Of a stretch of 55,178 nt of DNA, positions 1 to 55,178 are shown piece by piece. Source of the DNA: Acidobacteriota bacterium (GTDB taxonomy: Bacteria > Acidobacteriota > Vicinamibacteria > Vicinamibacterales > 2-12-FULL-66-21); the NCBI GenBank assembly GCA_003222675.1, contig QHWT01000041.1, forward strand, positions 1 to 55,178. Reading direction: 5' to 3'. Position 1 is the stretch's first letter; each line of letters opens with the position of its first letter. A model generated the notes under the pieces. That model did not search any database, was not told the DNA's origin, and saw only the letters and a list, made by a program, of their open reading frames with translations. The position numbers were made by a program, and so were the translations under genes.

Positions 1-1
1 C

Positions 2-37
2 GCACCCCGCACCCCGCGTCCCGCACCCCGCACCCCG
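2..37. repeat. Heptamer tandem array, GCACCCC type
   Basis: Five copies of a 7-bp unit (GCACCCC, one degenerate GCGTCCC) lie a few bases after the stop codon of the outer-membrane protein gene that ends at 43. It is one of several heptamer families in the window that sit directly behind stop codons. The array may continue to the left of the window. Confidence 0.8.
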
Positions 38-42
38 ACTCT

Positions 43-1338
43 TCAGAAGTAGTACTTCAGCCGCGCGTAAACGAAATCACTGTCGGAAAAGCGGCCGACG
101 GTGTCGAGCCCTCGGCCCTGGAACCATCCAATCGAGGCCTCGAGCGCGACGTTGTCCTGCAGCTTCGCCATCGCAATCGCGCGCACGAATATGGACCCGC
201 TCGACGGGCTGTAGACGCCGAAGACGCGGCCCTGGTACTTCTCGCGCGCGAAGCTGCGATCCGCGGACAGGATCAGCGACGTATCGGTCCTCGCGCCCGA
301 GATCCCTCGCGGATCAGGATCGTAGGTTTCGTGATGCACGACCACCGATCCGCTGACGCGGTAGTCTCCCGCCTTGCGATCGACGCCCGCGCCTGTATCG
401 AACGAACGCCCTGTGCGAAGGCCGACCGCATCCGCCGCCTGGAAGGCGTCTGCGACGAAGACCGCCGTCTCTGCGCGAAATCCCCACGGGCCCGTGACGG
501 TTTCCATGTCGCCGCCGATCATCGTGAAGCGAGGGAACAGCCGGTGCGCGCTCGGTCCCGCCGCGGCGTCGATGAAGGGAACGGCATAGACGCCAAACGG
601 ACGAAATCCGCGGTAGGTGGACACCGACCAGTCCACGCGGCCGGTCGTCGCGTTCAGACGCGCGCCTCCCTGTGCGTTCGCGAGCGTCCGCGCTGGCGTG
701 TCTTCCTGAACCTGGATGCCGCCTGGTGCCAGGTTGAACGGTGAGGTCGGTTCGTCGAGCCGATCGAACCGGCCGCGCCTGAAGAACGGCACATACACGG
801 CCTCGAGCGATGCGTGCTCGCCGGCATACGCACGCGCGCGCACGAGCGGCACGGCAAGGCGCGCCTCGCTGCGCCCTTCGAAGAAAAACCGCGACGCGTC
901 GAGCGGGTTGATGACATCGGTCGGCTGGAGCTCATCGAGGCGCCCCCAGACGATGCGCGTGAAGCCGGCGGTGACGTCAAGGCGCCTCACGCGGAAGTCG
1001 ACGCTGAGATCGTGCGGCTCGGCGATCGCGTCCCTGACGTGCCCTCCGCGATCGGCCGCAAGGCCTTCGACAAATCCCGAGGCTGTCAGCCGCACATGGC
1101 GCCCGGCGTCGGCCTTCTCCTCGATGAAGGCGCGCGCGCGCAGCTCTGTCACGTCGCGGGTCGGGAAATGGTCGACAAATATCGAGAGGTGCCCGGTTGG
1201 CGCCTGCGCTGCGACGAGCGCTGGCCCGAGCCACAGGAGTCCACAGACGAGAAAGACCGTCCCCTTTAACCACGGATTACACGGAAGACACGGATCTGAT
1301 CCGTGAGATCCGTGAGATCCGCGTGATCCGTGGTTCAT
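43..1338 (-). CDS. Predicted outer-membrane beta-barrel protein
   Basis: A 431-residue protein with a hydrophobic signal segment at about residues 25-45 (WLKGTVFLVCGLLWLG, cleavage likely near VAAQA). Alternating polar/hydrophobic strands follow, and the end (YARLKYYF) has the terminal aromatic residue typical of outer-membrane barrels. The WGRLDELQPTDVINPLD stretch resembles barrels of the DUF1302 kind that accompany MMPL exporters; that family call is from memory. It is third in an operon after a LolA-like carrier and an MMPL exporter. The only usable in-frame start I see is an ATG inside the upstream 32-bp repeat array, so the first 20 or so residues are repeat-encoded. The substrate is unknown. 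Confidence 0.7.
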   Translation of the reverse strand: MNHGSRGSHGSHGSDPCLPCNPWLKGTVFLVCGLLWLGPALVAAQAPTGHLSIFVDHFPTRDVTELRARAFIEEKADAGRHVRLTASGFVEGLAADRGGHVRDAIAEPHDLSVDFRVRRLDVTAGFTRIVWGRLDELQPTDVINPLDASRFFFEGRSEARLAVPLVRARAYAGEHASLEAVYVPFFRRGRFDRLDEPTSPFNLAPGGIQVQEDTPARTLANAQGGARLNATTGRVDWSVSTYRGFRPFGVYAVPFIDAAAGPSAHRLFPRFTMIGGDMETVTGPWGFRAETAVFVADAFQAADAVGLRTGRSFDTGAGVDRKAGDYRVSGSVVVHHETYDPDPRGISGARTDTSLILSADRSFAREKYQGRVFGVYSPSSGSIFVRAIAMAKLQDNVALEASIGWFQGRGLDTVGRFSDSDFVYARLKYYF

Positions 1339-1434
1339 GATCTGTGAGATCCGCGTGATCCGTGGTTCATGATCTGTGAGATCCGCGTGATCCGTGGTTC
1401 ATGATCTGTGAGATCCGCGTGATCCGTGGTTCAT
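1303..1434 (-). repeat. 32-bp direct repeat array between exporter and barrel genes
   Basis: Three complete 32-bp units and a degenerate fourth fill the gap between the exporter stop and the barrel gene. On the minus strand each unit begins with ATGA (ATG at 1434, 1402, 1370 and 1338). From each of the first three ATGs the frame gives MNHGSRGSHRS and then stops at the TGA overlapping the next unit's ATG. The first ATGA overlaps the exporter stop, and the last ATG opens the barrel gene. A related GTGAGATCCGCG string recurs near 20074. Confidence 0.85.
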
Positions 1435-3827
1435 GCGGCCGCCGCGCGCGAGCGCGTCCGCCGCAACGCGTCGGCGCCGAACATCGACGGCAGCAGCGTG
1501 ATCGTTGCCGGCAGGATGAACACCTCCGCCAGAAACGCCACCGCCATCGTGAGGCCCAGCAGCCCGCCGAACCACGCGGTCGGCTTGTATTCCGACAGCA
1601 TCAGCACGCCGAACCCCAGGCTGTTGATGATCGCCGTCGAGAGCGACGCGCGGCCTTCGTGCACGGTCGCGAGCTCGATGGCGCGATCGGTCGTCGCCCC
1701 CGCCGCGACCTCCCGGCGATACCGATTGATGAAATGAATCGTGTCGTCGTCCACGACGCCGAGCGCGACGCTCGCGACCATGACGGTGGCGATGTTCATG
1801 GAGATGTCCAGGAACCCCATGACGCCGAGGACCGCGATCACCGGCAGCACGTTCGGCGCAATCGTGAGAAAGCCAAAGCGCGCCGACCGGAAGACGAGGA
1901 AGATGACGCCGAACACCGTGAAGAAGGCGGTGCCGAAGCTGCTCAACTGCGATGTGACCAGGTAATGATCGAGCGTTGAGAACAACCTGCCGGAGCCCGT
2001 CGTCGTCACCGTGATTGCGGTGTCCTTGAACGCGGCCTTTGCCGCAACATCGGCCTGCTCAACGAGCTCGAGGACCACGTCTGAGCTCATCGACTTCAGC
2101 TTGACCGAGATTTGCGCGCGGGAGTAGTCGCTCGCCGCCATACGTTCCAGCTCGCGGCGTCCCTCACCACCGAGCGTGAAGACGAACAGCTCCTCCGCGA
2201 TGGCCCGCGAACTCGACGGGACGACATCCGCCGCGGGATCGCCGTCGTGCAACTCTTTGTTCACGCGCTTCACGTAGTCCGCAATGGACGTGACCTTCTT
2301 CACGTTCGACATCGCGCGAAGCGACGCTTCGACGCGTTCCATTCGCTGAAGACTGTCCGGCGTATTCAACGTGTCCGGCTGCCCCTCGAGCATGATCTGG
2401 AAGCTGTAGACGCCGGACAGATCGCTGTCGATGACGCGCGCCGATTGGCCGAGCGGATGGCGCGGGCTGAAGAAGTTGATGTGGTTCGTGTCGACGTGGA
2501 GCCGCACGATGCCGAACGCGGCAATTGCCGAGAGCGCGACCGACATCGCGATCACCTCGCGTGGATGCCGTGTCGAGAAGATCGAGACGCGGCGGAGCGG
2601 CTCGACCAGATATTTCTCGTGCGGCGTCTCTCCCGTTTCCGCCTTCATCAGGCTGAGCAGCGTCGGCACGAATACGAGCGAGATGGCGAAGTCCACCATG
2701 ATGCCGATCGCCGACCCGATGCCGAACGACCGAACGGCGACGACGTGCGAGGTCGCGAGCGACGCCATGCCGAGCGCGGTCGTGCCGCTCGCGCCGAGGA
2801 GCGGCGTCGCCAGGTGCGCGACCGTCGCCTTGAACGCCTCCTCGGGCGGCTTGTGACGGCGCTCTTCGTCCCAGTGCTGCATGATGTGCACATCGTCGGC
2901 AATCGCCAGGACGACGATGAGCGGGACGAGCATGCTCGCGAGCACGTTGTAGCTGTAGCCGAGCAGGGAATACAGACCGAGCGTCCAGAGAATGCTGATG
3001 CCGACGGCGACGATCGTCAGCAGCATCTTGCGCCACGAGCGAAACGTCACATAGACCGCGATCAGCGTGATGACGAGAATCGGCGGGACGAACTTGCGCT
3101 GGTTCTCGAGCGTGATGCGGTTGTAGGTCTCGCTGATTTCGAGGCTGCCGTTGTAATACGCTTTCACGCCCGCCGGCAGCTTCGGATCGACGATGCCGTG
3201 AATCGTCTGGATGACGCCGGCACGAACCTGATCGATGCGCTGTTCGTCGAAGCTGACGACGAGGGCGGTTACCGTGCCGTTCTCGGACACCAGGTCGCCG
3301 CGCAGCAGATCGTCCCTCAGCGCGCGCCGCCTGACCTCCTCCGGCGGGTCGGCGTTCTTCGGATCGAGCAGCCGTCTCACATCGAGGCCTCCGTCGGAGG
3401 ATCGATCCGAGGTCGGAGGTCCGAGGTCCGAGGTTCGAGGTTCGAGGTCCGAGGTCGGAGGTCCGAGGTCCGAGGTCCGGATGGCTTCAACGGTCGTCGC
3501 CGTCGCGAGGCTGTCGACGCGCTCGACGGTATCGACGCGCTCGATGTCGCCGGTGACCTGCTCGATGAAATCAAGCGTCGAGCGGGAGAACAGGCGCTCC
3601 GCGGTATCCGCCTTCAACGCAACGATGAGCGTGCGGCTGCCGCCGAATTCGTCGCGGAAGCGCTCGTAGTCGCGATAGACGGGATCCGCTCTCGAAAACC
3701 ACGCCGTGACGTCGTTGTCGAGGTGCGTGATGTTCGCACGCGGGATGAACGCGATCGCGCAGAGCACGATCGCCGCCGTCAGCGGAAACCTCCAGCGCCA
3801 AAGGAAGTCTGCGAGCGGCCGCGTCAC
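1431..3827 (-). CDS. MMPL/RND-family exporter
   Basis: About 798 residues starting at a GTG (VTRPLADFLWRW) that overlaps the upstream stop as GTGA; the longer open frame upstream is a shadow of the preceding gene. There is a membrane helix at about residues 13-28, a large periplasmic loop (FSRADPVYRDYERFRDEFGG), a helix bundle (PPILVITLIAVYVTFRSWRKM, then DDVHIMQHWDEERR), then a second half repeating this plan and ending in helices around VFILPATITLLPSM. This is the duplicated topology of MMPL transporters. The LolA-like gene upstream and barrel gene downstream suggest envelope lipid or hydrophobic-compound export. The first periplasmic loop carries an in-frame heptamer-repeat insertion at about residues 117-140. 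Confidence 0.85.
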   Translation of the reverse strand: MTRPLADFLWRWRFPLTAAIVLCAIAFIPRANITHLDNDVTAWFSRADPVYRDYERFRDEFGGSRTLIVALKADTAERLFSRSTLDFIEQVTGDIERVDTVERVDSLATATTVEAIRTSDLGPPTSDLEPRTSDLGPPTSDRSSDGGLDVRRLLDPKNADPPEEVRRRALRDDLLRGDLVSENGTVTALVVSFDEQRIDQVRAGVIQTIHGIVDPKLPAGVKAYYNGSLEISETYNRITLENQRKFVPPILVITLIAVYVTFRSWRKMLLTIVAVGISILWTLGLYSLLGYSYNVLASMLVPLIVVLAIADDVHIMQHWDEERRHKPPEEAFKATVAHLATPLLGASGTTALGMASLATSHVVAVRSFGIGSAIGIMVDFAISLVFVPTLLSLMKAETGETPHEKYLVEPLRRVSIFSTRHPREVIAMSVALSAIAAFGIVRLHVDTNHINFFSPRHPLGQSARVIDSDLSGVYSFQIMLEGQPDTLNTPDSLQRMERVEASLRAMSNVKKVTSIADYVKRVNKELHDGDPAADVVPSSSRAIAEELFVFTLGGEGRRELERMAASDYSRAQISVKLKSMSSDVVLELVEQADVAAKAAFKDTAITVTTTGSGRLFSTLDHYLVTSQLSSFGTAFFTVFGVIFLVFRSARFGFLTIAPNVLPVIAVLGVMGFLDISMNIATVMVASVALGVVDDDTIHFINRYRREVAAGATTDRAIELATVHEGRASLSTAIINSLGFGVLMLSEYKPTAWFGGLLGLTMAVAFLAEVFILPATITLLPSMFGADALRRTRSRAAAA
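3409..3478 (-). repeat. In-frame GAGGTCC heptamer array inside the exporter gene
   Basis: Ten 7-bp units (GAGGTCC, GAGGTCG or GAGGTTC, plus-strand reading) lie inside the MMPL coding sequence. Three units make 21 bp, so the product is a repeating seven-residue TSDLGPR-like string in the first periplasmic loop. The same heptamer occurs outside genes at 37050-37116, upstream of the dihydrolipoamide dehydrogenase gene. Confidence 0.9.
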
Positions 3828-4645
3828 TTGCCGGACTCCAGCTCGCGCCGGCTGAACGCATCCTCGCGGAGGCCGATGTTGTACCCGACCTTCTCCACGA
3901 CGAGATGGGTCTGCGTCTTGTCGAGAATGTTCGCCATGGACGAATCGAACACCGTCCAGATCCCCTGCACCTGCTGGATGCGGCGCACGGAGTACACCTT
4001 CTGCGCCTCGTTCCGGCGATTGTAGATGTCGGCCTGCACCACGATATACGTGTCCTTCAGGATGAGGGACACGACGCGCGGAAAGGCGGCGCCGGAGTCC
4101 TTCCGCCGGGACTCGAGGCGCCATGCGGGATGCGCGGCGCCGTCAGCGTCAGTCCACGATGCGTTCCCGGATTCGAGAGCGTAGGAATAGTCATCGAACT
4201 CACGGCCGCCGATGTCTTCGTACGTGAAGTCGCTGCCGACGAAGCTCTCCTGCGCTTCCGTGCCCGCGATACGCCGCACGCGGCCAAGTGACGGCAGAAA
4301 AAGGAACCGCTCATCGTCCGTTTTCGGATGCTCCCAGACGAGAAAGCTCGTGCCGCGGATATCGGCCGGATAGGTGAAGCGGATGAGCAGTCGATCGCCG
4401 TCCGGCGCAGTCTTCGCCGCGCCCGGATTGCCGCGTCCTCTGAGCGTCACTATCGTCAGCGCGCGTTCGCGGACGCGGCCGTGACGGTCGAAGAGCGTCA
4501 TGCGCATCTCGGCCCGCGAGTCGCGGCCGGTATCGCGGTCCTGCACTCGCCGCGCGATCTGTTCAGCCGTTGGTGGTGCAGCCGGCGAAGACCTGATCGA
4601 GAAGGCGATGATAGCCGCCGGGTAGAACAGCGTGACCCAACGCAT
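3824..4645 (-). CDS. LolA-like outer-membrane lipoprotein-sorting protein
   Basis: A 273-residue exported protein with a signal segment at about residues 3-23 (VTLFYPAAIIAFSIRSSPA). The body has LLIRFTYPADIRGTSFLVW, the FLPSLGRVRRI segment and SFVGSDFTYEDIGGREFDDY, all typical of the 'outer membrane lipoprotein-sorting protein' family related to LolA/LolB folds. These bind lipids in the periplasm and are usually encoded beside MMPL exporters, as here: the stop overlaps the exporter's GTG start. It is the first gene of the three-gene operon. The family is clear; the cargo is not. Confidence 0.8.
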   Translation of the reverse strand: MRWVTLFYPAAIIAFSIRSSPAAPPTAEQIARRVQDRDTGRDSRAEMRMTLFDRHGRVRERALTIVTLRGRGNPGAAKTAPDGDRLLIRFTYPADIRGTSFLVWEHPKTDDERFLFLPSLGRVRRIAGTEAQESFVGSDFTYEDIGGREFDDYSYALESGNASWTDADGAAHPAWRLESRRKDSGAAFPRVVSLILKDTYIVVQADIYNRRNEAQKVYSVRRIQQVQGIWTVFDSSMANILDKTQTHLVVEKVGYNIGLREDAFSRRELESGK

Positions 4646-4762
4646 CGAGATCCGATTATGTGAAAGGCTTCACAAGCGGGCAAGGTCCCCGCGTCCGCAC
4701 ACCGGTCTGCCACGCCGCAGCCCGCGTGTATTTCTGAGTTGATAACAGCCACGAGATCATAC

Positions 4763-4786
4763 GTAGGCCGGATCTTTAGACCCGGC
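4763..4786 (+). repeat. REP-like palindrome (GTAG-tagged)
   Basis: GTAG followed by stem GCCGGATC, loop TTTA and stem GACCCGGC, with one mismatch in the stem. It stands alone in the 206-bp gap between the divergent LolA-like gene and the glutaredoxin gene. It belongs to the dispersed family described for 5505-5565. Confidence 0.8.
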
Positions 4787-4851
4787 GCTCTCGTCGGACC
4801 TGGAGGCGGGCGCTTCGCACATCGCACATCGCTCAGCGTTAGGATAGGAAG

Positions 4852-5058
4852 ATGGTGGTCATCTTCGGTAAGGACTCCTGCCCGTACACAAACGCCGCGC
4901 GCGACGATTACCAGGGGCGCGGCATTCCCGTCGAGTACGTGAACGTCAAGAAAAACCCGGACGACCTCGACCGGATGCTGCGCTACAGCAACGGCAGGCG
5001 GCAAGTGCCGGTGATCGTCGAGGACGGCAAGGTCACGATTGGTTTCGGCGGAACCTGA
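4852..5058 (+). CDS. Glutaredoxin-like thiol-disulfide protein
   Basis: A 68-residue thioredoxin-fold protein: beta strand VVIFGKD, active-site motif CPYT, helix, strand IPVEYVNVKKNP, then the cis-proline strand RRQVPVIVEDG and IGFGG. It is shorter than classic glutaredoxins (about 85) and resembles the short UXX-star (seleno)protein type with cysteine in the active site. An AGGA-containing site precedes the ATG. It probably reduces disulfides or serves as a small redox carrier; the partner is unknown. It converges with the thioesterase gene 5 bp downstream. Confidence 0.8.
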   Translation: MVVIFGKDSCPYTNAARDDYQGRGIPVEYVNVKKNPDDLDRMLRYSNGRRQVPVIVEDGKVTIGFGGT

Positions 5059-5063
5059 GGCGT

Positions 5064-5480
5064 TTAGGGATGGCGCCCGGCGGGCGCCAGCAACGCGCGG
5101 ATGTTGTCCGGGATCGGCACGGGCTTCTCTGCGGCGTAATCGTACATGACCTGCACCGTGCGCGCCGTTGCGACGGTCCTCGCGTGCGCGTCGACGATCT
5201 CATACTCGTAAGTGAAGCTCGTGCGACCGATGTCCGCTACGTGCATGTGGATCTCCAGCACGTCTCCATACCGGGCGGCGCGGCGGAAATCGCACTCGGC
5301 GCGCGCGAGAATGATGCCGGGCATCTCCGGCGGCAGCTCGGGACTCCCAAAACCCCACAACGCGCGCCAGTGCGAGAAACGCGTCTGCTCGAGGTACGTC
5401 AGGTACACCGCGTTGTTCACGTGTCCCAGCGGATCGCAATCGCGGAAGCGGACTTCAAGTCGATGGACGAAATGACTCAT
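5064..5480 (-). CDS. Acyl-CoA thioesterase, 4HBT hotdog family
   Basis: A 138-residue hotdog-fold protein of the 4-hydroxybenzoyl-CoA thioesterase / YbgC / FadM type. The N-terminal signature RFRDCDPLGHVNNAVYLTYLEQTRF contains the catalytic-region Asp and the HVNN turn; FTYEYEIVD forms the later core strand. It is expected to hydrolyse cytosolic acyl-CoA esters; substrate chain length cannot be read. The start ATG lies in a heptamer repeat, and an upstream ATG at 5494 gives a five-codon frame whose TGA overlaps this start. Confidence 0.85.
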   Translation of the reverse strand: MSHFVHRLEVRFRDCDPLGHVNNAVYLTYLEQTRFSHWRALWGFGSPELPPEMPGIILARAECDFRRAARYGDVLEIHMHVADIGRTSFTYEYEIVDAHARTVATARTVQVMYDYAAEKPVPIPDNIRALLAPAGRHP

Positions 5481-5504
5481 GGCTCAGAGCTCATGGCTCA
5501 GAAC

Positions 5505-5565
5505 GGCGGACCTGAAGGTCCGCGCTACAGGTGGCTGCACCGTAGGCCGGGTCTTTAGACCCGGC
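5505..5565. repeat. Inverted pair of REP-like palindromes with heptamer flanks
   Basis: A minus-strand element (5505-5528: GTAG, stem CGCGGACC, loop TTCA, stem GGTCCGCC) faces a plus-strand element (5542-5565: GTAG, stem GCCGGGTC, loop TTTA, stem GACCCGGC). The stems differ completely yet both pair perfectly or nearly so, while the GTAG tag and TT[TC]A loop are kept. CATGAG-type heptamers flank the pair on both sides (5474-5502 and 5574-5597). The arrangement matches a BIME, a paired REP unit. Confidence 0.85.
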
Positions 5566-5599
5566 GTCAGGAGGCATGAGCCATGAGTCATGAGTCGGA

Positions 5600-8500
5600 T
5601 CAATTCGCGCCGGAGCGCGTCGCTTTGAGGAATGCGAGAAGATCGGCCAGTTCCTGCCGTGTAAGCTGCTCCGCCAGGCCGCGTGGCATCAGCGAGACGG
5701 TGCCCGGCTGCACGTCTGCGATGTCCTTGCGGAGGATCCGCGTCTCGTCGCCCGCGCCGCTTACGAGGACCATCTCGTCCGGCAGATCGCTGCGCAGTAC
5801 GCCGCCGCGGATCTCACCCGAAGTGGTCGTCACGATGACGGGTTCGTAGCCGCGCGCGAAGCTCGCGCTCGGAAAGACGATTGCCTCGAGCAAGTCCCGT
5901 TCACTGCGAATCTGGCCGATTCGTGTGAGATCCGGGCCGACTCTCCCGCCCACATATCCAACCGCATGGCACGACATACATGCAACCTTTGGACTGTTGA
6001 AGACAGCCTGACCGCGGCGAACGTCACCGCTCTTGAGGGTCTCGAGCAATTCTTCGAGCCGCTCGGCCTGCGCGGCGGAGTCCACACGCAGTGACGCCAG
6101 AAGCATTTCTCCCTGCTTCTGTACGGATGCCGGATACTTTGCAAGGCGCGGGCGGAGCATGTCCGCCCGTACGCTCGACCGGCCGTTCGACTGCTTCAAC
6201 GCGGCGATCAGCTCGAGTCCCAGTGCTTCGTCGCTGGCATTGTCGAATGGAGAAAGAAGCCGCGGAAGCTCCAGTGGACCGGCGGTCTTGATGACGTCTG
6301 TGAGCGTGAGGAGTTGATTCCGATCGAGCTTCGCCTTCTCGATGACGCCTGCGGCAGCTGTCCGAAGCGACGCCGAGCGTGCCGGCTGCACGCTCGCACG
6401 CAGCAGATCGAACAGCTCCGGACCGACGGTGGTGAGGCCGCCGTGAATCGCGGCCAGAGCGTTGAGGCGAACCTCGTCCGGTCGAGATTCGTCACGCGCC
6501 ACGCGCAAGAGTGCCGCTGACACCTGGGGCGTCGCTTCGTCGGACGCGGGCGTCGCACGCAGGACGGCGATCGCCTGGCTCGTCAGCTCGACGTCGCGCC
6601 CCTCCAGCGCACGAACGGTCGGCGCTATCCACGAGGCAGGCAGGATTTTGATATGCGCCTTTGACATGACACCCAGCGCGATCAGACGCGACGCGGCGGG
6701 CGTCGCGCGGTCCGCTGTTTTGGCGAGCAAAGCCTGGATCTCGGAGGTTTCACTGAACTGCGCGAGTTTCAATTGCAGATCGGTGCGCTCCGCGGTGTTG
6801 AGATTCGGCGTGGCCACGCGTTCCTGAAAGAAATCGGCGAGCGCGCTCCCCCACTCCTGATGATGGCCCGCGATCCACCAGGCAGTCTCTTTCAGGACCG
6901 GGTCCGGAGAGTCGAGCAGAGCGATGACGTGTTTCGGCTGCAGTCCGCCATCATCCATCTGGTCGAGCGCAATCAGTGCGACACGCTTCGCGTGAGAGGA
7001 CGCGGCTTGCAGTCCCGCGCCCGTTGCCCGCCAATCGGCAATCTCAATCAATGCGTACGTCACCGAATGTTCGAGCACTCGATCGACCGGCGACGCCGCG
7101 GTCGCGATCAAAGCCGGCACGACTCGGGAGTCGCCGATGCGTCCAAGCGCCTCGGCGGCCGAACGCTGAACGGCGGGCACACCGGACTTCAGCGCATCCA
7201 GCAGCGCGGGCATGGCCGCGCGATCGCGCCAGAGGCCAGCCGCGTAAAGCGCCGTCTGTCGCACGCGCTGATCGCGATCCCCGAGCGCGAGCCGAGCCGC
7301 TTCGCGCGCCGCTCCGGCGTCGATGCGCGTCAGTGCCCACACCGCGTTCCGGTGCGCGTCCGGTGACGTTGAGGTCTTCAGCATCGCCTCGAGCGCCGGT
7401 ACAGCGGTTCTTCCAACCGCCGCAATCCGGTCGAGCGCACGGTTGCGGACGACCGGCCTCGGGTCATCGAGAAGCCTGGTCAGCTCCGCCGGCTCCATCG
7501 TGTTCCAGGCGAGCTTCAGCCCGCGCGGATCAGGAATCCGCGGCGCGCCGCGGCGGCGGACGCGATAGATCGCTCCGAGCACGTCAGGTTTGGCGAGCTG
7601 CGATGTCGGACAACAGAGCTTGTACCAACCCCCGGTGTCGATGACGAGGAGGCTGCCGTCGGCGTCTTCCAGAACGTCGGTGGGATGAAAGTCCTGACTG
7701 TTCGATACGACGAAATCAGAGTCGTGGCTCTTGAAGGTTGCGCCGCTCGGCTCCAGCACATGGCGCGTCACCTTGTGCATGTTGAACAGCGCGGCGAAGA
7801 AGTTGTCTCGATATTCGTCGCCGAACACGCGCGACCCGTACCGTGTCAACCCAGCCGGCGCGGCGGGACCGAGCTGACTCAGCTCCGGCATCAGATCGCC
7901 CGTCTTCTTGTGTCCTTCGATCACATAGTGAGGCTTTCCATACACGCCGCCATACACGGCATGAATCAACGCATCGCGTCGGCCGAGCTGCGGATGCTCC
8001 AGGAACGTCGCCGTCAGGATTCGTTCGCCCGTCGGTGTGAAAGCGACCTCGACAGGATTGTCCATGCCGCCGGTCATCACCGGTTCGACGAGGACGTCGC
8101 CGGGTCGGCGCCGAAAGATGTGCGCGGCGCGCGTGACGAACGGGGTCTGTCCGGGACGTTCGTAGGTCTGCTCGGCGAACCCACCTTTCGTCCAATAGAT
8201 CCAGCCATCAGGGCCGAAGTACGGTCCGTGCAAATCGTTTGCACAACTGGTGAGCGTCTTCCCCTGGAACCATTCTTCGCGGCGATCGGCGACGCCATCG
8301 CCGTTCCTGTCCGTCAGCTTCCAGATACTCGGTGGCGCAGCCACATAGAGCGAGCCGTCGTGCCACAGCGTCCCCTCGGGAAACATCATCCTGTCGGCGA
8401 ACACGATTGATTTGTCGAAGCGGCCGTCACCGTCGGTGTCCTCGAGGCGCACGATCCGGTGAGGCTTGTCCGCAAGCTGCTTCTCAACCTTGTCATTCGA

Positions 8501-8722
8501 CCCAGACGAGTCGGCTACGTACAGCCGGCCTTCTTCATCGAAGTCGGCGACAATGGGTCGATTGACGAGCGGGGGACCCGCGACGCGCTCGATGTCGAAG
8601 CCGGACGGAACTGTGAGGGCGAGCGGAGGCGATACGGGCTGCCCGCCGGCGTACAACAAGGCGCCGGCCACAAGTGCGGCAAATCCAACGCCGAGGGCCG
8701 AGCACCTGATTCTCACGGGCAT
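5600..8722 (-). CDS. PVC-type heme-binding protein with beta-propeller, HEAT repeats and cytochrome c
   Basis: A 1040-residue exported protein with an N-terminal signal segment (SALGVGFAALVAGALLYAGG). Residues about 35-400 form a sorbosone/PQQ-dehydrogenase-like propeller (DFDEEGRLYVADSSG, DGDGRFDKSIVFAD) ending with a typical LCCPTSQLAKPDVLGAIYRVRR stretch. About 410-800 are HEAT-like repeats (DPRPVVRNRALDRIAAVG). The C-terminal domain has CMSCH at about residues 914-918 and a likely Met ligand in SLMPRG. This is the architecture of PVC-type cytochrome proteins also common in Acidobacteriota, thought to oxidise sugars or alcohols in the periplasm. The substrate is unknown. Confidence 0.88.
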   Translation of the reverse strand: MPVRIRCSALGVGFAALVAGALLYAGGQPVSPPLALTVPSGFDIERVAGPPLVNRPIVADFDEEGRLYVADSSGSNDKVEKQLADKPHRIVRLEDTDGDGRFDKSIVFADRMMFPEGTLWHDGSLYVAAPPSIWKLTDRNGDGVADRREEWFQGKTLTSCANDLHGPYFGPDGWIYWTKGGFAEQTYERPGQTPFVTRAAHIFRRRPGDVLVEPVMTGGMDNPVEVAFTPTGERILTATFLEHPQLGRRDALIHAVYGGVYGKPHYVIEGHKKTGDLMPELSQLGPAAPAGLTRYGSRVFGDEYRDNFFAALFNMHKVTRHVLEPSGATFKSHDSDFVVSNSQDFHPTDVLEDADGSLLVIDTGGWYKLCCPTSQLAKPDVLGAIYRVRRRGAPRIPDPRGLKLAWNTMEPAELTRLLDDPRPVVRNRALDRIAAVGRTAVPALEAMLKTSTSPDAHRNAVWALTRIDAGAAREAARLALGDRDQRVRQTALYAAGLWRDRAAMPALLDALKSGVPAVQRSAAEALGRIGDSRVVPALIATAASPVDRVLEHSVTYALIEIADWRATGAGLQAASSHAKRVALIALDQMDDGGLQPKHVIALLDSPDPVLKETAWWIAGHHQEWGSALADFFQERVATPNLNTAERTDLQLKLAQFSETSEIQALLAKTADRATPAASRLIALGVMSKAHIKILPASWIAPTVRALEGRDVELTSQAIAVLRATPASDEATPQVSAALLRVARDESRPDEVRLNALAAIHGGLTTVGPELFDLLRASVQPARSASLRTAAAGVIEKAKLDRNQLLTLTDVIKTAGPLELPRLLSPFDNASDEALGLELIAALKQSNGRSSVRADMLRPRLAKYPASVQKQGEMLLASLRVDSAAQAERLEELLETLKSGDVRRGQAVFNSPKVACMSCHAVGYVGGRVGPDLTRIGQIRSERDLLEAIVFPSASFARGYEPVIVTTTSGEIRGGVLRSDLPDEMVLVSGAGDETRILRKDIADVQPGTVSLMPRGLAEQLTRQELADLLAFLKATRSGAN

Positions 8723-8872
8723 CGCCCAAAATTTCCGTGTGACGGTGTGGGTCCGTGGTCGAGAATTGTGTCGGAGATGATAGCACCAGCTGCTGACTGC
8801 GTACTGCTGATTGTTGCCTGTGCGAGTACAAAGTCTTTGAACATTTCACATTGAACATTTAGCATTGGTAAC

Positions 8873-10459
8873 GTGTCGTCCCCCGAAGAATTCACCGACC
8901 AAGAGCGTCGCATCCTTCAGCCGTACTTCACCAACACTGACTCACACGTTTTCGCGCTCACGAATCTGCCTGAGACAGTAAAGGGCGCGCTGTTTGCGCG
9001 CTACTCGCGGTCCGCCAAATCGCTGCGTCGCTTGTTTCTCGACGAGTTCGCCGGCGAGCTGGACGCGACGGCCCCGGTCGAGGCGAGCGTCGGCGTCGCG
9101 CGCGCGGAGAAGCTCTACGCGAAGGTCTTCAACGAGTACGGCGACGATTCCGTCGCACAACTTGGCGGCGCGCACATCGCGTGCGAGTACGTCTCGAACT
9201 TGCTCACGAAGGTGCTCGAGCGGGGCCGGTTGATGGCGTATCTCGAGCAATCCACACGTTACGTCCCGTACACGGACAAGCTCCGCGGCCGATGGCGCTA
9301 TCACCTGCCCGGCGAACTCGGTGGCAGCCTTCGCGCGCGGTACGCGCAGACAATGGATGAAGAGTTCGAGACGTACGCGAGGCTGATCGCCCCGATGCAG
9401 CGGTACTTCGGCGCGAGATACCCGAAGGCGCCGCAGGACTCCGACGCGGTCCATCGCGCCGCCACGCGCGCCAAGACGCTCGACACGCTGCGCGGCCTGC
9501 TGCCGGCCGCCACGCAATCGAACGTCGGCATCTACGGCACCGGACAGGCGTTCGAGGCGCTGCTGCTGCGCATGCGCGCGCATCCGCTTCTCGAGGCGCG
9601 GGAATGCGCGGCCGAGATGCTGCGCGAGCTGCGCAAGGTGATTCCCTCGTTCCTGACGCGCGTCGATCAACCGGATCGCGGCGACCGCTGGAGCGAGTAC
9701 TTCCGCCGCGGGCGCGAGGAGACACGGCGCGTCGCCGGCGATCTTCTGGAGGACGTGGAGGCGGAGCCCCGTGATGAAGTATCGCTCACCGACTTCGATC
9801 CCGACGGCGAGATCAAGATCGTCGCCGCGGCGCTGTACTCGGCGTCCGACCTCCCGGACGATCAGCTCCTGGCAATCGCGCGCCGCATGTCGTCATCGGA
9901 GCGGAGCGCCGTGCTGCAGGCGTATGCCGGCGATCGTACGAATCGCCGGCACCGGCCGGGGCGCGCGTTCGAACGCACGGCATATCGCTTCGATGTGTTG
10001 ACGGACTACGGCGCGTTTCGCGATCTCCAGCGTCACCGGCTGCTCACGCTCGAATGGCAGCCGCTCTCGACGCGCCACGGCTATTCGGAACCCGATGCCA
10101 TCCGCGACGCCGGCCTTGTCGAGGAGTGGACGCGCGTCATGGACGCGTCCGCCGAACTGTACGAGGAGCTGATGTCGTCGGGGCTGAACGACGTCGCGCC
10201 CTATGCCGTGTCGATGGCGTATCGAGTGCGCTTCTACGTCGACATGAACGCACGCGAGGCGATGCACCTCATCGAGCTCCGCACCGCGCCGCAGGGACAT
10301 CCCGCGTATCGCCGCGTCTGTCAGCAGATGCACGAGCTCATCGCCCAGCGCGCCGGCCATACTGCGATCGCCGCCGCGATGAAGTTCGTGGACCATTCCG
10401 GAGTGGAGCTCGAGCGACTCAAGTCTGAAAGGGAGCTGGAAAAAAAGCGGAATCGCTGA
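8873..10459 (+). CDS. ThyX-like (FAD-dependent thymidylate synthase) two-domain protein
   Basis: A 528-residue protein starting at GTG. The C-terminal half has RHRLLTLEWQPLSTRHGY (RHR at residues 387-389), a variant of the ThyX signature, followed by YRVRFYVDMNAREAMHLIELRTAPQGHPAYR. The N-terminal half repeats the fold (LFARYSRSAKSLRRLF; YLEQSTRYVPY) but lacks a full signature. ThyX methylates dUMP to dTMP using folate and FAD; single-domain enzymes are about 220-250 residues, so this is a tandem form. Whether it is a real thymidylate synthase or a related enzyme cannot be decided here. The 150-bp gap to the divergent cytochrome gene should hold both promoters. Confidence 0.78.
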   Translation: MSSPEEFTDQERRILQPYFTNTDSHVFALTNLPETVKGALFARYSRSAKSLRRLFLDEFAGELDATAPVEASVGVARAEKLYAKVFNEYGDDSVAQLGGAHIACEYVSNLLTKVLERGRLMAYLEQSTRYVPYTDKLRGRWRYHLPGELGGSLRARYAQTMDEEFETYARLIAPMQRYFGARYPKAPQDSDAVHRAATRAKTLDTLRGLLPAATQSNVGIYGTGQAFEALLLRMRAHPLLEARECAAEMLRELRKVIPSFLTRVDQPDRGDRWSEYFRRGREETRRVAGDLLEDVEAEPRDEVSLTDFDPDGEIKIVAAALYSASDLPDDQLLAIARRMSSSERSAVLQAYAGDRTNRRHRPGRAFERTAYRFDVLTDYGAFRDLQRHRLLTLEWQPLSTRHGYSEPDAIRDAGLVEEWTRVMDASAELYEELMSSGLNDVAPYAVSMAYRVRFYVDMNAREAMHLIELRTAPQGHPAYRRVCQQMHELIAQRAGHTAIAAAMKFVDHSGVELERLKSERELEKKRNR

Positions 10460-10461
10460 CT

Positions 10462-10561
10462 TTTCAATCGAAGCTTCGAAGGAAAACCGAACGATTCGAA
10501 GGAGAGAAATTAAATGTTTTCCTTCGAATCCTTCGAGCGCCCTTCGAGACTTCGATTGAAA
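10462..10561. repeat. Palindromic element with 12-bp terminal inverted repeats (copy A)
   Basis: About 100 bp between the convergent thyX-like and def genes. Perfect 12-bp ends (TTTCAATCGAAG and its complement CTTCGATTGAAA) bracket an inner inverted repeat (TTCGAAGGAAAAC with GTTTTCCTTCGAA). Related copies lie at 16157-16255 and 25585-25690. It starts two bases after the thyX-like stop and could also act as a bidirectional terminator. Confidence 0.85.
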
Positions 10562-10580
10562 GGCACCCTCCTCCATCCTC

Positions 10581-11156
10581 CTACTCCTCTGGAACCGTCC
10601 TCCTCGCGTTCCAGAAACGCCCGAACTCGTCGAGGAAGGTCAGCGTGTCGAACGATTTCATCCGGTCCAAGAACAGCACGCCATCGAGGTGGTCGGTTTC
10701 GTGCTGGATGACGCGCGCCGTGAAGCCGCGGGCGCGCATGTCGATGCGCCGGCCGCTTCTGTCGTAGGCCTTCACCTGGATCTCGCGGGCGCGCGGCACC
10801 TTTCCCCGGATATCGGGGACGCTCAGGCAGCCCTCCCAATCCTCGTCGGTTCCGTTCCCGACGGCGCTGAGTTCGGGATTGATCAACGCCATCAGCGGCA
10901 CGCGTTCCTGATCGCGGTCTTCCTCGTCCTCGTCCGGCTCGAGACCAGGCTCGGGGGAAAACCCGGCCACGAACAGGCGCAGCGGCACGTGCACCTGCGG
11001 CGCCGCGAGCCCGACTCCCTGATACTCCCGCATCGTCTCGAACATGTCATCGATCAGCTGCTGCATGCGCGGCGATTTGATGTCGCCCCGATCGATCGCC
11101 TTCGCGCGCGCGCGGAGCACCGGGTGCCCCATTCGCGCGACTTTGAGAATCGACAT
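10581..11156 (-). CDS. def: Peptide deformylase
   Basis: A 191-residue enzyme that removes formyl from N-terminal methionine of new proteins. All three family motifs are present: GVGLAAPQ (47-54), EGCLS (108-112) and QHETDHLDG (151-159), providing the Cys and two His metal ligands and the catalytic Glu. An acidic insertion (PDEDEEDRDQE, about 74-84) lies between motifs 1 and 2. It diverges from the NUDIX gene with only 25 bp between starts; that spacer holds an AT-rich TTATATAA stretch, so the promoters must overlap. Confidence 0.95.
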   Translation of the reverse strand: MSILKVARMGHPVLRARAKAIDRGDIKSPRMQQLIDDMFETMREYQGVGLAAPQVHVPLRLFVAGFSPEPGLEPDEDEEDRDQERVPLMALINPELSAVGNGTDEDWEGCLSVPDIRGKVPRAREIQVKAYDRSGRRIDMRARGFTARVIQHETDHLDGVLFLDRMKSFDTLTFLDEFGRFWNARRTVPEE

Positions 11157-11181
11157 AAGACATCGATTATATAAAGGACAG

Positions 11182-11694
11182 ATGGACTACCGCTTCTGCC
11201 CGAGGTGCGGAGGATCGCTCGAGAAGCGGAGCCTGCGGGCAGTCGATCCCGAGCGGCTGGTGTGCACCGCGTGCGAATTCGTGTTCTACCTGGATCCGAA
11301 GGTCGCGGTCGGCACGATTATCCGCATGCCCGACTCGCAGCTGGTGCTCGTGCGTCGCGCGATCGAACCGGGCTACGGTCTCTGGGTATTTCCGGGCGGT
11401 TACGTCGATCGCGGCGAAGAGCTTGGGGCCGCGGCGGTTCGTGAGGCTCGCGAGGAATCCGGCCTCGAGGTCGCACTCGACGGCCTCATCAATATTTATT
11501 CGTACGCGGGCAACGCACCGATCATCGTCGTCTATGCCGCGACCGTCCTCGGCGGAGAGCTGTGCGGCGACGATGAATGCCTGGATGCGCGGTTGTTTCA
11601 CCCGGATACGATCCCGTGGGACGAACTGGCATTCCGCAGCACCAGCGAAGCGCTGCGCGATTATCTGCGCGGAGTGAGAATCGGTGTCACGTAA
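11182..11694 (+). CDS. NUDIX hydrolase with N-terminal zinc ribbon
   Basis: A 170-residue protein. A CPRCGG ... CTACEF pair near the start forms a probable zinc ribbon as in NudC/YjaD-like enzymes. The NUDIX box GGYVDRGEELGAAAVREAREESGL fits the consensus GX5EX7REUXEEXGU. The ATG at 11182 follows an AAAGGA site; a longer upstream frame is a shadow of def. It should hydrolyse a nucleoside diphosphate linked to another group (for example ADP-ribose, NAD(H) or FAD); the substrate is not readable. Confidence 0.88.
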   Translation: MDYRFCPRCGGSLEKRSLRAVDPERLVCTACEFVFYLDPKVAVGTIIRMPDSQLVLVRRAIEPGYGLWVFPGGYVDRGEELGAAAVREAREESGLEVALDGLINIYSYAGNAPIIVVYAATVLGGELCGDDECLDARLFHPDTIPWDELAFRSTSEALRDYLRGVRIGVT

Positions 11695-11716
11695 AGATTT
11701 GGTGAATTCTTGATCC

Positions 11717-11775
11717 GGTGATTTGGTGATTTCATCGCATGCGTTACCCGCGCGAAGCGAGATCACCAAATCACC
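11717..11775. repeat. Inverted octamer repeat after the NUDIX gene
   Basis: A perfect 14-bp inverted repeat (GGTGATTTGGTGAT at 11717-11730 against ATCACCAAATCACC at 11762-11775) built from 8-bp units begins about 20 bp after the NUDIX stop; further units run to about 11796. It can form a strong hairpin and may end transcription, but no clear T-tract follows. A TATACT box lies at about 11808, upstream of the lipoprotein gene. Confidence 0.75.
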
Positions 11776-11899
11776 AACTCGCTCAATCACCAAATCCTCC
11801 CTTCTGCTATACTGTCGCTCCCCAACAACCCTGGGCATCCCTGCGAAAAGCGACCTATTTACGATGGCGCGAGGCGTATGTCTGGCGCGCGGATAAGCC

Positions 11900-12352
11900 A
11901 TGAAGAACACTATTCTCGCACTCGCTCTCGCGGCCGCGGTTGCAGCGGCCGGCTGTATCGGCTTCGAGCACACCAGCACAGCGACAAGTCCATCCGGCGG
12001 AGGCGTCAATGCGCTGATGGGGACCTGGGCGTCGGCCAGTGTTGTCCCCTCTCCCTCGTCGTGTGCGGATTTCAAATGGAATGCGACCGAGCGGACGTCG
12101 ACGAGCGCCAAAGGATCGTTCAGCGCGACATGCCCGAACGACTTGAAGGTGACGGGTACGGCGGAAGGGACATTGAGCGGCACGACCGTGGCCTGGAGCG
12201 CGAACGGAAATGCGACGGGGCCGAATCAGGAATCGTGCCCGTTCACGTTGACGGGCACCGCGGAACTCGGCGTCGACTCCATTCGCGTTCCTTACTCCGG
12301 CACCGCGTGTTCCATTCCCGTCAGCGGAGTCGAGATTCTGAAAAGAAAGTAA
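11900..12352 (+). CDS. Small predicted lipoprotein of unknown function
   Basis: A 150-residue protein with a signal peptide ending in a lipobox (LAAAVAAAGC, lipidated Cys at about 18), so likely anchored in a membrane facing the periplasm or outside. The mature part is Ser/Thr/Gly rich, opens with a flexible linker (HTSTATSPSGGG) and has four cysteines after the lipid Cys, which could form disulfides. It looks like a single beta-rich domain; I recognise no family. It stands alone, convergent with the aldolase gene. Confidence 0.7.
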   Translation: MKNTILALALAAAVAAAGCIGFEHTSTATSPSGGGVNALMGTWASASVVPSPSSCADFKWNATERTSTSAKGSFSATCPNDLKVTGTAEGTLSGTTVAWSANGNATGPNQESCPFTLTGTAELGVDSIRVPYSGTACSIPVSGVEILKRK

Positions 12353-12368
12353 CCGCGGGGTGCGTCTC

Positions 12369-12425
12369 GTAGCGCAGCCCTTCAGGGCTGCTCCTGTTAC
12401 GAGCAGGGCTGAAGCCCTGCGCTAC
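12369..12425. repeat. Inverted pair of REP-like palindromes downstream of the aldolase gene
   Basis: A plus-strand copy (12369-12392: GTAG, stem CGCAGCCC, loop TTCA, stem GGGCTGCT) and a minus-strand copy (12402-12425: GTAG, CGCAGGGC, TTCA, GCCCTGCT) with GTAG tags facing outward. The pair lies between the convergent lipoprotein and aldolase genes. A second pair of the same stem family sits on the other side of the aldolase gene (13516-13572). Confidence 0.88.
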
Positions 12426-12449
12426 GATCCGCACATCGGTCCCGCACGA

Positions 12450-13466
12450 TCACCGCGCCAGCGCCAGCTCCTCGGGACTCTTCACACCGTAGAATTCGAA
12501 CCACGGACGCGCCGGCTTGAGGCGCTCGTTGACGTTCTCGATATTCTTCACGCCTTCCGCCTCGAGCCACTTGCGGAATGCTCCGGCGCCCTGCTTTGCG
12601 TAGACCGGGATGCCGTCTTTCCACGTTGCGCGGCCGCACAACACGCCGGAGAACGGGACCTTCGCATTGCCGGCGAGCTCGAGCGTCTCGCTGAACTCCG
12701 CGTTGCTGACGCCGGCCGAAAGATAAATGAACGGCTTGGTCGCGGCGTCCGCCGCGCGCTTGAACGCGTCGACTGCTTCCTTCGTCGAGTACACCTTCGT
12801 CCCGCCGAACGCGCGCGTGCCCTCGACGTACTTCATGTTCACGGGAACTTCGACCTTCAGCACGTCCACGCCGTAGCGATCCTTCGCGAACTCGCGCATG
12901 CTGCCGATGACGATCTCCGGCTTCTTCTTCGCGAACTCTGGTCCCTTTTCGTCGGCGCCTTCCTGATAGCCGACCAGCTCGAGGAAGTACGGGATGTCGT
13001 TCGCGCGGCACTCGTCGCCGATCCGCTCGGCCCACGCGTGCTTCCTCTCGTTGATGGACTTCGGATCGTCGGGCGTGTAGTAGAGGAGGATCTTGATGCA
13101 GTCGGCGCCCGCGTCCTTGAGCCGCCGCACGGACCAGTCGTCCAGGAGATCCGGCAGACGTCCCGGCGTGTTCGCATCGTAGCCGGTCTTCTCGTATGCC
13201 ATCAGCAGGCCGGCGTTCTTCGCGCGGCGCTTGCTCGCGGGGATCCCCCACTCGGGATCGAGCAGGATCGCGCTCGCGTGCGGCGTGAGCACCTCGGTCA
13301 CGAGCGACTTGAACTCTTCCAGGTCTTTGTCGCCGACATCGGCGCCCCGTTCTTTTGCGAGCGCCTTCTTCAGCGAGCCCCGCTGATCCATCGCCGCCGC
13401 GGCAATGACGCCGCGCGAATCCGAAACGGCCTTCAGGCCGGCCAGCTTGCCAGGTGTGATTTTCAC
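12450..13466 (-). CDS. Tagatose-1,6-bisphosphate aldolase-like (LacD/AgaZ family) class I aldolase
   Basis: About 338 residues from a GTG at 13466, which has a GAGGAG site 8 bp upstream; an in-frame start at 13499 would add 11 residues and lacks a site. The sequence has AMDQRGSLKK, LDPEWGIP, DAGADCIKILLYY (Schiff-base Lys region) and FIYLSAGVSNAEF, matching the LacD-type TIM barrel. The family cleaves tagatose- or fructose-1,6-bisphosphate to triose phosphates. No tagatose-pathway genes flank it, so it may serve as a general ketose-bisphosphate aldolase. REP pairs flank both ends. Confidence 0.85.
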   Translation of the reverse strand: MKITPGKLAGLKAVSDSRGVIAAAAMDQRGSLKKALAKERGADVGDKDLEEFKSLVTEVLTPHASAILLDPEWGIPASKRRAKNAGLLMAYEKTGYDANTPGRLPDLLDDWSVRRLKDAGADCIKILLYYTPDDPKSINERKHAWAERIGDECRANDIPYFLELVGYQEGADEKGPEFAKKKPEIVIGSMREFAKDRYGVDVLKVEVPVNMKYVEGTRAFGGTKVYSTKEAVDAFKRAADAATKPFIYLSAGVSNAEFSETLELAGNAKVPFSGVLCGRATWKDGIPVYAKQGAGAFRKWLEAEGVKNIENVNERLKPARPWFEFYGVKSPEELALAR

Positions 13467-13515
13467 GGTCTCAACTCCTCGAGTGTGTGCAGCTGTCAAT
13501 TGTACTCTGCGGTGG

Positions 13516-13572
13516 TGCAGGGCTAAAGCCCTGCGCTACGGCACGATCGTAGCGCAGCCCTTTAGGGCTGCG
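13516..13572. repeat. Inverted pair of REP-like palindromes overlapping the thiI end
   Basis: A minus copy (13516-13539: GTAG, CGCAGGGC, TTTA, GCCCTGCA) and a plus copy (13549-13572: GTAG, CGCAGCCC, TTTA, GGGCTGCG), GTAG tags facing each other. The two stems swap GGG and CCC but keep pairing. The plus copy overlaps the last codons and stop of thiI. Confidence 0.88.
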
Positions 13573-14734
13573 TCTCCGGAAAACGATAACTCTCCGGTGC
13601 CGCGCCGGTGACCGCCTCATTGACCATCTCGTCGATCGGCAGCTGCGCTTCAGCGGATTCGACGTCGTAGCGTCGCGCCTTGGTCGCCGGATGACGCGGC
13701 GTAAAGAGCGTGCAGCAGTCCTGGTCGGGAATGATCGAGATCGGATACGTCCCCAGGCGCTGCGCTTCCGCGGTGATCTCTTCCTTGTCCATTCCAACCA
13801 GCGGCCGCAGCACCGGCATGGCCGCCACGCTGCCGATCGTCGAGAGGTTCTCGAGCGTCTGCGAGGCGACCTGCCCGACGACCTCTCCGGTGACGAGCGC
13901 CTGCGCGCGGTTCTCCCGCGCGATGCGCTCGGCGATCCTGAGCATCAGCCGCCGATAGATCACGACACGCAGTGGAGGTTGCACGGCCAGGACGACACGC
14001 TGCTGGATCTCGCCGAAGGGAACGAGGAGCAGCCGTGAATCAAACTGATAGCGCGTCAGCAGCCGGGCGAGCTCACGCGCCTTTTCCTGCGATGCGCGCG
14101 AGAGAATGGGATAGCTGTGAAAGTGCACGAACAGCACGCGGCACCCGCGGCGCATCATGCGCCACGCCGCAACCGGTGAATCGATTCCGCCCGAGAGCAG
14201 ACACGCGACGCGGCCGCTCGCGCCGACCGGGAGTCCGCCAGCACCGCGCTCCTTCCCGAACGAGTAGAAGGCCTCGCTGGTCAGCGCTTCGACGTGGATC
14301 GTGAGCGCGGGTCGATCCAGGTTGACCAGCCAGTTGCGGGCTTCCTTGATCCGGCCGCCCACCTCGCGCTCGATCTGCGGCGAGGTCAGGGGAAAGCGCT
14401 TGTCGGCCCTCCGCGCCGACACGCGAAAGGTCTCGGGATCGCCGGGTCCGAGGTCTTTCAGGATCTCCGCGGCAATCGCGTCCACATCGAGCGGCGCCCG
14501 CCCGGCGCGCGAGAAGTTGGCGATGCCGAACACGCGCGCGAGCCGATCGCGCACCGACTCCCACGCCGCCGAGGGGCCGAGCACCACCTCGATCCGGCCC
14601 ATCAGCACGCGGACCTCGCGGATGTCGAGATCCGAAACAGCCTGCCGGATGTTGCGCACCAGGCGCGCAATGAACCACGGGCGGTTCTTCCCCTTCAGCG
14701 CGATTTCCTGGTAGTGAACGACAACCGATTTCAT
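13562..14734 (-). CDS. thiI: tRNA uracil 4-sulfurtransferase ThiI
   Basis: A 390-residue enzyme. Residues about 60-165 form the N-terminal ferredoxin-like/THUMP RNA-binding region (FRVSARRADKRFPLTSPQIEREVG). CLLSGGIDSPVAAW is the PP-loop that adenylates the tRNA uridine. DQDCCTLFTPRHPATK near 345-360 is the typical ThiI end region. The C-terminal rhodanese domain of the E. coli protein (482 residues) is missing, as in many bacteria. The last residues and TAA stop are encoded by a REP palindrome. It makes 4-thiouridine in tRNA and can supply sulfur for thiamine. Confidence 0.93.
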   Translation of the reverse strand: MKSVVVHYQEIALKGKNRPWFIARLVRNIRQAVSDLDIREVRVLMGRIEVVLGPSAAWESVRDRLARVFGIANFSRAGRAPLDVDAIAAEILKDLGPGDPETFRVSARRADKRFPLTSPQIEREVGGRIKEARNWLVNLDRPALTIHVEALTSEAFYSFGKERGAGGLPVGASGRVACLLSGGIDSPVAAWRMMRRGCRVLFVHFHSYPILSRASQEKARELARLLTRYQFDSRLLLVPFGEIQQRVVLAVQPPLRVVIYRRLMLRIAERIARENRAQALVTGEVVGQVASQTLENLSTIGSVAAMPVLRPLVGMDKEEITAEAQRLGTYPISIIPDQDCCTLFTPRHPATKARRYDVESAEAQLPIDEMVNEAVTGAAPESYRFPETQP

Positions 14735-14759
14735 GTCGATGCTGACGAACGCCTGGTTT

Positions 14760-14821
14760 ACTCAGAGGCCACGGAGAAGACAATTATTGTTCATGACTCC
14801 GTGGTCTCCGTGCCTCTGAGT
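14760..14821. repeat. Inverted repeat between hpnE and thiI
   Basis: The arms ACTCAGAGGCCACGGAG (from 14760) and CTCCGTGCCTCTGAGT (ending 14821) pair around a short AT-rich centre. The element starts directly after the hpnE stop and ends just before the thiI start region. It may be a transcriptional punctuation hairpin or another intergenic repeat; there is no T-tract. Confidence 0.7.
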
Positions 14822-16153
14822 TTATTTGAGCAGTGCGCCAGCGGCGCGGTGGCCCGCAATCGCCGCGCTCTCAATCGTACCTGGCAGTCCGGTATCGATC
14901 CAGTCGCCCGCAAGGAAGAGGCCTTCGACCGGAGTCTCGACCGCGGGCCGCAGCGGCTGGCCGGGAGCAAGGGAGAATGTTGCGTGCTTCTCACGGATCA
15001 CCGTGCCGCGGCGCAGCAGCGCGTTGCGCGCGCCGGGGATCGACTCGGCGACCTCACGCGCCGCGAGCGTGACGAGCGCCTCGTTGTCGAGACCCACGAG
15101 GTCGCCGGCGCCGCTCGACACGAGCGACAGGTGCGAGGCGCGCTCGCCGAACGCCTGCCGCTTGTCGAAGACCCACTGCATCGCGCGCCCGGGCAGCCCG
15201 ACGAACGCGTCTTCCATCACCGCGCGGTCGTACCAGAGATTGACCGTGACGATCGGCTTGGAGGCCATGCGTGACGCGGCGGCGATCGTCGAGTCCATGA
15301 GCGACGACGCGCCCGTGAAGAGCTGCGCGAGCGCGAACCACGGCACCGCAGCGATGATCCTGCTGGCGCCGCTCGACTCATTGCGCACGTCGACGCCGGT
15401 CACCCGATGTCCCGCGAGGTGCACGCGTGCCAGCGCATGTGTCCTCACCTCGCCGCCTCGGGATTCAATGAACCGCCGCGCCGGCAGCGCATACATCTCG
15501 TGCAGCGGCGTCGTGGGGAGCACGATCGACGCATCCCTGGGATCCGGACCGAACATCAGCGCGAGCACGCGAAGAAACGGGGCGGCCGCGGCCTCGGCGG
15601 GCGACTGGTTCAACGCCGCAATCGCCAGCGGTTCCCAGAGCCACTCGCGCAGCCGGCCCCGCTGACCGTGACGCGTGAGCCACTGCGAGACCGTCTCGTC
15701 GCCGGTCTGCAGCCCGAGGCCGCGGCGCGCGCGCAGCAGCGGCACGGCAACCCGCAGCGCCCGAAGGCGGTCGGACCACGGCAGCGCGTCCCAATCGAGG
15801 ATCGCCCCCAGCAAGTGCAGCGGCGAGGGAAGCTGAGGACATTTGAGCACCGACCGCCGGCCGGACGCATCGAGGTACGGAACTTCGAGCGACGGCTGCA
15901 CGCGCACGTGCGCGTCCGCACCCACGCGGCGGAAAAACGTGAACGTCTCGTGATAACAGCCGAAGAGGACGTGCTGTCCGTTGTCGACGAGCTCCCCCGT
16001 TGCGCGATCGACGAACGCGGTCGCGCGGCCACCGAGCTGGCCGCGCGCCTCCAGCACGAGCACGCGCCGGCCCGCCTCCGCACGCGCGCCCGCCGCCGCC
16101 AGCCCTGCGATGCCCGCACCGACGACGATCACGTCAAATCGAGAGGGAGTCAC
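14822..16153 (-). CDS. hpnE: Hydroxysqualene dehydroxylase HpnE
   Basis: A 443-residue FAD-dependent oxidoreductase. The N-terminus DVIVVGAGIAGLAAAGARAEAGRRVLVLEARGQLGGRA is a dinucleotide-binding fold with the following GG motif; the C-terminal ETPVEGLFLAGDWIDTGLPGTIESAAIAG closes the FAD site as in phytoene-desaturase-like enzymes. The position after hpnC and hpnD supports HpnE, which reduces hydroxysqualene to squalene. The start is GTG at 16153. A palindromic element (16157-16255) separates it from hpnD. Confidence 0.9.
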   Translation of the reverse strand: MTPSRFDVIVVGAGIAGLAAAGARAEAGRRVLVLEARGQLGGRATAFVDRATGELVDNGQHVLFGCYHETFTFFRRVGADAHVRVQPSLEVPYLDASGRRSVLKCPQLPSPLHLLGAILDWDALPWSDRLRALRVAVPLLRARRGLGLQTGDETVSQWLTRHGQRGRLREWLWEPLAIAALNQSPAEAAAAPFLRVLALMFGPDPRDASIVLPTTPLHEMYALPARRFIESRGGEVRTHALARVHLAGHRVTGVDVRNESSGASRIIAAVPWFALAQLFTGASSLMDSTIAAASRMASKPIVTVNLWYDRAVMEDAFVGLPGRAMQWVFDKRQAFGERASHLSLVSSGAGDLVGLDNEALVTLAAREVAESIPGARNALLRRGTVIREKHATFSLAPGQPLRPAVETPVEGLFLAGDWIDTGLPGTIESAAIAGHRAAGALLK

Positions 16154-16156
16154 TGC

Positions 16157-16255
16157 CTTTGAATCGACGGGTCGAAGGAGGATCGAAGGAGTCGAAGAAG
16201 CCCATTTAATTGTCGAAGGAACCCATCTGATTGATGTTCTCTGCTTCGATTCCCG
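16157..16255. repeat. Palindromic element, diverged copy B
   Basis: About 100 bp between hpnD and hpnE with degenerate ends (CTTTGAATCGACGG against TGCTTCGATTCCCGA) and inner GTCGAAGGA/ATCGAAGGA repeats. It is related to the elements at 10462 and 25585 but the pairing is weaker. It lies four bases upstream of the hpnE start and makes up its leader. Confidence 0.65.
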
Positions 16256-16256
16256 A

Positions 16257-17084
16257 TTAAACAGCAGCTCTCAGCCACGTGCGCGCGGCGATGAGCGCGC
16301 GCTCGGGACGGGGCACGCGAATCCTCGTGGTGAAGACATCGTAATCGGCGCGCTCGATGCGGCGGAGGATGGCGCGATAGATCGCACCCATGATCTCCGC
16401 GGCGACGAGACGCCGCGTGTCTTCGCTGGGGAGCTCCGCGTCGGCGCGCGCGTAATACTCGCGCGCCCGCTGGCCCTGGGCCGCGAGGAGACGCTTGACC
16501 GCCGCCGACTGCACGCCGTTGCCGGCGCGGCCCGCCTCCACGCGGAGATCCTCCTCGCAGCACCCGTGGCGCGCGAAATCCTCGAGCGGAATATAGACGC
16601 GGCCGCGCCCGAGATCCTCCGGCACGTCGCGCAGGATGTTCGTGAGCTGGAGGGCGACGCCGAGGTCGATCGCATACTGCCGCGATGCCGCGTCGCGATA
16701 CCCGAAGATCTCCACGCAGATCAAACCGACGGCGGAGGCGACGCGGATGCAGTACTCATACAGATCGGTGAACGTCGCGTAGCGATGCATGTGGAGATCC
16801 ATCTCCACGCCGTCGATCAGCGCCTCGAATGCCGAGCGCGGCAGACGAAACTGGGGAATGAACGGCTGCAGCGCGCGCCCCTCTTTTGTCTGCGGAACCG
16901 AACCGTCGAAGCAGTGTCTCAACTCCGCGCGCCATCGGGTCAGCTCGGTGGCCGCGTCCCCGGCTCCGACCTCATCCACCGCATCGTCCACCGCGCGGCA
17001 GAAGTCCCAGACCGCAACGATCGCGCGACGCTTCTGCGGCGGCAGTACGAGGAACGAGTAGTAGAAATTGGTGTCGCGGGCCAT
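16257..17084 (-). CDS. hpnD: Presqualene diphosphate synthase HpnD
   Basis: About 275 residues from the ATG at 17084 (MARDTNFYYSFLVLPPQKRRA), one base after the hpnC stop; a longer frame upstream is a shadow of hpnC. It has two Asp-rich prenyl diphosphate sites: CRAVDDAVDE and LTNILRDVPEDLGRGRVYIP. HpnD joins two farnesyl diphosphates to presqualene diphosphate. Together with HpnC and HpnE this gives the three-step bacterial route to squalene for hopanoids or other triterpenes. No squalene-hopene cyclase lies in the window. Confidence 0.92.
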   Translation of the reverse strand: MARDTNFYYSFLVLPPQKRRAIVAVWDFCRAVDDAVDEVGAGDAATELTRWRAELRHCFDGSVPQTKEGRALQPFIPQFRLPRSAFEALIDGVEMDLHMHRYATFTDLYEYCIRVASAVGLICVEIFGYRDAASRQYAIDLGVALQLTNILRDVPEDLGRGRVYIPLEDFARHGCCEEDLRVEAGRAGNGVQSAAVKRLLAAQGQRAREYYARADAELPSEDTRRLVAAEIMGAIYRAILRRIERADYDVFTTRIRVPRPERALIAARTWLRAAV

Positions 17085-17085
17085 T

Positions 17086-17970
17086 TCAGTGACCGGATCC
17101 GAGGACCGAGGTCCTCCACGCCAGCGCGTGCCATAAGATCCATGGCGCATCCGCGGCGGACAACGTTGGACGGGAACTGAACACGTCGAAGCCGGAGGCA
17201 TCCAGCTTGTCGAGGATCCGTGCGCCGCCCAGCCACGTCGCACGGAGCTCCCATCGGAGCCGGCCGCCGACGCCGTCACAGACCGATCGCCCTTCGGTGA
17301 AGAGCGCGCGCGTGCGGCGCGACATCTCTTCCAGTGCGGCGCGCCATTCCGGCGTCAACCGGCGCGCATCCAGATCCGCTTCGCGCGCACCGGCCGCGTG
17401 CCAGACATCCGCAGGCACGTAGAGGCGCCCCTTGCGCCAGTCCACGTCGAAATCCTGCCAGAAGTTCGTGAGCTGGAGCGCCGTGCACACGGCATCGGAC
17501 GCGTTGTCCATCGACGGATCTTCGCAACCTGCGACCCGCAGCACGAGGCGCCCGACGGGGTTCGCGGAGCGGCGGCAGTAGTCGAGCACGTCCGCCCACG
17601 TCGCGTATCGCGTGACGGTGACGTCCTGCGCGAACGCGCTCAGGAGATCGTCGAGCAGCGAGATCGGCAGCCGGCACTCCGCGATCGTGCGTCCCAACGC
17701 AACGAATACCCGGGAGTGTGGTTCCTGGTCGGTGGACACGCCGCGCGCCGCCTCGTGAAGGCGCTCGCGCCACTGTTGAAGATCCCGCAGACGCTCGCTC
17801 GCGGGGCGCTGCCCTTCATCCGCGATGTCGTCCGCAATCCGGGCAAAGGCATAGATGGCGGCCACGTGCGGCCGCATGCGTCGCGGCAGCAGCCGGGAGG
17901 CGACGGGAAAATTCTCGTAGTGCTCGCGGGCGAGGCGCTCGCAGTAGGCGGACGCCAGTTCACGGTTCAC
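17086..17970 (-). CDS. hpnC: Hydroxysqualene synthase HpnC
   Basis: A 294-residue squalene/phytoene-synthase-family protein: FARIADDIADE is the first Asp-rich site and ALQLTNFWQDFDVDWRKGRLY the second. HpnC converts presqualene diphosphate to hydroxysqualene. The only start I can find is a GTG at 17970 inside the GTTCACG heptamer array; an in-frame TGA lies two codons upstream. The N-terminal residues MNRE are thus repeat-encoded. It is co-transcribed with hpnD (1 bp gap) and follows the corrinoid adenosyltransferase gene across the array. Confidence 0.92.
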   Translation of the reverse strand: MNRELASAYCERLAREHYENFPVASRLLPRRMRPHVAAIYAFARIADDIADEGQRPASERLRDLQQWRERLHEAARGVSTDQEPHSRVFVALGRTIAECRLPISLLDDLLSAFAQDVTVTRYATWADVLDYCRRSANPVGRLVLRVAGCEDPSMDNASDAVCTALQLTNFWQDFDVDWRKGRLYVPADVWHAAGAREADLDARRLTPEWRAALEEMSRRTRALFTEGRSVCDGVGGRLRWELRATWLGGARILDKLDASGFDVFSSRPTLSAADAPWILWHALAWRTSVLGSGH

Positions 17971-18104
17971 GGTTCACGGTTCACGGTTCACGGTTCATGG
18001 TTCATGGTTCGTGGTTCATGGTTCATGGTTCACGGTTCACGGTTCATGGTTCACGGTTCATGGTTCATGGTTCGTGGTTCGTGGTTCATGGTTCGCCGTT
18101 CGCC
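17958..18104. repeat. Heptamer array GTTC[AG][CT]G, 21 units
   Basis: Nineteen clean units (GTTCACG, GTTCATG or GTTCGTG) and two degenerate ones (GTTCGCC) occupy 147 bp between the adenosyltransferase stop and the hpnC coding sequence. On the minus strand most units read CATGAAC or CGTGAAC and so contain ATGA or GTGA; each such start gives a five-codon frame ending at the TGA two units further on. The final GTGA is the hpnC start. Confidence 0.92.
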
Positions 18105-18105
18105 A

Positions 18106-18657
18106 TTACCATTCGCGTTCCGCGGTGCCAGCGCGGTGATTGGCGGCGCGCGCCATGACGAACAGGAGATCCGAGAGACGGTTGACGTAGGTCAGGAGCT
18201 CCGGCTCGAATGCCTCGCGGCCGCCGGTCTGTCCGAGCGCGACCATCGCGCGCTCGGCACGGCGGCAGACGGTCCGCGCAACGTGGAGCGTCGCACCCGC
18301 CGGCGATCCGCCGGCGAGAATGAAGCGGCGGAGTGGCGGCAACGGCGCTTCGAGCGCGTCGATCCACCGCTCCAGGCGTGCGATGTCGTCGGCCGAGACG
18401 GCGGCCTTCGTCACGCGTTCAGAAATCCGGTGCGCGGGATCGGCGAGCCGCGCACCGATTGCAAACAGATCGCGCTGAATGCGCTCCAGCATCCCCGCGA
18501 GCTCCGCGTTCTCGAGCGAGGCGCGCGCGAGACCGAGCCACGCATTCAGCTCGTCGACATCGCCGTAGGTCGCGACGCGCGGATCGGACTTGGGCACGCG
18601 CGTCCCGTCGAACAGTCCGGTCTCGCCGTTATCGCCGGTCCTGGTGTAGATTTTCAC
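18106..18657 (-). CDS. Cob(I)alamin adenosyltransferase, PduO type
   Basis: About 183 residues from a GTG at 18657. The N-terminus KIYTRTGDNGETGLFDGTRVPK is the ATP-binding signature of PduO-type enzymes, and the C-terminal helix RTVCRRAERAMVAL...YVNRLSDLLFVMAR holds the other conserved residues. The enzyme transfers adenosyl from ATP to cob(I)alamin, giving coenzyme B12. No Shine-Dalgarno is visible; a TATAAT hexamer sits 9 bp before the GTG, so the message may be leaderless. The stop runs into TAATG at the edge of the heptamer array. Confidence 0.9.
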   Translation of the reverse strand: MKIYTRTGDNGETGLFDGTRVPKSDPRVATYGDVDELNAWLGLARASLENAELAGMLERIQRDLFAIGARLADPAHRISERVTKAAVSADDIARLERWIDALEAPLPPLRRFILAGGSPAGATLHVARTVCRRAERAMVALGQTGGREAFEPELLTYVNRLSDLLFVMARAANHRAGTAEREW

Positions 18658-18706
18658 TGGTTGACGATTATAAAGAACAAAGCCGGCGCGCGAGGCGCGG
18701 CGCTCG

Positions 18707-19414
18707 ATGAGTAAAGGCCGAAGCCTGAAGCCTGAAGCCCGAAGCCCGTCTCCCACCGCGCGGCAGAAATTTCGCCGCCGCTTGCTCGAATGGTATCGGC
18801 GCAACGGCCGCGATCTTCCGTGGCGCCGGACCACCGATCCTTACCACATCCTCGTCTCGGAGGTGATGCTGCAGCAGACGCAGGTCGACCGCGTGCTGCC
18901 GAAATACCAGGAGTGGCTCGGCAAGTATCCGACGTTCGAGGCGCTGGCCGCCGCGCCGGAACAGGACGTCACGGAGACGTGGCGTCCGCTCGGCTACAAC
19001 ATCCGCCCGCGACGGCTGCACGCGATTGCGCGCGAGTCGGTCGAGCGTTACGGCGGCTCGCTCCCCTCCGACGAGTCCACGCTGCGATCGTTCAAAGGCA
19101 TCGGCGAATACACCGCGGGCGCGGTGCTCAGTTTCGCCTTCGGGCAACGCGCCGCGATCCTCGACACCAACGTTGCGCGCGTGCTGTTCCGCGTCTTCGT
19201 CGGCCGCGGCAATCCCAAGGCGCACGCGATGAAGCGCGTGCTGTGGGACATCTCCCGCACGGTCCTGCCGCATCGGCACGTGTTCGACTTCAATCAGGCG
19301 TTGATGGATTTCGGCGCGACGCTGTGCGTCGCGCGCAAGCCGAAGTGCCTCCTCTGCCCGATGCGCGCGGATTGCGCGGCATACCCCCACAACCCCGACA
19401 ACGAGCGCGCATGA
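18707..19414 (+). CDS. mutY: A/G-specific adenine glycosylase MutY, short form
   Basis: A 235-residue base-excision enzyme that removes adenine opposite 8-oxoguanine. Visible are LPWRRTTDPYHILVSEVMLQQTQV (catalytic Glu), the helix-hairpin-helix around FKGIGEYTAGAVL, ILDTNVARV (catalytic Asp), and the iron-sulfur cluster pattern C-X6-C-X2-C-X5-C (CVARKPKCLLCPMRADC). The usual C-terminal MutT-like domain (about 110 residues) that reads 8-oxoG is absent. The N-terminal SLKPEARSP is encoded by GCCTGAA heptamers. The stop overlaps the next start as ATGA. Confidence 0.92.
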   Translation: MSKGRSLKPEARSPSPTARQKFRRRLLEWYRRNGRDLPWRRTTDPYHILVSEVMLQQTQVDRVLPKYQEWLGKYPTFEALAAAPEQDVTETWRPLGYNIRPRRLHAIARESVERYGGSLPSDESTLRSFKGIGEYTAGAVLSFAFGQRAAILDTNVARVLFRVFVGRGNPKAHAMKRVLWDISRTVLPHRHVFDFNQALMDFGATLCVARKPKCLLCPMRADCAAYPHNPDNERA

Positions 19415-19794
19415 CGCGCGTGATCGTCGCCGCGGCGGTCATCGAAACCGACGGCCGCTTTCTCGTGACGCGGCGCCTGCAAGGCGTGCACCTCGAGGGC
19501 TACTGGGAGTTTCCCGGCGGCAAGTGCGAGCCCGGCGAGTCGCTCGATGCATGCCTCCGCCGCGAGCTGCTCGAGGAGCTTGGCTGTGACGCCACATTCG
19601 GCGAGGAGCTGCTCGCCGTCACCCACGACTATTCCGAACGGGTGATCGAGCTGCACTTCGTCGAGTGTCGTCTGACGAGCGAGCCGATGCCGCTGCTCGG
19701 CCAGGAGATGCGCTGGGTTGCCCGTGATGATTTGAGGTCGCTGAAATTTCCGCCGGCCGATGACGAATTGATTGCGCTGCTGGTTGCCGGCTAG
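19411..19794 (+). CDS. MutT-like NUDIX hydrolase (8-oxo-dGTPase type)
   Basis: A 127-residue protein from the ATG at 19411, overlapping the mutY stop by four bases. The NUDIX box GKCEPGESLDACLRRELLEELGC fits GX5EX7REUXEEXGU exactly, so it should be catalytic. VIVAAAVIETDGRFLVTRRLQG and GYWEFPGGK are typical of MutT, which removes 8-oxo-dGTP from the nucleotide pool. Coupling to a MutY that lacks its own NUDIX domain suggests a functional pair in oxidative-damage avoidance. Confidence 0.88.
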   Translation: MTRVIVAAAVIETDGRFLVTRRLQGVHLEGYWEFPGGKCEPGESLDACLRRELLEELGCDATFGEELLAVTHDYSERVIELHFVECRLTSEPMPLLGQEMRWVARDDLRSLKFPPADDELIALLVAG

Positions 19795-20050
19795 GAGCGT
19801 GCGGAGATGACGATCTCACTGAGAGAAGTGCAACAGGCCGCAGAGTGCGCCAAGAAAGGCTGCGCACCAGCGCATTCGCCGCGCCCGCCTGCGGCGGGCG
19901 TAACGGAGGTCACCCGAGATACGAATACAAGCGGCTCTGTTCTCGTGCGCCACTTGTATTCGTAGTCTCGTGTGACCTCCTGCCGCGCGAAGCGCGGCGG
20001 CGAATGCGCCGACGCAGCTGCTTCTTCACTTGTCTTCTCCGCACGCGTGC
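19795..20050. repeat. 256-bp nested hairpin element
   Basis: Three nested inverted repeats share one axis: outer arms 19795-19811 and 20032-20050 (GAGCGTGCGGAGATGAC with its near-complement), middle arms 19870-19882 and 19997-20009 (GCGCATTCGCCGC, perfect), inner arms about 19905-19933 and 19950-19980. Two small GC hairpins lie at 19884-19900 and 19983-19999. No credible protein is encoded. It fills most of the 372 bp between the MutT-like gene and the convergent ygfZ-like gene. The outer end recurs at 26419-26454. The remaining 20051-20166 holds only GTGAGATCCGCG-type repeat fragments. Confidence 0.85.
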
Positions 20051-20166
20051 AGCAAGACCGATCCGTATAATCCGTGAGATCCGCGGCTTCATCACGTGTG
20101 ATCACGTCAGGCTTGTCTCTGCGCCTCCGCGCCTCCGCGTGATTCGTAGGTGACAAGCAGCACGAA

Positions 20167-21159
20167 TTAGCTCGTTACTTGGAAAGGAGTGGATGCGACG
20201 ACAGCCGGCGTGTTCGCGATCGTCACCTCGGTGCCCGGAGACACGAAATCGCGATGCACGTATCCGAGCGCGATCGGACGCCGAAGTGCGAGTGAAAGCG
20301 TCGCGCTCGTGACGCGTCCGATCTCGCGCTCGCCCGACGCGATGTGCGCGCCCGGCGCGGGCACCGGCGTGCCGGGCGACAAGGACAGGCCGACGAGCCG
20401 CCGCGCGACACGGCCGTGCCCGCGATCGAGGACGCGGATGATCACTTCCTGGCCGACGTAGCAGCCTTTCGTCCGCGAGATCGCGCGATCCTCGATCCCG
20501 GCTTCGAGCGGGATCGTGTCCTCGTCCATGTCCTGTCCGAAGCGGGCTCGTCCGGCCTCGATCCTGACGGCTTCGGCGGCGTCCTCGTCCACTGGCGCGG
20601 CACCCGCGCCAATCAGCGCACCCCTCAGCGCGTCCGCCTCGGCGCGATCGACGATCAGGTCGTAGCCGTCGACACCGGCTTCGTCGCTCCGAACGACCAG
20701 CAGACGAGATCCATCGAAGGCCGCCTGCGTGCTGCCGAACAATGGCAAGTGATCCAGGCGGGCATCCGTCACGCGCGACATGAGCGGCAGGGCTCCGGGG
20801 CCATAGAGCCCGATCTCCGCGCGTTCGTTGGTCACGTCGCGCACCTCCACGTCTTCGCTGAAGATGAAGCGCTCCAGGTGCGCGCGCACGGTTTCGGTGA
20901 CTTCCGGGGAGACATCCAGCAGCACCGCGTCGCCGAGCTCGAGGACGCGCATGTCGGCGATCATGCGCCCCTGCGCGGTGAGGAGCGCGGCATAGCAGCC
21001 GGTGCCGGCGGTGAGCGCGGCGATCTCGTTCGTCAGCAGGCCCTGAAGGTAGCTGCGGCGATCCGCGCCGGTCAGGAGGATGCGCCCGAGCCGCGAACGA
21101 TCGATGACGCCCGCGCCCGCCCGCAGCGCGGTGTAGCCGCTGCTGTTATCCTGTTCCAA
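20167..21159 (-). CDS. ygfZ: YgfZ/GcvT-like folate-binding protein
   Basis: About 330 residues. The signature KGCYVGQE identifies YgfZ (IbaG-type), a folate-dependent protein that helps make or repair iron-sulfur clusters; LTGADRRSYLQGLLTNEI and EAGIEDRAISRTKGCY are typical. The start is uncertain: I place it at TTG 21159 (LEQDNSSGYTALRAGAGVIDRS), which matches relatives; another TTG at 21207 would add 16 residues that mirror the divergent gene's signal peptide. With TTG 21159 the two divergent start codons overlap. Confidence 0.88.
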   Translation of the reverse strand: MEQDNSSGYTALRAGAGVIDRSRLGRILLTGADRRSYLQGLLTNEIAALTAGTGCYAALLTAQGRMIADMRVLELGDAVLLDVSPEVTETVRAHLERFIFSEDVEVRDVTNERAEIGLYGPGALPLMSRVTDARLDHLPLFGSTQAAFDGSRLLVVRSDEAGVDGYDLIVDRAEADALRGALIGAGAAPVDEDAAEAVRIEAGRARFGQDMDEDTIPLEAGIEDRAISRTKGCYVGQEVIIRVLDRGHGRVARRLVGLSLSPGTPVPAPGAHIASGEREIGRVTSATLSLALRRPIALGYVHRDFVSPGTEVTIANTPAVVASTPFQVTS

Positions 21160-22814
21160 TGCGATTTCATTGTACCGCGCTCGCCGCGGTCCTTCTAACG
21201 GCCGCAACGCCGTCCACGCAGGCGCCCGCCGTGCCGGAGCCGGCGACGGGCGACGCGGAGTTCACGGTTGCGTTCTCGGGAAAACCAATCGGCCGCCAGC
21301 ACGTCACGCTGTCGCGCGGGAGCTCGGGGTGGATCATCACGTCGACGGGCACCCTCGGATCACCGGTCGATCTGAAGATAACCCGCTTCGAGCTGAAATA
21401 CGCCCCCGACTGGCAGCCTCTCGAGCTCAAGCTCGAGGCGACGCTGCGCAATTCGCCGATCGCCCTCTCCTCGTCATTCGGTGTGACGACCGCGATCAAC
21501 GAGGTCACACAGAACGGCGTCACGAGTTCCAAAGAGGATCAGATCAGCGCGCGCACAATCGTGCTGCCGAATAACTTCTATGCGACCTACGAAGCGCTGG
21601 CCGCGCGGCTCTCGGTCGCGGAGGTCAACAGCGAGCTTCCCGTGTATGTCGCGCCGCAGGCAGAGATCAAGGTCAAGGTTCGCGCGATCACGCCGCAGAT
21701 GCTTGCCGGCCCGGCAGGATCGATTCCCGTGCGGAAGTTCGACGTGACCTTCTCGAATCCCGCAAGCCCGCTCGAGGGATCAATCACCATCGACAATCGT
21801 GCGCGGCTCGTTCGCATCGACATGCCATTGATGGGACTGCAGGTCATTCGGGACGATGCGGCCAGCGTCGCGGTGCGGCCGGAGTCGGTGCACAACCCGA
21901 CCGACGCGCCGGTCACGATACCCGCGAACGGCTTCAACCTGGTGGGCACGATCACGGTGCCTCCAACCGTTGCAGGGCGCCTGCGCTACCCAGCCGTCGT
22001 CCTCGTCGGTGGATCCGGACCGGCCGACCGCGACGAGATCGTCGCAGGCATTCCCATCTTCGCCGAGCTCGCGCGCCAGCTCGCCGACAGCGGACACGTC
22101 GTGCTCCGCTACGACAAGCGTGGCATCGGACAAAGCGGCGGACGCACCGAAAACGCGACCCTCGCGGATTATGCCGACGATGCGATGGCCGCGGTGCGAT
22201 GGCTGCGGAAGCGCAAGGACGTCGATCATCGACGGCTCGTCGTGGCGGGCCACAGCGAGGGCGCACCGGTCGCGTTGATGGCCGCGACAAATCAGAAGGC
22301 CATTGACGGCGTCATCTCGATTGCCGGTCCCGGCACCAGCGGCGCCGACCTGGTCCTCGAGCAGCAGCAGCATGTGCTCGAGGGCATGTCACTCTCGGCC
22401 GAGCAGAAGCAGGCGAAGATCGATTTGCAGAAGAAGATCCAGGACGCGGTGATCTCCGGCAAAGGACTCGACGATCTGCCGGAGGACGTGCGCAAGCAGG
22501 CGGACACGCCGTGGTTCCGCAGCCTGCTCACCTACGATCCCGCGAAGGTGCTCGCGCGCGTGCGCCAGCCGCTTCTCATCATTCAGGGGGAGCTCGACAC
22601 GCAGGTGAGTCCCTCGCAGGCGGACCGCCTCGCGGATCTCGCGCGGAAGCGGAAGAAGGCTTCGCCGGTCGAGGTCGTGCACATCCCCGGCATCAATCAC
22701 CTGCTCGTCGAAGCGAAGACGGGCGAGGTATCGGAATATGCCGACCTCAAAGAGCACAAGGTCAGTCCTCGCGTCTCGCAGGCGATTGCCGATTGGATCA
22801 AGAAGAGCTTTTAG
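21159..22814 (+). CDS. Exported alpha/beta hydrolase
   Basis: A 551-residue protein with an N-terminal signal peptide (TALAAVLLTAATPSTQA). Residues about 25-230 form an N-terminal beta-rich domain of unknown role. From about 260 follows an alpha/beta hydrolase: VVLVGGSGPADRDE (oxyanion region), GHSEGAP with nucleophile Ser at about 366, GELDTQVSP with Asp at about 480 and GINHLLVEAK with His at about 514. This triad suggests a periplasmic esterase or peptidase of the dienelactone-hydrolase/S9 kind; the substrate is unknown. Confidence 0.85.
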   Translation: MRFHCTALAAVLLTAATPSTQAPAVPEPATGDAEFTVAFSGKPIGRQHVTLSRGSSGWIITSTGTLGSPVDLKITRFELKYAPDWQPLELKLEATLRNSPIALSSSFGVTTAINEVTQNGVTSSKEDQISARTIVLPNNFYATYEALAARLSVAEVNSELPVYVAPQAEIKVKVRAITPQMLAGPAGSIPVRKFDVTFSNPASPLEGSITIDNRARLVRIDMPLMGLQVIRDDAASVAVRPESVHNPTDAPVTIPANGFNLVGTITVPPTVAGRLRYPAVVLVGGSGPADRDEIVAGIPIFAELARQLADSGHVVLRYDKRGIGQSGGRTENATLADYADDAMAAVRWLRKRKDVDHRRLVVAGHSEGAPVALMAATNQKAIDGVISIAGPGTSGADLVLEQQQHVLEGMSLSAEQKQAKIDLQKKIQDAVISGKGLDDLPEDVRKQADTPWFRSLLTYDPAKVLARVRQPLLIIQGELDTQVSPSQADRLADLARKRKKASPVEVVHIPGINHLLVEAKTGEVSEYADLKEHKVSPRVSQAIADWIKKSF

Positions 22815-22846
22815 AGACGCCACTCCCTTCGGCTAGACTGAGCGCC

Positions 22847-24007
22847 ATGACGGTCGGCATTCCGCGAGAGACGTGGCCGGGTGAGGCCCGGGTGGCACTC
22901 AATCCCGCGGCGGTCGCGGCGCTGCACAAGGCGGGGCTCGGCGTCGTCGTCGAAGAGAACGCCGGGACGGCCGCGGGATTCACCGATGCGGCGTTCCGCG
23001 ACGCGGGCGCGCAGATCGGATCGCGCGCCAGCGTGTTCTCCGCGGCCGACATCGTCTTGCAGGTCCGCGCGGCGCCGGCCGAACTCTCGATGCTGCGTTC
23101 CGGGCAGACGGTGATCGGCTTTGCCGATCCGCTCGGCTCGCCCGAGGCCGTCGATGCGATTGCGCGGACGGGCGCGACGGCGTTTTCCATGGAGCTGATG
23201 CCGCGCATCACGCGCGCGCAGAGCATGGATGCGTTGTCGTCGATGGCCACCATCGCCGGGTACAAGGGCGTGCTGCTCGCCGCCAATCATCTGCCGCGCA
23301 TGTTCCCGATGCTGATGACCGCGGCGGGTACGGTGACCGCTGCCAGGGTCTTCATCGTCGGCGCCGGCGTTGCCGGACTGCAGGCAATCGCGACAGCGCG
23401 GCGGCTGGGCGCGAAGGTCGAAGCGTACGACGTACGGCCGGCGGTGAAGGAACAGGTGCAGAGCCTCGGCGCGCGCTTCGTAGAGATGGCCCTCGAAACC
23501 GGCGACGCGGAAGACAAGGGCGGCTACGCGAAGGCGCAGGATGAATCGTTCTATCGCCGCCAGCGAGAGATGATGCTCCGCGTGATCGCGGGAAATGACG
23601 TCGTGATCACGACCGCGTTGATCCCGGGAAAGAAGGCGCCGACGCTCGTGACCGAAGAGATGGTGGAGGGCATGACGCCTGGATCCGTGATCGTCGACCT
23701 GGCGGCAGAGCGCGGCGGAAATTGCGCGCTGACCCGCCCCGACGAAGTGGTCGTGCACAAGGGGGTGACCATCGTCGGCCCCTCGAACCCGCCCGCCCTC
23801 GTGCCGAATCACGCGAGCCAGATGTACGCGAAGAACATCACGACGTTCCTGAATCACTTGCTGGGAAAGGACGGCGCGGCGAAAACCGCGCTCGAGCTCG
23901 ATCTCTCCGACGAGATTACGCGCGAGACGCTCCTGACGCGCGGCGGGACGGTCGTGCATGCCCGCATAAAGGATCTACTGACCAATGTGGGTGTTGAGAA
24001 CCGCTGA
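22847..24007 (+). CDS. pntA: NAD(P) transhydrogenase alpha subunit part 1 (PntAA-like)
   Basis: A 386-residue protein matching the NAD(H)-binding component of proton-translocating transhydrogenase and its relative alanine dehydrogenase: MTVGIPRETWPGEARVALNP, FSMELMPRITRAQSMDALSS (RAQ motif), the Rossmann site VFIVGAGVAGLQAIATARRLGA, EAYDVRP and VVITTALIPGKKAP. The ATG is at 22847; longer frames are shadows. Usual partners PntAB and PntB do not follow: the next genes are FHA and BON proteins. Either they are elsewhere or this is a stand-alone dehydrogenase-like protein. Confidence 0.85.
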   Translation: MTVGIPRETWPGEARVALNPAAVAALHKAGLGVVVEENAGTAAGFTDAAFRDAGAQIGSRASVFSAADIVLQVRAAPAELSMLRSGQTVIGFADPLGSPEAVDAIARTGATAFSMELMPRITRAQSMDALSSMATIAGYKGVLLAANHLPRMFPMLMTAAGTVTAARVFIVGAGVAGLQAIATARRLGAKVEAYDVRPAVKEQVQSLGARFVEMALETGDAEDKGGYAKAQDESFYRRQREMMLRVIAGNDVVITTALIPGKKAPTLVTEEMVEGMTPGSVIVDLAAERGGNCALTRPDEVVVHKGVTIVGPSNPPALVPNHASQMYAKNITTFLNHLLGKDGAAKTALELDLSDEITRETLLTRGGTVVHARIKDLLTNVGVENR

Positions 24008-24296
24008 GAACGCCGAATTCCCGTTCATGTTCCGGATTCTGCCGGGCAACATCAAGACCGTCGGCCGCGCGCCGCGCGCGGACTTCATCGTCGATGCGCC
24101 GCTCGTCTCCCGGCTGCATTGCCGGATCACGGCCGGCGCAGCGGAGCTCGAAGTGGTCGATCTCGAGAGTACGAACGGCACCTTCGTCAACGGCGAGCGC
24201 GTGGAGCATGCGCTGCTCAAGCGGGGCGATCGGCTCGGCGTCGGCCGAGTCGAGCTCATGGTTTCCCGTTCAGCTGAACAACCGCCCAATCAGTGA
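23985..24296 (+). CDS. FHA-domain protein
   Basis: A 103-residue protein made almost wholly of one forkhead-associated domain: IKTVGRAPRADFIVDAPLVSRLHCRI has the GR...SR.H phosphothreonine-binding core, and VVDLESTNGTFVNGERV the STNGT loop. FHA domains bind phosphothreonine peptides, so it may read out a Ser/Thr kinase such as the one at 27940. The ATG at 23985 lies 23 bp inside the pntA-like end, so translation is probably coupled. Confidence 0.88.
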   Translation: MWVLRTAENAEFPFMFRILPGNIKTVGRAPRADFIVDAPLVSRLHCRITAGAAELEVVDLESTNGTFVNGERVEHALLKRGDRLGVGRVELMVSRSAEQPPNQ

Positions 24297-24351
24297 CGAA
24301 CGGCGGCATCTTTGCTCTGCCTCCTCGAGAGAAATACCAGAGGAGGGACAT

Positions 24352-24906
24352 GTGAAGGCATTGTTACGATCACTTCCGCTCGTGGCACTCGTCGCGGCCG
24401 CGCCCGTTTTTACCGGATGTGAACAGAAAGCAAACACGCCGAACTACGAGTCGCGCGTGCAGGACCGGTTGAAGGACGCGAAGCTCGACGATGTGAACGC
24501 GAACTGGAAGAACGACGAGAAGGCGCTGCACCTGTCAGGCAAGGTAAAGGCAGAGGCAGAGAAGCAGCGTGCCGAGGTCCTCGCCAGCGAAGTCGTCGGA
24601 ACCAGCGGCCGCGTCGTCAACGAGGTCAAGGTCGAGAACGTCGACACGAACGAGGCTGACAATCAGATCGAACAGCGGCTCGACAAGATGTTCAAGGAAG
24701 ACGCCCAGCGGGACCCCGACACGACGGACCTCACCTTCCATTCGAAGGCGGGCGTCGTGACGATCACCGGTGACGCGCCGTCGCAGGACATCAAGGACCG
24801 CGTGACCGCGAAGGTGCGCTCGGTCGACGGCGTGAAGGATGTCGTGAACGATCTTGAGATCAAGCCGGGGAAGGCACAGAGCACGAAGACCCCGAAGACC
24901 AAGTAA
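24352..24906 (+). CDS. BON-domain lipoprotein
   Basis: A 184-residue protein starting at GTG 24352 with an AGGAGG site 5 bp upstream. The signal peptide ends with the lipobox APVFTGC. Two BON domains follow (about 35-95 and 100-170; GRVVNEVKVENV and GVVTITGDAPSQDIKDRVTAKVRSVDGVKDVVNDLEI), ending in a Lys-rich tail. BON domains bind phospholipid and stabilise envelopes under osmotic stress. It is probably anchored in the periplasm or outer membrane. Confidence 0.85.
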   Translation: MKALLRSLPLVALVAAAPVFTGCEQKANTPNYESRVQDRLKDAKLDDVNANWKNDEKALHLSGKVKAEAEKQRAEVLASEVVGTSGRVVNEVKVENVDTNEADNQIEQRLDKMFKEDAQRDPDTTDLTFHSKAGVVTITGDAPSQDIKDRVTAKVRSVDGVKDVVNDLEIKPGKAQSTKTPKTK

Positions 24907-24914
24907 CCCGCGCG

Positions 24915-25553
24915 TCACTGCAGGAACGGGTTCGTCCGCTTTTCGCGACCGATTGTCGTCGGCTCGCCATGGCCTGAGTACACGACGGTCGAGTCCGGGA
25001 ACGCGAAGAGCACGTTCCTGATCGACTGAAGCAGCGTCTCACTGCTGCCGCCGGGAAGATCGGTTCGGCCGATCGACCCGGCGAACAACGTATCTCCCAC
25101 GAAGAGCGTCGGCGTCGATTCTCCTTCGCGAGTGACCGCGAGGCAGACGCCGCCCGGGCAGTGCCCCGGCGTATGGTGCACGTGAACCTCGTAGCGCCCG
25201 AAGCGGATGGCGCCCTTCGCGTCGTAGAACGCATCGATTGCGGGCTGCGGATCCACGCGGAGGCCGAACATCTGGCCTTGCTGGACGACAGCGTCATAGA
25301 GGAAATTGTCGTCGCGATGCAGCCACACGCGCGCGCCGAGCGCCGCCTTCGCGCGACCGACGCCGGTGACGTGATCCAGGTGCGCGTGCGTGAGGAGGAT
25401 GTTCGCGATCGCGAGGCCGTGCTGCTTCACGGCGGCGAGCAGCTCCTCCACTTCGTCGCCGGGATCGATGACGACACCCTCCCGGGTCTCTTCACATCCG
25501 AGCACGAAACCGTTCTTGAAAAAGGGATCCACCGCCCGCCGCTCGAGAATCAT
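24915..25553 (-). CDS. Metallo-beta-lactamase-fold hydrolase, glyoxalase II-like
   Basis: A 212-residue cytosolic enzyme. THAHLDH is the metal-binding HxHxDH motif; VHHTPGHCPGG and FVGDTLFAGSIGRTDLPGG give the next ligands, and VYSGHGEPT the last His. The compact size and GRTDLPGG match the YcbL-type glyoxalase II group, which hydrolyses S-lactoylglutathione-like thioesters, though many members have other substrates. The palindromic element at 25585-25690 lies in its upstream region. Confidence 0.85.
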   Translation of the reverse strand: MILERRAVDPFFKNGFVLGCEETREGVVIDPGDEVEELLAAVKQHGLAIANILLTHAHLDHVTGVGRAKAALGARVWLHRDDNFLYDAVVQQGQMFGLRVDPQPAIDAFYDAKGAIRFGRYEVHVHHTPGHCPGGVCLAVTREGESTPTLFVGDTLFAGSIGRTDLPGGSSETLLQSIRNVLFAFPDSTVVYSGHGEPTTIGREKRTNPFLQ

Positions 25554-25584
25554 CGGTAAAGCATAACAAGCGGGCTACTCTGTC

Positions 25585-25690
25585 TTTTGCAATCGAAGGA
25601 TTCGAAGGATCGTCTGAATTTTTTGGGTTCCTTGACAATTGTAGAGTTCCTTCGACGCTTCGGTTTTTGCTTCGACTCTTCGATTGAAAA
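25585..25690. repeat. Palindromic element, copy C
   Basis: About 106 bp between the divergent MBL and CDP-alcohol transferase genes. The ends TTTTGCAATCGAAG and CTTCGATTGAAAA pair with one bulged base, and an inner GGTTCCTTGACAATTGTAGAGTTCCTTCG region is AT-richer than the genes around it. The right half resembles copy A. Here it must lie in or beside both promoters. Confidence 0.8.
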
Positions 25691-25734
25691 GCACGGTCTG
25701 AGCCGCTCCAGCGCTGTCCTGCGCCTTACGGGGC

Positions 25735-26403
25735 ATGATGGCAAATCCACCGTATCGGCCGGCCGTGCGGCTGCACACGAGCATGCTGGCACAAGCGGAA
25801 AAGCGATTCTTGATGCGCATGGCAGCGCGGCTCCCCGACTGGATCAATTCTGATCACCTGACCGCAACCGCAACGCTCGCGATGATGGGCGCTGGCCTGT
25901 GCTTCTGGGCAGGCGGCCCGGCGCTGCCGCTCGTCATCGTGCTGCTCGCCGTGAACTGGTTCGGCGACAGCCTGGACGGCACGCTTGCGCGCGTGCGACA
26001 CCGGGAACGCCCCCGATATGGCTACTACGTCGACCACGTGCTGGATGCGGTAGGCATCGCGGCGCTGATGGGCGGCCTCGCGGTGGGCGGGCACATCACG
26101 CCGATCGTCGCACTCGGATTTCTCTGTGCGTATTTCCTGCTGAACGTGGAGATCGCGCTCGCCGCGCACGCATGCGGCACGTTCCGTCTTTCGTTCTGGC
26201 ATGTCGGGCCAACCGAACTTCGCATTCTCCTCGCCGCCGGTGTGCTGCAATTGATGCATTCCGACACCCTCGTCGTGTTCGGACGCCGGTGGCTGCTGTT
26301 CGATGTGGGCTGCGCGATCGGGATTGTGGGACTGGTGATCACGTTCCTGATATCCGCGCTCCGCAATGGCGCGGCGCTTTACCAGGAAGAGCGACTCCCG
26401 TAA
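25735..26403 (+). CDS. CDP-alcohol phosphatidyltransferase family protein
   Basis: A 222-residue integral membrane enzyme with about five hydrophobic helices. The catalytic motif appears as DSLDGTLARVRHRERPR followed by YGYYVDHVLD, matching DxxDGxxAR...GxxxDxxxD, which binds metal and the CDP-alcohol. The family joins a CDP-linked lipid or alcohol to an acceptor in phospholipid synthesis; the acceptor cannot be read. An ATG pair (25735, 25738) leaves a one-codon doubt about the start. Confidence 0.85.
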   Translation: MMANPPYRPAVRLHTSMLAQAEKRFLMRMAARLPDWINSDHLTATATLAMMGAGLCFWAGGPALPLVIVLLAVNWFGDSLDGTLARVRHRERPRYGYYVDHVLDAVGIAALMGGLAVGGHITPIVALGFLCAYFLLNVEIALAAHACGTFRLSFWHVGPTELRILLAAGVLQLMHSDTLVVFGRRWLLFDVGCAIGIVGLVITFLISALRNGAALYQEERLP

Positions 26404-26418
26404 CGGCCGGCTGCTGTC

Positions 26419-26454
26419 ACACGCGTGCGGAGAAGACGAGTGAAGGAGCAGCAG
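26419..26454 (+). repeat. Partial copy of the 256-bp hairpin element end
   Basis: CACGCGTGCGGAGAAGAC followed by an AGTGAAGGAGCAGC tail repeats, in the opposite orientation, the 20023-20050 end of the nested hairpin element. It starts about 15 bp after the CDP-alcohol transferase stop. Only this one end is present, so it is a remnant or a solo terminal unit. Confidence 0.75.
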
Positions 26455-26467
26455 ACCAGCCTCCTGC

Positions 26468-26845
26468 GTGACGGCGATGTATGATCGCGGTGTGACGATA
26501 CTCGCGGCTGTCGACGACTTTCTCTTCCGCTCGAAAATCCGCGCTGTGGCGAAGCACGTCGGGGCGGACGTCACGTTCGCGCAGACCCCCGACGAGATCC
26601 TGTCCCGGGCGCGCGAGCTGAAGCCGGCGCTGGCGATCATCGATCTCAACAGCGCGAAGGCGGATCCGATCGCGACCATCACGGCATTGAAGAGCGACGC
26701 CGCCACAAAGGACCTGCCGACGATCGGCTTCGCGTCGCACGTCCACGCGGATCTGATCGCGGCCGCGCGCAGGGCGGGCGCGGATGAAGTGTTGCCGCGG
26801 TCCGCGTTCGCCGCCAGGCTGCCGCAAATCCTCAGCCGCGGATGA
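26468..26845 (+). CDS. Single-domain response-regulator receiver protein
   Basis: About 125 residues, one receiver fold: ILAAVDDFLFRSK (acidic pair), LAIIDLNSA (phospho-acceptor Asp), GFASHV (Ser switch) and DEVLPRSAF, where the usual conserved Lys is Arg. There is no output domain. The start is uncertain: GTG 26468, ATG 26477 or GTG 26492, the last giving VTILAAVDD, which fits the fold best. It overlaps the threonine dehydratase start as ATGA. The Lys-to-Arg change suggests altered or no phosphorylation switching. Confidence 0.7.
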   Translation: MTAMYDRGVTILAAVDDFLFRSKIRAVAKHVGADVTFAQTPDEILSRARELKPALAIIDLNSAKADPIATITALKSDAATKDLPTIGFASHVHADLIAAARRAGADEVLPRSAFAARLPQILSRG

Positions 26846-27810
26846 CCCGCGAGATCACCGTTCACGACATCGAGTCCGCGGCGGCGCGGATCGAAGGGCA
26901 CGTCGCGCGAACGCCCAGCCGGCGATCCGAGTGGCTCTCCGATCTGACCGGCGCGGATGTTCACCTGAAGCTCGAGGTCGTTCAGCCGACCAGTTCGTAC
27001 AAGATCCGGGGCGCGTTCAACGCCGCGCTGCGACTGAAGGCGCGTCAGGTGCCCGACGTGCGCCTCGTGACGGCGTCAGCAGGCAACCACGGACGGGCGC
27101 TTGCGTTCGCGGCGCGCGAGCTCGGCCTGCCGCTGACGGTCTTCATCGCTTCGAATGCGCCGAGCGCAAAAGTCGACGCGATCCGCACGGCAGGCGCCGA
27201 GCTGCGGCCTTCGGCGGACTATGACGAGGCGGAGCGGCAAGCCAAGCTCCACGCCGCGCGCGGCGACGGCCTGTTCATTTCGCCGTACTCGCACCCTGAC
27301 GTTATCGCCGGCGCCGGCACCATCGCGCTCGAACTCCTGGAAGAGCTTCCGGCGCTCGATGCGATCGTCGTTCCGGTCGGCGGCGGCGGGCTGATCGCAG
27401 GGATCGGCATTGCCGTGAGATCGCGGTCACCGTCGACGCGGGTCATCGGCGTCGAAGTTGCCGCCTCCTGTCCATTCACGCAGAGCCTGGCGGCCGGCCG
27501 CCTCGTGACGATCGAAGTCGGTCCATCGCTCGCTGACGGTCTCACCGGCAATCTCGACCCCGACACGATCACGTTCGACATCGTCGGCGAGGTCGTGGAT
27601 CGCATAGTTGTCGTCGACGAGCCCGCTTTGCGCAAAGCGCTCGCAGCCATCGTCACGCGCGAACACCTGATTGCGGAGGGGGCCGCAGCCGCCGGCGTGG
27701 CCGCGATGATGTCGGAGAAGCTGGATCTCAGCGGTCAACGCGTATCGGTGATCCTCACGGGGGCGAACATCGACGCAGATACGTTGATTCACGCCTTGAG
27801 CGTCGTGTAG
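26842..27810 (+). CDS. Threonine/serine dehydratase, PLP-dependent
   Basis: A 322-residue fold-type II PLP enzyme. PTSSYKIRGAFNAAL has the Schiff-base Lys, TASAGNHGRALAFAAR the substrate/PLP loop, and VPVGGGGLIAGIG the phosphate-binding glycine loop. It lacks the C-terminal ACT regulatory domain, so it resembles catabolic TdcB or serine racemase-type enzymes. It converts threonine to 2-oxobutyrate (or serine to pyruvate). It is coupled to the upstream receiver gene. Confidence 0.9.
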   Translation: MTREITVHDIESAAARIEGHVARTPSRRSEWLSDLTGADVHLKLEVVQPTSSYKIRGAFNAALRLKARQVPDVRLVTASAGNHGRALAFAARELGLPLTVFIASNAPSAKVDAIRTAGAELRPSADYDEAERQAKLHAARGDGLFISPYSHPDVIAGAGTIALELLEELPALDAIVVPVGGGGLIAGIGIAVRSRSPSTRVIGVEVAASCPFTQSLAAGRLVTIEVGPSLADGLTGNLDPDTITFDIVGEVVDRIVVVDEPALRKALAAIVTREHLIAEGAAAAGVAAMMSEKLDLSGQRVSVILTGANIDADTLIHALSVV

Positions 27811-27856
27811 GGACCTTTAGCAGGCTGCTGAAGAAGACAGCCCGAGTCCGCCGGGC

Positions 27857-27880
27857 GCCGGGTCTGAAGACCCGGCCTAC
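27857..27880 (-). repeat. REP-like palindrome (GTAG-tagged)
   Basis: Minus-strand GTAG, stem GCCGGGTC, loop TTCA, stem GACCCGGC, all perfectly paired. It is a single copy between the convergent dehydratase and kinase genes. Confidence 0.85.
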
Positions 27881-27890
27881 AAAGAGACCA

Positions 27891-27942
27891 ATTACCCAAT
27901 TCCCAAATTACCCAATTCCCAAATCACTCGATTCCCAAATCA
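27891..27942. repeat. Octamer array ATTCCCAA/ATTACCCA
   Basis: About six 8-bp units; read on the minus strand the first unit's TGA is the kinase stop codon. It is another example of a tandem array beginning exactly at a stop. Confidence 0.8.
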
Positions 27943-28926
27943 CCGATGGCTCAGGAGCCACCAGACAAAGGCCGCGGCGCCCGCGGCGGCGCCAAGCGCC
28001 GCGAGGAGCAGCCGCGCGGCTGCCTTGTCGGGGCGCTCATCCAGCGCCAGCAGTCCGGACGACTCCACGGCGTCGCCTGTGCGGACGTCGAGCATCGCGG
28101 CAACGCTGCGAAACTCCGCGGCCAGTGACGCCGCGCTCTGCTGGCGCTCCGACAAGTCCCGCGCCAGCGCGCGCATGAGCGCCTCGTCGATCTCTTTCGG
28201 CACGCCGCTGACCACTTCCGAAGCGCGCGCCACCTTCCCCTGGATCACCTTCATGACCGTTGCCCCGGGGGTCGCCGCTGCGAAAGGATTCCGGCCGGTG
28301 ATCATCTCGTAGGTAAGCGTTCCGAGCGAGAAGATATCCGTGCGCGCATCAACCGCGCCGCCGATCGCCTGCTCTGGCGAGAGGTACGCCACCACCGACA
28401 CCGCATCGGGCGGAAGAGCGTCAGGCGCGCACGCGGCCTCGGCGCGGAGGACACCGCCGCGCGTCCATCGCGTCAGGCCGAAGTCGAGGATCTTGGCGCT
28501 ACCCTTCGCGGTGACGATGACAGTGTCGGGCCGGAGATCGCCGTGGATGATCCCGTGCGCGTGCGCGTCAGCGATCGCATCGGCAAGCTGCACGGCCAGA
28601 TCGAGCGCGCGCCGCGGATTCATGGCGCTGCCCGCCATCTCGTCGCGCAGGCTTTCGCCCGCCGCGAATTCATAAGCGAGATAGTAGCGGCCGTCCTCGT
28701 CCCCCACGTCGAACAGCGTCGCGATGTTCGGATGCGACAGCGACGCGGCGACGCGCGCTTCGTCGAGGACGGCGTCACGCCGCGCAGGATCGTCGACCAG
28801 CGCCGCAGGAAGAATCTTCAGCGCGACGGTGCGTCCCACGCGCGTATCGCGCGCGCGATAGACCTCGCCGAGACCGCCGTGCCCGATCGGCTCGAGCAGG
28901 TTGTAATGCGCGATCGTGGCGGTCAT
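27940..28926 (-). CDS. PknB-like Ser/Thr kinase domain protein, degenerate catalytic loop
   Basis: A 328-residue membrane-anchored kinase-fold protein. The glycine loop IGHGGLGEV (14-22), VALK Lys37, helix-C Glu56 and DFG (148-150) are present. The catalytic loop reads HGDLRPDT (128-135) instead of HRDxKPxN: Asp130 is kept, but Lys is Arg and the metal-binding Asn is Thr. A C-terminal helix (LLLAALGAAAGAAAFVWWLL) anchors it with the kinase in the cytosol; there is no extracellular sensor. It is coupled to the SDR gene (1 bp gap). It may be weakly active or a pseudokinase. Confidence 0.85.
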   Translation of the reverse strand: MTATIAHYNLLEPIGHGGLGEVYRARDTRVGRTVALKILPAALVDDPARRDAVLDEARVAASLSHPNIATLFDVGDEDGRYYLAYEFAAGESLRDEMAGSAMNPRRALDLAVQLADAIADAHAHGIIHGDLRPDTVIVTAKGSAKILDFGLTRWTRGGVLRAEAACAPDALPPDAVSVVAYLSPEQAIGGAVDARTDIFSLGTLTYEMITGRNPFAAATPGATVMKVIQGKVARASEVVSGVPKEIDEALMRALARDLSERQQSAASLAAEFRSVAAMLDVRTGDAVESSGLLALDERPDKAAARLLLAALGAAAGAAAFVWWLLSHR

Positions 28927-28927
28927 C

Positions 28928-29644
28928 TCATCCCTTGCGCGGAGGACGCGAGGGCCTCAGCTCGACGCGGCTCGCGAGGCTGCGCTGGTTCAACGTGACC
29001 AACTCCACGACCACCTCCGCGACGTCTTCCGGCGCAATCTTCCAGTCGGCCCCGAGCCGTGTCGAGAGCTCCGATTCGCCGCCGACGCCGAAGCCCGTCG
29101 ACACCGAACCGGGCATGATGTAACTGACGCGGATGTTGTCGTAGCGGACCTCCTGCATCAACGCTTCGCTGAACGCATTCAGCGCGGACTTCGACGCGCA
29201 GTACGCGGCGCCGCCCGCGAACGGGTTCTTGCCGGCCAGGCTGCTGATGTTGACGATGTAGCCGCCACCGCGCCGCTTCATCTCGGGAATCGCCGCGCGG
29301 CAACAATAGAACGCGCCGGAGAGGTTCGTCTCGAGCACCTGCTGCCAGTCGTCAATCGAGAAGTCCGCGACGTTCGCGAACTTGCCGACGCCCGCGTTGT
29401 TCACGAGGACGTCGACGCCCCCGAACCGCTGGACCGTGTCTTTCACCATCAGGTCCGCGTCGGCCGGCTTGCGAATGTCAGCACGCACCGTGTGGACACT
29501 CGAGCCGGATCCCAGCGCCGCCGCGGCTTTCCGCAGCTCATCTTCCTTCCGCGCCGTCAACACGACCTGCATGCCCCGCGACGCGAACGCCTTCGCGATC
29601 GCGAACCCGATGCCCCTCGAGCTGCCGGTGACAACCGCGACCAT
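28928..29644 (-). CDS. Short-chain dehydrogenase/reductase (SDR)
   Basis: About 238 residues from the ATG at 29644, preceded by AAGGTG; a longer frame is a shadow of the divergent gene. Classical SDR motifs: TGSSRGIG cofactor loop, DVLVNNAG, NISSLAG (catalytic Ser) and YCASK (catalytic Tyr and Lys). It is an NAD(P)-dependent oxidoreductase, close to 3-ketoacyl-ACP reductase-like SDRs; the substrate is unknown. The RPSRPPRKG tail is basic. It is followed after 1 bp by the kinase-like gene. Confidence 0.88.
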   Translation of the reverse strand: MVAVVTGSSRGIGFAIAKAFASRGMQVVLTARKEDELRKAAAALGSGSSVHTVRADIRKPADADLMVKDTVQRFGGVDVLVNNAGVGKFANVADFSIDDWQQVLETNLSGAFYCCRAAIPEMKRRGGGYIVNISSLAGKNPFAGGAAYCASKSALNAFSEALMQEVRYDNIRVSYIMPGSVSTGFGVGGESELSTRLGADWKIAPEDVAEVVVELVTLNQRSLASRVELRPSRPPRKG

Positions 29645-29722
29645 AGCACCTTGCACGTAGCACCCTCTTACCCTGTTTACCCTGTTACCCTGCGCGCGCC
29701 TGCTACTACAATAGTGCACCGA

Positions 29723-30562
29723 ATGCCTTTGATTGCGGTGATCGGCGGAGGCCCGCTCGGCGGCGCGCTCGCGCACAAGCTGGCCGGGCGCAGCCGCGTG
29801 GCCGAAGTGCGCCTGATCGATCCCGACGGGCGCGTCGCGGACGGCAAGGCGCTCGACATCCTGCAGGCATCACCGATCGAACAGTTCAGCACGCGCGTGA
29901 CGTCGGCGGCCAGCATCCCTGCGGCCGCCGGTGCTGATGCAATCGTGCTCGCGGACCTCGTGAGCGGCGGAGAGATCGCGGGAGAGACGGGGCTGGCGCT
30001 TCTCAGGCAGCTTGCAAAGCTCGAGACCGCCGCGCCAATCCTCTTCGCCGGGGGCACACAGCGCGAGCTGATGGTCCGCGCGCTCGACGAACTGCACATC
30101 GCGCCGCGCCGAGTGATCGGGTCGGCGCCGCTGGCGCTCGAATCATCCGTTCGCGCCTTCACCGCCGCACTGCTCGACGCGAGCCCGGCGGATCTCTCGA
30201 TCGGGATTGCGGGCGTGCCACCGCGCGACGCGGTGATTGGATGGGACGCGGCAACGGCCTTCCGTCAACCGATTGCGGCATCGCTGGCGGCGCATCACAT
30301 GGCGGCGATCTCCTTGCGGCTTCCCGCGCTATGGCCGCCGTCGGCGTACACGCTCGCGAGCGCCGCCGCGCGGGTGGCCGAGGCGCTGGCGGATGGATCG
30401 CGGCGGCGCTTCAGCTGTTTCGCGGCGGTAGACGTCACCGGCGCCGGGCGGAACCTGGTCGCCGCGGTTCCCGTGGAAATTGTGAAGGGTGGAATCCGGC
30501 AGGTAATCCAGCCGGCACTCAGCCGTCATGAGAGGACGGCCTTTGAAAACGGTCTGCGCTGA
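29723..30562 (+). CDS. Malate/lactate dehydrogenase-like protein lacking catalytic residues
   Basis: About 279 residues from the ATG at 29723 (family length about 310). The NAD fold VIGGGPLGGALAHKL and DPDGRVADGKALDILQASPIE clearly belong to the malate dehydrogenase family. But the substrate loop with its catalytic arginines is replaced (LADLVSGGEIAGETG), and the region of the catalytic HG is IAGVPPRDAVIG, without the His. It is therefore probably not a malate dehydrogenase; it may bind NAD only or have a new role. Confidence 0.78.
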   Translation: MPLIAVIGGGPLGGALAHKLAGRSRVAEVRLIDPDGRVADGKALDILQASPIEQFSTRVTSAASIPAAAGADAIVLADLVSGGEIAGETGLALLRQLAKLETAAPILFAGGTQRELMVRALDELHIAPRRVIGSAPLALESSVRAFTAALLDASPADLSIGIAGVPPRDAVIGWDAATAFRQPIAASLAAHHMAAISLRLPALWPPSAYTLASAAARVAEALADGSRRRFSCFAAVDVTGAGRNLVAAVPVEIVKGGIRQVIQPALSRHERTAFENGLR

Positions 30563-30645
30563 GAGTTCTGCTAGGTCAGATCGCGATTTTCTATGGCAAT
30601 CGAAGAATCGAGATCTGACCCCCAGAAACCCAATCCCCCAAACTG

Positions 30646-31263
30646 TCAGTTGACGGCGTCCCGGCCGTGTAAGTCCAGACCACCGGCGAAGTCGCCCAGG
30701 TGCTTCCGCAAGATCAGCCGGCCGCGGTGCAGCCGCGACTTCAACGTTTGAGGCTTGATCCGCAGGACGGCGCTCGCTTCCTCGGTCGAGAGCCCCTTGA
30801 TGTCGCGCAACAGAACGGGGATCCGGTAGACGTTGGGCAAGTGCGTCAACGCCTCAACGAGCTTGGCGCGCATCTCGCCGCGCAGCAGCTGGTCGTCCGC
30901 GAGCGACGCCCAGTCGGCAGGCTCCGGCCGCACATGATCGCTCGACTCGGTTTCGATATCGACGGCCTGCACTTCCGCAGGACGGCTGAATCGCGCCGTC
31001 CGCAGCCGCGACATCGCCGTGTTGAACGTGATCCGATATATCCAGGACGAGAGCGCGGCGTCCCCCCGGAAGGCCTCAATCTTTCGATAGACCTTCATCA
31101 GGACGTCCTGCGAGACCTCCTCCGCATCTTCCCAGTTTTTGAGATACCTGAACGCGAGCTGCTGGATCCTCGGACCGTAGAGGGACGCCAGTTCGTGAAC
31201 GGCAGAGCCGTCTCTGGCGCGCATGCGGCCGATCAGATCGCGTTCTGCACCGTGCTGACGCAT
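30646..31263 (-). CDS. ECF-type RNA polymerase sigma factor
   Basis: About 205 residues from the ATG at 31263, which has a GGAGG site 6 bp upstream. Region 2 is DLIGRMRARDGSAVHELASLYGPRIQQLAFRYLKNWEDAEEVSQDVLMKVYRKI with FRGDAALSSWIYRITFNTA; region 4 is LPNVYRIPVLLRDIKGLSTEEASAVLRIKPQTLKSRLHRGR. No anti-sigma gene adjoins it, so its control is not evident here. An AATCGAAG fragment in the gap at 30599 resembles the ends of the 100-bp palindromic elements. Confidence 0.9.
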   Translation of the reverse strand: MRQHGAERDLIGRMRARDGSAVHELASLYGPRIQQLAFRYLKNWEDAEEVSQDVLMKVYRKIEAFRGDAALSSWIYRITFNTAMSRLRTARFSRPAEVQAVDIETESSDHVRPEPADWASLADDQLLRGEMRAKLVEALTHLPNVYRIPVLLRDIKGLSTEEASAVLRIKPQTLKSRLHRGRLILRKHLGDFAGGLDLHGRDAVN

Positions 31264-31329
31264 CTGTGGCCTCCGTCTCCAACAGAACACCACAGGGCGC
31301 AGCCTTATTCCGCGCGCGGCGGAACTCGT

Positions 31330-31986
31330 CTAACAAACGGCGGGTGAAACAGTTACGCGCTCGAAGACCGTCGCAAACTGGCGCTCGACCTCATCCTCGA
31401 CCTCGACCATTGGCAGCTTGCGGCCGAGCAGCCGCTCCATCGACGTGACCCCTTTGTCGGCGATGCCGCAGGGGACAATCAGGCTGAAACGGTCGAGGTC
31501 CGTGTTCACGTTCAACGCAAAGCCGTGGCTCGTGACCCAGCGAGAGATGCGCACGCCAATCGCCGCGAGCTTCTCGGAGCCGACCCAGATGCCCGTCAGT
31601 CCCGCGACGCGCCCCGCATCGATGCCGAATGCCGCCACGGTGCGGATCAACACTTCTTCGAGATCGCGGACGTATCGATGCACGTCGCAGCGATCCGGTT
31701 TGAGATCGAGGATCGGATAGCCGACGAGTTGACCGGGGCCGTGATAGGTCACGTCGCCGCCGCGGCCCGCTTCGAAAACATCCACCCCCTGTGCGGCGAG
31801 CGACTCGGGCGTCCGGAGCACGTGCGACCGATCGTTTCGCGTGCGCACGCCGAGCGTGATGACCGGCGGGTGCTCGAGCAGCAGCAGTCGATCCCCGATG
31901 CGCCCCGCCTTGCGATCCTCAACGAGCTGGCGCTGGAGATCGAGCGCGTCCTGATACGCGATCACGCCGAGGCGCCTTACATCCAT
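31330..31986 (-). CDS. lipB: Octanoyltransferase LipB
   Basis: About 218 residues from the ATG at 31986, overlapping the E2 stop by ten bases. [59 protein letters not shown] (catalytic Lys) and FSLIVPCGI (catalytic Cys) are the LipB signatures. It moves octanoyl from acyl carrier protein to lipoyl domains, and being last in the 2-oxoacid dehydrogenase operon its obvious target is the E2 encoded just before. Lipoate synthase is not in the window. Confidence 0.94.
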
Positions 31987-33419
31987 GCTTCGTCGAAGTG
32001 CTCGAGACGATCCTTGATGAACGAGAGATACCGTCCGGCGTCCGCGCCGTCGATCAACCGGTGATCGTATCCGAGCGACAGGTGACACGTCGGTCTGATC
32101 GCAATCGCATCGTCGATCACGACCGCGCGCTTCTCGATGCCGCCGACGCCGAGGATCGCGACCTGCGGCTGATTGATCAACGGCAGTCCGTAGACCGCGC
32201 CGAACACGCCGGGGTTCGTGATCGTGAACGTGCCGCCCTGCACTTCTTCAGGGTGCAGTTTCTTCGAGCGGGCGCGCACGGCAATGTCGTCGATCGCGCG
32301 GCTCAGGCCGAGCAGGTTCTTCTCGTCGGCGTACTTGATCACGGGCACTATCAGGCCCTGCTCGAGCGCGACCGCAATGCCGAGATTGATATCCTTCTTG
32401 TAGACGATGTTGTCGCCGTCGAGCGAGGCGTTGACGACGGGGAACGCGCGCAGCGCGTCGACAACGACCTTCGCGATGAGCGCCGTGAACGTGAGCTTCG
32501 CGCCCGCGCGTTCGTAATCGCTCTTCTTCTTCTCGCGCAGTTGCGCGAGCCGTCCGAAGTTCACCTCGTAGACCGAGTAGACGTGCGGAGATGTGCGCGC
32601 GCTCAGCACCATGTGCTCGGCGATCTTCTTGCGCATGATCGTCATCGGGACGACCTGCGTGCGCTCGCCCGGCCGGAACGCGGGGCCCGGCGCTGTGGGC
32701 GGCTGCGACACCGGAGGCTTCGCAGTCTCCGTCTCGACGGAGCTCAGAGCCGGTCCGGCGGCGGCTCCTGATTCGATGAAGCTGAGGATGTCTCCCTTCG
32801 TCACGCGTCCGCTGACGCCCGTACCCTGAATCCGTTGAATGTCGACGTTGTGTTCGCGCGCGATCCGCCGCACGAGCGGCGACGACTTCTGGCGGCGGAG
32901 ATCTTCTTTCGAGACAGGCCCCGCGACTGTGTCGGTTCGCTCCATCCCGGCGCTTGGACCGCTCTCTTCGATCTTGTCGCTTCCGCGTTCCTCTTTTGCG
33001 CGAAGCGCTTCGGCGGACCGCCCTGGGCTTGCCGGAGGCTGGTCAGGCAGAAGATCCTCAGCCTCAGCAGATGTCGCTGCCTCCACGGCGGCCGCGGCCT
33101 CGGGCTGTCCGACCGCCGCCTGCGGCATCTCCGAAGGCTCACGCCGCGCGCCGGACTCCGGCTTTTCAGCCGCCTTCTCGCCGGCACTGCCGATCACGGC
33201 TACGACCGAGTTGACCGGAACGGTCTCCCCTTCCTTGACCTTGATCTCGGTCAACACGCCGGCGCCGGGCGAGGGAATCTCGGCGTCCACCTTGTCGGTG
33301 GAGATCTCGAACAGCGGCTCGTCGCGATCGACCGCGTCGCCAACTTTCTTGATCCATCGGACGATGGTGCCTTCCGCGATCGATTCCCCCATCTGGGGCA
33401 TCACGACGTTCGTCGGCAT
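31977..33419 (-). CDS. 2-oxoacid dehydrogenase E2 (dihydrolipoamide acyltransferase)
   Basis: About 480 residues from ATG 33419, one base after the E1 beta stop. There is one lipoyl domain (residues 1-78, lipoylated Lys in [11 protein letters not shown]), a long Ala/Glu/Pro linker (about 80-170), an E3-binding domain ([31 protein letters not shown]) and the catalytic core ending with [18 protein letters not shown] (DHR..DG active site). It carries the acyl group from E1 to CoA. The linker DNA at 33018-33050 resembles a dispersed repeat, but this is weak. Confidence 0.92.
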
Positions 33420-33420
33420 A

Positions 33421-34395
33421 TCAGTATTCAACCAACTTCCGCGCCCCCTCCACCACCTTGTCCACAGTTGGCAGAAACGCCGCTTCGAGCGGCGGCGCGT
33501 AAGGCACGGGCGCGTCTTCGGACGCAATCCGCATGATTGGTGCGTCGAGATACTCGAACGCCTCTTCCGCGATGATCGCCGCGAGTTCACCGCCAATGCC
33601 ACCCGTCCGCCGTGCCTCGTAGAGCAACAGCACGCGGCTCGTCTTTGCCACCGACGCGAGAATCGCCTCGCGATCGAGCGGCGCGAGGCTGCGAAGATCC
33701 AGCACCTCGGCGTGCACGCCGTCAGCCTCGAGTTGTTTCGCCGCGTCGAGGGCCGTGTGCACCATCGCGCCGAACGTGATGATCGTGAGGTCTGAGCCTT
33801 CGCATCGCACGGCGGCCTTCCCGAGCGGGACGATGTAGTCCTCGTCCGGCACTTCGTCCTTGATCCGCCGATAGAGGAACTTGTGCTCGAAGTAGAGCAC
33901 CGGGTCGTCGTCGCGGATCGCGGCTTTCAGAAGTCCCTTCGCATCGTACGCCGTCGATGGCTCGACCATCTTGAGGCCGGGCGTGTTGAGGAAGAACGAT
34001 TCGGGATTGAGCGAGTGAAAGGGACCGCCGCCCACGCCCCCGCCGCAGGGGCCCCGCACGACGATTGGCACGCCCGCGCCGTTTCGATACCGGCTCGTCG
34101 CGGCGAAGTTCGTCAGCATGTCGAAGCAGCAGGCGATGAAGTCGATGAACTGGATCTCGCAGACCGGCCGCATGCCCATGTACGACGCACCGATGGCGGA
34201 ACCGACGATCGCAATCTCGGAGATCGGCGTGTCGATGACGCGCGCTTCGCCGAACTTGTCCTGCAGCCCCTCGGTGACCTTGAACGCGCCGCCGTACGCG
34301 CCGACATCCTCGCCCATGACGAAGACGCGTTCGTCGGCGGACATCTCGTCGAACAGCGCCTGACGGATTGCTTCCAGATAGGTGATAACGGCCAT
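33421..34395 (-). CDS. 2-oxoacid dehydrogenase E1 component, beta subunit
   Basis: About 324 residues from ATG 34395 (MAVITYLEAIRQALF); an in-frame extension upstream is encoded by a REP palindrome and is unlikely to be translated. VFVMGEDVGAYGGAFKVTEGL, DTPISEIAIVGSAIGASYMGMRPVCEIQF and VLLLYEARRTGGIGGE are typical of E1 beta, which forms the thiamine diphosphate site with E1 alpha. Whether the complex uses pyruvate or branched-chain 2-oxoacids cannot be decided from the motifs. Confidence 0.92.
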   Translation of the reverse strand: MAVITYLEAIRQALFDEMSADERVFVMGEDVGAYGGAFKVTEGLQDKFGEARVIDTPISEIAIVGSAIGASYMGMRPVCEIQFIDFIACCFDMLTNFAATSRYRNGAGVPIVVRGPCGGGVGGGPFHSLNPESFFLNTPGLKMVEPSTAYDAKGLLKAAIRDDDPVLYFEHKFLYRRIKDEVPDEDYIVPLGKAAVRCEGSDLTIITFGAMVHTALDAAKQLEADGVHAEVLDLRSLAPLDREAILASVAKTSRVLLLYEARRTGGIGGELAAIIAEEAFEYLDAPIMRIASEDAPVPYAPPLEAAFLPTVDKVVEGARKLVEY

Positions 34396-34410
34396 GATGA
34401 ACGCCGAGGT

Positions 34411-34508
34411 GTAGGGCGGGTCTTTAGACCCGCCGGACATGCCGGGTCTGGTCTGAAGACCCGGCCTACGACACTTCTTCTTGCGTAGGGCGGGTCTTTA
34501 GACCTGCC
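34411..34508. repeat. Three REP-like palindromes between E1 alpha and E1 beta
   Basis: Plus copy 34411-34434 (GTAG, GGCGGGTC, TTTA, GACCCGCC), minus copy 34441-34469 (GTAG, GCCGGGTC, an enlarged 9-base loop, GACCCGGC) and plus copy 34485-34508 (GTAG, GGCGGGTC, TTTA, GACCTGCC). The last lies within the E1 alpha reading frame, and the TAG of the minus copy's GTAG is the E1 alpha stop codon. Confidence 0.88.
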
Positions 34509-35605
34509 GAGACCCTCGCAAACGGCGACTTCACCAGCTCGATTCTGGGTACCGCATAGTCATCGCCCGCGTAAACCCCGCGCGTGACCGTCGCGGGATC
34601 CGGCATCGGCTCGTCGACGGCAAGGTCCGCCTCTCGCGCGGCGTAGTCCTTCGCCATCTTGTCGATGTAGTCCAGCTCCCTGTCGCCGGCGATGCTGCGC
34701 TCGATCAGCACCTGCCTGAATCGCCGGAGCGGATCTTTCGCCGTCCACTCGTCGAGCAGCGTCTTCGGCACGTATCGCGCATCGTCGTGCTGCGCGTGCC
34801 CCTGCATACGCATTGTGTCGATGCCGATCAGCTGGGGTCCGTGACCCGCACGGGCGCTCTCGACCATTCTCTTCGCGACGTCGTACACGGCCAGCATATC
34901 GTTGCCGTCCACGAGCTCGTGCGCAATGCCGTACGATTCCGCACGTTCGTCGATCCGCTTGATCGCCATCTGCTGTGAAATGGGCGTCGAGTAGGCGTAC
35001 TTGTTGTCCTCGGCCACGACAACGAGCGGGATCTTCTGCACTGCCGCGAAGTTCATTCCCTCGTGAAACGCGCCGGTGCTGGTCGCACCGTCGCCGATCC
35101 ATGCCATCGCGACGCGCGGATTATTCCGCATACGCGCGCCCATCGCGATGCCTGCGGCCACGGGGATCGAATCACCGAGCATGCTGATTGGTCCGACAAT
35201 CACCGGCTCGTGGGTGTCCGGCGCAGGCATGTGAACGATGTGGATGTTGAGATCGCGGCCGCGGGAGTTCGACGTGCCCTTCGCCATGTACTGGCGGAAG
35301 ATCTCGATCGGGCGGACCCCCATCGTCATCAACGCGCCCATGTTGCGGATGAGCGGCAGCACGGCATCGCGGCGCTGCAGCGCATACGCCGTCGCGACGG
35401 ACTCCCCTTCCTGGCCGAGGCTGCGATAGAGGCCGCCAATCACCTTGCTCTGGCGAAACAGAATGACGAGCCGCTCCTCCACTTCGCGCGCGAGACGCGT
35501 GAAGTAATACATCTCGAGGAGCTGTTCGCGCGCAAGCAGGTCTGATGGCCGATCGGGATCGGCGACCCGCCACTCATCGGCGTTCAGCGTCGATTTGCCC
35601 GTCAT
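34466..35605 (-). CDS. 2-oxoacid dehydrogenase E1 component, alpha subunit
   Basis: About 379 residues from ATG 35605, overlapping the E3 stop as ATGA. The thiamine diphosphate motif is GDGATSTGAFHEGMNFAAV with the closing N in VVAEDNKYA; MRMQGHAQHDDARYVP contains the phosphorylation-loop-type region. It decarboxylates a 2-oxoacid and passes the acyl to E2. The C-terminal SAGLKTRPTQEEVS is encoded by a REP palindrome, so the original protein probably ended about 13 residues earlier. Confidence 0.92.
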   Translation of the reverse strand: MTGKSTLNADEWRVADPDRPSDLLAREQLLEMYYFTRLAREVEERLVILFRQSKVIGGLYRSLGQEGESVATAYALQRRDAVLPLIRNMGALMTMGVRPIEIFRQYMAKGTSNSRGRDLNIHIVHMPAPDTHEPVIVGPISMLGDSIPVAAGIAMGARMRNNPRVAMAWIGDGATSTGAFHEGMNFAAVQKIPLVVVAEDNKYAYSTPISQQMAIKRIDERAESYGIAHELVDGNDMLAVYDVAKRMVESARAGHGPQLIGIDTMRMQGHAQHDDARYVPKTLLDEWTAKDPLRRFRQVLIERSIAGDRELDYIDKMAKDYAAREADLAVDEPMPDPATVTRGVYAGDDYAVPRIELVKSPFARVSAGLKTRPTQEEVS

Positions 35606-37044
35606 GCGTGAATGGCGGCTCCATGCGCCGCATGCGCCGCCTCGCCCACTGCCTCCGACATCGTCGGATGCGCGTGAATCGTGCGAATGAGCTCTTCGAC
35701 GGTGCACTCGAGGCGCAGCGCGAGCGTGGCCTCTGCGACGAGCTCCGTCGAGCGCGGTCCGATCATATGAACGCCGAGCACCTCGTCGTACTTCGTCTCG
35801 GCGACGATCTTCACGAATCCTTCTGTCTCGCCGGCGATCCTCGCGCGGCCGAGCACCCCGAACTTGAACGACCCGACGCGCACGTCGTAGCCGCGCTGCT
35901 TCGCTTCCGCTTCCGTCAGGCCCACGCTCCCGATTTCCGGATCGCAATACGTGCAGCCGGGGACCTGGTCGTAGTTGATCGCGCGGAACTCCCGTCCGGC
36001 GATCCGTTCGGCGAGCGCGACGCCCTCGGCCGACGAGAGATGCGCGAGCTGCGGATGCCCGGGCTTGTCGAACGTGATCACGTCGCCGATCGCCGAGATG
36101 CCCTGAACGCCCGTGCGGTATTGCCCGTCGACGCGGATGTAGCCGCGTTCCAGGTTCAGGCCTGCCTCTTCAGCACCGAGTCCGTCCGTCACTGGTCCTC
36201 GGCCGGTCGCGACGAGCAGGTAATCCGCGCTGATTTTCGCCGTCTTGCCATCCGGTGTCTGCGCGTCGAGATCGATACTCTTCGCGCCGCTCTTCGCGCC
36301 CGTCACCTTCGTGCCGGTCAGTACCTTGATCCCCTGCCGCTTGAACGACTTCTCGAGCTCGGCCGACACAGCTTCGTCTTCGATCGGCACGAGGCGCGGG
36401 AGCAGCTCGATGATCGTGACGTCGCTGCCGAAGCGGCGAAAGATCGATCCGAACTCGACACCCACGGCGCCGCTGCCGAGGATCGCGATCGACGCCGGAA
36501 TCTCGCGAAGGCCGATCGCTTCATCGCTCGTGATGACCCGCTTGCGATCGACCTCGACGCCCGGGACGCTGCGCGGCTGCGAGCCGGTGGCGACGATGAT
36601 CTCCTTCTTGGCGGCGAGCGTCTGCTTGTCGCCTTCGGCGATCTCGACGGTGCCCTTGCCTGCGAGCCGGCCGGACCCCTTGATCCAATCAATCTTGTTC
36701 TTCTTGAACAGGAATTCGACCCCGCCGGTGAGGCCCTTGACGATCTTGTCCTTGCGAGCCTGCACCTGGTTCATGTCGATCCCGATCGCCTGCCCTGAGC
36801 CCTGTCGAAGGGCCGCCTCGCCTATCGTCAGGCCCCACTCCTTCCAGTCCTGCGCAATCTTGAGCGCATGCGCGTGCTCGAGCAGAGCCTTGGTCGGGAT
36901 GCACCCCCAGTTGAGGCAGGTGCCGCCGAGGACGGGCGCGCGCTCGACGACTGCCGTCTTGAGGCCGAGTTGCGCGGCTCGGATGGCAGCGACGTAGCCG
37001 CCCGTTCCGGACCCGATCACTACGACGTCGTATTCGTTGGACAT
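35602..37044 (-). CDS. lpdA: Dihydrolipoamide dehydrogenase (E3)
   Basis: About 480 residues from ATG 37044. FAD site VVVIGSGTGGYVAAIRAAQLG, redox-active disulfide GGTCLNWGCIPTK, NAD site SIAILGSGAVGVEFGSIFRRFG, and C-terminal HAHPTMSEAVGEAA with the catalytic His-Glu. It reoxidises lipoamide on E2. It is the first gene of the E3-E1 alpha-E1 beta-E2-lipB operon. A short LRQGSGQA string at about residues 77-84 looks like a small repeat inserted in frame. The leader is filled by GAGGTCC heptamers. Confidence 0.94.
   Translation of the reverse strand: MSNEYDVVVIGSGTGGYVAAIRAAQLGLKTAVVERAPVLGGTCLNWGCIPTKALLEHAHALKIAQDWKEWGLTIGEAALRQGSGQAIGIDMNQVQARKDKIVKGLTGGVEFLFKKNKIDWIKGSGRLAGKGTVEIAEGDKQTLAAKKEIIVATGSQPRSVPGVEVDRKRVITSDEAIGLREIPASIAILGSGAVGVEFGSIFRRFGSDVTIIELLPRLVPIEDEAVSAELEKSFKRQGIKVLTGTKVTGAKSGAKSIDLDAQTPDGKTAKISADYLLVATGRGPVTDGLGAEEAGLNLERGYIRVDGQYRTGVQGISAIGDVITFDKPGHPQLAHLSSAEGVALAERIAGREFRAINYDQVPGCTYCDPEIGSVGLTEAEAKQRGYDVRVGSFKFGVLGRARIAGETEGFVKIVAETKYDEVLGVHMIGPRSTELVAEATLALRLECTVEELIRTIHAHPTMSEAVGEAAHAAHGAAIHA
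36791..36813. repeat. Small dispersed-repeat-like insertion inside the E3 gene
   Basis: The stretch containing CCTGAGCCCTGTCGAAGGG resembles a widespread short intergenic palindrome seen in many bacteria (remembered, not searched). In frame it gives LRQGSGQA in a surface region between the disulfide and the NAD domain of E3, where relatives usually have no insert. Confidence 0.5.
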
Positions 37045-37049
37045 GCGTA

Positions 37050-37116
37050 TTCCGAGGTCCGAGCTCCGAGGTCCGAGCTCCGAGGTCCGAGGTCCGCGGG
37101 TCGGAGATCCGAGGTT
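37050..37116. repeat. GAGGTCC/GAGCTCC heptamer array in the E3 leader
   Basis: About eight 7-bp units, same family as the array inside the exporter gene (3409-3478). It ends a few bases before the E3 start codon and occupies the place where a ribosome site would be expected; only GGA in the last unit could serve. Confidence 0.85.
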
Positions 37117-37156
37117 CGAACGTCGGCTTGCCACGACAAAGCCGCGAAGCGGGACC

Positions 37157-37411
37157 CTAGTCTTTCTTCCGTATCGACGACAGGGGTACGAACGCCACCG
37201 TCTCTGTCGCTGCCGGCCCGGGCGCGCGGTCTTCTTCGTCCGGCACCGCCGGGTCGAGCCGCGCCACCTGTGATCTAAGACGCGTGAAGTCGTAGCGCAA
37301 TTCCCAGTACGACTGGTTGAGCGCCTCGAGCTTTCTCGACACGCGGCCCGCCCGCGTCCACGCCGCCCAGGCAAAGATCACTGCCACGCCTGCGATAGTC
37401 CACGAAAGCAT
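37157..37411 (-). CDS. Small membrane-anchored coiled-coil protein
   Basis: An 84-residue protein with one N-terminal helix (WTIAGVAVIFAWAAWT), a charged heptad-like segment (VSRKLEALNQSYWELRYDFTRLRSQVARL) and a disordered Pro/Glu-rich tail. It is likely anchored with most of the chain in the cytosol. I recognise no family. It precedes the 2-oxoacid dehydrogenase operon on the same strand, about 110 bp away across the heptamer array. Confidence 0.6.
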   Translation of the reverse strand: MLSWTIAGVAVIFAWAAWTRAGRVSRKLEALNQSYWELRYDFTRLRSQVARLDPAVPDEEDRAPGPAATETVAFVPLSSIRKKD

Positions 37412-37433
37412 AACCGTTTCAAGCTATCACGGC

Positions 37434-37645
37434 TTCGGGCCTCGGGCGCTTCGGGCCTCAGGCTCAGGCTTCAGGCTTCAGGCTTCAGGGAATTCCCGAG
37501 GCGCCCTAACCAAACCTCCTGCAGCCCGAAGCCTGAAGCCCTGTGCGGCCCGGAGCCTGACGCCTCTGCAGCCCGGAGCCTGAGGCCTCCTGCAGCCGGA
37601 GCCTGACGCCTCCTGCAGCCGGGAGCCTGAAGCCTGGAGCCCTGA
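37434..37645. repeat. Degenerate heptamer arrays of GGCTTCA / GCCTGAA type
   Basis: Two blocks (about 37434-37490 and 37528-37645) of 7-bp units in opposite orientations lie between the divergent small membrane protein and the NtrC-type regulator. Copies of the GCCTGAA form also start the mutY gene (18717-18750). The opposed blocks can pair to a long imperfect hairpin upstream of the regulator. Confidence 0.75.
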
Positions 37646-37665
37646 TAGAATGCCCGAAACTTCCC

Positions 37666-39054
37666 ATGACCCGGCCCACTAAGACGATTCTGATCTGCGA
37701 CGACGATCAAGGCATGCGGGACACCCTGACCGCGATCTTGAAGCGCGATTACCGTGTCGTGACGGTGTCGAGCGGCGAGGCGGCGCTCGCGCTGCTGAAG
37801 AACGAGGACGTCGATCTCATCCTGCTCGACGTGCGTCTGCCGGGCATCAGCGGGTTCGACGTGCTGCGGATCGTCAAGGAGAACTACAGCCTGATCGAGT
37901 GCATCATGATCTCGGCCATCAACGAGGTCGAGACCGCCGTGCAGGCGATGAAGCACGGCGCCTACCATTACATCACCAAGAATTTCGACTACGACGAGCT
38001 GCGATCGCTCGTCCGTAACGCGTGCGAGCGCCAGGACCTGAACCGGCAGGTGATCACGCTGAGCGCGCAGGTCGCCGAGCAGAGCGAACGCGAGTTCCTG
38101 ATCGGGCCGAGCAAGCAGATCCGCGACATCGTCGATCTCGTGCAGCGCGTGGCGAAGCTCTCGGCGACGGTGCTGATCCTCGGCGAGAGCGGCACCGGCA
38201 AGGAGCTGCTCGCGCGGCTGCTGCACAGGGAATCGGGGCGCGGCGAGGCGCCGTTCATCGCGGTGAACATGTCGGCGATCCCGCACGAACTGGTCGAGAG
38301 CACGCTGTTCGGCCACGAGCGCGGATCGTTCACGGGCGCACACAAGCAGCAGCTCGGGAAATTCGAGCTGGCCGCAGGCGGCACGCTGTTCCTCGACGAA
38401 ATCGGCGATCTGCGGTTCGATCTGCAGGCCAAGCTGCTGCGCGCGATCCAGGAAGGGGAAATCGAACGCGTCGGCGGCACGAAGCCGATTCGCACCGATT
38501 TCCGCCTCATTGCCGCGACCAACGTCGATCTCGACAAGGCGGTCAAGGAAGCGCGCTTCCGCGAGGACCTCTACTACCGCATCAACGTCATTCCAATCCG
38601 GATGCCGCCGCTGCGCGATCGCATCGACGATCTTCCGGAGCTGGCACGCCTGTTCCTCAGTCGCTACAAGGGAAAGTTCCGAAAGCCGGTGAAGGGGATC
38701 GCGGATTCCGCGCTGAGGATTCTCGCGTCGTACTGGTGGCCCGGCAACATCCGCGAGCTCGAGAACCTGATCGAACGTCTCGTCGCGATGACCGACAAGG
38801 AATGGATCACCGACGAGGACCTGCCGCTCGAATATCACTTTGCCAAGCTCGACGCCGCGTCCACGACCGACGAAACGCGGTTCCAGGAGGCGTGCGACAC
38901 CTTCGAGCGCAACTTCATGCTGCGCGCGCTCGAGAAGTCTGACTGGAACGTGACCGCGACCGCCCGGTATCTCGGGATTCCTCTAAGCACCCTCAAGCAC
39001 AAGATGGCGCGCCTCGACCTCCGCGATCTCGCGAAGAAGCTCCGCGGCGCGTAG
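37666..39054 (+). CDS. NtrC-family sigma-54-dependent response regulator
   Basis: A 462-residue activator. Receiver domain (1-120): acidic DDD (12-14), phospho-Asp55 in LLDVRLPG, Lys in ITKNF. AAA+ domain (about 145-380): Walker A GESGTGKE, the sigma-54 contact loop as GSFTGA instead of GAFTGA, Walker B TLFLDEIGD, arginine finger region FREDLYYRINVIPI. C-terminal Fis-type helix-turn-helix (NVTATARYLGIPLSTLKHKMARL). It probably receives phosphate from the histidine kinase at 42897 and drives sigma-54 promoters such as those at 39133 and 39294. It opens the peptide-signalling locus. Confidence 0.93.
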   Translation: MTRPTKTILICDDDQGMRDTLTAILKRDYRVVTVSSGEAALALLKNEDVDLILLDVRLPGISGFDVLRIVKENYSLIECIMISAINEVETAVQAMKHGAYHYITKNFDYDELRSLVRNACERQDLNRQVITLSAQVAEQSEREFLIGPSKQIRDIVDLVQRVAKLSATVLILGESGTGKELLARLLHRESGRGEAPFIAVNMSAIPHELVESTLFGHERGSFTGAHKQQLGKFELAAGGTLFLDEIGDLRFDLQAKLLRAIQEGEIERVGGTKPIRTDFRLIAATNVDLDKAVKEARFREDLYYRINVIPIRMPPLRDRIDDLPELARLFLSRYKGKFRKPVKGIADSALRILASYWWPGNIRELENLIERLVAMTDKEWITDEDLPLEYHFAKLDAASTTDETRFQEACDTFERNFMLRALEKSDWNVTATARYLGIPLSTLKHKMARLDLRDLAKKLRGA

Positions 39055-39132
39055 CGCGTGCACGGTCGAGCAGCACGCGCACAGGCTGAGCGGAACGGTT
39101 GACCTGTGGGCGGCTAACCGTTTGACCTCAGC

Positions 39133-39147
39133 GGCCAACGGATTGCC
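39133..39147 (+). promoter_or_regulatory. Candidate sigma-54 promoter 1
   Basis: CGGCCAACGGATTGCC has GGC at -24 and TTGC at -12 with the exact sigma-54 spacing (GG, ten bases, GC). A start near 39158 would leave a leader of about 270 bases before the maturase gene. It is directly downstream of a sigma-54 activator gene. Confidence 0.45.
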
Positions 39148-39293
39148 CGCTGAAAGGGTGTAGTGACCCCTGCTGCGCGCGTACCGCGCACTACGCCTGA
39201 TCCAAAGAGTCCGATCGACGCCTCAGGAATTTCCACATGGACCAATCACGGAGAACAGCTGGATAGGACTCTTTCGACATCTCTGCGGCTCAC

Positions 39294-39308
39294 GGAACAT
39301 CCGTTGCA
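39294..39308 (+). promoter_or_regulatory. Candidate sigma-54 promoter 2
   Basis: GGAACATCCGTTGCA has GG, ten bases and GC, with TTGCA followed by GTTTT as in many sigma-54 -12 elements; the -24 box is weak (GGAA rather than GGCA). The predicted start is near 39319, about 110 bases before the maturase ATG. Confidence 0.45.
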
Positions 39309-39427
39309 GTTTTCACGAACGCCGCTCTGCGAACGGCCTGGGCGATCTAACGCAATCCACAACTCAGCAAGCGCAACGGAATAGACCGGGAGAAGCCGGC
39401 ACCGCGCCCGCCGGCGATGGAGTTCGC

Positions 39428-40840
39428 ATGCAGCCCTCGATGTTTAATGTTCAGGTGCCCGTGGCGGAGCGCAATGAGGTGTTCCTGATGAACACCTTCA
39501 CAGACGCGCAGGTGATGGTCACGCCCGACGTGGTCGAACTGCTCGATCGGCTCGCGGCCGGCGAATCGCCGCGCGAGGAAACCGAGCGCGCCACGCTTGA
39601 ACAGCTCGCCGCCCACGGGTTCGTGGTGACCGACCGCGCGCAGGAGCGTCGCGACCTCGAGACCTTCTTCCGCGAGGTCCGCGAAGGGACCGACACGCTG
39701 AAGGTCACCGTGCTGACGACCCTCCAGTGCAACTTCGCGTGCGACTACTGCATCCAGGGGGATCACGGCGATTACAACAAGACCGCCGCGCGCATGTCGA
39801 TGGAGACCGCGGCGCGCGTGGCCGAGTGGACCGAGTCGCGGCTCGAGCGCGTGGGCCCGGGGCGCCTGGTGCTCACGTTCTTCGGCGGCGAGCCGCTGTT
39901 GAACCTGCCGGTCATGTACTACCTGTCGGCGCGGCTGCACGCGTCGTGCGAGGCGCGCGGCGTGCAGCTCCTGATCAACGTCATCACCAACGGTCTCCTG
40001 CTCACGCGCGACGTGGTCGAGCGGCTGAATCGCTACGGGCTCAATGGCGTGAAGATCACGCTCGACGGCGATCGCGACACGCACAACCGGATGCGGCCGC
40101 TGCGCGGAGGGCAGGGGACGTTCGACAAGATCATCAAAAACGTCCACGAGGTCGCCCACCTTACGAAGATCGCCGTGGGCGGCAACTTCGACGCCGACAG
40201 CGTGGACAGCTACCCGGCACTGCTGGATTTTCTGAGCGAGCAGGACTTCGCCAGCAAGCTGTCGAAGGTCACCTTCAAGCCGGTGATCCGCGCGAAGACG
40301 CAGACCGCGGCGAAGGGGCTCATCCCGCTCACGGCAGTCGCCCAGGACGGCAAGCCCTTGAACGGCGCGTGCATGACCTCGGCGGGCACCGGCGTCAGCC
40401 GCGTCTGCGACACGTGCAACTTCGTCGACGAGAAGATGGCGTTCCTGCGCGACGAGACGAAGAAGCATGGCTTCGCGACCGCGGACGGCGTGCACATGGG
40501 GCCGTGCGAGATCCACAAGAACAACGCGCACACGATCGGTCCTGACGGCTCGCTCTTCGCGTGCCCCGGGTTCGCGGGAGACGCGCTTCAGTCGATCGGC
40601 CACATCGACGGCCGCGAGGAGGCGTATCGCACGCAGGCGCTCCGCAATTTCGACCGCCTGCAGGCGTGGACCGAGTGCAACGACTGCGCATTCATTCCCG
40701 TCTGCGCGGGAGGCTGCACCGTCGCCGCGCACGCCGAGCTCGGCGACATGCACGCGCCCAACTGTCATAAGACGAGCTTCAAGGCCGGCGTGGTGACCCT
40801 GGCGCGTGATGCCGCGCGGGAGCTCGCGGCGGCGAATTAA
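39428..40840 (+). CDS. Radical SAM/SPASM peptide maturase
   Basis: A 470-residue enzyme. Residues 1-90 look like a small peptide-recognition domain (VTPDVVELLDRLAAGE, TLEQLAAHGFVVTD) of the PqqD/RRE kind. The radical SAM core carries Cys101-X3-Cys105-X2-Cys108 (CNFACDYC) and LTFFGGEPLLN. The SPASM domain has Cys360-X13-Gly-X4-Cys379, then Cys417-X2-Cys420-X5-Cys426-X3-Cys430 and Cys446, enough for two extra iron-sulfur clusters. Such enzymes crosslink or epimerise short ribosomal peptides. Three precursor-like peptide genes follow at once. The reaction type cannot be predicted. Confidence 0.92.
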   Translation: MQPSMFNVQVPVAERNEVFLMNTFTDAQVMVTPDVVELLDRLAAGESPREETERATLEQLAAHGFVVTDRAQERRDLETFFREVREGTDTLKVTVLTTLQCNFACDYCIQGDHGDYNKTAARMSMETAARVAEWTESRLERVGPGRLVLTFFGGEPLLNLPVMYYLSARLHASCEARGVQLLINVITNGLLLTRDVVERLNRYGLNGVKITLDGDRDTHNRMRPLRGGQGTFDKIIKNVHEVAHLTKIAVGGNFDADSVDSYPALLDFLSEQDFASKLSKVTFKPVIRAKTQTAAKGLIPLTAVAQDGKPLNGACMTSAGTGVSRVCDTCNFVDEKMAFLRDETKKHGFATADGVHMGPCEIHKNNAHTIGPDGSLFACPGFAGDALQSIGHIDGREEAYRTQALRNFDRLQAWTECNDCAFIPVCAGGCTVAAHAELGDMHAPNCHKTSFKAGVVTLARDAARELAAAN

Positions 40841-40909
40841 CAGATCACCGGCCCGCTTTCGGCGGGCACGCAACCGACCACTGTCAACCGTCCCTGAAAG
40901 GAGCCCACG

Positions 40910-40996
40910 ATGAAAGGCAAGAAGACTCAGGACCCCAAAAAGAACGGCACGCTTCGTCCCTGGCTCGTCGACGTTGCCGTCGACAATCTGCGCTGA
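40910..40996 (+). CDS. Precursor-like peptide 1 (28 residues)
   Basis: A tiny frame with an AAGGAG site 8 bp before the ATG. The Lys-rich leader MKGKKTQDPKKNG is followed by TLRPWLVDVAVDNLR. The PWLVD string aligns with PWIVD in the two downstream peptides, but the Cys before the Pro is Arg here. It starts 70 bp after the maturase stop on the same strand. It is too short for standard gene finders. A role as maturase substrate is inferred from position and the shared core. Confidence 0.75.
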   Translation: MKGKKTQDPKKNGTLRPWLVDVAVDNLR

Positions 40997-41079
40997 CGCG
41001 CGAGCCCATCACTCGCGAGTCGCAGGTCGTTAATCGTCAATTCGAGTCGGCGCGCCGGGCGCGCCAAGGAGTCTGCGTC

Positions 41080-41178
41080 ATGAAAATCACGATCATCAAG
41101 AAGAGCGACAGCAAGGTGAAGACGATGGCGGCCTGCCCCTGGATCGTCGACGAGCCCGCCATCGCAAAGAGCAAGTAG
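41080..41178 (+). CDS. Precursor-like peptide 2 (32 residues)
   Basis: The frame starts at ATG 41080 with an AAGGAG site 8 bp upstream. Leader MKITIIKKSDSKVKTM is followed by AACPWIVDEPAIAKSK. It matches the next peptide at 27 of 32 positions. The core holds one Cys, one Trp, and acidic residues usable for a crosslink. It lies within the maturase transcription unit. Confidence 0.82.
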   Translation: MKITIIKKSDSKVKTMAACPWIVDEPAIAKSK

Positions 41179-41222
41179 ACGCTGCGGTAAACCTGGTTTC
41201 ATTGGGTTGAATGGAGGCGGTC

Positions 41223-41321
41223 GTGAAAATTACAATCGTGAAAAAGGGCGACGGCAAGGTCAAGACAATGGCAGCGTGTCCATGGATCGTTGACGAGCCT
41301 TCGATTTCGAAATCGAAGTGA
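41223..41321 (+). CDS. Precursor-like peptide 3 (32 residues)
   Basis: The frame starts at GTG 41223 with GGAGG five bases upstream. Leader MKITIVKKGDGKVKTM, then AACPWIVDEPSISKSK. Compared with peptide 2, 14 codons differ only silently and five change the residue, all conservatively (I/V, S/G, S/G, A/S, A/S). That pattern shows the peptide is translated and under selection. The binding-protein gene starts 58 bp later. Confidence 0.85.
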   Translation: MKITIVKKGDGKVKTMAACPWIVDEPSISKSK

Positions 41322-41379
41322 GGCCGTAGGCCTCTAGTCTGCACGGCGTACGGCCGGCAATCCGGGGTACGATATTTCT

Positions 41380-42900
41380 GTGCGGAATCAGCGCCAGCTC
41401 GGTGCGGCGGCATATTTACTTGTCACGGCGGTCGGTGTGTGTGGTGCGGGGTGTGCTCGACCGCAGGAGAGGGGTCCGACAGCGGCGACACTGCGAATCG
41501 GAGTGTCCCTTCCAGCGGGACAGACGACGAGCACAGGCCTGAGGACCCTCATCCCGCTTCTCACCACCGAACCTCTGTTGACGAATGAAATGGATGGCAG
41601 CCAGGTCGCGCGGCTGGCGCAGGACTGGGCCTGGGACGAATCGCGCACGAAGCTGCAGCTGAAGCTCCGTCGCGACGTTCTTTTTCACGATGGGACGCCG
41701 CTCACACCCAAGGTGGTGGCGCAAGCCTTGCGCGCCCGAATCGCGGCGCATTCGGTGTCGAGCTTTGCGAGCGTCTCATCGGTCTCGGTGACCGGCGAAG
41801 ACGCCGTGACGCTCCAACTCACGCAGCCCGACTCGTTCCTCCTCCCCGACCTGGCCCTGGTCTCGATCGCGATGCCCGGGAAATCGGACATCGGAACCGG
41901 ACCGTTCAAACTCGCGTCGCAAAGTGGTCAGCAGACGCTGCTCCGGCGCTTCGATCAGTTCTATCGGGGGCGTCCAGCCATCGATGCTGTGGAGATCGAC
42001 ACGTACCCCACGCAGCGCAAGGCGTGGGCATCGATGATGCGCGGTAGTCTCGACATGTTGTACGAGGTCAGCAGGGACGCGGTGGAGTTCGTCGAAGCGG
42101 AATCCGCGGTGAACACCTATAAGTTTCCGCGTGCGTATTACATTCCGCTCATATTCAACGTTCGCCATCCCGTGTTGAAGAATGCGCAGGTCCGGCGGGC
42201 GATCAATGAAGCCCTGGACAAAGACGCGCTCGTGCAGGAGGGCCTGAGAGGCCGTGGAAGGCCTGCCGAGGGGCCAATCTGGCCGGACCACTGGGCATAC
42301 ATCGCGTCTGCGCAATCAACGACATTCAATCCCGATGCGGCCCGGCTTCGGCTGGATGCCGCCGGCTATCGTATCCCGCCCGTCACAGCCGGGCAGATGC
42401 CGAGCAGATTCTCGTTCACGTGTGCAGTCTGGGCGGAGGACGCGCGCTTCGAGCGGCTCGCACTCGTGCTGCAGAAACAATTCGCCGACATCGGCATCGA
42501 CATGCGCCTCGAGCCGCTGAGCGCCACCGCGTTCGACGAGCGCGCGCTGTCGGGCAGGTTCGATGCGCTGCTGATCGAAATGGCGGGCCGCTCATTGAGC
42601 TGGGTCTACCGCTTCTGGCATTCACCGAGCGGTCAAGTCGTGCTGAATTCGGGCTACCAATCGGCTGATTCTGCGCTGGAACGCATCCGGCGGGCGCGGT
42701 CGGACGATGAGGTTCGCCGCGGCGTCGTGGATTTAATGCGCGTCTTTACGGAGGACCCGCCTGCCGCCTTCCTCGCGTGGCAGATGCAGTCGCGCGCTGT
42801 GTCGGCACAGTTCGACGTGCGGGCGGAGCCCAATCGGGACATCCTCAGCAATGTGTGGCAGTGGCGTCCCGTGGCAGCGCCAGCATCCGTATCGCGATGA
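41380..42900 (+). CDS. Family-5 (peptide/oligopeptide) substrate-binding lipoprotein
   Basis: A 506-residue protein from GTG 41380. The signal peptide ends in GVCGAGC, a probable lipobox. The mature part is an SBP_bac_5 (OppA/DppA-like) bilobed binder: LTTEPLLTNEMDGSQVARLAQDWAWDES, LRRDVLFHDGTPLTPKVV, GTGPFKL and NVRHPVLKNAQVRRAINEALDKDALVQEGLRG are classic stretches. No permease or ATPase genes follow; instead the stop overlaps the histidine-kinase start. Its likely job here is to bind the matured peptide outside the membrane, for sensing or for uptake by a permease encoded elsewhere. Confidence 0.88.
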   Translation: MRNQRQLGAAAYLLVTAVGVCGAGCARPQERGPTAATLRIGVSLPAGQTTSTGLRTLIPLLTTEPLLTNEMDGSQVARLAQDWAWDESRTKLQLKLRRDVLFHDGTPLTPKVVAQALRARIAAHSVSSFASVSSVSVTGEDAVTLQLTQPDSFLLPDLALVSIAMPGKSDIGTGPFKLASQSGQQTLLRRFDQFYRGRPAIDAVEIDTYPTQRKAWASMMRGSLDMLYEVSRDAVEFVEAESAVNTYKFPRAYYIPLIFNVRHPVLKNAQVRRAINEALDKDALVQEGLRGRGRPAEGPIWPDHWAYIASAQSTTFNPDAARLRLDAAGYRIPPVTAGQMPSRFSFTCAVWAEDARFERLALVLQKQFADIGIDMRLEPLSATAFDERALSGRFDALLIEMAGRSLSWVYRFWHSPSGQVVLNSGYQSADSALERIRRARSDDEVRRGVVDLMRVFTEDPPAAFLAWQMQSRAVSAQFDVRAEPNRDILSNVWQWRPVAAPASVSR

Positions 42901-44648
42901 GACGCATCACGTCGCGCTTCGTTCTGCTCATCGCCACAGCGGCGATCGCGCCCCTCATGGTGTACGGCGCCGTGTCTGTGACGTCCTTGCGACGCGCGAA
43001 CAACGAATCTGTCAGGGCAGGGAATCTGAAGGTCGCGGGCCAAGTCGCCGAGCAGATCGAATTGTACGTCACGAACAACATCCGGGTTCTGCAATCCCTC
43101 GGGTCCGAGCTGACGGCGACGGCGTTGGCGACATGGCAGCAGGATCGGATGTTGAAGGACTACGTGCTCTCGTTCCCGGAATTTCGGGAAATCACCTTGT
43201 TCGATTCATCTGGAAATGTCCTTGCGTCGAGCGCGCTTGGAAAGAGTCGAGTGGCGCTGCCAGAAGCGGCGGCTCACGCCGCGAAGCGAATCTACATTGC
43301 ACCGATTCGAGTCGACGACGACTTCCTCCCGACGACGACGATTGCCGTGCAGCTCACGAGGCTGCAACAGAACACCGGCTGGGTCGTGGGGGAGATTGCG
43401 CTCGAGCAGTTGTGGCGCATGGTCGACAACATTCGTGTCGGCGCGAGCGGTCATGCCCTGATCGTCGGTGAGGACCTGCGACTGATCGCTCACGGAAACC
43501 CTGACGAGAAACGGCGCATCGCCAGCAGCGAGCAAGCCACCACCAACGCCGCGTTGAAGTTCGTGTCGGCTTTTCGCGCCGGCGGCGTCCCGGCAACACA
43601 GTATTTGAATGAAGCACGCGAGGACATGCTCGCCGTCGCGTCACCCGTTCGAGAGACCGGATGGACCATCGTGGTGGAGCAACCCACGACGGAGGCGTTC
43701 GCGACGACGCGCCGGCTCGAAGGCCAGCTGCTCACCGCGATCGCGCTCGCCCTTCTCGTCACGATGATCGTCGGCTACTTCTGGGGCCGCACCTTCATCC
43801 AGCGCATCTTCGCGCTGACGCGGGTCACACGCTCGATTGCGGAAGGCAAGTGGGAAACGCGCGTGCAGATGACGGGGCAGGACGAAATCCGCGAGCTTGG
43901 CGACGCGTTCAACTCGATGGCGGATCGGCTCGTGGAGCTGCGGGAGGACGTGCGCAAGCAGGAGCGGCAGGCGATGTTCGGACGCATCGCCGCGGGGCTC
44001 GTGCACGACCTGTCACATCCGATTCAGAACATCGGGAACAGCTGCAAGCTGATCCTGAAGATGTCGGACGACCAGGAGTATCGCGAAACCTTCCGGCGGA
44101 CGGTCGAGCGCGAGATGGTGATCGTCAAGCGCGTGCTCGACGATCTGCGCAACATCGCCCGGCCGATTCCGCTCGAGCGCTTCCCGGTGGATCTGAACAA
44201 ATCCGTGGCGGACGCGATCGAAGCGATGCTGCCGCACGCCGAGACCGCGGGGTTGACGCTGAAAGCGGAGCTCGCGTCGCAGCCGCTCTATATCGAAGGC
44301 GACGTGTTCGCGCTCGGACGCGTCTACCGCAACCTGATCCTCAACGCCATCCAGGCGACGGCGCCCGGCGGCCTCGTCGTCGCGGCGACCGAAGGACACG
44401 GCACGCGCGTGCAGGTGCGCGTTTACGACACCGGCTGCGGCATCCCGTCGGATCGGCTCAACGCGATCTTCGAAGACTTCGTGACGACGAAGCGCCGCGG
44501 CCTCGGCCTCGGCCTCGCGATTTCCAAGAAGATCGTCGAGCAGCTCGGCGGAAGCATCGCGGTCGCCAGCGAGGTGGGCAAGGGAACGACGTTCGTCATT
44601 GATTTCCCGCGGACCGAGGCGCGCCCGATCGCGCTCGTTGCCGGATAG
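42897..44648 (+). CDS. Membrane sensor histidine kinase
   Basis: A 583-residue kinase from ATG 42897 (ATGA overlap with the binding protein). There is a helix at about 8-28, a periplasmic Cache-like sensor (about 30-275; ITLFDSSGNVLASSALGKS), a second helix (LLTAIALALLVTMIVGYFWG), a HAMP segment (RSIAEGKWETRVQMTGQDEIRELGDAFNSMADRL), H-box VHDLSHP with His370, N-box NLILNAIQA, G-boxes DTGCGIP and GLGLGLAISKKIVEQLGG. It is the presumed partner of the NtrC-type regulator at 37666 and could sense the lipoprotein-bound peptide. Confidence 0.92.
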   Translation: MRRITSRFVLLIATAAIAPLMVYGAVSVTSLRRANNESVRAGNLKVAGQVAEQIELYVTNNIRVLQSLGSELTATALATWQQDRMLKDYVLSFPEFREITLFDSSGNVLASSALGKSRVALPEAAAHAAKRIYIAPIRVDDDFLPTTTIAVQLTRLQQNTGWVVGEIALEQLWRMVDNIRVGASGHALIVGEDLRLIAHGNPDEKRRIASSEQATTNAALKFVSAFRAGGVPATQYLNEAREDMLAVASPVRETGWTIVVEQPTTEAFATTRRLEGQLLTAIALALLVTMIVGYFWGRTFIQRIFALTRVTRSIAEGKWETRVQMTGQDEIRELGDAFNSMADRLVELREDVRKQERQAMFGRIAAGLVHDLSHPIQNIGNSCKLILKMSDDQEYRETFRRTVEREMVIVKRVLDDLRNIARPIPLERFPVDLNKSVADAIEAMLPHAETAGLTLKAELASQPLYIEGDVFALGRVYRNLILNAIQATAPGGLVVAATEGHGTRVQVRVYDTGCGIPSDRLNAIFEDFVTTKRRGLGLGLAISKKIVEQLGGSIAVASEVGKGTTFVIDFPRTEARPIALVAG

Positions 44649-44790
44649 GGTTCACGGTTCACCGGTTCACGGGTTCACGGTTCACGGTTCACGGTTCACC
44701 GGTTCAGCGGTTCACGCTTACCGGATCACGATTACCGGATCAGTGTTCACCGCTTCACGGGTTCATCACCGGTCAAGGCTCACCGGTTCT
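44649..44790. repeat. Degenerate GGTTCACG array after the kinase gene
   Basis: About eighteen 7- to 9-bp units (GGTTCACG, CCGGTTCA, ACCGGATCA) begin immediately after the kinase TAG and run to the ribosome site of the next gene. The unit is close to the GTTCACG heptamer at 17958 but less regular. Confidence 0.85.
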
Positions 44791-44801
44791 TGGAGGATGA
44801 G

Positions 44802-45047
44802 ATGTTTCGCAAGTTGATCGAATCGAGCGAGATCGACGTGGACGGCCATGTCTACGTTGCGCATTATTTCGAGCAGAAGACCGCGCGAGGGACGCGCCGT
44901 TACAGCTGTGAGGTCGTGCTGGATGCGGGGGACCGCATCATCCTCGACGACGACTCGATGATGAGTCTGGAAGCCAAGGTGGCGCGGCTGGCGCCGGCGA
45001 CGGTTTACAGCCGCGCGCTGGCGGGGCGGCGCTCGGAAGCGGCGTAA
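44802..45047 (+). CDS. Small hypothetical protein
   Basis: About 81 residues from ATG 44802, with a GGAGG site six bases upstream; an in-frame TTG at 44790 would add four residues. The sequence has a short helix (FRKLIESSEIDVDG), likely beta strands (HVYVAHYFEQK, RRYSCEVVLDAGDRIILDD) and a C-terminal helix. No family recognised. It is on the same strand as the peptide-signalling locus but separated by the repeat array, so membership is uncertain. Confidence 0.65.
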   Translation: MFRKLIESSEIDVDGHVYVAHYFEQKTARGTRRYSCEVVLDAGDRIILDDDSMMSLEAKVARLAPATVYSRALAGRRSEAA

Positions 45048-45102
45048 CAAGAAGGACGGATTCCAATCCGGCCCCACCGGCTCGCGAGGGCTCGGCTCAG
45101 CG

Positions 45103-45273
45103 ACGCCGGGTCTGAAGACAAGGATCCCGCCGGGTCTCACGGGTTCCTGGAAAGCCACGTCAATGGCCACGCTGAAATGCCAAATGCCAACACTGATTCA
45201 ATTCAGCATTGGGCATTTGACATGCGGCATGCAGGCTCTGGTTATGTCAGCAGCCTGTAGAGACCCGGCCTAC
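45103..45273. repeat. REP remnants around a repeat-rich gap
   Basis: A truncated copy (GCCGGGTCTGAAGAC near 45103) and a half copy (AGACCCGGCCTAC at 45261-45273) flank about 140 bp holding AAATGCCAAATGCC-type short repeats. The minus-strand GTAG of the half copy supplies the TAG stop of the HU gene. No gene is seen in 45048-45269. Confidence 0.65.
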
Positions 45274-45569
45274 TTGCGGGGGAGAACAGCGTCCTTGAGC
45301 TGCTTCGCGATGCGCGCCTTCACGACAGTCTTCGCGGGGATCTTGATCGCCTCGCCCGTCGCCGGGTTGCGGCCCATCCGCGCTTTGCGCTTCTGAACCA
45401 CCAGCTTCACCATCCCCGGCAGCACGAACTCACCCGAGCGCTTGAGCTCTTTCTCGGCAAGCACGTTGAGCTCGTCGAAGAACTCGCGCGCCTGCGTCCG
45501 CTTCACCTCGAACCGATCCGCGAAGTGCGAGAAGAGTTCGGATTTGCCCATCCTGCGGGCTTCTGCCAT
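45270..45569 (-). CDS. HU/IHF-family DNA-binding protein
   Basis: A 99-residue nucleoid protein. GKSELFSHFADRFEVKRTQAREFFDEL is the dimerising helical half, and GRNPATGEAIKIPAKTVVKARIAKQLKD the beta-arm and C-terminal helix, with the conserved RNPATG proline at the arm tip. It bends DNA and compacts the chromosome; the divergence of the middle (SGEFVLPGMVKLVVQKRKARM) suggests a lineage-specific paralogue. Its stop codon lies within a REP remnant. Confidence 0.88.
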   Translation of the reverse strand: MAEARRMGKSELFSHFADRFEVKRTQAREFFDELNVLAEKELKRSGEFVLPGMVKLVVQKRKARMGRNPATGEAIKIPAKTVVKARIAKQLKDAVLPRK

Positions 45570-45752
45570 CGGCTATTCCCCTTGCTTGGGCGCGCTCATC
45601 AAAACTGCCGCGTGACGGCCGCGCGCGCGTGCGGCAGCAGCGGAGAAATACCGGGATAAATCAGGGGGTATCCTAGCGCGCTTTTTTTTGCGGTGTCAAT
45701 CACGCGCGGGCGAAAAACCGCGATTTTCGGGCGTGAATGCTACAATTTTTCG

Positions 45753-46094
45753 ATGCCGCCGCTCGAGACGTTTCCCAACCCGCAGCCCGGCCGCGATTAT
45801 GAGATCGCGATTCGATGCCCGGAGTTTACGTCCGTGTGCCCTAAAACGGGGTTGCCGGACTTCGGCGAGATCCGGATCACCTACACGCCGGATGAGCGCT
45901 GCATCGAGCTGAAATCGTTGAAATATTACCTCGTCGATTTTCGCCAGAAGGGAATCTTCTACGAGGCGGTGACCAATCAGATCCTTGACGATCTCGTCGC
46001 CGCCTGCAGCCCGCGCCGCATGACCGTCATCGGCGATTTTACGGCGCGCGGAGGAATTTCGACAGCTGTGACGGCGACGTATCAGAAGAAGTAG
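45753..46094 (+). CDS. queF: NADPH-dependent 7-cyano-7-deazaguanine reductase QueF
   Basis: A 113-residue unimodular enzyme that reduces preQ0 to preQ1 in queuosine synthesis. [16 protein letters not shown] holds the active-site Cys and nearby Asp; [15 protein letters not shown] is the QueF signature, and [13 protein letters not shown] gives the substrate-binding Glu. The length is typical of the short form. An ATG with no strong ribosome site is preceded by a T-rich stretch. No other queuosine genes are adjacent. Confidence 0.93.
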
Positions 46095-46141
46095 CAGCGC
46101 CTGGTCAAGGGCGCCCGCCGGATCAGGATGGCGCGCGAGCA

Positions 46142-46435
46142 ATGAAGGATGCGGACGGACCGCATGAAGTACCTATCGGCCGCGAGTTGGATCTGCACAC
46201 GTTCCACCCGCGCGATATCCCCTCCCTCGTCGAGGAGTACGTGATCGCTGCGCACGGCGCCGGGCTCCGGGAGGTCCGGCTGATCCACGGCCGCGGCAAA
46301 GGCATCCAGCGCGGAATCGTGCAGGCCGCTCTCGAGCGGCACCCGTTGGTCGTGTCCTTCTATGACGCGCCGGAAACGCACCTCGGGGCCACGGTTGCTG
46401 TTCTCAAGGAAGGAGGCTTGGCGCTGCGATCGTGA
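46142..46435 (+). CDS. Stand-alone Smr-domain protein
   Basis: A 97-residue protein consisting of one Smr (small MutS-related) domain: LDLHTFHPRDIPSLVEEYVIAAHGAG has the LDLH motif, LREVRLIHGRGKGIQRGIVQAAL the HGxGxG motif. Smr domains nick DNA or RNA; stand-alone forms are linked to mRNA cleavage at stalled ribosomes or to DNA repair. It starts 47 bp after queF on the same strand. Confidence 0.85.
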   Translation: MKDADGPHEVPIGRELDLHTFHPRDIPSLVEEYVIAAHGAGLREVRLIHGRGKGIQRGIVQAALERHPLVVSFYDAPETHLGATVAVLKEGGLALRS

Positions 46436-46496
46436 GGAGGTTCCCGGGTTCCGGAGTTCCGCAGGTTCCCTGTTCTGGTTCGAAAGGTTCCACTGG

Positions 46497-46660
46497 TTCT
46501 GGTTCGAACGTTCAACCGGTGCCGATCGAACGTTCAACCGGTACTGCTTCGAATGTTCAACCGGTGCTGATCGAACGTTCAACCGGTACTGCTTCGAATG
46601 TTCAACCGGTGCTGATCGAACGTTCAACCGGTGCTGGTTCGAACGTTCAACTGAGTTTGG
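46497..46660. repeat. 22/23-bp alternating tandem array with GAACGTTC and ACCGGT palindromes
   Basis: About seven units alternate between a GATCGAACGTTCAACCGGT form (22 bp) and a GCTTCGAATGTTCAACCGGT form (23 bp). Both hold palindromes GAACGTTC (or GAATGTTC) and ACCGGT. There are no spacers, so it is not a CRISPR array. It lies in the 445-bp gap after the Smr gene. Confidence 0.88.
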
Positions 46661-46735
46661 ATCCCGGCGGCGAGCCGGGCACACAGAACGGCGGGAACAC
46701 AGAACGTGGATAGCACGACGGAGGGCGGAACACAG

Positions 46736-46858
46736 GGAACCAGAACCTAGGGAACCAGAACCTAGGGAACCAGAACCTGGGGAACCAGAACCTGGGGAAC
46801 CAGAACCTGGGGAACCAGAACCTGGGGAACCAGAACCTGAGGAACCCTGGAACCGTGG
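46736..46858. repeat. 15-bp tandem array GGAACCAGAACCT(A/G)G
   Basis: About seven 15-bp units followed by degenerate GGAACC copies end 20 bp before the methyltransferase-like gene's stop. All six frames remain partly open across it because of its composition, giving false long ORFs rich in GEPEP or GSGSP. No gene is supported between 46436 and 46880. Confidence 0.9.
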
Positions 46859-46880
46859 AACTCCAGGAACCCTCTGTTCG

Positions 46881-47582
46881 TTAGAAAAGCCCCGGCACGA
46901 GACGGAACCGGACTCGCTGCATGTACTCGCGATATGTGCTGTCCTTGGCCAGCGTCTGTTCCTCGACGCGGGCGCGCATGACCAGCGCAAGGTCGGCGGC
47001 CGCGAGCACCGACAGGTTCCAGTCGAGCGGGTTTGCGAGCACGAAACCAATGTGCGTGATCAGGTAGCCAAGATAGATGGGATGCCGCACGAACTGATAG
47101 ATCCCGGTCGACACGACGCCGCGATTTGCCGGCGTCAGCCCGAAGCTGCGCCCCAGCGACAGCTTGCCGATGATCACGATGAGCAGGCCGACCGCCGAGA
47201 CGAGAACGGTCACGGCCTCCGAGGTCACCGGGACGAACGCAACAGCCGGTCTCACGAGCGGCGGCCCGAACATCGACATCATCGTCAGTATCCGCGCGCG
47301 CAGGCTCCGGTCCACGATCCCGGCGGACCGCCGGAACACGGTCAGCACGACCACGAGCGCTTCGCTCGCCACCAGCAGCAGTCCGGTGACGTGACCCGTT
47401 CTCGCGAAGTCCGTGGAGATGCGCATCGCCATCATCGAGAACAATGTGACGATGGTCGCCTTCGACGCGAGCTCCCCCCAGTCGCGCTGGCGCGCCGGCC
47501 CGCGCGAGGCTTCGAACCGGACCGGACGGAGCGACACTCCGCGCGTCAACGCAACGGGCAGGGCGAAGGCGAGGCGCTTCAT
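46881..47582 (-). CDS. Isoprenylcysteine carboxylmethyltransferase-like membrane protein
   Basis: About 233 residues from ATG 47582, which overlaps the ATPase stop as ATGA. It has four or five hydrophobic helices, then the family signature GVVSTGIYQFVRHPIYLGYLITHIGFVL and a C-terminal EEQTLAKDSTYREYMQRVRFRLVPGLF. The ICMT/PEMT-like fold methylates a lipid or small membrane substrate with S-adenosylmethionine; the bacterial substrate is unknown. Being last in the Tad operon suggests a link to the pilus or surface lipids, which is only an inference. Confidence 0.82.
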   Translation of the reverse strand: MKRLAFALPVALTRGVSLRPVRFEASRGPARQRDWGELASKATIVTLFSMMAMRISTDFARTGHVTGLLLVASEALVVVLTVFRRSAGIVDRSLRARILTMMSMFGPPLVRPAVAFVPVTSEAVTVLVSAVGLLIVIIGKLSLGRSFGLTPANRGVVSTGIYQFVRHPIYLGYLITHIGFVLANPLDWNLSVLAAADLALVMRARVEEQTLAKDSTYREYMQRVRFRLVPGLF

Positions 47583-48916
47583 GATGGCTCGTTTCCCTGG
47601 GATTCGGTTTCTTCCAGGAAGTAGCTCGCGCACGCCGCGTCGAGCAGCTCGCGGGTGATCGCCGGCTCGCGCTGCTGGTAGCGGCACATGTCGATCACCT
47701 GCTCCACCAGGTCGCGCGGATGGCAGGCGCGCATATGCAGCTTGCGCGGCTGGTAATACTTGCGCTGGAGGTACTCGACCATCACGGGGTCGAACGCCAC
47801 GTTGCGCTTGCGGCAGACCAGGTCGAAGATCTGGGTGTACTCGCTCGCCGTGGGATTCTTCGCGCGAATCTTGTACGGGATGCGGCGGAGGAACGCCTCG
47901 TCGGCCAGCGATTCCGGCTTCAGGTTGGTCGCGAAGATGATGAACACGTTGAACGGGACTTCGAACTTGCGCCCCGTGTGCAGCGTCAGGAAGTCGACCC
48001 GGCTTTCGAGGGGAACGATCCAGCGGTTCAGCAGGTCGCGCGGCGGAATGCGCTGGCGCCCGAAGTCGTCGACGACGAACACGCCGCCGATGGCCTTCAT
48101 CTGGATTGGCGCTTCGTAGAACTTGGAGATCGGGTTGAAGGTCAGGTCGAGCATCTCGAGCGTCAACTCGCCGCCGACGACCACGACCGGGCGCCGGATC
48201 TGTTCCCAGCGACGATCGTGCGCGGCAACCGCAACCACGCTCTGTCCCGCGCCCGCCTTTGCGGTGGATACGTGGTTGACCGGGTCGTACATCGTGATGA
48301 TCTGGCCGTCCACGTCGATCGCATGCGGCGTATGCATGTCGCTGCCGAGCGCGCGGCCGATCCCTTCGGCGACAACGGTCTTGCCGTTGCCTGGCGCGCC
48401 ATAGAGGAACAGCGATTTGCCCGAGTTCACCGCGGGGCCGAGCAGGTCGTACATCCCCGCGCTGACGATCAGGCTCTCGAAGCCGCGCGAGAGGCAGTCT
48501 TTATCGATCCATGGGCGCGCGGCCATGCACGCGCGGACGTAGGCGTTGTATTGCGCGAGCGGAACCGGCGCGGGACCAACGTACCGGCTGATGTCCAGGA
48601 ACTGCATCGCGCGGTCGCGGCCAAGGTCGGTCAGCGCGTAGCGGTAGCCGGCGTTGCCCGTGCCACTCGCGCCGCGCACCTCGATCAGCTTCTCGACGCG
48701 TGCGTGCTGGATCATCGCGTCCAGGACGGAGTAGGGCAGTCGCATCGCATCGGCGAGCTGCGTGCCGCTGCTCTCGCCGGAGACGAGCGTCTTCAGCATC
48801 AGCTGCGACAGTGTGTCCGAGTGCAGGCCCGTCTCGGCCATCGTCTGTGGCGGCGCGGGCGGCGCGGGTGCGTTGAGGCGCCCCGAGTGTTCGAATGTCG
48901 CGATCGTGGCGCTCAT
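47579..48916 (-). CDS. AAA+ ATPase with N-terminal winged-helix domain
   Basis: A 445-residue protein. Residues about 30-125 form a winged-helix-like domain (LPYSVLDAMIQHARVEKLIEVRG, YALTDLGRDRAM). From about 150, an AAA+ module: Walker A YGAPGNGKTVVAEG, Walker B GGVFVVDDFGRQR, sensor IIFATNLKPE, then arginine-rich FLRRIPYKI. A lid domain ends at YFLEE. It resembles MoxR/RuvB-like cytosolic remodelers. Start TGATG overlap with DUF192 and ATGA overlap with the methyltransferase tie it to the Tad operon. Its role there is unknown. Confidence 0.82.
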   Translation of the reverse strand: MSATIATFEHSGRLNAPAPPAPPQTMAETGLHSDTLSQLMLKTLVSGESSGTQLADAMRLPYSVLDAMIQHARVEKLIEVRGASGTGNAGYRYALTDLGRDRAMQFLDISRYVGPAPVPLAQYNAYVRACMAARPWIDKDCLSRGFESLIVSAGMYDLLGPAVNSGKSLFLYGAPGNGKTVVAEGIGRALGSDMHTPHAIDVDGQIITMYDPVNHVSTAKAGAGQSVVAVAAHDRRWEQIRRPVVVVGGELTLEMLDLTFNPISKFYEAPIQMKAIGGVFVVDDFGRQRIPPRDLLNRWIVPLESRVDFLTLHTGRKFEVPFNVFIIFATNLKPESLADEAFLRRIPYKIRAKNPTASEYTQIFDLVCRKRNVAFDPVMVEYLQRKYYQPRKLHMRACHPRDLVEQVIDMCRYQQREPAITRELLDAACASYFLEETESQGNEPS

Positions 48917-49377
48917 CAGGCAACCCCCCCGGAGTCAAGCACGTCGGCTGTCCCCTTCTTTTGTGAAAAAATGGGGCCGTCCCCTTTTTTGGTCTGTGCC
49001 CGATCCGCGAGGTCGCCCATCGAAATCATTTCGAACAGGATGCGATGGCCGATCTCGGTGCCGGACGCCGCCACGCGACCGGCGGGCAGCTCGAGAACGC
49101 CGGCAGTACCGCGGCGCGGAAAGCGAATCCGCCAAGGCTTCATGTTGGGCACGCAGTCGATGATCACGCCGCGCTCGTCGAGCGCAATGACATCGATGGT
49201 GAACTTCATGCCGAAGGTGTGCACACCCCGGCTCGGCACGATCCACAACGCTTCACCCGGCTCCAGGCGCTCGTGGTTCAAGAGACCGGTGCGTCGCGCG
49301 ACGCGCGTGGCGGCGACGCCGACCTTATCGGCGATGACCGAGTTCAGGTTGACGTTCCTCGCCAGGAGCCGTTTCAC
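48916..49377 (-). CDS. DUF192 family protein
   Basis: About 153 residues from GTG 49377 (GTGA overlap with tadC). GLLNHERLEPGEALWIVPSRGVHTFGMKFTIDVIALDERGVIIDCVPNMKPWRI is the DUF192 core, and GVLELPAGRV its end. DUF192 proteins are small beta-rich proteins of unknown function often found near Tad genes. The C-terminal KKGDGPIFSQKKGTADVLDSG is encoded by a palindromic AAAATGGGG/CCCCTTTTTT repeat and is probably not part of the ancestral protein. Confidence 0.85.
   Translation of the reverse strand: MKRLLARNVNLNSVIADKVGVAATRVARRTGLLNHERLEPGEALWIVPSRGVHTFGMKFTIDVIALDERGVIIDCVPNMKPWRIRFPRRGTAGVLELPAGRVAASGTEIGHRILFEMISMGDLADRAQTKKGDGPIFSQKKGTADVLDSGGVA
48954..48990. repeat. Palindromic repeat at the DUF192 gene end
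   Basis: AAAAAATGGGG at 48965-48975 pairs with the CCCCTTTTTT arm at 48981-48990, preceded by CTGTCCCCTTCTTTT. It lies inside the last coding part of the DUF192 gene. On the minus strand this gives a GC stem with flanking A/T runs, terminator-like, although the next genes are tightly coupled. Confidence 0.65.
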
Positions 49378-50273
49378 TTCGTCTTCTCCACCATCGGAAA
49401 GAGCACGGTGACGAATCGAATGGCGGCCGGACCAATCGTCACGACCCAGATCGCCGGAAAGATGCAGGTGACGAGCGGGAACACCATCTTCACGCCCGTC
49501 TTCGCCGCCGCCTCTTCCGCGCGCTGGCGCCGTTTCGTGCGCAGCGTCTCGGAGTACACGCGCAACGACTGCGCGACGCTGGTGCCGAATTTGTCCGTCT
49601 GGATCAGCATCGTGACGAGCGAGCTGAGGTCGTCGACGCCCGTGCGGTCGGCGAGGTTGCGGAGCGCTTCGCTGCGCGGCTTGCCGGCGCGCAGCTCGAG
49701 ATTGATCAGGCGCAGCTCGTCGGCGAGCTCCGGATATGCGAACGCGAGCTCCTGGCCGACGCGGGTCAGCGCCGCATCGAGTCCCAGCCCCGCCTCGACG
49801 CTGACGACGAGCAGGTCGAGCATGTCCGCGAGCGACAGGCGGATCCGGTGCGCGCGGCGCTTCGCCAGCCGCGCGAGCACCATGCCGGGCAGGATGTAGC
49901 CGAGGCCGAGGCCACCGAGCGCAAGCGTCAGGTTCGGGCGCGCGATGAGGGAGGTCGAGAAGGCCATGAACAGGCCCAGCGCGAACAGCACGCGGATGCC
50001 GAAGAACATCGTCAGCGCCTCGTCGCGGCGGAAGCCCGCCTGCACGAGACGCAGGCGGAGGCTGCCCATTTCCTTGGCCGACTTCGGCACTTTCTCGCCC
50101 AGGCGCTTGAGCACGCCGGTGATGGTCTGGAATCTCGGCTTTTCCTCGCGCTCGCGGCCGAGCGTCAGCTCTTCGAGCCGGCGATCGATTGCCGCCGCGC
50201 GGTTGGGCATCAATGCGTACGCGGCGGCCGCGACGAGCGCGGTTCCAAACACGAACGCGAGAAGGGGCATCAT
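49374..50273 (-). CDS. tadC: Tad pilus inner-membrane platform protein TadC
   Basis: About 299 residues from ATG 50273 (a GTG at 50279 or ATG at 50270 are alternatives; longer frames are shadows). It is a type II secretion F-domain protein: N-terminal helix, cytosolic segment, helices near FGIRVLFALGLFMAFS, core LADMLDLLVVSVEAGLGLDAALTRVGQEL, and C-terminal helices (FPLVTCIFPAIWVVTIGPA). With TadB it forms the platform that couples the TadA ATPase to pilin movement. Confidence 0.9.
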   Translation of the reverse strand: MMPLLAFVFGTALVAAAAYALMPNRAAAIDRRLEELTLGREREEKPRFQTITGVLKRLGEKVPKSAKEMGSLRLRLVQAGFRRDEALTMFFGIRVLFALGLFMAFSTSLIARPNLTLALGGLGLGYILPGMVLARLAKRRAHRIRLSLADMLDLLVVSVEAGLGLDAALTRVGQELAFAYPELADELRLINLELRAGKPRSEALRNLADRTGVDDLSSLVTMLIQTDKFGTSVAQSLRVYSETLRTKRRQRAEEAAAKTGVKMVFPLVTCIFPAIWVVTIGPAAIRFVTVLFPMVEKTK

Positions 50274-50281
50274 CAACACGG

Positions 50282-51259
50282 CTACACCTCGATTTTGACG
50301 ACCTGCTTGATCCAGATATACCCAATCGTCTGCATCACGACGGTCGCGCCGAGCATGATGTGGCCCATGCGCTCTCGAAAGAGCAGCTGCATGTGCTCGG
50401 GATTGATGAAGCACAGGGCGACGCCAAGGAACGCCGGTAGAGCGAGCAGGACATATCCGGTCATTCGGCCGTGCGCCGTGTAGACCCGCACCTGGCGCAG
50501 AATCTTGAAGCGTTCACGCACGACGTGCGCGAGGTTCTCGAGAATCTCGGACAGGTTGCCGCCCGTCTCGCGCTGAATCAGCACGGCGGTCGAGAAGAAC
50601 TTGACGTCGAGGTGCGGGATGCGCTCGGTGAGATTGTTGAGCGAGTCCTTCATCGGCAGACCGAAGTTCTGCTCGTCGAACGTCTTCCGGAACTCGGGGC
50701 CGATCGGCTCCGGCATCTCGTCGGCCACCATCTTGAGGCCCGTCGCGAAGGCATGGCCGGCTTTCAGCGCGCGCGCCATCAGGTCGAGCGCCTCCGGGAA
50801 CGCCTCTTCAAATGCGCGCAGGCGGCGCGTGCGCTTGACCCTCAGGAACATGAATGGCAGCGCGGCGCCGACGACCATACCGCCCAGCCAGCCCACGGAC
50901 ATCCGAAGCGCAGCCGCGACGATGAAGCCGAATATGAGAGCGCAGACCAGCGCTACCAGTAGCAGCCCGCTGATGCTGATCTTGACGCCGGACTGCTCGA
51001 CCCACATGGTGAGCGCGGAACCGCGTGCCGAGGCTGCGACGAGCTTCTCGAACGCCGGCAGCGGTCCCTCGTGCCGGCTCTTCACCAGGCCCGTGGCTTC
51101 TTTCTGCGGGTCGTCCGCCGGTCGAACGACCTCGTCGAGACGCGCGTCCAGCTTCCGCTGAAGCATCATGCCCGGCAGCTTCGTGAACGCGTAGTACGCG
51201 CCGAACACGGCGCCCGCGCCGAGCACGAACATCGAGAGGATGAACACGACGGCGCCCAT
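50282..51259 (-). CDS. tadB: Tad pilus inner-membrane platform protein TadB
   Basis: About 325 residues from ATG 51259, sharing one base with the tadA stop (TGATG). N-terminal helix VVFILSMFVLGAGAVFGAYY, paired helices LLLVALVCALIFGFIVAAAL and LGGMVVGAALPFMFL, F-domain core FPEALDLMARALKAGHAFATGLKMVADEM and FFSTAVLIQRETGGNLSEILENLAHVVRER, then C-terminal helices. It is the first of two platform proteins; tadC follows after 8 bp. Confidence 0.92.
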   Translation of the reverse strand: MGAVVFILSMFVLGAGAVFGAYYAFTKLPGMMLQRKLDARLDEVVRPADDPQKEATGLVKSRHEGPLPAFEKLVAASARGSALTMWVEQSGVKISISGLLLVALVCALIFGFIVAAALRMSVGWLGGMVVGAALPFMFLRVKRTRRLRAFEEAFPEALDLMARALKAGHAFATGLKMVADEMPEPIGPEFRKTFDEQNFGLPMKDSLNNLTERIPHLDVKFFSTAVLIQRETGGNLSEILENLAHVVRERFKILRQVRVYTAHGRMTGYVLLALPAFLGVALCFINPEHMQLLFRERMGHIMLGATVVMQTIGYIWIKQVVKIEV

Positions 51260-52605
51260 CACCGCACCTCCGTGACGCCTTCGAACATGTCTGGCGGCAG
51301 GTGCACGCCCGCGGCCTTGAGCCGCTCGCACGCCTTCGGCCGGACACCGGTGGCGCGGAACCGGCCGATGACCTTGCCGTCCTGATTCACGCCGAGCTTC
51401 TCGAACAGGAAGATCTCCTGCATGGTGATGACGTCGCCTTCCATGCCGGTGATCTCCGACACGCTCGTCACCTTGCGGGTGCCGTCGCTCATGCGCGACT
51501 GCTGCATGACGATCTGGATGGCCGAGGCGATCTGCTGGCGCATCGCGCGTTCGGGCAGGTTGGTCGAGCCCATCGCAATCATCGTCTCGATTCTCGTCAG
51601 CGCATCGCGCGGCGTGTTCGCGTGCACCGTCGTCAACGATCCGTCGTGGCCCGTGTTCATCGCCTGGAGCATGTCGAGCGCTTCCTCGCCTCGGGTCTCG
51701 CCGACGACGATGCGGTCGGGGCGCATACGGAGAGCGTTGACCAGCAGCTGCCGCTGCTTGATCGCGCCCTTGCCTTCGACGTTGGGCGGCCGCGTCTCGA
51801 GGCGCGCCACGTGCTCCTGGTGGAGCTGAAGTTCCGCCGCGTCCTCAATTGTGACGATGCGCTCGCGCTCCGAGATGAACGCCGAGAGCACGTTGAGCAG
51901 CGTCGTCTTACCGGCGCCGGTGCCGCCGCTGATCAGCATGTTGAGCTTCGCGCGGACGCAGTGCTCGAGGAACTCGAGCATCGGCCGCGTGAGCGAACGG
52001 ATGTTCACGAGGTCTTCAGCCTTCAGCCGCTCGGCCGGAAAGCGGCGAATCGAGAGCAGCGGTCCGTCGACCGCGAGCGGCGGGATGATCGCGTTGACAC
52101 GCGATCCATCCGGGAGGCGCGCGTCGACCATCGGCGAGCTGTCGTCGACGCGGCGGCCGACGCCGCTCACGATGCGGTCGATGACGCGCATCAGATGTTT
52201 ATCGTCCTGGAACGTCGTGGGCAGGCGATCGAGCTTGCCGCCGCGCTCGACGTAGACGTGTTTGTGGGTGTTGACGAGAATATCGCTGATGCTCGGGTCG
52301 CGCAGCAGAGGCTCGAGCGGCCCGAGGCCGAAAACCTCGTCGATGATGTCCGCGAAAATCGCTTCCCGCTCCGTCATGCTGAGCGGCATGCCCTCTTCCG
52401 CGATCAAGTCGAAGAGCAGCGAACGGATTTCCGATTCCGCGCGCGCGCGCTCGGCCGAGGCCAGCGCCTCGAGATTGAGCCGGTTGAGCAATTTCCGGTG
52501 AACGTTGCCCTTGAGCTCGATGTACTGCGCGCGCGGCGCTTCGGGGCGTGGCACGCCGCGCGGCCCCGCGCCGCCCGACGGACCGATGGAAACAGGAGCG
52601 CTCAT
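51259..52605 (-). CDS. tadA: Tad pilus assembly ATPase TadA/CpaF
   Basis: A 448-residue secretion ATPase. N-terminal helical domain ([20 protein letters not shown]), [28 protein letters not shown], Walker [15 protein letters not shown], Asp-box [23 protein letters not shown], Walker [34 protein letters not shown]. This is the CpaF/TadA pattern of the hexamer that powers pilus assembly. It lies 15 bp after tadZ. Confidence 0.95.
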
Positions 52606-52620
52606 GGTTGACTCGGTCCC

Positions 52621-53820
52621 TTAAAAGATGCCGAGGAAGACGCGCTTGCGCTCGACTTCCGTTTTTGTCTCACTGCCGCCGCTGCTCGAGGCCATTCCAA
52701 CGAGCTGACGCGTGAAGCTGTCGAACTGCGCCGCGATTTCCGAGTTGGTGGACAGCGTGAGCGGCACGCCGGAATTGAGCGCGGTCGACACAGTCCTGTA
52801 GTCGCTCGGGAACGTGTGGTGAATGCCATAGCCGAGCGCGGTCTCGATCTGCTTGGCCCCGATCAGGAGCTGATCCGATGCGCGGTTCACGAGCACCTTC
52901 ACGCGCTCGCTTCCGGCGCCCAGCTGACGCACGCGCTCGACCAGCCGCTGCGCGTTGCGAATCGACGGCACATCGGGGTTCGTGACGAGGAAAATCGTGT
53001 CGGCCGAGAACAGCGTCGCGGCGACGCACGAGCTGATGACGTTGCCCGCGTCGATGATGACGTAGTCGTACATCCGCGTGAGCACGCGCATCAGTTCTTC
53101 GATCGCCGGCGCGTCCTGCGCGGCGGGACGATCGAACTGCTCGGAGCCGGCCAGGATATCGAGGCCGGATTTGTGCTTCGCGACCAGCTCTTTCAGGAAA
53201 TCCTTGTCGAGGCGGTGCAGGTTTTCGATCGCGTCGAGCACGGTGAACCGCGGGCGCACGCCGAGGAACAGCGCGACTTCGCCGAGACACGCCTTCATGT
53301 CCAGGACGATGGTCGAGCGCTTGGTCAACCGCGCGAGCTCGACGCCGCAGTTCACCGCGACGGTCGTCGTGCCTGCGCCACCCTTCGCGCCGAGGAACGC
53401 GTGCGTGACGCACGGCGGCTTGGCGCCGGCGTTGGCCGCTTCGCGGCGAGTCGAGGTGCGGCGCACCGCGCCGTGAAACGACTCCTCCATCGCGCGGCTG
53501 GCCTGCGTCTGAGCACCGGCGGTCCATGGGAAGAACTCGTTCGCGCCGGCCCGCATCGCCTGAAGGATCAGATCCGGTTCCGCTGCCCCGGCGACCGCGA
53601 AGATCGCCATCGTGCCGCTCGCTGCGCGCAGGCGCTCGATCGACGCCATGCCCGACGAAGCATCGGCGCGGATATCGACTACAACGAGATCGGGCGCAGC
53701 CCCCTCGAGGCTGCGCCCTTCAACGATGCCGATCGGAACGCCGCACGCGCGCAGCAGTTTCGAGACCTGGCGTTTGAACTCTTCGTCGTAGCTGACGATC
53801 TGCGCGCTCAGTTGGGCCAT
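52621..53820 (-). CDS. tadZ: Tad localisation protein TadZ/CpaE
   Basis: A 399-residue protein. Residues 1-115 are a receiver-like domain (QIVSYDEEFKRQVSKLLRACG, LVVVDIRAD). About 135-380 is a ParA/MinD-like ATPase: deviant Walker A FLGAKGGAGTTTVAVN, STIVLDMKACLGEVALFLG, YDYVIIDAGNVISSCVAATL. TadZ places the pilus at the cell pole. The CTTCCAG heptamer array ends 13 bp upstream of the ATG. Confidence 0.92.
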   Translation of the reverse strand: MAQLSAQIVSYDEEFKRQVSKLLRACGVPIGIVEGRSLEGAAPDLVVVDIRADASSGMASIERLRAASGTMAIFAVAGAAEPDLILQAMRAGANEFFPWTAGAQTQASRAMEESFHGAVRRTSTRREAANAGAKPPCVTHAFLGAKGGAGTTTVAVNCGVELARLTKRSTIVLDMKACLGEVALFLGVRPRFTVLDAIENLHRLDKDFLKELVAKHKSGLDILAGSEQFDRPAAQDAPAIEELMRVLTRMYDYVIIDAGNVISSCVAATLFSADTIFLVTNPDVPSIRNAQRLVERVRQLGAGSERVKVLVNRASDQLLIGAKQIETALGYGIHHTFPSDYRTVSTALNSGVPLTLSTNSEIAAQFDSFTRQLVGMASSSGGSETKTEVERKRVFLGIF

Positions 53821-53833
53821 ATGGGAGACACCA

Positions 53834-53889
53834 GCTTCCGGCTTCCAGCTTCCAGCTTCCAGCTTCCAGCTTCTAGCTTCTAGCTTCTG
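53834..53889. repeat. CTTCCAG heptamer array, 8 units
   Basis: Eight contiguous 7-bp units (GCTTCCA five times in varied form, then GCTTCTA/GCTTCTG) begin exactly after the TadG-like stop codon and end just before tadZ. On the minus strand each unit reads TGGAAGC, which offers GGAAG as a weak ribosome site in every copy. Confidence 0.92.
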
Positions 53890-55044
53890 TCATTGCACCA
53901 GCCGGATCGCCATCGGAAAGATCGCCGGCGGCGCCGGACCCGCGGTTTTGTCGATGATGCCGCCGACGGGCGTAATCCGGCCGCGAACCTGGCCGCCCAC
54001 CATGTCCTCGATGAAGAACCCGAGATAGTTCACGAACTTCAGCGACGCGTTGCGCCCGTTGCGTTTGCCCGCGTCGTAATACGCCGGGTCGTACAGCGGG
54101 ATGATGACGATGCGCGGGCTCGGCTGCTTGCTGCTGATGACGCGGTTGCTCGTCGTGTCCCAGCGGGCGTCCGGGTCCTTCGCAATCAGATCGTCCATGC
54201 CCTGCTTGGTAGGGCCGACCATGTTGCCGGGCTCAGGCGGAAATATCTCCCCCGGATGCATGATGTTCGTGTTGCAGTTCCCGATGTTCCAGCGATAGTC
54301 GCTCGCACCGGTGCTGCCTTTCATGTCGTACGGGTTGTAGAAGCTTGGAGACACCTTGGTGCCATTGTCGGCCTTCAGAACGATCTCGATGCCCTTATCG
54401 CGGTCGGCGTTGTACCCCGTGTAGTTCGCCTTGTCTTCCGGCCCGATGTAAATGTCCGGCTTCGCGAGCGGTTTCATCTTCTTGTCGACCGCGTCGAACG
54501 TCGAGAGCTCGGGATCCCATCTGGGGTCCTGCATCTCCCGCCAGCGATCGGGAATCGTGAACGGCTTCACGCAGGTCTCCGCGTTCGCAGGCGACGCTTC
54601 CGCGGTGGCGGTTGCCTGAATATCCGAGGTCGGCCTTCCAAAGTACCGCGCGATCAACGTCGACACGGGATTCCCGCGCGCCGCCTGGCGGAACACGTTC
54701 ACCTTGACCCGGTTGTTCAGTCCTGTCGGGCCGAGCGGGAACGTGACGTCGGCGGGATTGACCGAGACGGTCACACGCATCACCTGGTTGCTGCGTGATG
54801 TGGTGAGCGCGTTGGTCACGGCCGGACCGGTTGCAGTGCGATTGCTGTAGCTGTCGAAGACGAGCGCCGTCGCGCCTGCGAGCGCGCCGGCATCCGCCGA
54901 GTTCTGCGCCTGGTTGCGCGCCGTCATCAGCATGCCGACATCGATCGCGAGCATGCTCGCCGCGAGAAACGCCATGAATCCGAGCCCGATGAACACGAGC
55001 GAGAACCCGCGTTCGTCGTTCTTCAGTCGAGTGATGGCTTTCAT
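53890..55044 (-). CDS. TadG-like pilus assembly protein
   Basis: About 384 residues from ATG 55044 with GAGGTG eight bases upstream; an in-frame start at 55071 would add nine. The N-terminal DERGFSLVFIGLGFMAFLAASMLAIDVGMLMTARNQAQNSADAGALAGA is the Tad signature: a membrane helix followed by the NQAQNSADAGALAGA motif. The rest is a large extracytoplasmic domain with few cysteines. TadG-type proteins anchor or modulate the Tad pilus. It precedes tadZ on the same strand. Confidence 0.85.
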   Translation of the reverse strand: MKAITRLKNDERGFSLVFIGLGFMAFLAASMLAIDVGMLMTARNQAQNSADAGALAGATALVFDSYSNRTATGPAVTNALTTSRSNQVMRVTVSVNPADVTFPLGPTGLNNRVKVNVFRQAARGNPVSTLIARYFGRPTSDIQATATAEASPANAETCVKPFTIPDRWREMQDPRWDPELSTFDAVDKKMKPLAKPDIYIGPEDKANYTGYNADRDKGIEIVLKADNGTKVSPSFYNPYDMKGSTGASDYRWNIGNCNTNIMHPGEIFPPEPGNMVGPTKQGMDDLIAKDPDARWDTTSNRVISSKQPSPRIVIIPLYDPAYYDAGKRNGRNASLKFVNYLGFFIEDMVGGQVRGRITPVGGIIDKTAGPAPPAIFPMAIRLVQ

Positions 55045-55076
55045 TGAAGCACCTCGATAGTCTGTCGGCATCTATC

Positions 55077-55105
55077 AGCGCGCGTGGGGCCCACCCCCAC
55101 GCGCT
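55077..55105. repeat. GC-rich hairpin upstream of the TadG-like gene
   Basis: AGCGCGCGTGGGG and CCCCACGCGCT pair around a short loop. It lies 33 bp upstream of the TadG-like start; the 55045-55178 stretch shows no convincing gene, though a gene ending beyond the right edge cannot be excluded. It may terminate an upstream transcript or be another palindromic repeat. Confidence 0.6.
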
Positions 55106-55178
55106 CGCGCGCGCCGATCCTGCTGCGCAGGACTTCACTCCGTCGGCTCGCGCGGGCCGCAGGCGCTCTTCTGTCTTC

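Follow-up and report, generated by a model that had tools for sequence, protein, structure and literature searches.

Tandem small-peptide genes behind a radical SAM/SPASM maturase in Vicinamibacterales: probable RiPP precursors with a candidate ring and a candidate sensing pair

Introduction

The described systems which come closest to the locus treated here are the ranthipeptides freyrasin (PapA and its maturase PapB) and SCIFF (with the maturase CteB), where a short precursor lies beside a radical SAM/SPASM maturase; both are from another phylum than the organism considered here. A further match by structure is TigE, whose chemistry is a change of Val or Ile. According to PMC9413430, PapB joins Cys to either acidic residue, Asp or Glu, and tolerates Cys-Xn-Asp spacings of n = 0–6; CteB consists of RRE, radical SAM and SPASM domains, as outlined in a section of PMC8326336. 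For clostridia, a connection of SCIFF-derived ranthipeptides with Agr quorum sensing was reported (Chen 2020, as cited in a passage of PMC8102284), i.e., a precursor and a radical SAM enzyme were reported there to affect cell signalling, with Agr being, as far as that passage goes, a separate system.

The window, by which we mean the whole stretch of DNA that was analysed (55,178 nucleotides, contig QHWT01000041.1, assembly GCA_003222675.1), comes from a bacterium of the Vicinamibacterales (Acidobacteriota). This order is widespread and mostly uncultured, and no peptide signal was found for it in the literature searched. A preliminary description of the window had pointed out two paralogous frames of 32 codons. 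These peptides are not orphans; they belong behind a radical SAM/SPASM maturase, together with a third small ORF. As in PapA, a Cys is paired with Asp or Glu, although PapA has six Cys with a spacing of X3, whereas the family of the window has one Cys per peptide and a spacing of X4, and some sister peptides are free of Cys. In contrast to the clostridial arrangement, a binding protein and a kinase are encoded within the same block.

Results and Discussion

The maturase

The maturase gene (39428..40840, plus strand) encodes 470 residues, with Pfam Radical_SAM (8.2e-16) and Fer4_12 above cut-off and SPASM below cut-off at E 0.039. Thirteen Cys, namely a CX3CX2C triad and ten C-terminal ones, are invariant in all 38 aligned maturases. 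In the predicted model (mean pLDDT 77.4) residues 7–86 form three strands and three helices, with pLDDT blocks of 82–93, and the N-terminal domain (residues about 1–86) is predicted to be RRE-like and leader-binding. A structure search returned TigE (8vpo) over residues 1–466 (Z 24.3, 393 residues, 17% identity) and CteB over residues 4–466 (Z 23.7, 389 residues), which is a tie; both alignments, starting from residue 1 or 4, take in the RRE-like part, which few other structural matches cover. With phmmer, the maturase and 8vpo gave 34 bits.

Among the NCBIfam models, TIGR04280 (geopeptide maturase, a hypothetical equivalog) was the best match, nearly over the full length, with 260.2 bits versus a cut-off of 400; the PapB family NF047865 was matched with 126.8 bits versus a cut-off of 340. 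Every NCBIfam match among those listed (25 of 68) stayed below its curated cut-off. None of 396 genomes of the phylum passed the TIGR04280 cut-off, and the geopeptide precursor models of NCBIfam did not match the peptides. Thus, the enzyme may work like these maturases and yet belong to neither family.

Matches to the maturase were present in 62 of 149 relatives and in 19 of the 396 sampled phylum genomes, all 19 being of the window's own order, Vicinamibacterales, as judged from record titles. A genome scan yielded 52 loci, mostly titled Acidobacteria and some Vicinamibacterales, with a few titled Luteitalea, Sulfopaludibacter, Terriglobia or Acidimicrobiia. Two further maturase matches of about 210 bits (L110 and L111), from other acidobacterial families, were set aside as other systems, a profile search of the whole loci giving nothing below E 2.4. 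In L111 an ORF of 36 residues with three Cys, on the minus strand and 25 nt behind the maturase, is perhaps a precursor of another type.

The peptide family

Both genes of the pair are on the plus strand. The first (41080..41178) starts with ATG and encodes 32 residues, with a leader beginning MKITIIKK and a core CPWIVDE; the second (41223..41321) encodes 32 residues from a GTG, or 36 from an alternative ATG at 41211. Peptides of this kind are termed type B here. Between the maturase and the pair, outside the range of the preliminary description, a type A ORF is located (40910..40996, plus strand), which encodes 28 residues without Cys and has a Shine-Dalgarno sequence AAAGGAG (40897..40903) ahead of its ATG at 40910; its RPWLVDV is the window's form of a core [RHT]PWLVDV.

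Since a search by the first peptide alone reached 17 of the 149 relatives at E 0.01, a profile was used for the remaining ones. By profile search, type B peptides were present in 51 of 58 maturase loci, the window included. Five of the seven loci without a peptide have less than 100 nt of downstream DNA, and two carry broken copies beside the maturase, one with two in-frame stops (L086, about 3366–3470) and one in which MKIT alone is left (L058, about 7422–7520); assembly error may be the source of both. When both strands were searched, 53 matches were found on the maturase strand and none on the opposite one. The distance between the maturase stop and the start of the first peptide is mostly −3 to 80 nt, and larger where type A precedes this peptide. 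Type A homologues occurred in eight of the 58 loci, again counting the window, and each of these has a Cys peptide as well. As a control, both profiles were run on 12,028 ORFs which lie beyond the peptide stretch in 50 loci and the window; no match was better than E 0.75 for type B and E 0.32 for type A.

The leader mostly reads MKI, T/K, V/I, V/I, KK, and is basic and strand-like. Copy numbers vary: the source genome has these two copies, the next match being at E 2.4, and in locus L079 (7447–8330) a single maturase is followed by six peptide genes in tandem, of which four are near-identical and two are free of Cys. No significant match of the peptides was obtained in NCBIfam, Pfam (none at E 1) or PHROGs (E 0.13 and 0.4); searching plasmids by tblastn with peptide 1 was likewise negative, and no description of the family was found in the published literature searched. 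An AgrD match in NCBIfam (E 0.06, 13.6 bits versus a cut-off of 19), seen with the 36-residue form only, was taken as chance.

Radical SAM RiPPs are recognized by a small, conserved peptide gene next to a radical SAM/SPASM enzyme, and this arrangement is found here. A role of the small ORFs as RiPP precursors is strongly supported by this comparative evidence, and we consider it very probable.

Which link would be made

Cys is present in 60 of 64 type B peptides, exactly one in 59 of these. The position five residues on is acidic in 58 of the 60 (Asp in 42, Glu in 16), with Ala or Thr in the other two. Val or Ile occupies Cys+4 in 47; at Cys+3, 56 have a hydrophobic or aromatic residue and four have Ser. 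Pro at Cys+1 (47 of 60) and Trp at Cys+2 (38 of 60) make CPW frequent, not obligatory. The preliminary description had proposed ACPWIVDEP as a query for further copies, but across the family only the Cys and the acidic residue at +5 are nearly invariant; as read from the alignment, the core of the family is Cys-X4-Asp/Glu and not CPWIVDEP.

A Cys donor and an acceptor residue in the core, as in ranthipeptides, are thus found in the type B peptides and are absent from the eight type A peptides. The interchange of Asp and Glu at a fixed distance from the Cys makes a Cys-Asp/Glu link the most economical reading. A peptide with Ser in place of Cys, in the one genome which keeps a peptide and lacks the maturase (see below), agrees with a link through Cys, as far as a single case goes. 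Evidence against a universal Cys-Asp bond comes from the Cys-free peptides and from the two which have Ala or Thr at Cys+5. Since the Cys-free copies (eight of type A and four of type B, the latter in pairs in L079 and L019) retain the LVD part as PWLVD or PFLVD, a link through Cys cannot be the modification of these peptides. From conservation and by analogy with PapB, a single Cys-Asp/Glu ring appears likely, if only by a little over an even chance.

The alternative that survives best is that the peptides are RiPP precursors subject to other radical chemistry, for example a C-C link at Trp/Phe or Ile/Val, an epimerization, or a TigE-like change of Val or Ile, with the Cys having a different role. 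It would account for the PWLVD or PFLVD retained without Cys and for the residues preferred at Cys+3 and Cys+4, and TigE is the top structural match, even if tied with CteB. However, the Cys is the most conserved residue of the core and is the one replaced in the sole locus that keeps a peptide without maturase, and no aromatic residue is conserved between Cys and acid, as CITVVD, CPVLVD and CVQMVD demonstrate. Because of such cores, ring chemistry using aromatic residues only, which had been considered for the PW, was ranked lower. Altogether we regard other chemistry as less likely, at clearly below an even chance.

With a Cys-Asp/Glu ring, the following course could be envisaged. The leader would be held by the RRE-like domain of the upstream maturase, as its predicted fold suggests, and the enzyme would then join two residues of the core by one intramolecular bond, most probably a thioether from Cys to the Asp or Glu five residues on, a step proposed from the conservation pattern and the chemistry of PapB. 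The ring peptide might then be trimmed and released via general export and proteolysis, no such genes being seen here.

Binding protein, kinase and possible sensing

Behind the pair follow, on the plus strand, a gene for a family 5 solute-binding lipoprotein of the oligopeptide/nickel type (41380..42900; Pfam SBP_bac_5, 4.7e-58) and one for a histidine kinase with a dCache sensor (42897..44648; Pfam dCache_1, HAMP, HATPase_c). Both genes are translationally coupled: the stop of the former and the start of the kinase share the sequence ATGA. AppA was the best PDB sequence match of the binding protein, and Foldseek gave NikZ, NikA and AppA with a nonapeptide. Its N-terminal Cys25 is invariant in 24 of 24 sequences and was read by eye as the lipoprotein Cys. 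The binding protein was found in 42 and the kinase in 38 of 50 loci, the loci without them having less than 2 kb of downstream DNA.

A peptide gene, an extracytoplasmic binding protein and a sensor kinase are grouped in one unit. According to Pfam, neither the ten neighbours scanned in the window nor ten recurrent neighbour ORFs elsewhere, the latter including five with no match at all, contain an exporter, a permease or a peptidase. A binding lipoprotein with no adjoining permease and with a coupled Cache kinase suggests sensing; such binding proteins also stimulate transmembrane receptors, according to a portion of PMC9602780. The lipid-anchored protein would capture the peptide and trigger the co-translated Cache kinase, as gene order and co-occurrence indicate.

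Over 32 loci the mean pairwise identity was 37% for the binding protein, 55% for the kinase, 63% for the maturase and 73% for the regulator upstream of the maturase, the binding protein thus diverging fastest of the four genes compared. Its distances correlate with those of the core peptides (partial r 0.25, p 0.0005, with regulator and maturase held constant). Kinase (0.29) and maturase (0.27) correlate as strongly with the peptide, so the receptor is not singled out, shared ancestry being controlled in part; the correlation is weak support for sensing. Overall, signalling through binding protein and kinase appears possible from these gene arrangements, with slightly less than an even chance in our estimate.

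Less probable still is that the mature peptide is a redox cofactor, a metal ligand or an antimicrobial, with the binding protein recovering the peptide or its metal complex. PQQ provides a precedent, being a small peptide cofactor made by a radical SAM route (described as such in a section of PMC8326336); the binding protein is as similar to NikZ and NikA as to AppA, and no exporter was seen nearby. Against it, Pfam named no ABC permease or TonB receptor among the scanned neighbours, and it is a sensor kinase that is coupled to the binding protein. Moreover, the recurrent dehydrogenase neighbours are subunits of pyruvate dehydrogenase, and LpdA stays in four of five loci which lack the block. 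We consider this explanation improbable.

The block at its chromosomal site

To the left of the maturase lies a sigma-54-type response regulator (37666..39054, plus strand; Pfam Response_reg, Sigma54_activat and HTH_8, i.e., receiver, AAA+ and Fis HTH), which precedes the maturase in the same orientation in 48 of 50 loci, the remaining two having no upstream DNA. The left border is formed by genes for pyruvate dehydrogenase E1 and LpdA (window 33421–37374) and the right border by HU (Bac_DNA_binding) and QueF (45270–46094); HU is 70–99% identical across the loci reaching it. E2 and lipoate ligase/transferase recur further left in other loci. At greater distances in the window, Tad/Flp-type secretion genes are present at 49374–55071, about 4.7 kb past the block (Pfam T2SSF, T2SSE and Tad, others by eye), as well as three hopanoid/carotenoid-like ORFs at 14822–17970 (by eye, two phytoene/squalene synthase-like and one amine oxidase-like).

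Among the 149 genomes, 62 have the maturase, 58 the binding protein and 57 both, with five having the maturase only and one the binding protein only. Maturase and kinase occur together in 57 genomes, the maturase without kinase in five and the kinase without maturase in nine. Contig ends are close by in several of the kinase-only genomes: in G001, G023, G127 and G132 the kinase is within 183 nt of the contig start, and G048, G096 and G137 have a contig end immediately ahead of the kinase or binding-protein gene. G116 (L120) carries a genuine remnant of the block: maturase and binding protein are lost, and a peptide of the same leader type, the one with Ser instead of Cys, remains between the regulator and a frame-disrupted kinase. 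In G123 an incomplete kinase containing a stop immediately adjoins residues 1–47 of the regulator (L122:2563–3842), which could be due to a deletion or an assembly fault.

The regulator is kept in 28 of the 149 genomes with no maturase match, and five such loci, chosen for this purpose from the 28, were read. In four of them 64–130 nt separate the regulator from the HU gene, versus 6,216 nt in the window; in the fifth (L113) the site is not empty but occupied by other genes, about 6 kb in length. These (L113:6400–12000, genome G052) resemble by eye a Tad/Cpa pilus-like set with TadE/G-, secretin- and CpaB-like genes. Maturase, peptide, binding protein and kinase are thus gained or lost mostly together, at a site with constant neighbours.

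That the regulator controls the block through a sigma-54 promoter was considered but is not supported: the regulator persists in those 28 genomes, and the site is not clearly enriched. With a 14-base consensus, four of 50 loci (8%) scored at least 8 before the maturase, versus 3.5% of 1,000 control stretches (one-sided p 0.10). A sequence (G/A)GGCAA-N4-TTGC, 172–199 nt before the maturase start, was seen in L072, L090, L095 and L097, in these four only; it is possibly a clade-specific sigma-54 site.

Coding status of the pair

The count of 14 silent and five replacement codons given in the preliminary description proved exact in a codon-by-codon comparison (start and stop codons excluded), the replacements being I/V, S/G, S/G, A/S and A/S. 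There is no indel, as had been stated, and KVKTMAACPWIVDEP is identical in both copies. The ribosome sites were likewise recovered: AAGGAG (41066..41071) ahead of the ATG at 41080, and GGAGG (41213..41217) 5 nt ahead of the GTG at 41223. This GTG is probably the true start of the second copy, since no Shine-Dalgarno sequence was seen before the ATG at 41211.

The 27 base differences of the pair are distributed as 7/2/18 over codon positions 1/2/3. When the same substitutions were placed at random on sites of the same base, a mean of 16.2 amino acid changes resulted, and six or fewer, six being the observed number (five replacements plus the start codon), in none of 20,000 trials. In each of the five other frames replacements outnumber silent changes; stops occur in the first copy in frames +1 and −2 and in the second copy only in frame +2, while frames −0 and −1 are open in the first copy, the one viewed.

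With start codons excluded, the pair has 16.0 silent differences per 19.3 silent sites and 8.0 replacement differences per 73.7 sites; as dS is saturated, no dN/dS can be quoted for it. In 11 other within-locus pairs, six of them from L079, dN/dS was 0 to 0.31. Between genomes (peptides of the window, L006 and L054) the ratio was about 0.2 to 0.6 in the ten of 12 comparisons for which it is defined, with dN of 0.16–0.41 and dS of 0.53–2.2 in ten and saturated in two. Hence the strong purifying selection claimed earlier is borne out by the permutation and the within-locus ratios, but between genomes the ratios, although below 1, are weaker than that wording. Among the homologous loci, two of 53 with readable downstream DNA have broken copies.

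Translation of these short genes had been claimed, too, and homologues in so many loci, with a Shine-Dalgarno-like word before 67 of 67 peptide starts (a count without background rate), agree with it. On comparative grounds, translation and conservation of the peptides can be regarded as established. That the ORFs are regulatory leader peptides, i.e., translational attenuators of the binding-protein and kinase genes, would fit their position directly upstream of the binding-protein gene and their strong ribosome sites; but it is very improbable, considering that the amino acid sequence is kept across diverged genomes, that peptides accompany 51 of the 53 maturase loci with readable downstream DNA, and that tandem near-identical copies exist in L079. 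A merely recent noncoding duplication, similar by chance or by constraint at the DNA level, for which the presence of just two copies in the genome might be adduced, has a negligible probability in view of the third-position bias and the permutation result; the existence of homologues in 51 of 58 loci refutes it already.

Conclusions

The best explanation of the pair, to which we would give about an even chance as a whole, is that of tandem precursors of a radical-modified RiPP with one ring, which is probably a thioether between Cys and Asp/Glu; the binding-protein and kinase pair would probably be the sensor of this RiPP. More tentative, and in our view rather doubtful in its entirety, is the wider proposal of an acidobacterial peptide-pheromone unit, which would combine a Cys-X4-Asp/Glu ring, sensing by lipoprotein and Cache kinase, one block at a fixed site, and Cys-free sister peptides with a second modification.

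The family is new within the literature and databases searched, its kind being already known, and it is found in a single group of bacteria from soil and the sea, most of them uncultured. Annotation normally passes over genes this short, so the family would escape protein-based mining. For a branch of maturases which scores below the listed curated models, the block offers a short substrate that can be tested and for which one ring is predicted, and a candidate receptor is encoded next to precursor and maturase. If the binding protein captures the peptide and triggers the kinase, the block would in itself make up a complete peptide-signalling system.
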